Virus record (IMG/VR): IMGVR_UViG_3300013188_000003
Span: 1 to 34,661 of that record
DNA length: 34,661 bases
Origin: a virus
Reading direction: 5' to 3' (one strand)
The position numbers and the translations under genes were made by a program. Below, piece by piece: positions 1 to 34,661 of this stretch; the first letter of the stretch is position 1, and each line of letters starts with the position of its first letter. The notes beneath the pieces were generated by a model. The model did not search any database, had not been told where the DNA came from, and saw only the letters and a list, made by a program, of their open reading frames with translations.

Positions 1-67
1 TAATGAGTTCTGAGACTCTTTTGACTGATAAATCCAAATGGTCTGCAACTTCTCTTTGTGTAGCCAT
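1..67 (-). CDS. Terminase small subunit, partial second copy (N-terminal 22 aa)
   Basis: The reverse strand from 67 reads MATQREVADHLDLSVKRVSE, the same N-terminus as the complete small terminase at 33228-33752, and is cut by the contig end. It is the wrap-around copy of that gene, not an independent paralogue: the DNA is identical to 33686-33752 over this stretch. Its presence shows that the left end of the contig continues into terS, as expected for a circular or circularly permuted genome. Confidence 0.9.
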   Translation of the reverse strand, partial: MATQREVADHLDLSVKRVSELI

Positions 68-158
68 ACAGTGCGTTTATTACCCTATTAGATTTGGACT
101 GTCGCTAAAAAAAAACTGTGGTCGCGAATAACCCACGTTGAATGTTGTAAAAGAACCT
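1..158. repeat. Left terminal redundancy matching 33686-33843
   Basis: Bases 1-158 align with 33686-33843 without gaps and with about three mismatches. All three lie beyond base 100, in the noncoding gap next to the variable gene (ctaaaa/ctagaa, gttgtaaaag/gctgtagaag). The partner copy holds the start of the complete terS. The homology stops at the last codon and stop of the Z-like gene (AAA TGA is kept in both), after which the two copies diverge. Confidence 0.9.
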
Positions 159-159
159 A
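68..159. other. Gap upstream of terS; candidate cos/packaging region
   Basis: This 92-base gap separates the Z-like gene from terS and recurs nearly unchanged at 33753-33844. In lambda the cos site lies directly upstream of the small terminase gene, and this is the corresponding position. It holds a locally GC-rich stretch (gtggtcgcgaataaccc) containing the palindrome tcgcga, an A-run, and two related motifs (ctgtcgct and ctgtggtcgcg) that could be terminase-binding repeats. No cohesive end can be proved from sequence; a promoter for the late genes could also lie here. Confidence 0.3.
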
Positions 160-777
160 TCATTTGGCACTCCTTAGTGCTTTAGTTAATTCTTCAGCAA
201 AGTTCTTATCAAACCTAGCCTTGCTATATTTCTCAGCTATCTTGTAGAAGGGAAACATAGCGTTATAAGTTACACTGTTTTTAAATGCCACCATTAGCTT
301 TACTGACCTATCTTTTTGTCTTTCCCAAACACCATCAATACTTTTTATATTGCCAATAAATTGTGATTGCTTTTTAATCAGACCACTCTTTCTTCCAGCT
401 ATATTACCAAATTTATTTAACTTAGCATTAGGAACATAAGGCACACCAACCTTAGATGATTCGCCTGACCTTACACCACCATGTACTAGATACTGCATAA
501 ACTTGTTTGCCCATTCAGTAAAACCTAATGTACCAGTAAGACTGGTCTTTCTTGCAGCTATCCTATAAAAAGCCTTAGTAGTTCTAGCCATTGGTCTATC
601 TAGCTTTTGTATCATTTGTTTCTGCATCTCTCTGTCTAATCCTCTCATGCGATTACCTTTACCAATACCTAATGTCTTATTGATAGCCATAGCAGTTGCA
701 AATGGTACTTGTTTCTTTTGCACGTTAGTTGTCCACTTGGTCACATCTTTAATATTATCTTTTACAGAAACTTTCAT
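160..777 (-). CDS. Minor tail protein Z-like (variable locus, version A)
   Basis: A 205-aa protein. The ATG at 777 is preferred over an upstream TTG because GGAGAAAGGG lies just before it and it overlaps the stop of the preceding HTH gene (ATGA). Features resembling the phage minor tail protein Z family (PF06763-like) are an early VPFATAMAINKT stretch, a KLDRP...T block, an aromatic segment ending YLVHGG near residue 100, and a conserved FGNI..GLIK....F.GN..IDGVW block near residues 125-150. Lambda gpZ is a tail completion protein acting near the head-tail junction. Here the gene lies upstream of terS rather than between the FII- and U-like genes. A diverged version is at 33845-34444. The function call is by pattern, moderately sure. 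Confidence 0.6.
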   Translation of the reverse strand: MKVSVKDNIKDVTKWTTNVQKKQVPFATAMAINKTLGIGKGNRMRGLDREMQKQMIQKLDRPMARTTKAFYRIAARKTSLTGTLGFTEWANKFMQYLVHGGVRSGESSKVGVPYVPNAKLNKFGNIAGRKSGLIKKQSQFIGNIKSIDGVWERQKDRSVKLMVAFKNSVTYNAMFPFYKIAEKYSKARFDKNFAEELTKALRSAK

Positions 778-932
778 CCCTTTCTCCAATGCGATTGTGT
801 TTGAAACTTTAGTCCTAACTCTTTTGCTTTCCTTCTTATAGTAGATGGATGCACATCATAAGTCATAGCAATATCATGTGATGATTTGCCTTCCTTAATC
901 TTCTGTTCTAATTTTTGTTTATCTATCTTCAT
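774..932 (-). CDS. 52-aa helix-turn-helix protein
   Basis: Reading back from the ATG at 932 gives MKIDKQKLEQKIKEGKSSHD, then IAMTYDVHPSTIRRKAKELG and a short tail ending HWRKG. The IAMTYDVHPSTIRRKAKELG segment is a textbook helix-turn-helix of the resolvase/homeodomain-like kind used by small DNA-binding proteins and homing-endonuclease tails. Start and stop both overlap neighbours by ATGA (DUF3310 gene upstream, Z-like gene downstream), so translation is coupled. A second copy at 34441-34599 differs by one residue seen (ELG to ALG), mainly synonymous otherwise, which supports real coding. It may regulate the late operon or the adjacent packaging region. Confidence 0.75.
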   Translation of the reverse strand: MKIDKQKLEQKIKEGKSSHDIAMTYDVHPSTIRRKAKELGLKFQTQSHWRKG

Positions 933-994
933 AAGTTCTCGTAATGTTCTATTAACTTATTAATATACCAAACAGACTTCTGTAAGTCTTGTAT
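774..994. repeat. Right-flank redundancy matching 34441-34661
   Basis: These 221 bases align with the last 221 bases of the window. Differences cluster in the roughly 70 bases nearest the Z-like gene, with one more about 60 bases further on; beyond that the copies are identical to the contig end. It contains the HTH gene and the last 21 codons of the DUF3310 gene. The gradient of differences away from the Z-like gene looks like a recombination boundary. Confidence 0.9.
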
Positions 995-1147
995 ATTGGC
1001 ATCTTTGTATTTGTGGCGATGCAGGTATTTAATTGCATTACCTTCAAGATAAGCAGGAAATTCCCTACCTAATTGTTGTTTGATATAGTCAATACATTCT
1101 AGTCCACCCTTGTTGTAATGAGGTGGATGGTTTACTTGGTCACTCAT
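929..1147 (-). CDS. DUF3310 family protein
   Basis: A 72-aa protein whose pattern VNHPPHYN, C.DYI, FPAYLEGNAIKYLHRHKYK and KSVWYINKLIE is the DUF3310 signature (PF11753), common in tailed phages. The family is sometimes annotated as a nucleotide kinase because of T7 gp1.7, but the small stand-alone form has no proven activity. Length is normal for the family. The ATG overlaps the stop of the 60-aa gene upstream by ATGA, and its stop overlaps the HTH start. The C-terminal 21 codons recur at the right contig end. Probably a DNA-metabolism or early accessory protein. Confidence 0.85.
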   Translation of the reverse strand: MSDQVNHPPHYNKGGLECIDYIKQQLGREFPAYLEGNAIKYLHRHKYKDANIQDLQKSVWYINKLIEHYENL

Positions 1148-1326
1148 TTCTCTCTCCTTATTATTTCATTCTTACATTTTTGTATGACCTTTTTCTTAGC
1201 ACTTGGCGATTCAATGTAATCATTCAGTTCTTTTAGTGTCATACACTTTAGATAGTAATGCTCGGTTCTTGTTTTACCTGTAGCTCTATCTCTAATCTTT
1301 GCACTTGGTTTTAGTTTTATTGGCAT
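1144..1326 (-). CDS. Conserved small phage protein (60 aa)
   Basis: Start chosen at the ATG at 1326 (MPIKLKPSAKIRDRATGKTR), which has AAGGAGAAGAAG just upstream; an ORF extended to 1365 would add an arginine run translated from the overlapping gene. The protein is basic, with a PIKLKPS opening, a TRTEHYYLKC segment and a KKKVIQKCKNEIIRR end. I recall similar proteins in marine podo- and siphoviruses but know no function. The two cysteines are not arranged as a metal site. It overlaps the DUF3310 start by ATGA. Confidence 0.75.
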   Translation of the reverse strand: MPIKLKPSAKIRDRATGKTRTEHYYLKCMTLKELNDYIESPSAKKKVIQKCKNEIIRREK

Positions 1327-1426
1327 TCTTCTTCTCCTTCTTAAATATCTTATCCCAGTTAGCATCTATCTTTTTCTTATCTTCCTTGCGTCTACGCGAA
1401 CCTTTACCACCATGCCACTTAGACAT
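1292..1426 (-). CDS. 44-aa basic protein (MSKWHGGKGSRRR)
   Basis: The ATG at 1426 lies inside the end of the nuclease gene (8-base overlap) and the frame runs to TAG at 1292, overlapping the 60-aa gene by 35 bases. The product begins MSKWHGGKGSRRRKEDKKK and continues with IDANWDKIF, then a Lys-rich tail. I recall proteins opening with a GGKGS.PR motif and an (F/N)xxxWDxIF segment in many marine phages, always tiny and of unknown role. Highly basic, so nucleic-acid contact is plausible. The Shine-Dalgarno site of the next gene lies within its Lys codons. Confidence 0.6.
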   Translation of the reverse strand: MSKWHGGKGSRRRKEDKKKIDANWDKIFKKEKKNANKTKTKCKD

Positions 1427-2507
1427 TTTCTAAAAACTCTTTTAATTTGTTTATTGGTTTTAAATATCTATATCCATAAAAAGCTGTTTTTCTTTTTTTA
1501 GCATTCTCATCAAGAACAGAGGAATCGTCAGTATATTTATTTAAAATACTCTTATCAGCTACACCACAAATATAAAAATCTTTATCATTGTAGTGTTTAA
1601 TTACAATTATTTCTGAATTTTTATTTCTCTTTGGTACTAAAACAAACTTACCATAACCAGCAGTCTTCACACCTACATTTAAACCAATTTTAGATAAGTC
1701 TGATGCTATATAGTTAGCAGACTTTCCAACTGTCCAATCTATAAATTTTTTATTTAAATATTTTTCTACTGCCATCTCTCCACCATAACCTGTCAAAAAT
1801 CTTTTTTTTGTAGCGTTAGGGTCTTCTTTGTGATGACGTTCTGTACTTTTAGCTTTTATACATTCATTAGCAAACAAATCTAATTTTTGTAAATCTTCAT
1901 CTGTTAAAGTTATTTTTAAAAAATTGTGCAAGTTTTCAACAACCTGATATTGATATGATTTTTCATCAACACTATTTTCTTTTGTTATTATCTTTTTATC
2001 TTTTTCAAATATAACCTTCTGAAAATTAACTGACTTATCTAATTTAGATAGCAATACTTTTGCTTGCATAAAATCTTTAGGTAAACATCTTAATAATTCT
2101 TCTACGCTAAATATCACCATATCTTTTTCATCTTTGTGTATTTTTTCTAATACAGGTTTATCAGCATCAGTATCACAAATCAAAGCTGTCTTATTATCAA
2201 AGTTAAAACATCTAGCATTTGGTTGTATTTGTATATATCCACTTTCTTCACATTTGATATTTAATTGTTCAAAGGCTCTTATCATCATTTCAACCATTTT
2301 TAGTTTCTTTTGAGTAGAATCGTTTTGTAAAGATTCTTTTAACATTTGTTCTGCTCTACAAAACTTAATCTCAAAATTAACACCTACTATTTTAAAGATA
2401 CGTTTTCGATTACCCCACTTAACATAAGTATCAAGTTCATAAGTTCTTAATTCTTTTAACTTTTGTTCTAAAGTTTCATCTAAATATGTTTTTATTGGTT
2501 TGGTCAT
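1419..2507 (-). CDS. Putative PD-(D/E)XK-type nuclease with unknown N-terminal region
   Basis: A 362-aa protein. Residues 240-315 look like a restriction-like nuclease core: GYGGEMAVEKYL (E244/E248), SANYIASDLSKIGLNVGVKT (D270, then V280-K281) and a hydrophobic strand FYICGVAD. This order (helix Glu, Asp, then xVK) fits PD-(D/E)XK enzymes. Residues 1-220 are Lys-rich, contain NARCFNFDNKTALICDTDAD near 97-116, and match nothing I know; they may recognise DNA. The start overlaps the stop of a repeat-encoded peptide by ATGA. It could be a restriction-type or recombination nuclease; substrate unknown. Confidence 0.55.
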   Translation of the reverse strand: MTKPIKTYLDETLEQKLKELRTYELDTYVKWGNRKRIFKIVGVNFEIKFCRAEQMLKESLQNDSTQKKLKMVEMMIRAFEQLNIKCEESGYIQIQPNARCFNFDNKTALICDTDADKPVLEKIHKDEKDMVIFSVEELLRCLPKDFMQAKVLLSKLDKSVNFQKVIFEKDKKIITKENSVDEKSYQYQVVENLHNFLKITLTDEDLQKLDLFANECIKAKSTERHHKEDPNATKKRFLTGYGGEMAVEKYLNKKFIDWTVGKSANYIASDLSKIGLNVGVKTAGYGKFVLVPKRNKNSEIIVIKHYNDKDFYICGVADKSILNKYTDDSSVLDENAKKRKTAFYGYRYLKPINKLKEFLENV

Positions 2508-2635
2508 AATACTTGAATTACATAGTGGTTTGGGTTGGTTGTATTAGAAATACAAACCAAACCAACCAACTTTTTGATAATTTGGCTAAAAAACCAAACC
2601 AAAACCAAACCAAAACCAAACCAAAACCAAACCAT
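2504..2635 (-). CDS. Repeat-encoded W/F-rich hydrophobic peptide (43 aa)
   Basis: ATG at 2635 follows AAAGGAGAATATTAAT, a good ribosome site embedded in the last codons of the primase-helicase gene. The reading frame passes through an 11-base tandem repeat and ends with a TGA overlapping the ATG of the nuclease gene (ATGA). The product starts MVWFWFGFGLVLVWFF, a likely membrane segment, then SQIIKKLVGLVCIS and a polar tail. Because 11 is not a multiple of 3, successive repeats are read in all three frames, each giving hydrophobic residues. Spacing and coupling at both ends favour translation; low complexity argues for caution. Confidence 0.4.
   Translation of the reverse strand: MVWFWFGFGLVLVWFFSQIIKKLVGLVCISNTTNPNHYVIQVL
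2590..2633 (-). repeat. Four perfect 11-base repeats, GGTTTGGTTTT on the transcribed strand
   Basis: Units at 2590-2600, 2601-2611, 2612-2622 and 2623-2633 are identical (AAAACCAAACC on the plus strand). The minus strand therefore carries eight closely spaced GG pairs, able in principle to form a two-tetrad G-quadruplex in mRNA or single-stranded DNA. Below it, at about 2528-2571, related GGTTGGTTTGG runs form an imperfect hairpin (GGTTTGTATT/AATACAACC). Position directly downstream of the helicase gene would suit an iteron-like origin, a translational control element or simple slippage repeat; the sequence alone does not decide. Confidence 0.85.
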
Positions 2636-2636
2636 A

Positions 2637-4538
2637 TTAATATTCTCCTTTAGCTTCAAAAATCTGATTATCCCAAGTTTTTGCTTGATAACCCTTTCTT
2701 TCATCATAATTAATCATATTTAGTTCAAGCATATCTTTTAATCTACCTGATAATGTAGGTCTTTTTATATCCATAATTGCTGCTAAAACACCAACCTTTA
2801 CCCAAACATCTATAGGATTATTTGGATTCTTTTCTTTTTGATACTCTTCAATTGCTTCAATTGTTTTTACTCTAGCAGGAGTATAAATACTTGTTTTAGG
2901 TTTTTCATCAGTCAATGCCAATACGCCTGATGTAACACCCTCATATCCATATAATGTAAGTTCTTTGAATTGGAAATATAAATCATCAATAGGCGTACCA
3001 TCTTTAACTAATGTTTGCTTCAAAGTAACAAGCATAGCCTTGTCATCACTGTTCTTATCTCTATCAACCCTAAATTCATAATCTAAAGCTGCTGGTAATA
3101 CTGAGCTACCTCTAGCTCTACCATTAGAACCATGACCTGTATGATGCACAATAACCATAGATGCTTGGAATTCTTCCTTTAGCTCATCAATACGCTGAAT
3201 AAACTTATTCATGTCCTCAGTGCTGTTCTCATTGAGTCCATAGTTTCTAGCAAGAGTATCAACAATAATCATGCCCACATTCCCATGCTCTCTTTCTATG
3301 TCTCTACAAACTTCTTGCAACATAGCAAATTCAGCATCATCACCTATTCTTGAACCCCTATTAGATATTAATAAAGGTGCTTCAGATAAACTTCTGCTAT
3401 AGAACTGCTCATAGCTCTTAATACGTCTAGCAACAGCAGTATGACCCTCACCAGCTAAATACAGCACTGTAGATGGTTTAGTATCAAATCCATAGAAATC
3501 TTTACCTGATGCAATAGAGCAAGCCATAGCAATAGCTATAAATGACTTACCACTCTTAGGAGCTCCATAAATACTTGTAACTGTAGCTCTTTCTATACAC
3601 CTATCTACTAACCAGTCAGGCTCAGTCATCTTTTCCATAATCTCATTGACTGTTTGGAAATATAAAGCACCTTTAGGACGTGCTACCTCATTCTTGTTTA
3701 TATAATCTTCTAATTGTTTTGAATCTTTAAAATAACCTGATTCGTATGCATCGTATAAATCATCTTTCTCATTAAAGTCTGCTGGTGGTTGTACTATCTT
3801 CACCTTACATTGATTTTCTTTTAGATACTTAGATATATCATTTGCACACTTAATTCCTGCTTCATCGTTGTCAGGAAATATAACTACATCTCTGCCAAAA
3901 ATAGGACTCCAATCTGCTTTCTCCCAAGAATTGACTCCACCATGCCAAGTACAGCTATCACCCTCATAAATCGCTTCACATCCTCTAAGAGCCTTCTCAC
4001 CTTCATTTATAATAATTGCCTTGTCAGGGTACTTATTTGTGTAATAAATAGGTAGAGAGCCTTCAGGTCGCTTCATAGACCAACTGCTATCAGGATTAAG
4101 GGTAAATGGTGCGTATTTTTGCTTAATAAAATGTCCTTCAGGGAATCTTAAAACCATAAAGTTATCAGCATACTTGACCTTCACAATAGCTTGCTTGTAA
4201 AGGTCAATCATCTGCTCACGAGAGAATGACCTAGCACTACCTGCGGTTTTACTTTTAGGGGGGTTGAAACCGCTTAATAAGGAGTCATTTGAATGTAGTG
4301 CTAAGTCATAACCAAACTGTTTTAAAATAGAATTGACATCTTGATTCATGTGTTTGATTAAATCTATTAATCCACCACCTTTATCATTTTCAAAATCCCA
4401 CCAAGTTCCAGCATCTACATTAACTACTAGAGAACCATGTGTACCATATCGCCATTCATGTGACCTTTTGGTTCTAGGTTCACCTAGTAGTTGTAGTGCA
4501 ACTTCAGGTGCTATTCTTTGCCAGTCTATCTGTTGCAT
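2637..4538 (-). CDS. Primase-helicase (TOPRIM plus RepA-like ATPase)
   Basis: A 633-aa replication protein. The ATG at 4538 shares a base with the SSB-like gene stop (TGATG). Residues 1-100 resemble the N-terminal part of phage primases (WDFENDKGGG.IDLI). Around 173-235 is a TOPRIM fold: IIINEGEKALRG, then VVIFPDNDEAG. Residues 315-480 form a RecA/RepA-like ATPase: Walker A GAPKSGKS near 324, YLAGEG near 355, Walker B MIIVDTLAR near 421, and a VIVHHTGHG sensor near 462. The C-terminus looks like a winged helix. It probably primes and unwinds phage DNA in place of a DnaB/DnaG pair. No DNA polymerase gene accompanies it. Confidence 0.9.
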   Translation of the reverse strand: MQQIDWQRIAPEVALQLLGEPRTKRSHEWRYGTHGSLVVNVDAGTWWDFENDKGGGLIDLIKHMNQDVNSILKQFGYDLALHSNDSLLSGFNPPKSKTAGSARSFSREQMIDLYKQAIVKVKYADNFMVLRFPEGHFIKQKYAPFTLNPDSSWSMKRPEGSLPIYYTNKYPDKAIIINEGEKALRGCEAIYEGDSCTWHGGVNSWEKADWSPIFGRDVVIFPDNDEAGIKCANDISKYLKENQCKVKIVQPPADFNEKDDLYDAYESGYFKDSKQLEDYINKNEVARPKGALYFQTVNEIMEKMTEPDWLVDRCIERATVTSIYGAPKSGKSFIAIAMACSIASGKDFYGFDTKPSTVLYLAGEGHTAVARRIKSYEQFYSRSLSEAPLLISNRGSRIGDDAEFAMLQEVCRDIEREHGNVGMIIVDTLARNYGLNENSTEDMNKFIQRIDELKEEFQASMVIVHHTGHGSNGRARGSSVLPAALDYEFRVDRDKNSDDKAMLVTLKQTLVKDGTPIDDLYFQFKELTLYGYEGVTSGVLALTDEKPKTSIYTPARVKTIEAIEEYQKEKNPNNPIDVWVKVGVLAAIMDIKRPTLSGRLKDMLELNMINYDERKGYQAKTWDNQIFEAKGEY

Positions 4539-5155
4539 CAAAATGGAATGTCATCATCATCATTTTGTTCAATCATCTCAGCTACTTTATCGCTAAGACC
4601 ATCATTAGGACTTTTAAATGTGTCCTCTACTGGTGCTTCTTGGTCTAAATACCAACTAGGTATTACAAAACCATCACTTCTTGGTGCAAATTTAGCAAAG
4701 CTAAATGTTAATTCAGAAGAATTACCCATGCCAACTTGTATAGGTTTAGAACCCTCAAATTTAACTACAGGTAAACTTGTAGAACTAGCATCCATTTGAT
4801 TCCAAAATGTAGCTAACAAGCTATTAAATGCACTTGATTCAGCATAAGTAAATCTTTGCCATAAGTAAGCATGTTGTGCTCCTTGAGGAAATACCCAAGC
4901 ACTAAATGCTCTTTTAAAATCCTCTGCTGGTTTAGGACTAACTACACCAAATTTTTCATCCCATTGATATTCAAAACCATCTGCTCTTGTATACCTACCC
5001 CATCCTGATTTGAATGTTGCAGGGTCAAGTTGCAGATATTGGAACTCAACAGGCGTTTCACCATTAGCAAAAAATTGCTGATGTGATGTTTTAAAAGCAA
5101 GATAAACTTGCTGACTCTCACTGTTGGAACTACTCATTCCACCTAATATATCCAT
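4538..5155 (-). CDS. SSB-like protein with acidic DDDDIPF tail
   Basis: A 205-aa protein with a strong ribosome site (AGGAGAGTAT) before ATG 5155. The last residues, EQNDDDDIPF, match the acidic C-terminal tip of bacterial single-strand DNA-binding protein, which docks onto SSB partners. The body (YLAFKTSHQQFFANGETPVE, FQYLQLDPATFKSGWGRYTR and so on) is rich in aromatic residues but shows no obvious canonical OB-fold signature. Adjacent to the primase-helicase. I infer a phage SSB that binds replication intermediates; an annealing protein with an SSB-like tip is the main alternative. Confidence 0.7.
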   Translation of the reverse strand: MDILGGMSSSNSESQQVYLAFKTSHQQFFANGETPVEFQYLQLDPATFKSGWGRYTRADGFEYQWDEKFGVVSPKPAEDFKRAFSAWVFPQGAQHAYLWQRFTYAESSAFNSLLATFWNQMDASSTSLPVVKFEGSKPIQVGMGNSSELTFSFAKFAPRSDGFVIPSWYLDQEAPVEDTFKSPNDGLSDKVAEMIEQNDDDDIPF

Positions 5156-5169
5156 ATACTCTCCTATGG

Positions 5170-5379
5170 TTAATGTATTGTTTTCTCAATACTGTTTAAA
5201 TAATCAGCTTCAAGTTGGGTGTAACACCTTTCCTTAAAACTTTCATAATCCTCGTCATTTATAATGCCAAGAAATTCGCAAGCACTTTGTATCTTCTCGT
5301 AGGCGAACCTACAATAATCTTCAAAGTCCTGCTCAAGCAGGTAGCTGTTTAAATCCATCTGCTCTTTGTATGATTTCAT
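5170..5379 (-). CDS. Hypothetical acidic protein (69 aa)
   Basis: Starts at ATG 5379 with AAAGG a few bases upstream; the first 47 bases overlap the nuclease gene in another frame. The product (MKSYKEQMDLNSYLLEQDFE and onward) is acidic and predicted helical, with FEDYCRFAYEKIQSACEFLG and FKERCYTQLEADYLNSIE segments. A shorter start at MDLNS is possible. I recognise no family. Its place between the SSB-like gene and a nuclease suggests a replication or recombination accessory role. Confidence 0.6.
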   Translation of the reverse strand: MKSYKEQMDLNSYLLEQDFEDYCRFAYEKIQSACEFLGIINDEDYESFKERCYTQLEADYLNSIEKTIH

Positions 5380-5767
5380 CTAACCTTTCACATATATCTG
5401 ATAAAGGACACATATATGTGCATTCCCAATTAGCCTTATCAAAGTTGTTCATTAAAAATAGTGGCACAACACACATAATGCTTCTTCTATCAAACTTATA
5501 TATCAATATAGGTATTAAGTTATCACCAGCACTATCTATTGCTTGTTGCCACCATTCGTTCTTGTAAATATTCTGCTTACCATTGTTTTTATATCTTTTA
5601 CATTCAATCGCAAAGTTTCTGAAATAAATATCAGCCATGCCTTTAGTTTGATACTGGTCAAGATTTCTTTTTACTCTCTCATCAAAACCTTTCTCTTCTA
5701 AAACTGCATTAAGTTTATTAACTATAACCCTCTCAAAAGCTGCACCTTTATTTCTGCTGTTTACCAT
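5333..5767 (-). CDS. Small PD-(D/E)XK endonuclease (resolvase-like)
   Basis: Start placed at ATG 5767 (MVNSRNKGAAFER), preceded by GAGGTTTAAC; 144 aa. The motif chain KGAAFER (E12), QYQTKGMADIYF (D46) and FAIECKRYK (E55, K57), followed by a WWQQA helix, is a classic restriction-like nuclease core as in phage PDDEXK endonucleases and archaeal Holliday junction resolvases. Length fits those families. It lies one base from the methylase stop and beside SSB-like and helicase genes, so resolution of replication or recombination branches before packaging is likely; pairing with the methylase as a restriction-modification unit is less likely. Confidence 0.75.
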   Translation of the reverse strand: MVNSRNKGAAFERVIVNKLNAVLEEKGFDERVKRNLDQYQTKGMADIYFRNFAIECKRYKNNGKQNIYKNEWWQQAIDSAGDNLIPILIYKFDRRSIMCVVPLFLMNNFDKANWECTYMCPLSDICERLDEIIQRADGFKQLPA

Positions 5768-5768
5768 G

Positions 5769-6299
5769 TTAAACCTCATTACCCCAAGAATCCCAACCAT
5801 CTACTTTTTCTCTTGCAAATAGTTCTATTTTTTTTTCTTTTTTATCATAAGTTTTTGCAATCATATCTCTAAAAAAATCAGGTTTTTTGCTATGATAACT
5901 TCTTGGCAATTCCCACCAGCAAGTATCATGTTTGATTAAAGCATTCTGCACACCTTTATAAGCAAGTAACAAATATTCAGCATTAGTAGTAAAAGTTCCA
6001 CCCAGCCCCAATCCTCTTGGTTTTTTTGCCCAAATTAAAGTTGTGCTATATTTAAAACCCCAAGCATTAATTACATCAAAAGACTCTTTTAAATATTTGT
6101 TTATAGTCCATAAATATAGCTTGCAATTTTTTTCTGATATATCCCTCACAGGTAAGTTTTTTATATCTTGTATTGTCATTGTTGGATATGGTAATGGTCT
6201 TGTCTTGCCATTAGAGTTCCAATCACAACCTCTTTTCACATCCCAAGCAGGGTCAGCATATATGATGTTATATTTTTTATTAGGAAATGGTATCTGCAT
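5769..6299 (-). CDS. MT-A70 family adenine DNA methyltransferase
   Basis: A 176-aa enzyme. NIIYADPAWD (residues 11-20) is motif IV, a DPAW variant of DPPW; LPYPTMTIQDIKNLP, KLYLWTINKYL, ALIWAKKPRGLGLGGTFTTN and AEYLLLAYKG follow in MT-A70 order, ending with an IELFARE segment. Such phage enzymes methylate N6 of adenine using S-adenosylmethionine and may protect phage DNA from host restriction or modulate timing. Length is typical. The ATG overlaps the preceding microprotein stop as TAATG. Specificity cannot be read from sequence. Confidence 0.88.
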   Translation of the reverse strand: MQIPFPNKKYNIIYADPAWDVKRGCDWNSNGKTRPLPYPTMTIQDIKNLPVRDISEKNCKLYLWTINKYLKESFDVINAWGFKYSTTLIWAKKPRGLGLGGTFTTNAEYLLLAYKGVQNALIKHDTCWWELPRSYHSKKPDFFRDMIAKTYDKKEKKIELFAREKVDGWDSWGNEV

Positions 6300-6406
6300 T
6301 AATCTAACTCTCTAATTATGTATATAAATGCTAGTACACTTAAAATGATTCCTATAAATACTAATCCAAATATTCCTGCAATAAAATATAGAATCCACTC
6401 AAGCAT
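6299..6406 (-). CDS. 35-aa single-span membrane microprotein
   Basis: ATG at 6406 overlaps the end of the preceding small gene and TAA at 6299-6301 overlaps the methylase ATG (TAATG). The product opens MLEWILYFIAGIFGLVFIGI and ends in IIRELD: one long hydrophobic helix with a charged C-terminus. Coupling on both sides argues for real translation. No family recognised; inner-membrane interference with a host function is a guess. Confidence 0.6.
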   Translation of the reverse strand: MLEWILYFIAGIFGLVFIGIILSVLAFIYIIRELD

Positions 6407-6563
6407 CGTAATCAGTCCTTACTACTTTGCCACTCATATATGTTACTTCCCTGTAATGCTTACCAGCACCTTTTTGAAAATAATATGTTTTGATTTGCTT
6501 GTCTAGCTTTTCAGCTTCTAGTTCTTTTCTACGTTGCTCAACTTTTGCTTTATGCTGACCCAT
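6399..6563 (-). CDS. Hypothetical basic protein (54 aa)
   Basis: Starts at ATG 6563 with AAGGAG upstream (the site lies inside the RHH gene) and ends at TGA 6399. The product begins MGQHKAKVEQRRKELEAEKL, a charged helix likely to form a coiled coil, then YYFQKGAGKHYREVTYMSGKV, which looks like a small beta hairpin. Overlaps the RHH gene by 14 bases and the membrane microprotein by 8. No family recognised. Confidence 0.6.
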   Translation of the reverse strand: MGQHKAKVEQRRKELEAEKLDKQIKTYYFQKGAGKHYREVTYMSGKVVRTDYDA

Positions 6564-6711
6564 GATTATTCTCCTTATAAGAAACCATGCCTAGCTTCAG
6601 CAATAGCTGAGTAGCAGATTCAATATTCATATTATTTGTAATTGCAAACACTTTGATATCCTTATGTAATTCTTCAGGAATCCAAAGTGCCTTTTTTGTT
6701 TTTTCGTCCAT
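6550..6711 (-). CDS. Ribbon-helix-helix-like small protein (53 aa)
   Basis: ATG at 6711 is preceded by GGAGAGTCATT. The product MDEKTKKALWIPEELHKDIK continues VFAITNNMNIESATQLLLKL. The pattern (short strand ALWIP, helix EELHKDIKVFAITNN, turn, helix IESATQLLLKLG) fits ribbon-helix-helix DNA-binding proteins of the Arc/CopG type. It heads the methylase/nuclease/SSB run and could autoregulate it. A possible -10 TATAAT lies just upstream near 6730-6735, without a clear -35. Confidence 0.65.
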   Translation of the reverse strand: MDEKTKKALWIPEELHKDIKVFAITNNMNIESATQLLLKLGMVSYKENNHGSA

Positions 6712-6738
6712 AATGACTCTCCACTTTTTATATTATAT

Positions 6739-6843
6739 TTAATTTGATAATAAAGCTAGAACTTTATTACCTACTCTTCCAAAAACCCTTATACTTAGTT
6801 CAAGGGCAATTGATAAACTCTCCATAAATCTAAATACTCTCAT
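6739..6843 (-). CDS. Possible 34-aa peptide
   Basis: An open frame from ATG 6843 to TAA 6739 fills the gap between the RecE-like gene and the RHH gene. The product (MRVFRFMESLSIALELSIRV and onward) is an amphipathic, net basic helix. The ribosome site is poor (GTAAGGGC about 11 bases upstream); an internal ATG is also possible. Without it, 6712-6861 would be the largest noncoding gap in this region, probably a promoter region for the genes below. Confidence 0.3.
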   Translation of the reverse strand: MRVFRFMESLSIALELSIRVFGRVGNKVLALLSN

Positions 6844-6861
6844 ATATCTATTTGCCCTTAC

Positions 6862-7692
6862 TTACAACACCAAATCCACAACATTAGGACTATTGTAAAT
6901 ACTTAGAGGTTTACCCTTTTGATATTCTTTATAATCATTCAGATATTGCTCCATCATAGTCCAGCCATAATCCATTTGTTCTTTTGTGATTCTAAATACT
7001 TTAGATGCAAAAGGTTGTACTTTCTCTTGGGCTATGAATAAGAAATCAGTTACTTCATATCCAGCCATCTCAACTCCTCTTCTATAATAAGCAGCTTGCA
7101 TATCATAGCCATACTTCTTAACTGAATAATTAAAAGCATGAGGTTCGCAAGATATAGTAGTTTTATAATCTATAACAACTATCTTGTTATCTGAATTAGG
7201 CTCATCTAAAGGCGGACACATAACATCAGGTCTACATTTACATAGCACATCATCTTCATACCAATAGATGCTTGCTTCAGGTATCTTGCCAGTTGCATTT
7301 AAATAAGCATTACCCTCATATATCATATTCTCTTTCATGCCAGTAATAATCTCAGCTTCATCTTCTTTTAATACTATGAATCCCTGCTCTTCATATTCAG
7401 CCTTCTCTTCTTTATATGCTTTGGTATAAGGAGAACCTGTAAGCACCCTGACTTCTTTATCAAATGCTTCTTGTCCTTCTACTAATAAAGAATGTGCTGC
7501 TGTTCCAAACTTTAATGCTGGAGTAGATTCAGAAGTATGATTAACTGCATGAAGTTGGGATTGCCCAAACCTTCTAACATAACTACTACTGATTCCTACA
7601 CTTGCATGATAATCCTCGTTGGGTAAGTCTTTATAAATAAGAGCCTGACCTTTTTGCTTAGATTCAAAGTTCTTTAATGATTCTATTTTCAT
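6862..7692 (-). CDS. RecE-like exonuclease (PDDEXK_12 / DUF3799)
   Basis: A 276-aa enzyme with GGAG upstream of ATG 7692. It starts like exodeoxyribonuclease VIII C-terminal domains (YKDLPNEDYHAS.GISSS), then KFGTAAHSLLVEG (H67), CKCRPDVM (D156), KIVVIDYKTT (D175, K177) and GYDMQAAYYRRG, the catalytic order of the RecE/lambda-exo PD-(D/E)XK group. It should degrade one strand of duplex ends and yield single-stranded tails for annealing or strand exchange. No clear annealase is next to it, so the SSB-like protein or a host protein may be the partner. Confidence 0.85.
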   Translation of the reverse strand: MKIESLKNFESKQKGQALIYKDLPNEDYHASVGISSSYVRRFGQSQLHAVNHTSESTPALKFGTAAHSLLVEGQEAFDKEVRVLTGSPYTKAYKEEKAEYEEQGFIVLKEDEAEIITGMKENMIYEGNAYLNATGKIPEASIYWYEDDVLCKCRPDVMCPPLDEPNSDNKIVVIDYKTTISCEPHAFNYSVKKYGYDMQAAYYRRGVEMAGYEVTDFLFIAQEKVQPFASKVFRITKEQMDYGWTMMEQYLNDYKEYQKGKPLSIYNSPNVVDLVL

Positions 7693-7907
7693 TCTTTATA
7701 CTCCAATATCTTTGTTGCATATTTTTGTAATACTCTAAATCCAGTTGGTTGCTTTTCAACAAAATTAGCAACACCTTTAGAATTCATCCTGTATTTTCTT
7801 GACATAGCCTGATAAGTGCTAATTTTTGTAGCACCAACATTTAAGTATTCATTAACTTCATTTGTAATAATACTTCTAGCTTTTTCTATTTCACTTGCAC
7901 TTATCAT
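7689..7907 (-). CDS. Hypothetical, possibly HTH-containing protein (72 aa)
   Basis: Four-base overlap with the RecE-like gene. The protein has a helical first half (ASEIEKARSIITNEVNEYLN) and a STYQAMSRKYRMNSKGVANFV segment resembling a helix-turn-helix, then LQKYATKILEYKE. No family recognised. Its position directly before the exonuclease and coupling to it suggest a regulator or accessory of recombination, but this is inference. Confidence 0.6.
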   Translation of the reverse strand: MISASEIEKARSIITNEVNEYLNVGATKISTYQAMSRKYRMNSKGVANFVEKQPTGFRVLQKYATKILEYKE

Positions 7908-8080
7908 TTTGCTAACCCCAATATATATCTAACTTCATCTAGTGAGTCTCTGACTTTGTATTCATCACCATTGACTTCAACTATGACCTCACTGGTAAAT
8001 TCATCTTTATAGAAACCACTGATTGCTCTAGCAGGAATATTTAATTCACCACCACCCATTAAATTAAATGTTACATTCAT
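7904..8080 (-). CDS. Hypothetical beta-rich protein (58 aa)
   Basis: Start set at ATG 8080 (MNVTFNLMGGGELNIPARAI) because the upstream microprotein stops there (AAATGAATG); a longer frame to 8128 would merely re-read that gene. Alternating hydrophobic residues (EVIVEVNGDEYKVRDSLDEV) suggest a small beta barrel or SH3-like fold. Overlaps the next gene by four bases. Function unknown. Confidence 0.6.
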   Translation of the reverse strand: MNVTFNLMGGGELNIPARAISGFYKDEFTSEVIVEVNGDEYKVRDSLDEVRYILGLAK

Positions 8081-8169
8081 TTTCTGTTGTTCCTGTCGTT
8101 GATAATTATGGCAGTTGCGTATAAACAAAATGCCATAAAGATTAATACTGGTAATAGTTGTATATCCAT
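8077..8169 (-). CDS. 30-aa single-span membrane microprotein
   Basis: ATG at 8169 with GGAGAGTAAATA upstream, sharing TAATG with the preceding stop; ends ATGA into the next gene. The product MDIQLLPVLIFMAFCLYATA then IIINDRNNRK is a single membrane helix with a positively charged cytoplasmic-type tail. Start and stop coupling make it a credible gene despite its size. No known relatives come to mind. Confidence 0.6.
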   Translation of the reverse strand: MDIQLLPVLIFMAFCLYATAIIINDRNNRK

Positions 8170-8420
8170 TATTTACTCTCCCTTTTGTTAATTAGATAAT
8201 CAATATAATCTACTTTTCTCTGCATTGAAGAAGAAGTAACTGCAATCTCACTAGGACTACCCTCAAGATTTGATATCTCTTCTCTCAATAAAGAATTTAC
8301 ATACTCTAAATTTTTAGTAGTAAGTTTTCTCAATCTTCTTTTTACAAAGCAATCTCCTTTACTAGCAAACTTATACCAGTTGTCATTTATCTCATCAAAA
8401 TATTGTTGTTGTGTTTTCAT
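8169..8420 (-). CDS. Hypothetical helical protein (83 aa)
   Basis: Coupled by TAATG on both sides. The sequence MKTQQQYFDEINDNWYKFAS then KGDCFVKRRLRKLTTKNLEYVNSLLREEISNLEG and MQRKVDYIDYLINKRESK is helical and basic in the middle, compatible with nucleic-acid or protein binding. I do not recognise the family. It belongs to the string of tiny genes that read like early host-takeover functions. Confidence 0.6.
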   Translation of the reverse strand: MKTQQQYFDEINDNWYKFASKGDCFVKRRLRKLTTKNLEYVNSLLREEISNLEGSPSEIAVTSSSMQRKVDYIDYLINKRESK

Positions 8421-8626
8421 TATTTACTCTCCCAATTTTTCATATAGTTTTGATATTTTTTGTTGTACAAACCACTGTCATCATCAGTAATAAATGGAGT
8501 ATCAACCTTATCAATAAGTGTGAATATTTTGTCATGCGTTTCATCATTCCAAATATTTGATTCTCCTGCCATAAGATTTAAAGCATAAACCATAAGTGCT
8601 TTTTCTTCATGTGTGTATCTAGCCAT
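8420..8626 (-). CDS. Hypothetical protein (68 aa)
   Basis: TAATG overlaps with both neighbours. Product begins MARYTHEEKALMVYALNLMA and includes an acidic DDETHDKIF-like region (NIWNDETHDKIFTLIDKVDTP) and YNKKYQNYMKNWESK end. The terminal ESK is imposed by the embedded ribosome site GAGAGTAAA of the next gene. No family recognised. Confidence 0.6.
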   Translation of the reverse strand: MARYTHEEKALMVYALNLMAGESNIWNDETHDKIFTLIDKVDTPFITDDDSGLYNKKYQNYMKNWESK

Positions 8627-8874
8627 TACTTACCCCCTTGTAATGCTCGTTTAACTTTTTGTTGAATATATAGTGGTAGATATTTTGAATCGTCTTTTGG
8701 GTATACCTCAACAAAATCAAAATCACTTTCACCATGCCATCTCTGAACTTCTACACTAAAAGATTTGTCATGCTGGTTTTGTTTAATGTCATCTTGAACA
8801 AGATTCCAATTATCAATACTCCAGTTCCAAGTATCTTCACCATCTTTTGTATAGATGTAAAATTCATACTTCAT
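8626..8874 (-). CDS. Hypothetical W-rich protein (82 aa)
   Basis: Starts at ATG 8874 behind GGGGGATAAGTA. The first part has beta-type alternation (MKYEFYIYTKDGEDTWNWSI), many tryptophans, then SFSVEVQRWHGESDFDFVEVYP and a short basic C-terminal helix ending QGGK. Acidic overall. Unknown family; a small host-protein inhibitor is conceivable from the early-cluster context only. Confidence 0.6.
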   Translation of the reverse strand: MKYEFYIYTKDGEDTWNWSIDNWNLVQDDIKQNQHDKSFSVEVQRWHGESDFDFVEVYPKDDSKYLPLYIQQKVKRALQGGK

Positions 8875-9041
8875 TACTTATCCCCCTCTCTTAACTTAGC
8901 TTTCTCAATAGCAATTCTTTGCCACATAAAACTAGCATCTCTATCTTGTTTGGCTCTGAGCTTATCCATCTTCTTCTCATACTCAGCATTGATGTTATCA
9001 AGTTGCTTTATTAGATTTTCTAGATTTTCATATTTGTTCAT
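8874..9041 (-). CDS. Hypothetical coiled-coil protein (55 aa)
   Basis: Start chosen at ATG 9041 because the repeated leader with AAGGAGTTAAATAAC ends exactly there; the ORF continues upstream only through that leader. The product (MNKYENLENLIKQLDNINAE then YEKKMDKLRAKQDRDASFMW) shows heptad-like spacing of leucines and isoleucines typical of a coiled coil. It is the first gene after promoter copy 1. Confidence 0.65.
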   Translation of the reverse strand: MNKYENLENLIKQLDNINAEYEKKMDKLRAKQDRDASFMWQRIAIEKAKLREGDK

Positions 9042-9077
9042 GTTATTTAACTCCTTATTTTTAATTAACATACACCC

Positions 9078-9104
9078 ATTATATATAAAAATATATAAAT
9101 GTAT
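9078..9104 (-). promoter_or_regulatory. Repeated promoter/leader element, copy 1
   Basis: On the minus strand the element begins ATACATTTATATAT and ends TATAAT (the likely -10), followed about 37 bases later by the shared leader TATGTTAATTAAAAATAAGG and AGTTAAATAAC before ATG 9041. It differs by two bases from copies 2 and 4. No consensus -35 is present at normal spacing (GTATAC instead), so an activator or a special sigma preference is possible. Confidence 0.6.
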
Positions 9105-9108
9105 ACAA

Positions 9109-9366
9109 TTATTTTAAATTCTTTTTATTTAATTTATGAATCTTATAAATGCCTTTCTGATACTCAAAATCAGATTGCATATCTTCCCAAATCTCGTCTT
9201 TGATTTCTTGTTTGATAGAAGCATCAACTTTAGTTACTAATTCAAACTCAGACTTCTTAGGAATCCACCATTGATGATTCAATGATTTGTATTCAGGAGA
9301 TGGTTGACCTGAATCTTTCCATCTCCATTCAATAGCACCATGTTTGGTATTGCACATTAGGTTCAT
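9109..9366 (-). CDS. Hypothetical protein (85 aa)
   Basis: Coupled by TAATG to the gene upstream. MNLMCNTKHGAIEWRWKDSG then PEYKSLNHQWWIPKKSEFEL and an acidic helix DEIWEDMQSDFEYQKG, closing with a Lys/Asn-rich tail. The aromatic HQWWIP segment is notable. A start at the second Met is possible. The gene ends only 5 bases before promoter copy 1. No family recognised. Confidence 0.6.
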   Translation of the reverse strand: MNLMCNTKHGAIEWRWKDSGQPSPEYKSLNHQWWIPKKSEFELVTKVDASIKQEIKDEIWEDMQSDFEYQKGIYKIHKLNKKNLK

Positions 9367-9593
9367 TATTTAGTACCCCATTTAGCAATATACTCATGGT
9401 CAGGTATGCTTGTATCGTTGTAGTCTTTTTGCTTCAACAACTTATTTAATCGCTTCTCAATATACTTACAAAGAACAGCTCTTCTATCTTTATCAATTTT
9501 TTTGTTAAAAATACATCCTTCAAATAATATTCTTAGTTCTTCAATACTAAGCTGTCTTATTTCTTTTTGTACTTTTTCAGGTAGTCTAACCAT
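9366..9593 (-). CDS. Hypothetical basic helical protein (75 aa)
   Basis: ATG 9593 is preceded by AAGGAGAAGAAGA inside the previous gene. Product MVRLPEKVQKEIRQLSIEEL then RILFEGCIFNKKIDKDRRAV and a basic helix IEKRLNKLLKQK; ends with the embedded ribosome site of the next gene (KWGTK). Unknown family; helix-rich and charged, possibly nucleic-acid binding. Confidence 0.6.
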   Translation of the reverse strand: MVRLPEKVQKEIRQLSIEELRILFEGCIFNKKIDKDRRAVLCKYIEKRLNKLLKQKDYNDTSIPDHEYIAKWGTK

Positions 9594-9738
9594 TCTTCTT
9601 CTCCTTAGTTAATTTAACCTTATGCCCTTCTTTAATTAATCTTGCTCTCTTGCTAGCCATGTAGAACAAGTCGCTAGTCTTGATAGCAACCACCCAGCCT
9701 ATACTGGGTAGTTGAACTTGTAGTGTGTATCTAGTCAT
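9586..9738 (-). CDS. Hypothetical protein (50 aa)
   Basis: Starts at ATG 9738, sharing TAATG with the stop of the preceding gene, and ends with TAG at 9586, eight bases into the next gene. The product MTRYTLQVQLPSIGWVVAIK begins as beta strands, then TSDLFYMASKRARLIKEGHK and a Lys-rich end that carries the AAGGAGAAG ribosome site. Looks like a small two-strand plus helix fold. No family recognised. Confidence 0.55.
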   Translation of the reverse strand: MTRYTLQVQLPSIGWVVAIKTSDLFYMASKRARLIKEGHKVKLTKEKKNG

Positions 9739-9905
9739 TATGCAGTTATGTATAAGGTTCTAATGGTATTTTCAATATCTCTAATAACAGCCCTAAATTC
9801 ACCATGTGAAGTTTGCTGTAAAATTTGTATTTGCTGTCTTCTAGATAAACCTAGCAATCTTGACCTTTCAGCTTCTAGTTGTTGTATTAATTGTATGTTT
9901 GTCAT
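9738..9905 (-). CDS. Hypothetical coiled-coil protein (55 aa)
   Basis: Start placed at ATG 9905, directly after the repeated leader AAGGAGTTAAATAAC. The product MTNIQLIQQLEAERSRLLGL then SRRQQIQILQQTSHGEFRAV and IRDIENTIRTLYITA is helical with a Gln/Arg-rich middle. First gene after promoter copy 2. Function unknown. Confidence 0.6.
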   Translation of the reverse strand: MTNIQLIQQLEAERSRLLGLSRRQQIQILQQTSHGEFRAVIRDIENTIRTLYITA

Positions 9906-9941
9906 GTTATTTAACTCCTTATTTTTAATTAACATACTACC

Positions 9942-9968
9942 ATTATACATATAAATATATAAATGTAT
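9942..9968 (-). promoter_or_regulatory. Repeated promoter/leader element, copy 2
   Basis: Twenty-seven bases identical to the element at 31436-31462, some 21 kb away (or about 12 kb round the circle). Ends in TATGTATAAT, with ATACAT at one end and ATGTAT towards the other forming an imperfect dyad. The leader after it (AAAATAAGGAGTTAAATAAC) is also shared with copy 1. Drives the 55-aa coiled-coil gene at 9738. Confidence 0.65.
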
Positions 9969-9992
9969 ACAATTATATGAAAATATTTTAAT

Positions 9993-10316
9993 TTATTTTT
10001 CTAGCTTATCTATCTCAGCTTTACACTCTTTCATAGTGTTGCAAGTGATGCTGTTGACCCTCATAGATAAGATAAGGTTACTAATCTTCTCATTAATCAT
10101 TCTTTGATGTTCAGCTTCTTGTTCAGTCAAAGTACACTTAGAACAGGTGCAATCAGCACCATGCCATTCTTTTACTATCTTCTGCTTCTCTAGCTCTCTT
10201 CTCTTCTTAAGAAACTCCTCTTGAGGTTTAGCAGTCCATAGTGTCATTCTGCCATTATGGTCAAAGTCCTTCTCTATCTTGTAGCCTTTGTAGTGGTATG
10301 CTTTATCCCATCTCAT
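9993..10316 (-). CDS. Hypothetical protein with CTCSKC motif (107 aa)
   Basis: ATG 10316 follows AAGGAGTTAACAAC. Residues 1-30 read like a small beta domain (MRWDKAYHYKGYKIEKDFDH, NGRMTLWTAKP); then a charged helix, a GADCTCSKCTLTEQEAEHQR segment whose CxCxxC plus His could bind zinc, and a final helix with two more Cys. Unknown family. First gene after promoter copy 3. Confidence 0.65.
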   Translation of the reverse strand: MRWDKAYHYKGYKIEKDFDHNGRMTLWTAKPQEEFLKKRRELEKQKIVKEWHGADCTCSKCTLTEQEAEHQRMINEKISNLILSMRVNSITCNTMKECKAEIDKLEK

Positions 10317-10351
10317 GTTGTTAACTCCTTACTTTTAAAAACATAAGTAAG

Positions 10352-10379
10352 ATTATATATATAAATATATAAAGAGCAA
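10352..10379 (-). promoter_or_regulatory. Repeated promoter element, copy 3 (diverged)
   Basis: Shares the TTTATATATTTATAT core and TATAAT with the other copies but has TTGCTC 16 bases upstream of the -10, closer to a bacterial -35, in place of the ATACAT arm. It is followed by AAGTAAGGAGTTAACAAC and ATG 10316. It probably marks the upstream border of the small-gene transcription unit, just after the nuclease gene. Confidence 0.6.
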
Positions 10380-10382
10380 GTA

Positions 10383-10829
10383 TTAAATTATAGGATTCAG
10401 AACTGGAACTGAACTTAGATTGTCTAGTGTTTCTTTTAGGGAATCTAATTCCATAGATTCAGTGATAGCTTTCTTATCAAAAGTAAAATAGTTTTGTGAT
10501 GATGTATTTGCTTTGAACATGATTCGCTTTTTATCTTCATCAAAGAATACAAAAGCTAATATGTCGCAAGTGTAATGTTTGTAAGTTTCAGACATTGACC
10601 TTGAGTTCTCAGCAGCAAAAATAAACTTCTTTTCTTTAGTTGCTCTTCTGCTTTTTACTTGCACTGTATATTTAGCTGAACCAAATTCAACCATTAAATC
10701 AGCAGGATGTTTTTCTTGGGTTGGATAACAAAAGTCAGCGTACTCAAGCAAGAAGGTTTGAACTAATGATTCTCCTAATGCACCAAGTCTAGAATTAGCT
10801 TGATGTTGGTCTGATGTTTTTCTTGGCAC
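10383..10829 (-). CDS. PD-(D/E)XK endonuclease, PDDEXK_5-like
   Basis: A 148-aa protein starting with GTG at 10829 (MPRKTSDQHQANSRLGALGE), overlapping the endolysin by 35 bases. Motifs LGALGESLVQTFLLEY (E20), HPADLMVEFG (D44) and YTVQVKSRRA (Q57-V58-K59) match the PD-(D/E)XK family that includes group I intron endonucleases (PF11645-like). No intron is evident around it, so it may be a free-standing homing-type nuclease or a DNA-processing enzyme. Ribosome site is weak, consistent with coupling to the lysis gene. Confidence 0.75.
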   Translation of the reverse strand: MPRKTSDQHQANSRLGALGESLVQTFLLEYADFCYPTQEKHPADLMVEFGSAKYTVQVKSRRATKEKKFIFAAENSRSMSETYKHYTCDILAFVFFDEDKKRIMFKANTSSQNYFTFDKKAITESMELDSLKETLDNLSSVPVLNPII

Positions 10830-11238
10830 TTTTACACAAAGCTAGTTTTCTTGAATTCCTAGCTGCCCTATTTGGTGTTTGAACTGCATACTTACTTCTT
10901 AAAACTTCCTCTGATGCTTCTAACCAGCATCCCATCTCCATCAATGCTCTTGTTTGTCTAAAATTCATAAATCCTGCTATACCCATTTGAAATGCCATAT
11001 CAACACATACTTCTTGAGCAGGTGCAGGAAAACTTCTCCATACTTCCCACATCTTATCTAAATTAGCTACAACTCTATTGATATCATTCTCTAAAAGATA
11101 CATAGCTTCATCTTCTGATATACCATTAGCTTCTAAGTTCCTGCCTACGCCTATTGTTAGCTTGTTAGCACTACAATGATAAGGTTGACATACCAATCCT
11201 TCATTCTTGATTAGCATTTCTTTGATGTTGTCGTACAT
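10795..11238 (-). CDS. Endolysin, T4-type lysozyme (GH24)
   Basis: A 147-aa muramidase from ATG 11238 (MYDNIKEMLIKNEG). The catalytic triad spacing E-8aa-C-5aa-T is present (E13, C22, T28 in KNEGLVCQPYHCSANKLTIG followed by VGRN), with Cys where T4 lysozyme has Asp, as in many P22- and lambdoid-type lysozymes. Later helices include DMAFQMGIAGFMNFRQT and SRKLALC. A longer frame to 11349 overlaps the holin in another frame and I reject it. No signal peptide in the chosen form, so release should depend on the holin upstream. Cleaves peptidoglycan. Confidence 0.88.
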   Translation of the reverse strand: MYDNIKEMLIKNEGLVCQPYHCSANKLTIGVGRNLEANGISEDEAMYLLENDINRVVANLDKMWEVWRSFPAPAQEVCVDMAFQMGIAGFMNFRQTRALMEMGCWLEASEEVLRSKYAVQTPNRAARNSRKLALCKSAKKNIRPTSS

Positions 11239-11239
11239 T

Positions 11240-11611
11240 TTACTTTTTGGTTTTTTCGTAGGTTCTAAGTGTTGACATCCCAAGCATAGCCATAACGATT
11301 GTAGATAATTGGCTAAAGTCAAACTCAGGCGTTTCAAATTGAATTGCATTGACGATAAGAATATATTGAATAATAGGTTCTAAGATAAAGTGATAACCGA
11401 TTGAAAAACCACATATCCAACCAATAGCAGGACGCCAGCCTGAAACGAATATGTTATTGTGTTTTGCTTCAACTTTATTTACTTCTAATTGTGCTTTGTT
11501 TAACGAAATTATTTCTTTCTCCAGCTCGTGGGAAAGTTTTATTTTTAAATCTTTATCAGCAACAAATTTATCTAATATGTCACCAACAGGTTGGATTAGT
11601 TTATCTATCAT
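11240..11611 (-). CDS. Holin, 3TM GTA-type
   Basis: A 123-aa protein: amphipathic N-terminus (LIQPVGDILDKFVADKDLKI), then FVSGWRPAIGWICGFSIGYHF with the WRP motif typical of the holin family first known from gene-transfer-agent release (PF11351), a second hydrophobic stretch PIIQYILIVNAI and a third STIVMAMLGMSTLRTYEK. It should form the inner-membrane lesion that lets the endolysin out. ATGA overlap with the upstream gene and one base spacing to the endolysin form a lysis cassette. Confidence 0.85.
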   Translation of the reverse strand: MIDKLIQPVGDILDKFVADKDLKIKLSHELEKEIISLNKAQLEVNKVEAKHNNIFVSGWRPAIGWICGFSIGYHFILEPIIQYILIVNAIQFETPEFDFSQLSTIVMAMLGMSTLRTYEKTKK

Positions 11612-11844
11612 AATTTAATAATCAAGGTGATAATGCCACTTAATAGTATTAATATCACTGCACCCAAACCACCTTTAATAGACCAGTCAATTTTGTTAAG
11701 TTTAGCTTCAGTTTTGCCATCTAAATCTTTAACTTGTTCTTCTATCTTTTTTAGTCTATTCCAGTTTTGAGTCCATCTTTCACCGCATTGGATTTCGTGT
11801 TTTTCTAATTCAACTCCGATATCTTGTGCGGTGACTCTTGGCAT
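11608..11844 (-). CDS. Coiled-coil membrane protein, lysis-associated (XhlA-like)
   Basis: A 78-aa protein with a charged helical part (WNRLKKIEEQVKDLDGKTEA) and one C-terminal transmembrane helix (GGLGAVILILLSGIITLIIK). This layout resembles XhlA/hemolysin-type accessory holins and some spanin-like proteins. Next to the holin and coupled to it by ATGA, so a role in lysis timing is likely. A tail-related function cannot be excluded, but no signal for that is seen. Confidence 0.6.
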   Translation of the reverse strand: MPRVTAQDIGVELEKHEIQCGERWTQNWNRLKKIEEQVKDLDGKTEAKLNKIDWSIKGGLGAVILILLSGIITLIIKL

Positions 11845-12104
11845 TATTCTTCCTCTACTACCTCAACTTCTTCTTCAGCATTAATAGCTCTATCAAATGA
11901 TTCAATTACTAAGTTTTTGTATTCGTTAGTAATGACATAATCATCATAATGCTCTTGAAGTCTAGCTAGTTTTTTACCAGCAACATTTAATTTAGCAGCA
12001 AGTGCCATTTGCTCTTCATTTAAATCAGCAGCTCTGTACTCTACGTTATTAAATGTGATTATTACTGGTTCTTGATTTTCCATTTTATTTTCTTCTTTAC
12101 TCAT
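11844..12104 (-). CDS. Small acidic phage protein (86 aa, DUF6447-like)
   Basis: Good ribosome site (AGGAGAGTTAA) before ATG 12104. The sequence VIITFNNVEYRAADLNEEQM then a helical part AKLNVAGKKLARLQEHYDDY and an acidic end EEEVEVVEEE resemble small phage proteins I recall under DUF6447, often placed beside tail fibre or lysis genes. Role unknown; chaperone-like binding to fibre proteins has been suggested for neighbours of this type but not shown here. Confidence 0.6.
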   Translation of the reverse strand: MSKEENKMENQEPVIITFNNVEYRAADLNEEQMALAAKLNVAGKKLARLQEHYDDYVITNEYKNLVIESFDRAINAEEEVEVVEEE

Positions 12105-12134
12105 TTAACTCTCCTATAAGTTTATTAAAATTAA

Positions 12135-12164
12135 ATTATATACTGTTCTTTTAAAGGCTAGCAA
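12135..12164 (-). promoter_or_regulatory. Candidate promoter for the lysis cassette
   Basis: The minus strand shows TTGCTA (12159-12164), an 18-base spacer and TATAAT (12135-12140), placed at the very end of the fibre gene and about 30 bases upstream of the first lysis-cassette ATG. A sigma-70-like match with a perfect -10. It would let lysis genes be expressed apart from the 5.2-kb fibre gene. Confidence 0.45.
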
Positions 12165-15100
12165 TAATAAATGCTAAAAGTTCAGAATATCTAACTCCTA
12201 GTCTAGTTTTTTCTATTGCATTTTCAGGAGCTTCTTCTTCTGAATCATAAGTATTAGTTACAATTTTTTCCTCTTGTGCTTCTGTAACTACATTGCCATC
12301 TTCATCTAATTCTTCTTCTACTGCTGGTATAACCTCTTCAGTTTCCCACCAAGTGGTACTAATAAACATAGCATAATCACTTGCATCTAATCCTTCAGCA
12401 GTAAAAGCATCTTGTAAGTCTTGAGCTATGATTCCAAAGTGGATTCTAGCTTCATCACCTTTTTCTTCAACAGCAGATTGCCATCTAAACTTTCTTAATA
12501 GTCCTTTAGCTGCAACAGCTACTCTAGTTTCTGCATCTGTTAGAGCTTCTATATCTTGTTTTTCGTTTCTGTCTGAAGTTTGTATAGTGCCATTGGTGGC
12601 GTAGATATCATCAAATCTATAACTACTTGAACCCAAGTCAGTAATATTATCAGTAGCCGCACCTGTATTGTTTGTTGCGTATATTATATTTGTGCCAAAT
12701 AGTATTCCTGCATGATTTGTAGATGTGCTGCATAAATACATATTGTCACTTGAAGCAACACCAATAATTCCAACTGTTGAGCCTGCTTTTCTTAAAACTA
12801 CAATATCACCATCAGATGTTTGCCTATTAAAATAAGCTACAGGTGCACTATTAACAGCAGCATTTATTGCACCACTTTGTTGTATTTGAACACCATTATT
12901 TGTACTACTACCAGCAACACCTGTTGAAGTAGTACCCACCAACAAGTTGCCTGAAGTATCTAATCTAGCTCTTTCTGCGATATTATCTGCTGATGAAGTT
13001 CTAAAAGTTATAACCCCATCATCTTTATTAGTAGTATCTGAGCCTGTAAGAAATAACATATCTGCAACAGTAGTTCCATTCCATTTACCTGTAAGTGCAT
13101 TGATAGCTGCCCCTGCATTACCTCTATTTGCATCAATAATAATTGCATTAGAAGTATCACCTGTAGATTTAATTGTTAAACCTTCGTCACCACTATTTGT
13201 AAAAATGTGCAGATTGTTTTCAGGACTACTCGTTCCAATTCCAACGTTGCCGCCATCTTTAAGATACATAATAGTGCCATCACCATTCGCAAAAGCAATT
13301 TCACCAGCCGTACTATTAGCTTTTATAGTATGTAAAGCACTACTGCTACCACCACTTGATGTTGAACTTGTAAAAACCAATGAACGTGCGTTTGATGAAT
13401 AACCACCAGCTCGTAAATATTCACCTGCACTACCTTTATTTATTTCTAGGGTTGCAGTAGGACTATCGGTGCCAATTCCAACATTTCCAGCATGGTCTAT
13501 TCTAAGACGTTCTCCTCTGTTTGAGCCTGTAATAGTTCCAGTATAAAATGCTAACCCATAAGCAGCACCTGTGCTTGATGTTGCTATAGAAGCAATTTCA
13601 CCAGTTATGCCATCTGAATAAGTATTTGTATAACTTGCATCACTAGTTATGAAACTAATAGTTCCTGCTTTCTCACCTGTGGTCAAACCACCATCAGTAC
13701 CACCAATAGATAATATTGGGCTTGAACCACCTGATATTAAACTTGCTGGGCTATCGGTACCAATACCAACAGAACCAGCCGATGTAATTCTCATAACTTC
13801 ATTTATAGTTGAGCTACCACTAGGAGTTGTACCAAAAGTTAAATCTGTTGGATTGCTACCAGCAGAATGTGTACCTGATGCAACACCAGCTATATAAGCA
13901 TGAGCAGTATCAACAGTACCAGTATTATCTTTACCACCAAACTCTAAATAACCTAGAGGATTACCTGAAGATATAGATGTGTCGTCTCTTGATATTCTTA
14001 AAGCTGAATTAGATGAAGCACCAATATTTCCAAATCTTAATGAATCAACACCACTACCTTCTATGTGCAGAATACTATCAGGACTACTAATTCCAATACC
14101 AACAGAACCAGCCGATGTTACTCTAAATTTTTCACTTGCATTAGGTAATACTACAAAATCATCACCAGCACCACCAATAAAACAACCTGATGCACCTGCA
14201 TCTGAATCTAAAAATTCTATATATGCGTTAGCGTCTGTGCTTTGAAATTGAGCAACAGTATTAGCAGTACCACCATTAACATGAAGTGCATGTTCAGGAC
14301 TAGTTGTACCAATTCCAACGTTGCCATTACTTTTTATTATCATTTTCTCACTAGCATCAACTCTAAACTGAATATTGGACGAAGAACCTAAATTATCTTC
14401 ATCAGCTGCTATTACTAAATTATCTGAACCATCTATACCAATATAATTTCCACGAGGATTAGAAGAATCTTCTATAATTATTTTTTCGGCTGAACCACCT
14501 GATAAATGTAATATAGAATCAGGACTAGTCGTTCCAATTCCCAATCTTTCAGCACTTGCATCCCAAAAGAACTTAGCTGTAGTTCCTGTATTTTCATAGA
14601 AGGAGATGTCTCCGCCACCTTCAATAGTCATAAAGGTAGTACCACCAGAAGGTGATTCTGTATTAGCTGTAGCTACTGAAAAATTTAACTTACCATCTTC
14701 ACTTGTACTTGTAGCATCATTAATTGTTGCAAAAATACCTGCATATCCTATAGAAGTACCAGCATCATTATTGCCTTTAAATAAAAGCATACCTATGTTG
14801 TCACCATCAACAGGAGAAGCAGAGTCTCTAAATAAAACTAAATCAGGAGCAGTAGAGCCACCATCATTTGTACCTGTAATAATAAAATTATTAGTAGTAC
14901 CTGTTCCTGTATTAAATGTAGCTGTACCATCAACAGTCAATCCATCAGCAGTAACACTACCTGTAATATTAATATCACCTGTACCTGTAATATCGCTTGA
15001 ATTTAAATCTAAATTACCACCTAACTGAGGAGTTGTATCTTCTACAACATTGTTAATAGAAACAGCTTGTACTCTTGCATCTGTATAATAAAGGTTAGAG

Positions 15101-17373
15101 CCTTCAGCTAAATTTCCAGTATCTTTTGTTGCAAGTCTTGTATCAAAATCAGAGTTAGCTCTTGCACTTGTATAATATAAATTAGTACCTTCAGATAAGT
15201 CAGATGTAGATTTACCACTAAAAGCAGAATCAAATCTTGCTGTTGTGTAGTAAAGATTGCTAGTGCCTTCAGATACATCATCAGTATCTTTTGTAGCTAG
15301 TCTAGTATCAAATCTAGCATCAGTATAATAAAGATTAGTACCTTCTGCCAAGTCACCAGTATCATGATTAGATAAGCTAGAAACTGTACCTGTAACTGCT
15401 CCAGTAACATCACCTTCAATATTAGCAACTAAAGTACCAAGTGAATTAAGAGTAATATTACCTGTAGCACTACCATCTGCTGTTGTTAATCCTAATGTGA
15501 ATTTATCTACTGATTCGTCCCACATAAAGATACCATTATCAGCAGTACCTCTATTAATAAGCATACCTGAATCATTTACAGGACTACCTGTTAATCCTGC
15601 ATTAAGTTGGAATAAGTTATCTTCTATATCTAAGTTAGTAGTATCAAGTGAAGTTAAAGTTCCATTAACAGTAAGATTACCTGCTACTGTTAAATCAGAT
15701 GCAATTTGCACATCATCAGGTAGCGATAGTGTTATATCTGCAGACTCACTACCACTTCCTGACACTGAAATCTTATTAGCTGTTCCTGTTATCGTTGCAA
15801 CATAGTTACCTGTAGTATCAGTTCCTAATGCAACTGAATTAGCATCTACGCTTGCAGCTTGTACATTTAATGCATCAACAAATGCTTTAGTAACTCTTGC
15901 ATCTATAGCTGAATTAGCTCTTGCATCTGTATAGTAAAGGTTAGTTGAACCTTCAGTTAAATCATCAGTATCTTTGTTACCAAATGCAGAATCAAATCTT
16001 GTAGTTGTGTAATATAAATTAGTGCCTTCTGCTAAATCAGATGTAGACTTAGTTGCAAGTCTAGTATCAAATGCTGAATTAACTCTAGCTGTTGTGTAAT
16101 AAAGATTAGTACCTTCACTTAAATCACCTGTATCTTTAGTAGCTAATCTTGTATCAAAATCTGTATTTGCTCTTGTAGATGTATAGTAAAGATTTATAGT
16201 TCCTTCACTTAAATCATCAGTATCTTTATTTCCAAATGCTGTATCAAATCGTGCTTGCGTATAATATAAATTTGTATTCTCAACAACTATAGAAGTATCA
16301 AGAGTTGATGTAACTGCTTGATTAGATGCATTACCTATAAATATTTTGCCATTATCTAAGTTAGGAGTAGCGTTACTTCTTCCAGCACCACCTACTTTTA
16401 TTGAACCAGCAGCAGCATGACTTCTAATAACTTTACCTATGTTTTGTATTTGACTTGATTCACCTGTTGGAGCTGTAGTTGTATAAGCACCTGCTGTTGT
16501 AGATACATAAAGTATTTGACCTTCTGATACGCCTGAAGTATCTAATTCTTCAATAGTACCAAAGGTAACCACTTGTAATGCAGCATTATCATTAGCATCA
16601 GATAAAGCTAATCCAAATGCAGGCATCTTAGAAGCATCATCAGCTTTAGCTTGACCAACTGTTGGCACATCACCACTAACACCTGATATATAAACTACAT
16701 CACCTTTAGATAAAGCACCATCTGCTTTAGCATTAAATCTTATACCACCTTCTAAATCACCTATAAATTCTTCACTTGCTGTAATAATATTAAAAGTAAC
16801 ATCATCAGTTGTAGCTACAGCTTGTCCTATAGCAATACTAGGAGTAGAACCTTCACCAGTTCCACCTGTTACTGTTACACCAGTTCCACCTGATAGTGAT
16901 TCAACATAATCACCAGTTGTATCAGTTCCTAAAGTAATTGAATTAATTTGAACAACTGTATCTATATCTATGTTGGCACTACCATCAAAAGAAGCTGAGC
17001 CTACAACATCTCCTGATAAAGATATGGTTCTTGCTGTACTTAAAGTATCAGCAGAATCAGCATTACCTGTTAAGTCTCCAGTGACATTACCTGTAACATT
17101 ACCTGTTACATTACCAGTGACATTACCTGTTAAGTCACCTGTAAAGGTATTTGATGCAGTAATACTTATACCAGTTGTATACCAAGCATTATCAGCAGCG
17201 TTTCTTATCTTTAATACGCTATTAGCTGTATCTACCCATAATTGATGGGCAAATGTAGTTGATGGTTCAGTTGCTCCACTATTGACTGTCACAATAGCAG
17301 ATAAAGCATTATTTAAATCTGCTCTAAAATCTGCACCTGACTGGTTTGCTATGTTGTAATCGTGTTGTGCCAT
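12151..17373 (-). CDS. Long tail fibre with C-terminal S74 autoprotease chaperone
   Basis: A 1740-aa receptor-binding fibre; AGGA precedes ATG 17373. N-terminus (AQHDYNIANQSGADFRADLN) is the usual phage-fibre attachment segment. It is followed by a GNVT tetrapeptide run near residues 80-105, nine NLYYT.AR repeats in two blocks (about 365-485 and 675-765), and six GIGT.SP.xxLHI repeats (about 940-1385), all expected to form trimeric beta or coiled rods. From about residue 1600 SDRNEKQDI starts a peptidase S74 domain with the Ser-Lys pair; this intramolecular chaperone cleaves itself off after trimerisation. The acidic insertion VEEELDEDGNVVTEAQEEK near the end is unusual. Confidence 0.9.
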   Translation of the reverse strand: MAQHDYNIANQSGADFRADLNNALSAIVTVNSGATEPSTTFAHQLWVDTANSVLKIRNAADNAWYTTGISITASNTFTGDLTGNVTGNVTGNVTGNVTGDLTGNADSADTLSTARTISLSGDVVGSASFDGSANIDIDTVVQINSITLGTDTTGDYVESLSGGTGVTVTGGTGEGSTPSIAIGQAVATTDDVTFNIITASEEFIGDLEGGIRFNAKADGALSKGDVVYISGVSGDVPTVGQAKADDASKMPAFGLALSDANDNAALQVVTFGTIEELDTSGVSEGQILYVSTTAGAYTTTAPTGESSQIQNIGKVIRSHAAAGSIKVGGAGRSNATPNLDNGKIFIGNASNQAVTSTLDTSIVVENTNLYYTQARFDTAFGNKDTDDLSEGTINLYYTSTRANTDFDTRLATKDTGDLSEGTNLYYTTARVNSAFDTRLATKSTSDLAEGTNLYYTTTRFDSAFGNKDTDDLTEGSTNLYYTDARANSAIDARVTKAFVDALNVQAASVDANSVALGTDTTGNYVATITGTANKISVSGSGSESADITLSLPDDVQIASDLTVAGNLTVNGTLTSLDTTNLDIEDNLFQLNAGLTGSPVNDSGMLINRGTADNGIFMWDESVDKFTLGLTTADGSATGNITLNSLGTLVANIEGDVTGAVTGTVSSLSNHDTGDLAEGTNLYYTDARFDTRLATKDTDDVSEGTSNLYYTTARFDSAFSGKSTSDLSEGTNLYYTSARANSDFDTRLATKDTGNLAEGSNLYYTDARVQAVSINNVVEDTTPQLGGNLDLNSSDITGTGDINITGSVTADGLTVDGTATFNTGTGTTNNFIITGTNDGGSTAPDLVLFRDSASPVDGDNIGMLLFKGNNDAGTSIGYAGIFATINDATSTSEDGKLNFSVATANTESPSGGTTFMTIEGGGDISFYENTGTTAKFFWDASAERLGIGTTSPDSILHLSGGSAEKIIIEDSSNPRGNYIGIDGSDNLVIAADEDNLGSSSNIQFRVDASEKMIIKSNGNVGIGTTSPEHALHVNGGTANTVAQFQSTDANAYIEFLDSDAGASGCFIGGAGDDFVVLPNASEKFRVTSAGSVGIGISSPDSILHIEGSGVDSLRFGNIGASSNSALRISRDDTSISSGNPLGYLEFGGKDNTGTVDTAHAYIAGVASGTHSAGSNPTDLTFGTTPSGSSTINEVMRITSAGSVGIGTDSPASLISGGSSPILSIGGTDGGLTTGEKAGTISFITSDASYTNTYSDGITGEIASIATSSTGAAYGLAFYTGTITGSNRGERLRIDHAGNVGIGTDSPTATLEINKGSAGEYLRAGGYSSNARSLVFTSSTSSGGSSSALHTIKANSTAGEIAFANGDGTIMYLKDGGNVGIGTSSPENNLHIFTNSGDEGLTIKSTGDTSNAIIIDANRGNAGAAINALTGKWNGTTVADMLFLTGSDTTNKDDGVITFRTSSADNIAERARLDTSGNLLVGTTSTGVAGSSTNNGVQIQQSGAINAAVNSAPVAYFNRQTSDGDIVVLRKAGSTVGIIGVASSDNMYLCSTSTNHAGILFGTNIIYATNNTGAATDNITDLGSSSYRFDDIYATNGTIQTSDRNEKQDIEALTDAETRVAVAAKGLLRKFRWQSAVEEKGDEARIHFGIIAQDLQDAFTAEGLDASDYAMFISTTWWETEEVIPAVEEELDEDGNVVTEAQEEKIVTNTYDSEEEAPENAIEKTRLGVRYSELLAFIIASL
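13223..14550 (-). repeat. Six coding GIGT.SP repeats in the fibre
   Basis: Peptide motif [RNS][LV]GIG(T/I)xSPxxxLxI occurs six times, each ending a 50-130-residue module, for example RLGIGTTSPDSILHL, NVGIGTTSPEHALHV and NVGIGTSSPENNLHI. The DNA copies (ttccaattcc.acgttgcc type) are visibly similar and could recombine to lengthen or shorten the fibre. These are coding repeats, not a CRISPR or iteron array. Confidence 0.8.
15072..15345 (-). repeat. NLYYT.AR repeats, block 2 (four copies)
   Basis: Four copies of the unit D..EG(T/S)NLYYT.AR........LATKDT in the fibre, spaced about 28 residues (near 84 bases). Units are DNA-similar to those of block 1 (15917-16280), separated by an inserted module with AGNLTVNGT. 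Typical of phage fibre shafts; a likely substrate for unequal recombination. Confidence 0.8.
15917..16280 (-). repeat. NLYYT.AR repeats, block 1 (five copies)
   Basis: Five copies of the unit (NLYYTQAR, NLYYTSTR, NLYYTTAR, NLYYTTTR, NLYYTDAR) joined by DLSEGT or DDLTEGS linkers and RLATKDT or FGNKDTD caps. Regular spacing of about 28 residues suggests a repeating trimeric fold along the shaft. Confidence 0.8.
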
Positions 17374-17402
17374 AATAAAAATCCTATTTTATATATCTTA
17401 AA

Positions 17403-17771
17403 TCATTCAGGGATAGTTGGAAATATAACATCAGCAATATTATTGACTGACTGATGTGTAGATGGTAAATCTCTTAATGATTGCCTATATGTTGCCCATT
17501 CTTGTTTTTTAGAATCAGATAAAGGACAGTCATTTACTTGAGTCCAATCTGATTGTTTTAATAATTCGTTTCTTTTGTTTCTTAATATCTCTAGTGTATT
17601 ATCAGTTCTTATTACTGCTTCGCCATCAACTATCTTATATTCATTAGGTTGATAACTACCCTCAATAATACCTTGTCCTTCTGTTAAACCTACTTCATTT
17701 ATTTCTGCAACAGTAGAAGTAGAATATTCTATTTCTCCTGTATCTAGATTATATATACTAAATATATTCAT
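17403..17771 (-). CDS. Tail fibre assembly chaperone-like protein
   Basis: A 122-aa protein whose C-terminal half (RNKRNELLKQSDWTQVNDCP, LSDSKKQEWATYRQSLRDLP then FPTIPE) matches the phage tail assembly chaperone pattern (PF16778-like: R..LL..SDWTQ..D.PL....W..YR..LRD.P). The N-terminal part is a beta domain that probably contacts the fibre. Such proteins help fibre folding or attach it to the virion; placement between tail tip J and the fibre agrees. Overlaps the J stop by one base. Confidence 0.85.
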   Translation of the reverse strand: MNIFSIYNLDTGEIEYSTSTVAEINEVGLTEGQGIIEGSYQPNEYKIVDGEAVIRTDNTLEILRNKRNELLKQSDWTQVNDCPLSDSKKQEWATYRQSLRDLPSTHQSVNNIADVIFPTIPE

Positions 17772-20700
17772 TATCTTGTATTATCCATCATTACATTAAG
17801 TGAAAGCTGAGTATGATTATAAGCTCCTGAAAAATATACTCTCCAATAAACAGTTGATTGTGATGCAGATAATGTAGTTATCTGTCCTGTATAAACATAA
17901 GTATATCCTCTATAAGTTCCAGCACTCCAAGAGATATTAGTATTACCAGTTGCATTAGTCCAAGTAGAATTATCTAAAGAATACTGAACTCTACCACCAC
18001 TTACATCACCTAAAACTCCTGAGAAGATAGCAACATAACCTGCATTATCTCTAACTTGAGTAATAGTTACTGGAACAAATGAACCATTACTACCTGTATA
18101 TGGTGAAGTTCTTTGAACATAAGCCTGACTTTCTCTTCCAAGTGGGAATTTTGTTCCTGCTGTTACATGACTAACAATCGTAGAACTTACATTGTCAAAG
18201 CTCTTAACATTAAGAGTATCAACATTAATTCTTGCTGAATCTAATTGGTCAGCAGTAATCTTAGTTGCTGATATGCTATCAATCTTATCATTATTAACTG
18301 AAGCATCAGCTAATTGATTTGTATCTACACCACCTGATTTAATAATTAAATTACCACTACCATCAGTATCAATAGTGACGTTATCAATTTGTATTCTATT
18401 TGCATTTAAAGTTCCTGTAGAAACATTATCAGCATTTATATTAGTAACATTAACAACTGAAGCATTTATAGTTCCTGTATCAATATTTGAGCCTGAAATA
18501 GATGTAGTCCCATCTGTTAAGTTTGAAGTGACAATAATATTACCTGTACTTATAATATCTGTAACATTCAATCTAGCAGTAGCTAAAGTACCTGAAGTTA
18601 TATTATCTGCATCTAAATTAGTAACTGTTATTTGACTAGCATCAATAGTTCCTGCTGTTATTTTATTAGCAGATAATGAATTTATCTTTGCATCAGTAAC
18701 AGCATCATTTAATATTTTAGGCGTAGTGATAGCATCGTTTATTATTTTGTCTGTTATAACTGCATCATCTTTAATATCAGCACTTCCTGTAGGTGCATCA
18801 CCAATAGTAAAAGTTAAAGTAGCTGGAGATGATTCTGAGCCTAATGTATTAAGTGAAGTTACACTAGCAACATAATTAGAAGCTGTAGGTACAAAGTTTA
18901 AATCACAATTTTCTACATCAACTATTCTATTTAAAACTTGATTGCTAGAACTATCTATAACATTGACTCTGTATTGATAATCAGGAAAGTCAGTTGGTTC
19001 ATCCCAAGATAAAAAAGGTCTACCTGTAGAACTAGAATCAGTATCAGTAAATGATAATCCTGTTGGAGCTTTAACTGCATAAGCAGAAGGTAAGTTAGCT
19101 AATTCTTCTACTGGTTCTTGAGGTGGTACTTCCCATGTATAAACATCAAAGTATTCTATTAAGCTAACTGCAACTAAACCATTAGGTTGTAATTCTAATG
19201 CTTCAACTCTACAAACTTTGCTTGAGAATCCTAAACCTGCATAAGTTAAATCTACTATATCTCCTACATTTAACTTATACATTTCAGGAGTTCCCAAGAA
19301 CTGCATAGTAGTTTGATTTCTACTTCTAGTTAATATTGCCTTACCCATGTTATAAGCAATATATGGGTCACTTATATAAGGAAATTCAGCTTTTATTTCT
19401 AGTATCTCATCATTATCATCTGAGTAATATTCAGGAGTAGCATCATGTAAAACTGTAGCTGTATCTAATTCGTATTTTTTATTAGCATTAAAGAATTCAA
19501 CAATAACTTTATTTGCCTTTTTATCTTTATTACCATAGTCAACTGATATACCAGCATCAGAGATAATATGATTATCAGTAATACTAAATGTAGAAGTGCC
19601 TGTATCTTCTATTGATAATTCATATTGACCATTAATATAAAGAAAAATACCCCTCATATTAGCGAGAAGCTCTTTCGCATTTTCCATCACATTTTTATTA
19701 GTATCTAAATAACCATTACAATGAAATCTTTTAACCTTTAATAATGAAGTACCTGTTTGTGATGAATAAGAGCTACCAAACGTGCCATTTATGAATACAA
19801 GAAATTCCTCATTACTATCAAAAAATTCACTTCTTTGTACGTCAACAATTTCAGCACCATCTATAACACCATTACCATTAGCATCAAATAAATCTAATAG
19901 TTCGCCTATTTTGTTTTGCCACCAATCACTATTAGGGTCTATACCACCAATGCTAAAAAAATTATTTCCAGCAGTTGCAGACCAAGTAAGTGATTGTGCT
20001 GTTCCATTAAAATAAGGTTGGTCAACCTCTGTATCACAAACATTAGCAGCAGAGCTAAAAGTAGACATATTAATTTGTGATTGTGTTAGACCTTTACCAT
20101 ACTCATTATTAGTAATGTAATCTAAGAAACATAAAGCTGGATTATCTGAATATTCATAAGTAGATACAGTTCCAAATGTTTGACCTGAATCTCTTGGGTC
20201 AAATACCTTTTTACCTCTTACTTGTACTGTTAATTGTGGAACTCCTGACCAAATACCTTCCTTATCATAACCATAATGAGCAGCTATATAACAAATACCA
20301 TCTAATCTATGTGCTGAAGTCCAATTAGGCATAGATGCAACCAACATTGGGTCTGCTGTTTGTGATGCAGCTCCATGATGTAGGTTCATAACATATCTAT
20401 ATTTAGATGTGGGACTTGTACCAAATTGACCACCACCAACATCAATTCCAGTACCATTTTGTGAAACTGTATTTAAAGAACCTGCTCCTGAAGATATTTT
20501 ATCTGAGCCAATGTAACCACCATCTCTAAATCTAGCTGAATCAGTTAAAGGATTACCATCTAGCTCAATAGTTCTTCCTAGTATTTCATCACATTCACCA
20601 ACTGATAAAGCATAGACTACATATAAATCTCTTGAATCATTAGCATTTACATCCATATATATGACCTGAGCACCAACCCTTCTAGTACCATATATAACAG

Positions 20701-20896
20701 GTATCTTGCCACCAGCAGAGGTTTTGTTAGCCATAATAACCTGACCTTGAGCCTGCATATCTTTCATTTGCCTATAACCTTTAACACCAACTGCTAAAGT
20801 GGCAAGCGTTACAGTCCAAGATACAACACTAGCTATAGTTGCTGCTGTAGTAGCTCCAACTCCTAAAAAAGTTAATAATCCAGTTAAAAAACCCAT
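17771..20896 (-). CDS. Tail tip / host-specificity protein J-like
   Basis: A 1041-aa central tip protein. Residues 1-45 are hydrophobic (two possible membrane-active helices, LTFLGVGATTAATIASVVSW), then GGKIPVIYGTRRVGAQVIYM begins the J-type hub domain; residues 180-600 hold the phage tail protein region with VNKVIVEFF and ILTRSRNQTTMQFLGTPEMY-like blocks. A fibronectin-like domain lies near 620-710 and a repeated shaft (AGTIDASQITVTNLDADNIT type) near 720-920. An EF-hand loop sits at 338-349. The tip starts infection by contacting the receptor and opening the tail channel. Confidence 0.85.
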   Translation of the reverse strand: MGFLTGLLTFLGVGATTAATIASVVSWTVTLATLAVGVKGYRQMKDMQAQGQVIMANKTSAGGKIPVIYGTRRVGAQVIYMDVNANDSRDLYVVYALSVGECDEILGRTIELDGNPLTDSARFRDGGYIGSDKISSGAGSLNTVSQNGTGIDVGGGQFGTSPTSKYRYVMNLHHGAASQTADPMLVASMPNWTSAHRLDGICYIAAHYGYDKEGIWSGVPQLTVQVRGKKVFDPRDSGQTFGTVSTYEYSDNPALCFLDYITNNEYGKGLTQSQINMSTFSSAANVCDTEVDQPYFNGTAQSLTWSATAGNNFFSIGGIDPNSDWWQNKIGELLDLFDANGNGVIDGAEIVDVQRSEFFDSNEEFLVFINGTFGSSYSSQTGTSLLKVKRFHCNGYLDTNKNVMENAKELLANMRGIFLYINGQYELSIEDTGTSTFSITDNHIISDAGISVDYGNKDKKANKVIVEFFNANKKYELDTATVLHDATPEYYSDDNDEILEIKAEFPYISDPYIAYNMGKAILTRSRNQTTMQFLGTPEMYKLNVGDIVDLTYAGLGFSSKVCRVEALELQPNGLVAVSLIEYFDVYTWEVPPQEPVEELANLPSAYAVKAPTGLSFTDTDSSSTGRPFLSWDEPTDFPDYQYRVNVIDSSSNQVLNRIVDVENCDLNFVPTASNYVASVTSLNTLGSESSPATLTFTIGDAPTGSADIKDDAVITDKIINDAITTPKILNDAVTDAKINSLSANKITAGTIDASQITVTNLDADNITSGTLATARLNVTDIISTGNIIVTSNLTDGTTSISGSNIDTGTINASVVNVTNINADNVSTGTLNANRIQIDNVTIDTDGSGNLIIKSGGVDTNQLADASVNNDKIDSISATKITADQLDSARINVDTLNVKSFDNVSSTIVSHVTAGTKFPLGRESQAYVQRTSPYTGSNGSFVPVTITQVRDNAGYVAIFSGVLGDVSGGRVQYSLDNSTWTNATGNTNISWSAGTYRGYTYVYTGQITTLSASQSTVYWRVYFSGAYNHTQLSLNVMMDNTR
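19850..19885 (-). other. EF-hand calcium-binding loop inside tail tip protein
   Basis: Codons at 19885 down to 19850 encode DANGNGVIDGAE (residues 338-349 of the J-like protein). Positions 1, 3, 5, 6, 8, 9 and 12 (D, N, N, G, I, D, E) fit the canonical EF-hand/dockerin loop, with helix-like flanks IGELLDLF and IVDVQRSEFF. Calcium is abundant in sea water, so a metal switch or stabiliser in the tip is plausible. Confidence 0.7.
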
Positions 20897-21444
20897 TATT
20901 TACCCCACCTAACATCATCTTTAGTTTGTGTAGCAAATTCCATACCTTTATCACCTGAACTAAATGATTGTTGTGATTCATCAGAAAAATGTCTGCCTTT
21001 AGTTAAATTCCAGTTTGCCCAATGTGAAGCTACAGTGAGATTTATTGTTGAATCATTTATAGTTTCATTTATACCAACATTTCTTATTTGTCCTTTAAAA
21101 AAACTAATTGCACCTACTATAGTTTCATCTGAATTAAAATAAGCTAGATATATCTCTACTTCTTTATCTGTAAATGCACCATCTTCTACTAAACTTCTTA
21201 TTTGATTTGTTACATTAGATAATCTAATGCCAATCTCATTTACTTGTAATTGACCAGTCTCAGTTGTTGCATCAACTTGTAAAAAAGAACCACCAGCTTC
21301 ATAACTATTAGAATCATAAGTAACATTAGAATACCAATCAGTTAATCTAATAGTAGATGATAAATTTAGCTCAACTAAAAAAGCTGTTTTAGTTGCTGTT
21401 GATGATACTTGAGTTTGTAAAGCAGATGATAAACTTCTAGGCAT
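20896..21444 (-). CDS. Tail hub protein (DUF2163/BR0599-like)
   Basis: A 182-aa protein starting MPRSLSSALQTQVSSTATKT, then FLVELNLSSTIRLTDWYSNV and a C-terminal GRHFSDESQQSFSSGDKGME segment. This arrangement is that of the family found between tape measure and tip in gene transfer agents and many siphophages (DUF2163 / phage BR0599), a hub component at the distal tail. The end FATQTKDDVRWGK matches the typical WG close. One-base overlaps with both neighbours. Confidence 0.7.
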   Translation of the reverse strand: MPRSLSSALQTQVSSTATKTAFLVELNLSSTIRLTDWYSNVTYDSNSYEAGGSFLQVDATTETGQLQVNEIGIRLSNVTNQIRSLVEDGAFTDKEVEIYLAYFNSDETIVGAISFFKGQIRNVGINETINDSTINLTVASHWANWNLTKGRHFSDESQQSFSSGDKGMEFATQTKDDVRWGK

Positions 21445-22049
21445 TAGGTTATAACCTCTCTAACATCAAATGAAATACTATAAAAACCACTAGCATCTGT
21501 TGAATACATAATCTCATTATTTTCAAGATAAACAGTGAAACTAGGTTTGTTTACAGTAACAGCTTCATTATCTGCTAGAGATGCTACTAGATTTGGTGAT
21601 ATTAGAACAGTTAATGCTCCACTACCATCAGAATCAATATCTGATTGAACCATATAGACTTTACTATGATTGGCAAACTTAATTATATCACCAGCTTTTA
21701 AAGCACCTGTCTGACTAGCTGTAAAGCCATCTAAGGCTATAGAAGCATCTCCTGATGTATGTGCTCCAACTACCTGAATATCTGTTTCTGACTTGCCTGC
21801 ACCTAAATTATCTAATGGTGCAACTATAGTAAAGTCCTCAAAAGAACCCTTTTGTTTTTGTAAAAATGCAAATACTTCTTGAGCCTTTTCTTGTTGTAAA
21901 GGTGGCATTTGCACTGTAAAAGAAAAATATTGACTCCCTATTTGTCTGACTTGTTTTTTACCTGATAAAGTCTGATTCAATAAAGTAGGTCTATTATCTT
22001 TAAAATTTAAACTTCTAAAATTAGGAGATGTTGGAAATTGTCCTGACAT
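21444..22049 (-). CDS. Distal tail protein-like minor tail protein
   Basis: A 201-aa beta-rich protein directly after the tape measure gene. MSGQFPTSPNFRSLNFKDNR then QIGSQYFSFTVQMPPLQQEK, a middle domain LDGFTASQTGALKAGDIIKF and a final SGFYSISFDVREVIT. I recall this FP.(S/T).F..L.....RP.(L/F) opening from minor tail proteins of marine lambda-like phages. By position it corresponds to lambda M/L or the distal tail ring. Sure it is a tail protein, less sure of the exact ring. Confidence 0.65.
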   Translation of the reverse strand: MSGQFPTSPNFRSLNFKDNRPTLLNQTLSGKKQVRQIGSQYFSFTVQMPPLQQEKAQEVFAFLQKQKGSFEDFTIVAPLDNLGAGKSETDIQVVGAHTSGDASIALDGFTASQTGALKAGDIIKFANHSKVYMVQSDIDSDGSGALTVLISPNLVASLADNEAVTVNKPSFTVYLENNEIMYSTDASGFYSISFDVREVIT

Positions 22050-23785
22050 TATACGACTCCCATTTTGCCTTGATTATTCATGGCATTGTTTATGATTGAT
22101 GTTATTAATCCTTTTCTTGATGCTAATAACTGGTCAAATCCAGCAGCATCTACTGTTGATATATTGAAGTTTACTGTAGCACCCATGCTTTGACCTTTAG
22201 TGTGGTCAATAACAGTTTCATTTGGATGAACCATAGCTAATTTACCACCACGACCATCTAAACCACCTGCTCTTGCTCCCATACCTGTATAACCACCACC
22301 TTCAAAATTTTGAAATCCATCAACAGCACTACCAACATTAGCTAATGTATCACCTATATTGCCACCACCAATAAAAGCTCTAAAAGGGTCAACAATTTTA
22401 GCTATAACTAATTGTTGAATTGCTACTCTTATTAATTGTTCTACAACATAATCTGCAAAATCTTTAAATGCTAATTTTCCAGTCTTTATACCCTCAACTA
22501 TTGAATCCTCAAATTTTTTCATTGAATTAACTGCTATTGAATCTAAAGACTTTCCAACTTCATCTAAAGAATTTTTATATGCAGTTAATGGATTCATTGC
22601 ATCAAACATAGCATCAGCAGATGCTTTAGTTCCATTAGTTAGTTTATTAGTAGAATCAATTAAATCATCTTCTGTAATTTTTAAATCAAGCAATCCATTA
22701 GCTAATGCATAAGCCTTATCTCTAAACTCAGTATTACCCTCAATTAATTCATTTGTTTTTATAGCAAGTTTTGCTTGTGCTTGAATCAAACCTATTTCCA
22801 TTGCTGTTGCTACAGCTTTTGTTGCAGGTAAAAGGTCTATTATTTTTTGTGCAAAATTAGCAAACTTTAAAGTCATGTTAGGCAATAAAGTGTCTAAATT
22901 TACTGATAAGGTTGCTAATGATAATTGAAATTCTCCTAATGCTTTTATTGCAGAAGCAACTCCTTCTATAACTGCATTAGCAATATTCATACCCAATTTA
23001 TCAAAACCACCAGCAGATTTTTGTATCTCTTCAAATCTTTCAGCTATCATTTTTTGCATTTTTTCTAATGCTGGTAAAAAAGCAGTTGTAATATTATCTC
23101 TAACAGCTTTTACTTGCATACCAAGTACACCAATAGCATCATTAAATGCTTCAGTTCTTCTAATAACTTTTGTTGATAATATAATCCCTAAATCTTCTGC
23201 TCTTTGTATAAATCCATCTAAACCTCTTTCAGATAAATCTTCTATAGCACTAGTAAGTAATATACCCTGTCTACCAAATAAATTTGCTAAAGCTGTAGCC
23301 TTTTCAGTTTGTGAGCCTAGCTTTGAAATACCATCTGCTGTTTCAGCTAATATTTGGTCTGTAGTTTTATAATTACCAGCAGCATCTACTAATTCAACAT
23401 TAATAGCTCTAAATATATCTTGTTGTGTCTTTAATCCTCTTTGAGCATCACCGACACTTCTTGCAAATTTTTCTAATGCTTTATTAGCACCCTCTATATT
23501 TGTTCCTGATTCTCTAGCAGCTAAATGGAATGCTTGTATAGTTGAAGTTGCAATACCAGTTCTTGTTGCTGTCTTGCCAATAGCATCAATAAAATCAAAA
23601 GATTTTTTAACAAGTATAGTTAAAGCACCTGCTGTAGCTGTTGCAGCTAAACCAACACCTGCTACACCTTTAGATGCTGTTGCAGCAGCTCCACCAACAG
23701 TTTTTAATCCTTTGGTAACTTTATCAAAAGCTGCCTTAGTCTTATCTACTGCTGTTAATTCAAACTTTACCTTTTTATTTGCCAT
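22049..23785 (-). CDS. Tape measure protein
   Basis: A 578-aa protein. The N-terminus (KVKFELTAVDKTKAAFDKVT then KGLKTVGGAAATASKGVAGV) and ATRTGIATSTIQAFHLAARE are typical of phage tail length tape measure proteins; hydrophobic stretches near 40-60 and 270-340 and a conserved KLAFKDFADYVVEQLIRVAI region near 445 follow. C-terminus has GGYTGMGARAGGLDGRGGKL, a lambda-H-like motif. It is short for the family, so the tail should be short to medium (roughly 80-90 nm by the usual 1.5 angstrom per residue rule). ATG lies 4 codons before the end of the frameshifted chaperone. Confidence 0.9.
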   Translation of the reverse strand: MANKKVKFELTAVDKTKAAFDKVTKGLKTVGGAAATASKGVAGVGLAATATAGALTILVKKSFDFIDAIGKTATRTGIATSTIQAFHLAARESGTNIEGANKALEKFARSVGDAQRGLKTQQDIFRAINVELVDAAGNYKTTDQILAETADGISKLGSQTEKATALANLFGRQGILLTSAIEDLSERGLDGFIQRAEDLGIILSTKVIRRTEAFNDAIGVLGMQVKAVRDNITTAFLPALEKMQKMIAERFEEIQKSAGGFDKLGMNIANAVIEGVASAIKALGEFQLSLATLSVNLDTLLPNMTLKFANFAQKIIDLLPATKAVATAMEIGLIQAQAKLAIKTNELIEGNTEFRDKAYALANGLLDLKITEDDLIDSTNKLTNGTKASADAMFDAMNPLTAYKNSLDEVGKSLDSIAVNSMKKFEDSIVEGIKTGKLAFKDFADYVVEQLIRVAIQQLVIAKIVDPFRAFIGGGNIGDTLANVGSAVDGFQNFEGGGYTGMGARAGGLDGRGGKLAMVHPNETVIDHTKGQSMGATVNFNISTVDAAGFDQLLASRKGLITSIINNAMNNQGKMGVV

Positions 23786-23927
23786 TGTTTCGTTTCTCTT
23801 CAGCTAACTCTAAGTAAGCTATCCATCCTTGATATTCTTGGACGCTAATTTGTTGAATCTCTTGTAAGGTTTTACCAAGTTTTTCAGCTAGTGCGTATTG
23901 CACATATAAATTAGAGTCCTTTATTAG
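23775..23927 (-). CDS. Tail assembly chaperone T-domain, expressed by -1 frameshift
   Basis: After the slippery site the -1 frame runs LIKDSNLYVQYALAEKLGKT, then LQEIQQISVQEYQGWIAYLE and LAEEKRNNGK, ending at TAA 23775-23777, just inside the tape measure gene. It has no start codon of its own. The L..S.....Y.LA.KLGKT..E......EY.GW.AY.. pattern is that of lambda gpGT T-domains in many siphophages. The fused product would be about 161 aa and would recruit tail tube subunits to the tape measure. Confidence 0.8.
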   Translation of the reverse strand, partial: LIKDSNLYVQYALAEKLGKTLQEIQQISVQEYQGWIAYLELAEEKRNNGK

Positions 23928-24259
23928 TTTTTTTTCGTGTCCTCAATAGGTTCTTGACCCATAATTTGAGTCGCTACGCTAACTAATATCTCTCTATCAA
24001 CACTGTTTAATAAAGCATTTTTATCTGCTAAATCAAATAGTTTATCTCCATTTTCATCTAGTGCTTTGTAAATAAGAACATAAGCCATCATCGTTAAATC
24101 ATCTTCTTTACTCATTTTATAGAGCTTAGAAGTTTCAGCTAACGTCAATGGCTTACTGTATATTTTAAGAGGTTTATTCTCATCACCCCATTCAGGCACT
24201 TCGATTACTTTTACATCTTGCTCTGCAAAATGTTTCTTTGCGTTATCTATTGCTGACAT
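23924..24259 (-). CDS. Tail assembly chaperone (lambda G-like)
   Basis: A 111-aa acidic protein: VKVIEVPEWGDENKPLKIYS, then KPLTLAETSKLYKMSKEDDL and a helical LFDLADKNALLNSVDREILV end. This is the usual siphophage G-type chaperone located between the tail tube and tape measure genes. Its final codons ACG AAA AAA AAC TAA contain the frameshift site that yields the longer GT product. Both proteins coat the tape measure during tail assembly and are absent from virions. Confidence 0.85.
   Translation of the reverse strand: MSAIDNAKKHFAEQDVKVIEVPEWGDENKPLKIYSKPLTLAETSKLYKMSKEDDLTMMAYVLIYKALDENGDKLFDLADKNALLNSVDREILVSVATQIMGQEPIEDTKKN
23927..23933 (-). promoter_or_regulatory. Slippery heptamer A AAA AAC for -1 ribosomal frameshift
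   Basis: The minus strand reads ACG AAA AAA AAC TAA TAA; the in-register heptamer A AAA AAC is a canonical X XXY YYZ slip site and the zero-frame stop follows at once. A -1 slip opens the 50-codon T-domain frame. Location between G-like chaperone and tape measure matches the classic lambda arrangement. Confidence 0.85.
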
Positions 24260-24263
24260 TGTC

Positions 24264-24653
24264 TTATACTGTTGTTGATGTTAATGCACCAGTACCTTGT
24301 ACTGAAATACTAGCTTCAACCAATCCATCAAATGATGCACTTCTTGAAACACCAGTAACAATAGCTGAACCAGTATAATAAGTATCACCTGATGTATCTC
24401 CTTCAGGATATACATTAAGAGTTACTTCTGAGCCAATAGTTAAAGCACCTTGACCACTAGTATCAGTCTCATCCCAAAATACATCTAAACTTCCTGAGAA
24501 AGAAGTCAATGATGATTTATACGTTCTAGCAGAATCACCCATTGAAGTATCTTCTAAAGTATCAGCAGATTCTTCAATAGAATAAGACCTAATTTCAGCT
24601 ACAGCATTAGAACCGACTTTTACAGTTCCTTCACTTCCTTTATGTGTTGCCAT
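24264..24653 (-). CDS. Major tail tube protein
   Basis: A 129-aa beta-rich protein, AGGTAGAAA before ATG 24653. THKGSEGTVKVGSNAVAEIR then SYSIEESADTLEDTSMGDSA and YPEGDTSGDTYYTGSAIVTG are typical of lambda gpV-like tail tube subunits of marine siphophages. Length matches the tube domain without an added Ig-like domain. It assembles as stacked hexamers around the tape measure. Placed directly upstream of the chaperone pair, as expected. Confidence 0.88.
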   Translation of the reverse strand: MATHKGSEGTVKVGSNAVAEIRSYSIEESADTLEDTSMGDSARTYKSSLTSFSGSLDVFWDETDTSGQGALTIGSEVTLNVYPEGDTSGDTYYTGSAIVTGVSRSASFDGLVEASISVQGTGALTSTTV

Positions 24654-24807
24654 TTTCTACCTCGTCTTTCGACTTTTTCTTAGAAGAAGATTTAATTTTA
24701 TCTTGCGAATGGACTGCTTCCTCTTTCCAACCCATATTCAATAAAGACTCAACCTTAGAAGGATGAGCTTTTATAGAAACTTTGCCATCAGGACTAATCA
24801 TTTTCAT
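24640..24807 (-). CDS. Hypothetical small protein (55 aa)
   Basis: ATG 24807 has GGAGACAATT upstream; ends TAA at 24640, overlapping the tail tube gene by 14 bases. Product MKMISPDGKVSIKAHPSKVE then SLLNMGWKEEAVHSQDKIKS and a Ser/Lys-rich end. The first part (M.SP.GK...HPSKVE.LL..GW) resembles small proteins near head-tail genes in related phages; the family is reminiscent of the head-tail region protein at 26012. Function unknown. Confidence 0.65.
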   Translation of the reverse strand: MKMISPDGKVSIKAHPSKVESLLNMGWKEEAVHSQDKIKSSSKKKSKDEVENGNT

Positions 24808-24816
24808 AATTGTCTC

Positions 24817-25257
24817 CTATACTGCTACATCAGGATTAGTTTCCTGAACATAGTAATTTGTTAAAAAGGTTAAACTCACATATCCTAGTGGTTTTTCACC
24901 TTCACCATTAAACTCTATTTCTGTTGATTCTAAATAACAGTCTTTAGCTAATCCATCTAAAGTTCTATCTGCTGCTATTGCTTCTTCAACTTCTTTTGAT
25001 ATTGTATCAATAGTATCATCAAAGTCACTAGTAGCTTTTGCATATCCTTCTACTACTACTGATAATTCTCTACTCATAACCCTATCAGTACCTATAACTA
25101 TTGGTTCAGAAGTTTCTGACTTAGTATAGATAACTAATGCTGGTACTGTTTCTAATGGATAAACCCTTGACTCATAAACTCTTGAACCAGTCGTAGTTAA
25201 ACCAGTTAAAGTAGTTCCAAACTTTTCTCTTATTTGTTGTCTTATATGATTTGCCAT
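24817..25257 (-). CDS. Tail terminator, U-like
   Basis: A 146-aa protein: MANHIRQQIREKFGTTLTGL, VYPLETVPALVIYTKSETSE, SRELSVVVEGYAKATSDFDD, TISKEVEEAIAADRTLDGLA and YLESTEIEFNGEGEKPLGYV. This order matches lambda gpU-type tail terminators, which cap the tail tube and join it to the head. Position between the FII-like genes and the tail tube supports the call. Notably no gpZ homologue separates it from FII here. Confidence 0.78.
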   Translation of the reverse strand: MANHIRQQIREKFGTTLTGLTTTGSRVYESRVYPLETVPALVIYTKSETSEPIVIGTDRVMSRELSVVVEGYAKATSDFDDTIDTISKEVEEAIAADRTLDGLAKDCYLESTEIEFNGEGEKPLGYVSLTFLTNYYVQETNPDVAV

Positions 25258-25607
25258 TATATTTCCTCTAACATTAATGCACTGAAACCTGTTCTATCTG
25301 CTTGTATATTAACAACAGTATAACTTTGTGCTGCTTTGAGTATATTACCATTTGTATCTTTTATTGCAGATACATCTAATCTATTTCCAAATGCAATATT
25401 TGGTACATCTATAGTTCTGCAATAGGCTATTGGTTTTAATGCTTCTACACCAATGCCTTCTTCTTGTTCTACATATTCATTATTTAAAATAATATTAATT
25501 GTTGTAGAAGTACCTGAATTTGTATAAACAGCAGAAACCCCATGACCAAAATTAATATCTAAATATCCAGCCATATCTAATTCAGTTTCTAATCTAAATT
25601 GAGACAT
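25257..25607 (-). CDS. Head-tail joining protein FII-like, second copy
   Basis: A 116-aa protein homologous to the one encoded just upstream (25607-26008): shared DxxxYxDxxxGHGVxA, INII...EY, the DVP.I...(D/N).L.V.AI block, GN(V/I)LK and TG..(S/A)L.LEE. The family fold is that of lambda FII/phage attachment proteins, which stopper the portal and bind the tail. It lacks a roughly 25-residue insertion present in the first copy. The two ATGs sit in TAATG overlaps. Which copy makes the joint, or whether both do, cannot be told. Confidence 0.65.
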   Translation of the reverse strand: MSQFRLETELDMAGYLDINFGHGVSAVYTNSGTSTTINIILNNEYVEQEEGIGVEALKPIAYCRTIDVPNIAFGNRLDVSAIKDTNGNILKAAQSYTVVNIQADRTGFSALMLEEI

Positions 25608-26008
25608 TATTCTTCCTCTAACACCAAAGAAACTAAACCTGTATTATCAGGTTCAACTGTTTTAACAACAAATGTAGTTGTTGGTTTTAAAACATTACCT
25701 TTATCAGTTGTTATTGCATCAACTCTTAATTTATCTTGTTGAGATATATAAGGTACATCAGATGCTTTAACTATTGCTCTTGGTTGATAACCAGCAACAG
25801 GAACAGTACCACCTTCTATATTGAAATATTCTTGGTCAATGATGATATTAATATTTTTAGAGAATCCTGAATCAATATCAAAAAGGGTATCTATTAATGG
25901 GAAGTCATCCCATAAAGATTGTTGGACTTCAAAGAAAGTGGCAGTAACACCATGACCTGTTGTTGTATCAACATAGGCGTTAAAATCTAATGCACTCTCT
26001 AAAGGCAT
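25607..26008 (-). CDS. Head-tail joining protein FII-like, first copy
   Basis: A 133-aa protein: LDFNAYVDTTTGHGVTATFF, an insertion with SLWDDFPLIDTLFDIDSGFS, then NINIIIDQEYFNIEGGTVPV and NTGLVSLVLEEE. GHGV(T/S)A with the Phage_attach/FII-like layout supports a head-tail joining role. By eye about a third to two fifths identical to the next gene. The tandem pair follows the small gene after the capsid, as FII does in lambda. Confidence 0.65.
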   Translation of the reverse strand: MPLESALDFNAYVDTTTGHGVTATFFEVQQSLWDDFPLIDTLFDIDSGFSKNINIIIDQEYFNIEGGTVPVAGYQPRAIVKASDVPYISQQDKLRVDAITTDKGNVLKPTTTFVVKTVEPDNTGLVSLVLEEE

Positions 26009-26011
26009 GAT

Positions 26012-26227
26012 TTATTTTTTAGCTCTAGTCTTAGGAGCTTTTACTTTTGAAGTTTCTAAACCTACGCTTCTATCTTGTTTTTCAGCTTTAGGCTTACCTA
26101 CATGAACTTCAGCTTTACCATATCCACATAAAGCATGACCTTCATGTTCAGGTAATTCAACTATATCGCCAGCATGAACTTTAGAACCACCAGCCATTGT
26201 ATCTGTTAATATTTTGTATTTTTTCAT
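26012..26227 (-). CDS. Hypothetical head-region protein (71 aa)
   Basis: Start set at ATG 26227 (MKKYKILTDTMAGGSKVHAG), which follows a GGGGGTA hairpin; a longer frame to 26269 would translate through that hairpin. The body DIVELPEHEGHALCGYGKAE looks like a small SH3-like beta domain, then a Lys/Pro-rich tail (KAPKTRAKK). Related small proteins often sit after capsid genes in siphophages and may correspond to FI-like or decoration/packaging helpers; I cannot assign it. Confidence 0.65.
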   Translation of the reverse strand: MKKYKILTDTMAGGSKVHAGDIVELPEHEGHALCGYGKAEVHVGKPKAEKQDRSVGLETSKVKAPKTRAKK

Positions 26228-26236
26228 ATTTAAGTT

Positions 26237-26254
26237 GGGGGTATTGCTACCCCC
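26237..26254 (-). other. GC hairpin with GCAA tetraloop after the capsid gene
   Basis: The minus strand forms GGGGGTA-GCAA-TACCCCC, a perfect 7-bp stem with a GNRA tetraloop, 22 bases past the capsid stop and 9 bases before the next ATG. It is not followed by a U-run, so it is not a standard terminator. It may protect the 3' end of capsid mRNA after processing, attenuate downstream genes, or tune translation of the next gene. Confidence 0.7.
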
Positions 26255-26276
26255 ATTCCATTTAAGCATCAGTTAA

Positions 26277-28844
26277 TTAGTCGCTTGATTTACAGAAAGA
26301 AACTGCGTGTCTTACAGCAACATCAACAGTTTGTAGAGCAACAATTCTTACTCCACCTGAAGTTGATAATGCATAAGGGTCAACAGTAATATCTAGTCCA
26401 CCATACATACCAATTAATAAGTCTGCAAAGTTACCAAAGTAGAAATCACCACTTGTTACTTGATTACTTCTAACAACATTATAACCATTCATAGTGTTAT
26501 CAGGAGAAACAACAAACTGAGCAGTATTAGTTGCTTTTTCAGTTGTTTTCAAAGTACCAAAGTCAGCAGGTCTACAGATATAAGCTAAAGAACCAGTTAA
26601 AGCATTGTCATTAGCAACAGCACTTTCCATAGCTACAATTTCAGCCCATGTTGGGTTAGCAGCAGCAAATGTAGTAGTGTTAATACCTGAAGTATTAGCA
26701 ATACCTGTTGGCTGACCACTTGAACCTGAACCAGCTAAAGCACCTAAGTCAATTGCAGTAGCGATTGATTTTGTTAGGTCATCTCTGATTAAGTTCTCAA
26801 CATCTAATGAAGATTGTTGTAATAAGAGTCTTGTTGCATCAGTGAAAGCACCGATTACTTTAGGAGACATTGTTACTGAACCTGAAGTAAATTCTGATTC
26901 AGAAGCAGCAGTTCCTTCTGTAGCAATCCAGCCAGCAGATGAAGCAGCAGTTTTCTTAGGAATAACTACGTTCCCTTGAAGACCTCTAAGCATAGTAGCT
27001 CCAGCTTGCATTACTGAAGATTCATTTCTTAATACATCAATAAAATCTCCACCTCTGTAATCTTCACTTATTAGTGTTGAATCATCAGAAGAGTTGATGT
27101 CTCTTTTACCCCAAGTTCTTAGGACTTCAGCAGGCAACATGATACCTTGAGCATCTTTACCATACTGTCTTGCAGCTTCAGCAGAACATTCAAATTCAAA
27201 TTCTGCATCTTTCTGTGCTTGTCTGTCAGATGGGTTAGCCATAGCTCTAATAGCTTTTACTAGACTGAACTCTCTAACTTCTTCTTTAGTCATGCCAATT
27301 TCTGAAGGAGTTTCTAAAGGAGTATTGTTAGAAATATTTTCTAATAAAATTCCTCTAAATTCTGCAACAGAGATACCATCACTAATCGCTTTGTCAGCTA
27401 AATCTCTTTTGTTGTGCTTAACAGCTAAATCAATGATTTCTTTTGAATTTCTTTTAAATTCAGCTTTAGCATCTTCAACAGTTTGAGCTCTAACTTCGTC
27501 AAGATTAATATCTTGTTTCTTTTCATTTTCCATTAGTTTTACCTCAATGTTATTATTTTGTTTATCTTTACTACGACCAACTCCAACAAGTCTTGACTGG
27601 TCAGCAGGGACAGATACAGAAGATACTTCCATAGGAGTCCACTGAGCTTTATAGTAAGTCTCATCTTTGTGTTCATAGCGTTCTAATTTATCGATTCGAT
27701 ATCCAACAGATATATTCATACGAATACCATCTTTTACGTCTTCAAATACTTCACGAGCTAAAGCAGATTTTCCAAATCTAACTACAGCAGTTGTCCTCTT
27801 TGCTGTCTCATCTAATTTGAATTCTTCGATTACACCAATTTGCTTAGTCATATCATGGTCAAGCAATAATGGTGCTCTTCCTGAATTTATAAACTCCATG
27901 TTTATATCTCCAGCAGAATGTCCTAGCACTTCCATGCCAAAACTTCTTTCAACAGGTTCTTCAGAAGAAACACCTACACGAACCATTCTCTTTTCTTCAT
28001 CAATATGAGAATCTCTAAATAAATCAATAGTTCTATATTTCATAGGCATATCAATTACTTTTCTTTCCTCATCTTCATGTTCCATAGATACTTCGTCTAG
28101 CATTTCTACTTCTTCACCTTCTTGTTCATCCTCGTGGTGCTTTGAGAACTCAATAATTACAGAATCATCAGTCTCATTCACGTTGAGGATATGTCTATCT
28201 TCTTTATTCATAGATTTCTCCTCTTTATTTGTTGATAAAGGATGTTTTTCCAATTCGTTAGAATTGAAATCGTTAAAATCCCTAATGGGATTAATCTTTC
28301 TTAAAGTGCTAAATTTATGTCCTACTTCAATATCAGTAGGTTCACCACTTCTATAAACTTGTATTAATGCAGCAGGGTCATCCTCAGTTCCAGTAATAGT
28401 TAATTCACTATTTGGAATATTAATTGACCCATCTCTTTCTATTTTTATTATCTTACCTCTAGCTCTGCCACCAGCACTATTCCAACTTACAAAATCACCA
28501 ATCTTTAATTCATCAGGCATAGCTCTTTCTTCTTCTTTTTTCATTTGGTTGACTTTTGTTGTTGACCATTTATAGCCAGCATCTCCACCCCATAATGCCC
28601 AAGCTATTCTACCATTAGAAGGATAACCTTCTTCACCAGCATTAAAACCTTCTGCTTGTTTGTCTACTTCATGTCTTGAAAAGAAGCTAAACATTCTTTT
28701 GATAGTTTCATCAGATAGGTTTTCACCAGCCACTATTTGTCTTGCTCTTACAGCACCAACTCTAGTACCACCACGACCAAACTCTTCTCTCCAGTCCAAA
28801 CCCTTTTGAGCTTCAACTTTCATGCCTTCAGTTGGTCTAGCCAT
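26277..28844 (-). CDS. Fused prohead protease and major capsid protein with extra N-terminal domains
   Basis: An 855-aa fusion. The ATG at 28844 (MARPTEGMKV) with GAGGAAGACG upstream overlaps the portal end by 8 bases. Residues 5-105 carry an unassigned domain (GLDWREEFGRGGTRVGAVRA, FFSRHE, GRIAWALWGGDAG). Residues 110-180 resemble a DUF2945/HVA1 Tudor-like domain (GDFVSWNSAGG, DDPAALIQVY). Residues 265-425 are an HK97-type S78 protease with LLLDHD (His) and MNISVGY (Ser). Residues 430-545 are a charged, delta-like scaffold. The HK97-fold capsid spans about 580-855 (AGWIATEGTAASESEF, GQPTGIANTSGI). The protease should free the roughly 275-aa mature subunit. Confidence 0.88.
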   Translation of the reverse strand: MARPTEGMKVEAQKGLDWREEFGRGGTRVGAVRARQIVAGENLSDETIKRMFSFFSRHEVDKQAEGFNAGEEGYPSNGRIAWALWGGDAGYKWSTTKVNQMKKEEERAMPDELKIGDFVSWNSAGGRARGKIIKIERDGSINIPNSELTITGTEDDPAALIQVYRSGEPTDIEVGHKFSTLRKINPIRDFNDFNSNELEKHPLSTNKEEKSMNKEDRHILNVNETDDSVIIEFSKHHEDEQEGEEVEMLDEVSMEHEDEERKVIDMPMKYRTIDLFRDSHIDEEKRMVRVGVSSEEPVERSFGMEVLGHSAGDINMEFINSGRAPLLLDHDMTKQIGVIEEFKLDETAKRTTAVVRFGKSALAREVFEDVKDGIRMNISVGYRIDKLERYEHKDETYYKAQWTPMEVSSVSVPADQSRLVGVGRSKDKQNNNIEVKLMENEKKQDINLDEVRAQTVEDAKAEFKRNSKEIIDLAVKHNKRDLADKAISDGISVAEFRGILLENISNNTPLETPSEIGMTKEEVREFSLVKAIRAMANPSDRQAQKDAEFEFECSAEAARQYGKDAQGIMLPAEVLRTWGKRDINSSDDSTLISEDYRGGDFIDVLRNESSVMQAGATMLRGLQGNVVIPKKTAASSAGWIATEGTAASESEFTSGSVTMSPKVIGAFTDATRLLLQQSSLDVENLIRDDLTKSIATAIDLGALAGSGSSGQPTGIANTSGINTTTFAAANPTWAEIVAMESAVANDNALTGSLAYICRPADFGTLKTTEKATNTAQFVVSPDNTMNGYNVVRSNQVTSGDFYFGNFADLLIGMYGGLDITVDPYALSTSGGVRIVALQTVDVAVRHAVSFCKSSD

Positions 28845-30333
28845 CGTCTTCCTCTTCCCCACCTTGTATCTTAGCTTCTACAGGTAATTTTTGACCAAAT
28901 GGTTGATAAGCTAATTCAATATCATATTGTTTAGCTAGTTCTATTTCTTTTTGATGTTGTTCAAATAATTCCTCAGTATCTCTACCATAAGAAGCAGAAA
29001 TATCAGAATAGGTAAGTGTTCCATTTTGTAAACCTATTACATTAGCTTGCATTTCTTTTAATGGGTCAATCCAAGCAAAACTTCTTGGAATGTAATTTAC
29101 TGACCTAGCAAACTTATCATATTTACCCATTGGTAAATTAATATATCCAGTTGATATAGCCATCTCTAACCAAGATTGAAATACTGGATTTACAAAATGC
29201 TCAATTACAAATTGTTGATATATCTGATACATACTTCTGTCCTCGAGAGCACCTTGCCTGATACTTGAATAATTGACTGAGGTCAAATCGTTGGAAAGCG
29301 AGTGATATGAAATGTTTAAACCTGAAGCTATACTTCTAAGTACGCTTGTTGTAAAAGAATCAAAAGCAGATGTTGGATGCGTAGGGTCAAATGCTTTGAA
29401 GTCCATACCACTAGGTAATTGTTCAAATACACCAGCCTGAGCATTCATTGTTGGATTAAATGTATCTTCATATTCACCATCACCAACATAACCATCACCA
29501 TCAGGTGAAGTAAAGAAACCCATCTTAGATGCACCAACTCTAGCTGCAACTATCTCAGCTTCTAAATAACCATTTAACATTTTCACATTAGCCATAGCTG
29601 TAGCAACCAAAGAAACACCTCTAGTTTGTTCTGCTCTAGTAGGTAGGTAAGCATGGATAATCTCATCAGCAGGTACTCTAATGTGTTGTGCTTGACTTAA
29701 ATAAACTCTATCGTAAGGATGGTCTTTATATAAATGATAAGCAACTGGTCTGTCATACTTATCTACTTCAACACCCATTTTAACTTTGTTGCCAGTAGCT
29801 TTATAAACATCATTTTTATTTTCATCTAAATGGTCTGCTTCTAAAAACTGTAACTGGAAACCAAAAGGTGAATTGCTGTCTTTTATTTTCCTGATTAATA
29901 CTTCACCATCTCTACATAGTGATTCAACAAATATTTTTTGACAATCTAAGAATGATAATCTTCCATTAGTAGTACAACTTCCGACTTGACCCCATTCTCT
30001 CCAAGCACGTTCAATGAGCAGGTTAGCTCCAATGTCTAGTGAACCATTATCGTTCCTAGCCTTAGAGCTAACTCTTATGCCATGCTTACCGATAACATTA
30101 GATACCATCAGGTTTAAGTATCTAGCAATATAGCTATCGTTTCTTGCTAATTCTCTTGCTCTATCTCTTAGAATTCTTATGTTATCTTTTATTTCAGCAT
30201 CAGCACTTGTAGATGTGGTAACAAAATCTGCAAACAATCTTCCAGTGTTAGCTCCTGTATAGCTTCTTCTATATGCTTGTCTTTTCTTTTTCTTAGGTTC
30301 GTTAATACCTAATATTCTGTTATACCATGCCAT
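28837..30333 (-). CDS. Portal protein, lambda family
   Basis: A 498-aa portal: MAWYNRILGINEPKKKKRQA, then RRSYTGANTGRLFADFVTTS, RDRARELARNDSYIARYLNL, VIGKHGIRV, GEVLIRKI, LQFLEADHLDENKN and a C-terminal acidic tail. The R.RSR.L.RN.......L...V.G.GI pattern is that of lambda gpB-type portals (PF05136). The dodecameric ring forms the DNA channel and binds terminase and FII/W-like connectors. Starts in TAATG with the gpW-like gene. The gene overlaps the capsid fusion by 8 bases. Confidence 0.92.
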   Translation of the reverse strand: MAWYNRILGINEPKKKKRQAYRRSYTGANTGRLFADFVTTSTSADAEIKDNIRILRDRARELARNDSYIARYLNLMVSNVIGKHGIRVSSKARNDNGSLDIGANLLIERAWREWGQVGSCTTNGRLSFLDCQKIFVESLCRDGEVLIRKIKDSNSPFGFQLQFLEADHLDENKNDVYKATGNKVKMGVEVDKYDRPVAYHLYKDHPYDRVYLSQAQHIRVPADEIIHAYLPTRAEQTRGVSLVATAMANVKMLNGYLEAEIVAARVGASKMGFFTSPDGDGYVGDGEYEDTFNPTMNAQAGVFEQLPSGMDFKAFDPTHPTSAFDSFTTSVLRSIASGLNISYHSLSNDLTSVNYSSIRQGALEDRSMYQIYQQFVIEHFVNPVFQSWLEMAISTGYINLPMGKYDKFARSVNYIPRSFAWIDPLKEMQANVIGLQNGTLTYSDISASYGRDTEELFEQHQKEIELAKQYDIELAYQPFGQKLPVEAKIQGGEEEDDG

Positions 30334-30950
30334 TATGTGTAACTCTTAGGAGTTGAGCCAGCAACTTTACCAAAATTAACCTTGATAGTATTTCCTGACC
30401 CACGTTTATTTTTAATTCTTTGTATTTTAACTTCTTTAAGATATTCAGCTTTGTATCTATCTCTAAAAGTTAATAGTTCGTCTATAGACATTCTTGATAA
30501 AGACCTACCAGCTATAGACATAGATGATTGGTCAATATTTGCTCTGTTCTCAATAACTGCTTCGATACTATCTAAAACAATCTTTGCATGACTTCTAACT
30601 GAAGCAGTTGTAGTTGCATAATTATCTTGGACTTCTACAAAACCTTCTTCTAGTTTGACTCTTGCAGAATCAGAACTTCTAGTTATGTAAGATACCCAAT
30701 TGTAATTACCTTTAGTGTAAGAAGATGTATTACTAGCTTCAATTAAATAAGTGTCACCTGACTCAGTTGCAGTTAATGTAAAGTTAGAAGCAGTGCTTCC
30801 ATCTACAAGATTAAATTCATAAGATAATGAATAATCTGCTACTGGATAATCGTTAGCTAAATCTTCTCTTTTCCATGCCCAATAGTCTCCCAACTGAAGT
30901 TCAGTAGGAACTTGGGGTGGATAATTTGTTGAATCAAATTTGTTGCTCAA
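30333..30950 (-). CDS. gpW-like head-tail connector with N-terminal beta domain
   Basis: A 205-aa protein starting with TTG at 30950; GAGG lies 7 bases upstream and no in-frame ATG fits. Residues 1-110 form a beta-type, Ig-like region (DYSLSYEFNLVDGSTASNFT, YNWVSYITRS). Residues 145-175 (MSIAGRSLSRMSIDELLTFR then DRYKAEY) match lambda gpW, which enters the portal to hold packaged DNA. Lambda gpW is only 68 aa, so an N-terminal domain has been added. Position between terminase and portal is as in lambda. Confidence 0.7.
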   Translation of the reverse strand: MSNKFDSTNYPPQVPTELQLGDYWAWKREDLANDYPVADYSLSYEFNLVDGSTASNFTLTATESGDTYLIEASNTSSYTKGNYNWVSYITRSSDSARVKLEEGFVEVQDNYATTTASVRSHAKIVLDSIEAVIENRANIDQSSMSIAGRSLSRMSIDELLTFRDRYKAEYLKEVKIQRIKNKRGSGNTIKVNFGKVAGSTPKSYT

Positions 30951-30989
30951 GCAAAAACCTCATAAATGTTTTAGATATATCTACATCTA

Positions 30990-31017
30990 ACACTAATGTG
31001 CATTAAGCTCTTGTCAA
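30990..31017 (-). promoter_or_regulatory. Possible promoter for the head operon
   Basis: A perfect -35 hexamer TTGACA (31012-31017, minus strand) lies just after the terminator and upstream of the gpW-like gene. The matching -10 is weak: TAGTGT at 16 bases or TTAGAT at 21. A palindrome AGATATATCT at about 30972-30981 follows. Placement after a strong terminator makes some promoter here likely. Confidence 0.3.
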
Positions 31018-31030
31018 TATTAAAAAGGGA

Positions 31031-31062
31031 AAAAATAAAAAAGGCTCAATTAAGAGCCTTTT
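31031..31062 (-). terminator. Rho-independent terminator after the 108-aa gene
   Basis: On the minus strand AAAAGGCTC-TTAATT-GAGCCTTTT forms a 9-bp perfect stem (31039-31047 with 31054-31062) followed by TTATTTTT. It lies 16 bases past the stop of the gene at 31078 and should end its transcript. It also separates terminase from the head genes unless antiterminated. Confidence 0.88.
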
Positions 31063-31077
31063 GTGATTTTGGTGGGA

Positions 31078-31404
31078 TTATGCTGCATCTTCCCAAGATA
31101 CAGGAAAACCATTACCTGCAATTATGAATCTTTTGCAATTACCATCAGCAGTTTCTATTCTTCCACCATATTGTGCTAATCTTTCAGCAGCACTATTAGT
31201 AAGTTTTCCTGCTTCCATTAAATTTAACAACTCATCTGATTCTGACCAGTGTAAAAGTAAAATATTAGTATGTAATTCTTTAGAGAAAATTCTAACCATT
31301 ACATTAAACTCATCTCTATTTAATTTGCCAGCCATTTTTGATAATGATGTATGTGCTTGTCTAAGTAATTTAACTTGGTTTACTTCTTTTGTATTTCTTT
31401 TCAT
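31078..31404 (-). CDS. Unrecognised 108-aa gene, separate unit inside the late operon
   Basis: Behind promoter copy 4 and AAGGAGTTAAAA, and closed by an intrinsic terminator. The product MKRNTKEVNQVKLLRQAHTS continues LSKMAGKLNRDEFNVMVRIF, then LLLHWSESDELLNLMEAGKL, TNSAAERLAQYGGRIETADG and NCKRFIIAGNGFPVSWEDAA. Helical with a compact C-terminal beta part. I know no homologue. The moron-like arrangement and the promoter shared with the early small-gene cluster suggest a regulatory or host-directed function rather than a virion part. Confidence 0.75.
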   Translation of the reverse strand: MKRNTKEVNQVKLLRQAHTSLSKMAGKLNRDEFNVMVRIFSKELHTNILLLHWSESDELLNLMEAGKLTNSAAERLAQYGGRIETADGNCKRFIIAGNGFPVSWEDAA

Positions 31405-31435
31405 TTTTAACTCCTTATTAAAATGTATACTACTT

Positions 31436-31462
31436 ATTATACATATAAATATATAAATGTAT
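31436..31462 (-). promoter_or_regulatory. Repeated promoter/leader element, copy 4
   Basis: Identical over 27 bases to copy 2 at 9942-9968. The minus strand ends in TATGTATAAT and is followed by a shorter leader that keeps AAGGAGTTAA before ATG 31404. This is the only copy outside the small-gene cluster. It gives the gene at 31078 the same expression signal as that cluster. Confidence 0.65.
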
Positions 31463-31486
31463 ATAAAAAAGTGAAAAAAAGTGCAA

Positions 31487-33307
31487 TTATTTCCAAGAAG
31501 TAGCGAAATTTCCTCTATTTATACCTCTTTGTGGTCTATTTTGTGGTTTTTCTCTTGGTTTTGACTCTTGGGTAAGTATTTTATTCTCAATAGAGTCATA
31601 GTTAGGATTCAAGATATAGATAGCAGCAAAGTTATATACCAACGTATCTAATGCTTCGTTTCTTGGTCTTACTTGCTTCCAAACTAGCGTTTTCCTACCT
31701 CTTACAAACTTTGTGATTCTTTTTTCTGCTGTAAGCTGCTTAAAGTATTCTTCATCTAAGTCAGAGCAGAAATGCAAAGTAGTATTTTCAGGTTCAGTAG
31801 ACAATCTAGCAAAAATAGCTTCTTTTGCACTATCAGAACCAACACCATAAAGAACAGCTTTATTCTTTCCAACAAATGTAGGTCTATTTGCTATTGGTTT
31901 ACCAGCTTGAGATAAACCTTTAATTGCAAAGATTCTTCTAGCTTGTCGTGGTTTAGTAAATTGATAAACCATATTGGTATGATGACCACCTGAGTCAATC
32001 GTGCAACATGATATAGGTATTAATCTTTCTGATTCAGTTTTAAATCTTTTCTTTAGATAAGCATCTAAATCATTCCAAACATTCATAGCATTTGGGTCAC
32101 CCCAAAATATCTTGTAATCACAAACCCATGCTTCATAATTCTTACCCCATCCCACCAATTGCAGTTCCAACCTATCCTTCTGCGTATCAATACCAGCAGT
32201 TAAAACTAAAACATCTTCAGGAATAGTTGTGTAATCATAATTCAATCTACGTTCTAGTAATGTTTCATATTCAACAGCTTCACCTTGTTCTTCCCAAGAT
32301 TCACCAAGAGCAGTATTAATCCAAGTCTTTAGCATCTCAGGATTCTTTTTAGCTTCAAGAAATGATTTAGCCATATCTGCCCAAGTAGACCAAACTGAAT
32401 ATAGTTCTGATATATGAAATCCTGCTGTATCTGATTTAGGTGCTGATGCAATCCATTCACCATGTTTTAACATCCATTGTTTTTTTGATTCATCTATTAC
32501 TGAACCACAATGTTCGCAAGCATAAGAAGCTGTTTCAGGTTTGTCTTCATCCCAAACTACATTCTTCCATTTAAGAACTTGACTCTCATTACATTCAGGA
32601 CAAGGAACATGGTAGTAGCGTTTATCTGATTCTTCAAAAGCAGTTTCTATTCTTGATAGTCCTTTGATTGTAGGAGTAGAACACATATATATCTTTTTAT
32701 TCCAAAAGGTAGTTGTTCTTTTAGTTGCAAGTGATATTGGGTCACCTTCTGCTCCTGCTGATTGTTCGTATCTATCAACCTCATCAGCTAATACAATTCT
32801 AATTGGTCTTGATGCAAGTCCTGATGCAGAATTAGAACCAACAATGTTTAGATTACCACCTGCAAACTTTTTAGATAAAACTGTATTTCCTGAATCACGA
32901 CTTCTTGGGTCTTTTACACAATCTCTTATCTTTTCAGAATCTCTAATCATAGTAGCAAGCCTATCTTTACTAAATGCTTGTGCCATTTGCAAAGTAGGTT
33001 GCATGATTAGCATTGGAGCTGGGTCTTGGTCTATGTAGTAACCAATGACATTTAGTAATATCTCAGTTGCACCAACTTGAGCAGATTTCATAAATACTAT
33101 TCTTTGTATATCAGGGTCATTGAAAGAATCCATTATCTCTCTTTGATAAGGTGCTCTATCAGTTCTCCATGCTCCTGCTTCTGCTGAAGATTCAGGAGAT
33201 AAACGTCTATAGTTATCTGACCAGTCACTAATCTTCAGATTGGGTGGTGGAGTCCATGTCTGATTCGTCTCCTGTATCACCTTTTCTATATTTTTGAGGT
33301 ATTCCAT
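31487..33307 (-). CDS. Terminase large subunit, lambda gpA family
   Basis: A 606-aa packaging motor. ATPase: VFMKSAQVGATE (residues 72-82, the Walker A variant used by gpA-type enzymes), LIMQPTLQMAQAFSK, and Walker B IRIVLADEVDRY near 169-180. CSTPTIKG follows as coupling motif. A zinc finger CPEC...CEHC lies near 235-265. The nuclease half starts near VLTAGIDTQKDRLELQLVGW. It translocates DNA into the prohead and cuts at genome ends. Its first 80 bases overlap the small subunit gene. The gpA family normally cuts at cos sites. Confidence 0.93.
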   Translation of the reverse strand: MEYLKNIEKVIQETNQTWTPPPNLKISDWSDNYRRLSPESSAEAGAWRTDRAPYQREIMDSFNDPDIQRIVFMKSAQVGATEILLNVIGYYIDQDPAPMLIMQPTLQMAQAFSKDRLATMIRDSEKIRDCVKDPRSRDSGNTVLSKKFAGGNLNIVGSNSASGLASRPIRIVLADEVDRYEQSAGAEGDPISLATKRTTTFWNKKIYMCSTPTIKGLSRIETAFEESDKRYYHVPCPECNESQVLKWKNVVWDEDKPETASYACEHCGSVIDESKKQWMLKHGEWIASAPKSDTAGFHISELYSVWSTWADMAKSFLEAKKNPEMLKTWINTALGESWEEQGEAVEYETLLERRLNYDYTTIPEDVLVLTAGIDTQKDRLELQLVGWGKNYEAWVCDYKIFWGDPNAMNVWNDLDAYLKKRFKTESERLIPISCCTIDSGGHHTNMVYQFTKPRQARRIFAIKGLSQAGKPIANRPTFVGKNKAVLYGVGSDSAKEAIFARLSTEPENTTLHFCSDLDEEYFKQLTAEKRITKFVRGRKTLVWKQVRPRNEALDTLVYNFAAIYILNPNYDSIENKILTQESKPREKPQNRPQRGINRGNFATSWK

Positions 33308-33752
33308 TTTGAGCTAACTCGTTTAGTGCTTCATGCACTTGTTCTTTTATTATTAATTCTGCTTCAGCATACTTATCTACAGTAATTACTTGATGTGCGA
33401 TTCTTGATGGTAGCCCTAATAGCCTTGCTCTAGCATTAGCTACATAATCAACCCAAGTATCTTCAACTAATTGTGCTGGTATTAGGTTGCCTTCTAATTC
33501 CTCTACTTCTAATTCTGCTTTTCTAGCTTGAGCAGCAGTAAGTTTAGTTTTTTCTTCTGCAATATCACCAGTACCACTTCTTTTGTGATAACCACCTAGC
33601 TTTCTAAGGTACGAAATGTATGCAACTCTGCAAACATCTATATTTAGAGGACTTCTACCCTGTTTTGAGGGAAAGATACCATCTCTAATGAGTTCTGAGA
33701 CTCTTTTGACTGATAAATCCAAATGGTCTGCAACTTCTCTTTGTGTAGCCAT
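33228..33752 (-). CDS. Terminase small subunit, lambda Nu1-like
   Basis: A 174-aa protein. Residues 1-40 (MATQREVADHLDLSVKRVSE then LIRDGIFPSKQGRSPLNIDV) form the winged helix-turn-helix of Nu1/gpNu1-type subunits; a helical oligomerisation region LTAAQARKAELEVEELEGNL and RARLLGLPSRIAHQV follow, with an acidic Ser/Thr tail. It binds the packaging site and recruits the large subunit. The ATG is 93 bases from the Z-like gene, where cos would lie. Its first 67 bases recur at the left contig end. Confidence 0.9.
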   Translation of the reverse strand: MATQREVADHLDLSVKRVSELIRDGIFPSKQGRSPLNIDVCRVAYISYLRKLGGYHKRSGTGDIAEEKTKLTAAQARKAELEVEELEGNLIPAQLVEDTWVDYVANARARLLGLPSRIAHQVITVDKYAEAELIIKEQVHEALNELAQNGIPQKYRKGDTGDESDMDSTTQSED

Positions 33753-33843
33753 ACAGTGCGTTTATTACCCTATTAGATTTGGACTGTCGCTAGAAAAAAA
33801 CTGTGGTCGCGAATAACCCACGTTGAATGCTGTAGAAGAACCT
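33686..33843. repeat. Right partner of the terminal redundancy (matches 1-158)
   Basis: Carries the start of terS and the gap upstream of it. Differs from 1-158 at about three bases, none in the terS codons. Together with 34441-34661 it brackets version B of the Z-like gene. Confidence 0.9.
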
Positions 33844-33844
33844 A
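33753..33844. other. Second copy of the terS upstream gap (candidate cos region)
   Basis: Counterpart of 68-159. The sequence ctgtcgctagaaaaaaactg, then gtggtcgcgaataacccacg is kept apart from single-base changes, although the neighbouring gene has diverged almost completely. Conservation of a noncoding stretch between two diverged haplotypes supports a functional site. Confidence 0.3.
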
Positions 33845-34444
33845 TCATTTGCCAACTACCCTCTTCAGGTTCTTATTTAATATCTTATCCATATTCTTTT
33901 GCACAACACCCTTAACTGTTTTATAGAACTCAATACGCTTTCTATAGAATACTGAATTTTCAAATGCAACTATGAGCTTTAACTTAGGATTACGTTTTCC
34001 ACCTACTCTTCTCCATACACCATCAATACCTTTAACGTTACCCATAAACTCAGTGTTTCTTTTGATTAATCCAGTTCTTTTACCTTTTATATTACCAAAT
34101 GCATTGATCTTAGCCTTGTCTACTGGTACTGGTATCTTATTCTTCTCAGGTAATCTAAGACCACCTTCAAATTGTTTCTCTAAATACTTAGCTTGTATAT
34201 CAGGTATGAATACTAATGCTGATAAGACTCTTGCTTTAGCTTTAAATAACTTAACACCTGTATATGTAAACTTAGTTGGTTTATCTAACTTCTTAAGTAA
34301 TTGTGATCTCATAGCGTTAACTGACTTAACACCAACCTCATTGATTGAATCGCTAACTATCTCAGGCATATGCTTCTTCTGAAACATACCTAACTTCTTT
34401 TCTAATTCTTTAGCATTAGTTTTAATATCAATACTTACAGTCAT
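33845..34444 (-). CDS. Minor tail protein Z-like (variable locus, version B)
   Basis: A 199-aa counterpart of the protein at 160-777; ATG 34444 is preceded by GGAGAAAGGG and overlaps the HTH stop (ATGA). LDKPTKFTYTGVKLFKAKAR, LVFIPDIQAKYLEKQFEGGL and INAFGNIKGKRTGLIKR then GNVKGIDGVWRR fit the minor-tail-Z pattern even better than version A. The two proteins share roughly a third of residues by eye, mostly in the FGNI-to-VAF.NSV block, and the DNA between the flanks is barely alignable. Most likely an alternative allele of one locus rather than a second gene in the same genome. Confidence 0.65.
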   Translation of the reverse strand: MTVSIDIKTNAKELEKKLGMFQKKHMPEIVSDSINEVGVKSVNAMRSQLLKKLDKPTKFTYTGVKLFKAKARVLSALVFIPDIQAKYLEKQFEGGLRLPEKNKIPVPVDKAKINAFGNIKGKRTGLIKRNTEFMGNVKGIDGVWRRVGGKRNPKLKLIVAFENSVFYRKRIEFYKTVKGVVQKNMDKILNKNLKRVVGK

Positions 34445-34599
34445 CCCTTTCTCCAGTGTGATTGTGTTTGAAACTTTAGACCTAATGCTTTAGCCTTTCT
34501 TCTGATCGTAGATGGATGCACATCATAAGTCATAGCAATATCATGTGATGATTTACCTTCCTTAATCTTCTGTTCTAATTTTTGTTTATCTATCTTCAT
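34441..34599 (-). CDS. 52-aa helix-turn-helix protein, second copy
   Basis: Same protein as at 774-932 with A for E in KAKALGLKF. Several base changes near the Z-like end are mainly synonymous, which indicates selection on the protein. Both ATGA overlaps are conserved. Confidence 0.75.
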   Translation of the reverse strand: MKIDKQKLEQKIKEGKSSHDIAMTYDVHPSTIRRKAKALGLKFQTQSHWRKG

Positions 34600-34661
34600 A
34601 AGTTCTCGTAATGTTCTATTAACTTATTAATATACCAAACAGACTTCTGTAAGTCTTGTAT
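34596..34661 (-). CDS. DUF3310 protein, partial second copy (C-terminal 21 aa)
   Basis: The frame encodes IQDLQKSVWYINKLIEHYEN then L and TGA, identical to the end of the gene at 929-1147, truncated by the contig end. It overlaps the HTH ATG by ATGA as in the other copy. Confidence 0.9.
   Translation of the reverse strand: MQDLQKSVWYINKLIEHYENL

Follow-up and report, generated by a model that had tools for sequence, protein, structure and literature searches.

The window, by which we mean the whole analysed stretch of 34,661 bases, is a linear virus record (IMG/VR IMGVR_UViG_3300013188_000003) with a GC content of 33.6%, and nearly all of its longer open reading frames (ORFs) lie on the minus strand. 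Its genes include those for the small and large terminase subunits, a gpW-like joining protein, the portal, the major head protein and the tail, an endolysin and a holin followed by a run of small unknown genes, and a RecE-like exonuclease VIII, a RusA-like resolvase and a primase/helicase. A 1740-aa gene at 12151-17373 is without an NCBIfam match. Near both ends of the window (160-932 and 33845-34599) there is a gene pair encoding a 52-aa HTH-like protein and a phrog_1924 minor tail-like protein, and the two pairs are diverged copies of each other. A scan against Rfam gave no match at the gathering score. The features between the terminase and head genes are the following.

31487-33307, minus strand: terL, large terminase subunit, 606 aa (phrog_15, E 3.7e-263), left anchor of the slot
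31436-31463, minus strand: promoter-like element TATACA-N16-TATAAT, matching the early element at 9942-9969 in all 28 bp
31402-31429, minus strand: leader with Shine-Dalgarno sequence (AAGGAGT at 31410-31416) and start codon, variant TATACATTTTAATAAGGAGTTAAAAATG
31078-31404, minus strand: slot gene, 108-aa orphan protein, sole member of family 28 of 28
31039-31062, minus strand: intrinsic terminator AAAAGGCTCTTAATTGAGCCTTTT, constant 3' flank of the slot
30990-31017, minus strand: head-gene promoter candidate TTGACA-N16-TAGTGT, after the terminator
30333-30950, minus strand: gpW-like head-tail joining gene (phrog_5774, E 6.4e-33), right anchor of the slot

The slot gene is thus positioned between terL and the gpW-like head gene. 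A preliminary description of this DNA had given it a ribosome site of its own and a strong terminator, and both were confirmed: AAGGAGT stands 5 nt ahead of the ATG, and the terminator has a 9-bp stem, a 6-nt loop and a T-rich tail (-12.8 kcal/mol, z -4.65). The promoter element had been called identical over 27 bases to the one at 9942; identical it is, over 28 bases. At the limits used, the 108-aa product, P0001, matched nothing in PHROGs, Pfam, NCBIfam or PADLOC, and at E<=1 Pfam offered only Translin (0.02) and a cyclase (0.21). Comparison with solved structures gave nothing convincing (best E 0.05), and the structure prediction was unusable (pLDDT 46.6). With no family or structure match, the suggestion that this is a regulatory gene was not upheld. 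No relative of P0001 was found in viral contigs, genome contigs or phages (E 0.4 at best), both contig scans having used 8-residue exact patterns that detect close relatives only. Nor was there one in the other fetched loci or, the self-match apart, in 33 whole records. Far from being universally present, the protein is seen on one contig only, the window. Deviant base composition was considered for the slot gene and rejected, as its GC content is 30.6% against 33.6% for the window, and values this low or lower are found in 19% of the window's 327-nt stretches.

To compare junctions, the best 80 terL relatives in IMG/VR (91-99% amino acid identity) were oriented and the distance from the terL stop to the gpW start was measured. 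Apart from the window, 76 contigs of this terL-selected set had both flanks; 36 of their junctions measured 89-96 bp and 40 measured 420-1060 bp. Further contigs were added by means of the leader and the terminator, with 19 loci that repeated counted contigs removed. After exclusion of 8 of 108 contigs without one flank, there were 100 uncultured contigs with both flanks, window included, of which 36 were empty (~90 bp) and 64 filled. The ratio of empty to filled sites is best taken from the terL-selected set, because the added contigs were found by motifs of filled sites. Presence and absence with intact flanks bear out the view of a self-contained insert. The accompanying statement that genes usually abut at this junction applies to three cultured Roseobacter phages, CRP-821, CRP-811 and CRP-406 (terL ~49% identical), in which terL and the next gene do abut, but not to the uncultured clade of the window, where the empty junction spans ~90 bp and holds a promoter candidate. 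Of 103 contigs with a right flank, 100 carry this candidate, TTGAC[AT]-N16-TAGTGT, between slot and gpW (35 of 36 empty and 65 of 67 filled sites), always with a spacer of 16 nt. The proposal of a separate promoter for the head genes therefore has good support at the sequence level, in a candidate downstream of the terminator. In most junctions printed there is also a palindrome, AGATATATCT, at 30951-30990, downstream of the head-gene promoter candidate.

One further relative comes from a single cell. The SAR86 contig CACEDS010000004.1 has ordinary cell genes up to ~50.2 kb and then a relative of the phage (our locus L160, ~50300-72734) with a terL 97% identical at the amino acid level and an empty slot. 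Both gene pairs from the window ends match one single place in this contig. No integrase was recognised, and tRNA genes were absent from both the window and the SAR86 stretch L167. The contig suggests that SAR86 is the host and that the phage is possibly a prophage, a chimeric assembly being another possible explanation.

Filled sites, with partial contigs included, held 78 called ORFs, which fall into 28 families without a mutual match at E 1e-4. One filled contig (L094) was without a callable ORF and holds a broken occupant, the ORF behind its leader (at 785 of the reversed locus) ending after two codons. Description of the insert as a cassette was accordingly correct in that a real insert exists, but understated, since the site is a slot with 28 alternative families and not one cassette. 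Representatives of the 28 families had no strong match in Pfam, PADLOC or PHROGs; PADLOC gave four weak single-member matches (best E 2.4e-4) and Pfam one weak HTH match (E 8.5e-4). Within families, codon positions 1, 2 and 3 account for 163, 78 and 272 of the differences, and because most are at position 3 the slot ORFs look like genes under selection.

The flanks are constant and the ORFs variable. Filled sites, when printed, show an AT-rich promoter-like stretch and a leader upstream and, in most, the same terminator downstream. Most leaders are TATGTTAAACAAAAAGGAGTCAAACATG, and a variant with TATACATTTTAATAAGGAGTTAAA is found in the window and six other contigs; the first 24 bases of the window leader TATACATTTTAATAAGGAGTTAAAAATG are exact in 6 other contigs. 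When one representative of each of the 21 families having the common terminator was compared (210 pairs), the 19 nt up to the ATG were 88% identical between families and the first 150 nt of the ORF 34%. The terminator was 96% identical, a figure that is partly by construction, as the alignment was anchored on the terminator's own motif. Three filled contigs (L035, L046 and L068; families 14 and 22) have a leader and a terminator of a different kind, so the flanks are specific to lineages and not universal. The stop codon in L024 falls within the terminator stem, and L023 has two tandem genes, each with its own leader.

Empty and filled sites occur on near-identical backbones. The terL genes of L049 (empty), L052 (family 1) and L072 (family 3) share 99.3-99.5% identity, and their gpW genes 99.8-100%. 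Slot state differs in 12 of 16 pairs with terL 98-99.5% identical and in 1 of 22 pairs at >=99.5%. A terL tree of 88 tips, from which 12 of the 100 contigs were left out for incomplete terL, requires at least 40 changes among 27 states, against 49-52 when labels were shuffled 30 times; this indicates some inheritance together with very fast change, the counts serving as a guide only because terL itself may recombine. In six contigs (L088, L101, L108, L116, L119 and L147) terL is only ~61% identical, gpW is ~90-96% identical and the slot families are the same, from which it appears that cassettes or the flank cross between terL lineages.

Promoters and ORFs are also reassorted. The slot promoter types differ in sequence and need not share a common regulator, and seven families stand under more than one type. 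Six four-gamete quartets, in which pairs of families and pairs of promoters occur in all four combinations, point to crossovers between promoter and ORF. Additionally, the family 1 proteins of L017 and L052 are near-identical in their C-terminal halves and diverged in their N-terminal halves, which suggests exchange inside the ORF too.

The promoter element and the leader of the slot lead to the early region of the window, where the following features are found.

9942-9969, minus strand: promoter element, early position 1, identical to 31436-31463
9903-9936, minus strand: early leader TATGTTAATTAAAAATAAGGAGTTAAATAACATG
9738-9905, minus strand: variable 55-aa gene of early slot 1, a family singleton
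9078-9105, minus strand: promoter element, early position 2, third copy, 2 mismatches
9039-9072, minus strand: early leader TATGTTAATTAAAAATAAGGAGTTAAATAACATG, second exact copy
8874-9041, minus strand: 55-aa gene behind the second early leader, in the largest early-leader family (11 members)

All three copies of the element read TATACA-N16-TATAAT on the minus strand and agree with 10 of 12 sigma-70 positions; further copies of the element like these two, at <=3 mismatches, were given by 0 of 100 dinucleotide shuffles. The two exact copies have perfect 7-base inverted arms, TATACAT/ATGTATA, which overlap both hexamers. An operator or repressor site is not claimed, because the arms are not kept by all slot promoter types and the arm pattern by itself does not exceed chance (10 found at <=3 mismatches, 7.1 expected).

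The early leader TATGTTAATTAAAAATAAGGAGTTAAATAACATG is exact in 42 other viral contigs, giving 50 copies with those of the window. A complete ORF follows 49 of the 50, and these 49 ORFs form 25 families; in 37 of the 49 (21 families) an identical next-gene start lies within 60 nt. With 25 ORF families and a shared next-gene start behind one leader, early position 1 makes up a second slot. Of the 28 families of the terL-gpW slot, five (14, 16, 20, 23 and 27) were found elsewhere. Family 20 is shared by the slot of L023 and the early region of L205 (88.6% amino acid identity), and family 16 by the slot of L066 and the early region of L181 (83%). Most families shared between early region and slot, these two excepted, are distant (38-49%). 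Family 14 occurs elsewhere in L202 and L179, family 27 in L203 and L206, and family 23 in L195. The exact early leader precedes the slot-family gene in L205, L202 and L195, and a close variant does so in L181; in L179, L203 and L206 the gene is further down the early run, without a leader of early type. In L059 and L062 a family 23 gene adjoins terS behind yet another leader, possibly a third slot. For families 20 and 16 the similarity extends from the ATG to about the stop codon, and the leaders are specific to position.

The preliminary description had the insert carry the control signal of the early cluster, as is supported by the 28-bp copy of the element and by the genes behind early leaders; its term for the insert, an early-type cassette, proves largely right, since five of 28 families occur elsewhere and four of them directly behind an early-type leader. 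Given the related ORFs behind the sister early leader, the slot most probably serves to express an accessory protein of early type apart from the late operon, and judging by these signals the slot gene would be an early one.

The ends of the genes differ with their context. A Shine-Dalgarno-like motif is present in the last 16 nt of 37 of 49 early-leader genes against 3 of 66 genes that are last in the slot, and in 31 of the 49 the stop overlaps the next start as TAATG. Within family 1 the tail is AAGGAGTGTGCATAATG when a second gene follows (L148, L153, L155 and L156) and AAAAAAGCAGCATAATCCC when none does. The common GCATAAT end, which is absent from some families, suggests genes adapted to two contexts. 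An alanine at the C-terminus, found in a member of 12 of the 28 slot families, was considered as a degradation tag; this was dropped, because a built-in ribosome site and the shared GCATAAT boundary explain the tails better. Tentatively, and at somewhat short of even odds, we propose that the ORF itself is the unit of exchange, bounded 5' by the Shine-Dalgarno leader and 3' by the GCATAAT tail, so that the same ORF would fit either the first position of the early operon or an autonomous position between terL and the head genes, and that selection keeps its ends standard and interchangeable. In the early operon the last codons of the ORF (AAGGAGTGTGCATAATG, Lys-Glu-Cys-Ala) would at the same time provide the ribosome site for the gene that follows; at the terL-head site this built-in site would have decayed (AAAAAAGCAGCATAATCCC), with the terminator closing the unit.

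We consider that the terL-gpW junction of these uncultured marine phages is a standing slot for accessory genes, with a constant frame in which ORFs are swapped by homologous recombination, a reading to which we assign a probability of roughly 0.78. The 5' constant part would comprise an AT-rich sigma-70-type promoter of the early-region kind and the conserved Shine-Dalgarno leader, the variable part one or two small ORFs, and the 3' constant part a short tail with the stop codon and the intrinsic terminator, with the conserved head-gene promoter candidate next. Co-infecting relatives would replace, gain or lose ORFs through crossovers that fall either in the constant leader and terminator or in the neighbouring genes, and the whole slot could also be exchanged through terL and gpW. 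Such exchange is probably aided by two enzymes of the phage.

6862-7692, minus strand: exonuclease VIII, RecE-like (phrog_412, E 1.3e-59), candidate engine of homologous exchange
5333-5800, minus strand: RusA-like Holliday junction resolvase (phrog_244, E 6.2e-18)

The location of the slot would leave the packaging and head genes undisturbed. Small orphan proteins under early-type promoters usually target host functions or rivals, and the slot proteins may likewise act on the host or on competing phages.

Several other accounts of the junction were weighed. The slot gene is co-directional with the packaging and head genes, so it could be a late gene that is read through from terL by antitermination, with an inactive promoter-like element; AT-rich DNA is after all rich in promoter-like matches (65 found at 1-17500, against 80.6 expected from shuffling). 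This is very improbable, given that an early position holds an exact duplicate of the element, that the terminator and the downstream head-gene promoter candidate would insulate the slot, and that slot families also stand behind early leaders. A single ordinary moron, inserted once in the lineage of the window by illegitimate recombination and like the early promoter by coincidence only, would suit the classical layout of the insert and a protein without a relative anywhere searched. It is very improbable, because the same promoter, leader and terminator frame holds 27 other families at the same point and the 28-bp identity of the element is beyond chance.

Every relative that bears the slot is a metagenomic contig, and single cases could therefore be counterfeited by chimeric assembly. 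The shared stretches, with a common prefix of up to 109 nt and a common suffix of up to 131 nt in the pairs compared, are long enough to mislead short-read assembly, and joining of unrelated genes at a repeated leader and terminator might thus inflate the diversity of the slot. We give this very little credence: each of the 19 families that have more than one member is represented in two or more different IMG records, chimeras of this sort cannot produce empty sites, and the tails of the ORFs suit their context, being Shine-Dalgarno-like where a gene follows and rarely so where the gene is last. Constant ends around variable insides, and the two genes of L023 with a leader each, recall integron cassettes, and a dedicated site-specific enzyme might move an integron-like or transposon-like cassette. 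We think this highly unlikely, as the constant ends are a promoter, a ribosome binding site and a terminator that vary between lineages and promoter types, and only the ORF is common to both slots. The insert had also been called transposable; in the sense of a self-moving element this is not borne out, there being no adjoining transposase gene, and the pattern fits homologous exchange through shared flanks.

As a standing slot, the junction affords an unusually clean view of the trade in accessory genes, in which the regulatory frame is constant and the coding part is exchanged, and the empty sites, on backbones with terL identities of up to 99.5%, serve as a natural control. New small phage proteins can be harvested by leader and terminator alone, without homology (28 families, and 25 at early leaders). 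Since related genes occur both in an early operon and in an insulated slot of the late region, they allow a direct comparison of the timing and context of a single protein.

No description of the terL-gpW slot was recognised in the portions of the literature searched. Near-identical backbones with different genes at fixed places, the terminase region included, are known from metaviromic islands and flexible genes of marine and cryoconite phages (PMC3909814 and PMC7468147, in the sections available). Those islands hold variable core or recognition genes and, in the same sections, are given no promoter and terminator frame, unlike the slot. The anti-phage hotspots of P2 and P4 likewise have a high turnover of genes between conserved genes, for which homologous exchange has been suggested (available part of PMC9122126), and resemble the slot with its at least 40 occupant changes on 88 tips between two conserved genes. 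A constant promoter-leader-terminator frame is present here and is not described in that part of PMC9122126, and the slot proteins match no defence family well.

Start-associated sequences (SAS, with ESAS) of Cluster K mycobacteriophages carry a Shine-Dalgarno sequence before genes of different families, in several copies per genome and often with an upstream inverted repeat (PMC3203893, in the part available). Here, too, the same start-associated leader stands before different families, in the late slot and in the early one (25 families, 49 ORFs). In the available part of PMC3203893 SASs are placed in non-structural regions, with no mention of an exchange slot that has a constant terminator; moreover, the 13-bp consensus GGGATAGGAGCCC is absent from the slot leaders, which are AAAAAGGAGTCAAACATG or variants, and the host is different.

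PeSLs (promoter-early stem-loop cassettes) are composite intergenic motifs, each an early promoter plus a stem-loop. In T4-like phages these motifs are shared sequence that serves gene shuffling among related phages (Arbiol 2010 and Comeau 2014, as cited in the available part of PMC4503421). Reassortment of promoters and ORFs in the slot fits shuffling through shared motifs. In contrast to PeSLs, the slot has its promoter and terminator on opposite sides of the ORF, there is one slot at the terminase-head junction and one early slot, and the phage is not T4-like.

Morons, as defined for lambdoid phages by Hendrix and colleagues, are extra genes, each equipped with a promoter and a terminator, that separate two genes adjacent in relatives; they are expressed from the prophage apart from the lytic programme and are often noted for a base composition unlike their surroundings. 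The slot gene resembles them in lying between two genes adjacent in relatives, with what appear to be its own promoter and terminator. It differs in that its composition is not deviant (30.6% against 33.6% GC), and in that many unrelated genes share one promoter, leader and terminator frame at one site. The term is in current use (PMC6469090, in the part available), and we call the slot a moron hotspot, akin to the PeSLs of T4 and the SAS/ESAS of mycobacteriophages.

Follow-up and report, generated by a model that had tools for sequence, protein, structure and literature searches.

The IMG/VR virus record IMGVR_UViG_3300013188_000003 (34661 bases, classed as linear and referred to here, in its full length, as the window) carries one locus at both of its ends, each time with a different allele of a gene that we call X. 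The record probably represents a single siphophage genome of about 33.7 kb with cohesive ends, sampled as two genotypes, in which X would encode a plug matched to the N-terminus of the tape-measure protein (TMP) and the allele at the right end would come from a sister genotype.

The two ends of the record hold the same locus

When positions 1-994 were compared with the whole record by BLAST, they matched 33686-33854 (98%) and 34441-34661 (95%) in unchanged order and strand, the sole patch between the two flank matches being 71% identical over 111 bases. Direct alignment of the end copies gave 4 mismatches in 169 positions (~98%) for the left flank and 11 in 221 (~95%) for the right flank, and the core between them comprised 367 identities, 157 mismatches and 142 gap positions. 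The X proteins encoded by alleles A and B are 34% identical over 202 residues (E=2e-35), which identifies them as homologues and not as a chance match. The initial annotation had described 1-994 and 33686-34661 as a single locus with near-identical flanks around a strongly diverged gene, and both its coordinates and its description of X, poorly alignable as DNA and recognisable as protein, agree with these alignments.

The order at both ends is a cut terS start, a short spacer, X, a 52-aa HTH gene and a DUF3310 gene, all encoded on the minus strand. Allele A (positions 160-777, ~205 aa) is the final gene before the right cohesive end, and allele B (33845-34444, 199 aa) represents the second genotype. 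The terS gene (33228-33752; phrog_57, E=3e-32) is the first after cos, and its start recurs, truncated, at 1-67. The HTH gene at the A end (774-932), named for its HTH matches, has a stop that overlaps the X start and forms the inner edge of the exchanged cassette; the B-end copy (34441-34599) is 95% identical to it. The DUF3310 gene (929-1147; PF11753, E=2e-18) belongs to the common flank and recurs as a cut copy at 34596-34661. Two stretches are strictly identical between the ends, 1-107 with 33686-33792 and 34556-34661 with 889-994 (106 bases), and are taken as overlaps of a graph join; runs of 107 and 106 bases would be expected if the assembly graph had used k-mers of about 105.

X resembles tail-completion proteins

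Most long-tailed phages cannot do without a tail-completion protein. Both X alleles match PHROG 1924, 'minor tail protein' (E=7e-27 for A and 5e-28 for B), and allele B additionally matches phrog_27, 'tail completion or Neck1' (E=6e-5). The lambda Z protein itself matches phrog_1924 (E=2e-4), and the X homologue of the Dinoroseobacter phage R4C weakly matches PF06763, the family of lambda gpZ. In the Pfam profile search X remained below the PF06763 cut-off, and NCBIfam returned nothing for X or for the HTH gene. AlphaFold models of good quality (pLDDT 84 for A and 83 for B) display the same strand order and a long C-terminal helix in both alleles, with differing N-terminal helices. The A model found eight matches in BFVD (E 2e-14 to 7e-4), where several further matches carry names of the HK97 gp10 family or of tail components; a Foldseek search of the X model against the PDB gave no solved-structure match. 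Judged by profiles and predicted fold, X is a divergent tail-completion protein of the Z/HK97-gp10 type, with a predicted role within the virion in head-tail joining or DNA routing, in keeping with the Z-like tail gene of the initial annotation.

The usual, though not obligatory, position of a tail-completion gene is not the one occupied by X, which lies beside cos. In the window, the head-closure (Hc1) genes at 25257-26008 directly adjoin the terminator gene at 24817-25257, leaving the usual Z slot between them empty, as expected if X is a displaced Z. The Hc1 region itself consists of two adjoining homologous gpFII-like genes, probably an old duplication. Elsewhere in the window, positions 5769-6299 encode an MT-A70 family methyltransferase (PF05063) that is missing or diverged in most relatives.

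Relatives in IMG/VR comprised 28 proteins at 82-99% identity to allele A and 20 at 78-97% identity to allele B. One X homologue, in an otherwise long genome record (G018, contig C1, 24334-24990), contains a single in-frame TAA stop.

A linear genome with cohesive ends of 13 nt and X as its last gene

A 13-nt cohesive end, GGTTATTCGCGAC, lies at 121-133 at the A end and at 33806-33818 at the B end, in both cases on the minus strand and at the same position relative to the X stop and the terS start; right ends of relatives stop after this cosN sequence and left ends start with it. In more than 15 IMG/VR contigs, obtained from different samples, the sequence breaks off right after ...GGGTTATTCGCGAC, 42 nt beyond the last codon of X, and the terminal sequence ...TTCGCGAC is found in many independent relative contigs. 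In contig L027 (4970-4986), ...TTCGCGAC is followed by AGATCGGAAGAGCACA, an Illumina adapter, so the physical genome end is directly marked there. On the opposite side, many contigs begin exactly at GGTTATTCGCGAC or a variant of it, 66 nt ahead of terS. Right and left contig ends thus have 13 nt in common, as expected of filled-in 5' cohesive ends, and some other relative contigs continue through the joined cos site. This coincidence of contig ends at 13 nt on both sides, together with a TerL of the gpA type, fits cos packaging.

Because the contigs of relatives end at the shared 13 nt, we conclude that the genome is a linear cos genome with X as its last gene and terS as its first. The circle of ~33.7 kb proposed by the initial annotation stands as a single passage round that length; the virion genome is linear, and the closure is a cos-to-cos join within the locus.

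The cohesive-end sequence after X varies among relatives (L131, L134, L116, L145, L162 and others) and differs between X classes: GGTTATTCGCGAC occurs in all A and mostly in B loci, and GGTAATTGGACAG in most loci of class X02. Linkage and function are both possible reasons for this distribution.

Longer relatives carry one copy of X

More than 40 longer relatives with an X match carry exactly one X each, a count that rests on the records with such a match (25 of 28, 17 of 18, 3 of 16 and 6 of 12 records, a few of them searched twice). A SAR86 single-cell contig likewise has one copy. The diverged tandem duplication that had been considered as an alternative would require one molecule with both X genes, either at its two termini or with everything from terS through DUF3310 between them. 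Its attraction is that both copies stand within a single contig, but every longer relative carrying X has one copy, the copies of the window sit exactly at the contig ends and coincide with the 106-107-base overlaps, and cos lies inside the repeat; we regard a true duplication as extremely improbable. A k-mer graph of two genotypes that have a backbone in common and diverge between HTH and cos would instead yield just such a contig, entering through allele A, leaving through allele B and overlapping by 107 and 106 bases.

Hardly more credible is a B end created by a chimeric join to an unrelated phage. That allele B pairs with another tape-measure type does indicate another genotype; yet for terL, portal, terminator, tube and Dit the B-carrying relatives G011 and G012 have the backbone of the window (95-99%), its terS side runs unbroken from B through cos, and contig L009 has allele A next to a 96%-identical terS region. 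A join to an unrelated genome was rejected, since B alleles occur on the same backbone elsewhere. An exact 31-mer of allele B matched only two short contigs, both ending at cos.

The proposal that the ends are two alleles of one locus is borne out, with the qualification that they are not equal partners, because the TMP and chaperone of the window are of the type associated with A. As the window has a type 1 tape measure, allele A is its natural partner and B derives from the sister genotype, which is predicted to carry a type 2 tape measure.

The SAR86 single-cell contig (L523, contig C4 of G072, 50-72.7 kb) joins ~50 kb of host chromosome to a phage relative with contiguous X, cos and terS. 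No integrase was recognised in it, and it is either a prophage or an amplification chimera. It suggests SAR86 as the host.

X is exchanged as a cassette between near-identical genomes

With a cut-off of 70% identity, the X proteins of 124 loci form about 30 classes, the larger of which are 24-64% alike. Contig pairs that are 96-100% identical on both sides of the gene have X proteins just 30-47% alike. Between contigs L017 (A) and L086 (B), where X is at 36%, identity reaches 97.8% in the downstream 3.9 kb and 99.2% in the upstream 367 nt; the flanks of L085 and L101 are 97.9% (5.5 kb) and 95.4% (4.1 kb) identical with X at 47%, and those of L131 and L134 are 95.5% (4.0 kb) and 96.7% (3.1 kb) identical with X at 41%. 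The cassette edges are sharp, lying within ~30 nt of the X start and stop codons: between L017 and L086, identity per 30-nt bin is 93-100% until ~30 nt from the X start and 97-100% from the stop onward. Near-identical upstream flanks also precede classes X02, X06, X10, X11, X19 and X20.

The swapped cassette of the initial annotation is thus a true exchange, but its neighbours-stay-identical picture needs correction, as the tape measure and chaperone, 10 kb away, tend to change along with X. Exchange itself is observed in these pairs, and its route may be recombination in the conserved HTH gene and the cos region. Since X lies at the genome end, a single crossover combined with cos joining would be enough.

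Some relatives have additional genes around this site. An extra gene of ~300 aa with a CxxC-rich start lies between X and cos in L014 (3867-4711) and L030 (2740-3648), and pieces related to it precede DUF3310 in L030 and L083. Its nuclease-like appearance by eye raised an HNH or homing-type nuclease as a candidate driver of exchange, which was rejected when Pfam and NCBIfam returned nothing for the L014 gene. The B-allele genome of L083 also has, between cos and a diverged terS (53%), a 382-aa gene (6701-7849) that resembles a ParB/methyltransferase fusion by eye. Contig L111 (3300046171_000025; 31.6 kb), with terS internal and the DUF3310-HTH-X-cos segment missing, is probably a misassembly.

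The type of X goes with the type of the tape measure and chaperone

In the window, the TMP gene (22049-23785, minus strand; N-terminus MANKKVKFELTAVDKTKAAFDKV) matches tape-measure PHROGs with E-values down to 2e-33, and the tail assembly chaperone gene lies at 23924-24259 on the same strand (phrog_344, E=8e-9); both are of type 1, the type found with A-like X. In the B carriers G011 and G012, identity to the window is 95-100% for terL, portal, one Hc1, terminator, tube and Dit, and drops to 55% for the chaperone and to 31-32% for the tape measure.

Across 39 genomes, X identity correlates with that of the TMP (r=0.54) and the chaperone (r=0.45; p=0.0002 each). The correlation with the adjacent HTH gene (r=0.42) was put down to linkage, two replication genes nearer to X reached 0.27-0.31, and those with terS and terL were weak (0.16-0.17). 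No correlation was found in these genomes for the head-closure, terminator, tube and Dit genes or for DUF3310 (r between -0.03 and 0.09). Partial correlations after controlling for eight virion and packaging genes were 0.51 (TMP) and 0.44 (chaperone). The type 1 chaperone is present in 16 of the 17 genomes with A-like X and in none of the 12 with B-like X (Fisher 2.5e-7), and the pairing is also seen inside one backbone cluster.

On the backbone tree, types are concordant in 30 of 34 cases; simulations in which they evolved independently gave P=0.0002 with fitted rates and 0.005 when the rates were cut to a tenth, and the Pagel likelihood ratio is 20.5 (p=0.0004). A crude parsimony count of X and chaperone switches on the same branch found two shared among 8 and 9 (p=0.30), with arbitrary state placement and tie-breaking. 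The X type itself is distributed nearly at random on this tree, with 11 changes against 13.8 for shuffled labels.

Along the TMP, the correlation is strongest at residues 1-50 (r=0.59) and falls to r=0.06 at the conserved C-terminus, although poor alignment of the middle part may partly create the N-terminal peak. Among A-like genomes alone TMP identity does not follow X identity (r=0.11), and the match therefore concerns types. The pairing is broken or blurred in five genomes (G015, G021, G039, G044 and G047), and it is respected by the SAR86 single-cell relative, found through terL alone, which has a B-side X with type 2 chaperone and TMP. Type 2 TMPs have an N-terminus like MATDYKLRIKAQD, and all TMP types open, by eye, with a strand-like and then a helix-like segment (MANKKVKFELTAVDKTKAAFDKV; MATDYKLRIKAQDQSKKGFNSV), as in the complex of phage 80-alpha. 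At the level of association, X covaries with TMP and chaperone and not with the genes of the wall. That versions of X and of the tape measure go together suggests that the two proteins fit each other.

Discussion

We favour, as the likely explanation, a sample that held two genotypes of one phage differing beside cos, from which a contig would have been closed through cos and read slightly more than once. X would have left the usual slot, flanked by head-closure and terminator genes, for the far right end of the linear genome. Its product would sit as a plug within the head-end of the tail, bind the TMP trimer at its N-termini and hold the DNA end. Since X must, on this model, fit the TMP N-terminus, X and the chaperone/TMP pair would be inherited as matched sets though 10 kb apart; the covariation is observed, and the contact is its proposed cause.

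The model for this arrangement is the neck of 80-alpha, where a single copy of the tail-completion protein sits inside and its beta-hairpin is extended by strands of three TMP N-termini (PMC11661146). The protein binds TMP residues 1-37, touches DNA above and makes few contacts with the neck wall (PMC11661146). Minimal wall contacts combined with TMP N-terminus binding in this neck plug, gp51, match the covariation pattern of X; the evidence there is structural and comes from one Staphylococcus phage with headful packaging, whereas for X it is population-genetic and comes from marine cos phages. Lambda particles lacking gpZ look normal and are mostly non-infectious, which has been ascribed to misplaced DNA. 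In phage T5 the tail-completion protein has been placed at the tail tip (PMC11784142). Pairing of X with the tape measure and not with the wall is what the 80-alpha arrangement predicts, and makes a location at the tip less likely for this group.

X and TMP might also covary without touching, if both act in DNA delivery and are sorted by the same host factor, such as an inner-membrane or periplasmic injection protein. Tape measures do work with host membrane proteins during injection, as cited for HK97 in PMC10276861, SPP1 particles without their completion protein lose DNA outside the cell (PMC11099176), and the predicted hosts of the relatives differ (PMC12629253). We nevertheless consider this unlikely, because the tip and Dit genes, which should track the host, reach only r=0.09-0.18, and because the signal peaks at the very end of the TMP that 80-alpha sets against the completion protein. 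Less plausible still is that X and TMP simply mark two lineages unrecombined at both places, so that the pairing reflects history and not fit. Some backbone structure does exist, terL correlating with X at r=0.40 inside one cluster; against this stand the near-random placement of X types on the backbone tree, an association that outlasts the eight-gene control and the tree-based tests, and the little or no pairing of terS and DUF3310, which are nearer to X. A fit between X and the tape measure thus remains our preferred reading.

Compared with known systems, X resembles lambda gpZ (PF06763), HK97 gp10 and SPP1 gp16.1 in weak but consistent profile matches, in its length of ~200 aa and in predicted fold. 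Those genes lie between head-closure and terminator genes, unlike X at the far right beside cos, and X differs further in having at least 12 classes exchanged among near-identical genomes. A similar gene order is seen in Cronusvirus (Dinoroseobacter phage R4C, gene 49; Rhodobacter phages RcCronus, RcRhea and RcSaxon), whose last gene is homologous to X (36% and 28-29%) and lies at the right end with terS first, as in the window; in R4C, terS starts at 85 and the X homologue ends 46 nt short of the genome end. We know of no allele exchange of this gene in Cronusvirus. The text of the R4C cryo-EM paper, which reports 12 structural proteins, mentions neither gp49 nor a minor tail protein. The nearest cultured relatives by terL (49%) are the CRP-822-type marine phages, which have a similar genome size and whose low-GC members are predicted to infect SAR86; a cos end and allele exchange like those of the window are not described in the available part of that work (PMC12629253).

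Tentatively, the plug X beside the DNA end and the TMP/chaperone pair could form a co-adapted two-locus kit that recombines independently of the shell among otherwise near-identical phages, and cosN variants may travel with X, which would keep plug, DNA end and tape measure matched. The two-genotype reading accounts for a class of seemingly duplicated contig ends in metagenomes. As to the disputed location and contacts of tail-completion proteins, at the neck in 80-alpha (PMC11661146) and at the tip in T5 (PMC11784142), natural swapping in marine phages gives an independent answer, in which the plug goes with the tape measure instead of with the proteins of the tube, terminator, head closure or Dit, and it provides dozens of natural X/TMP pairs in which the proposed contact can be tested.
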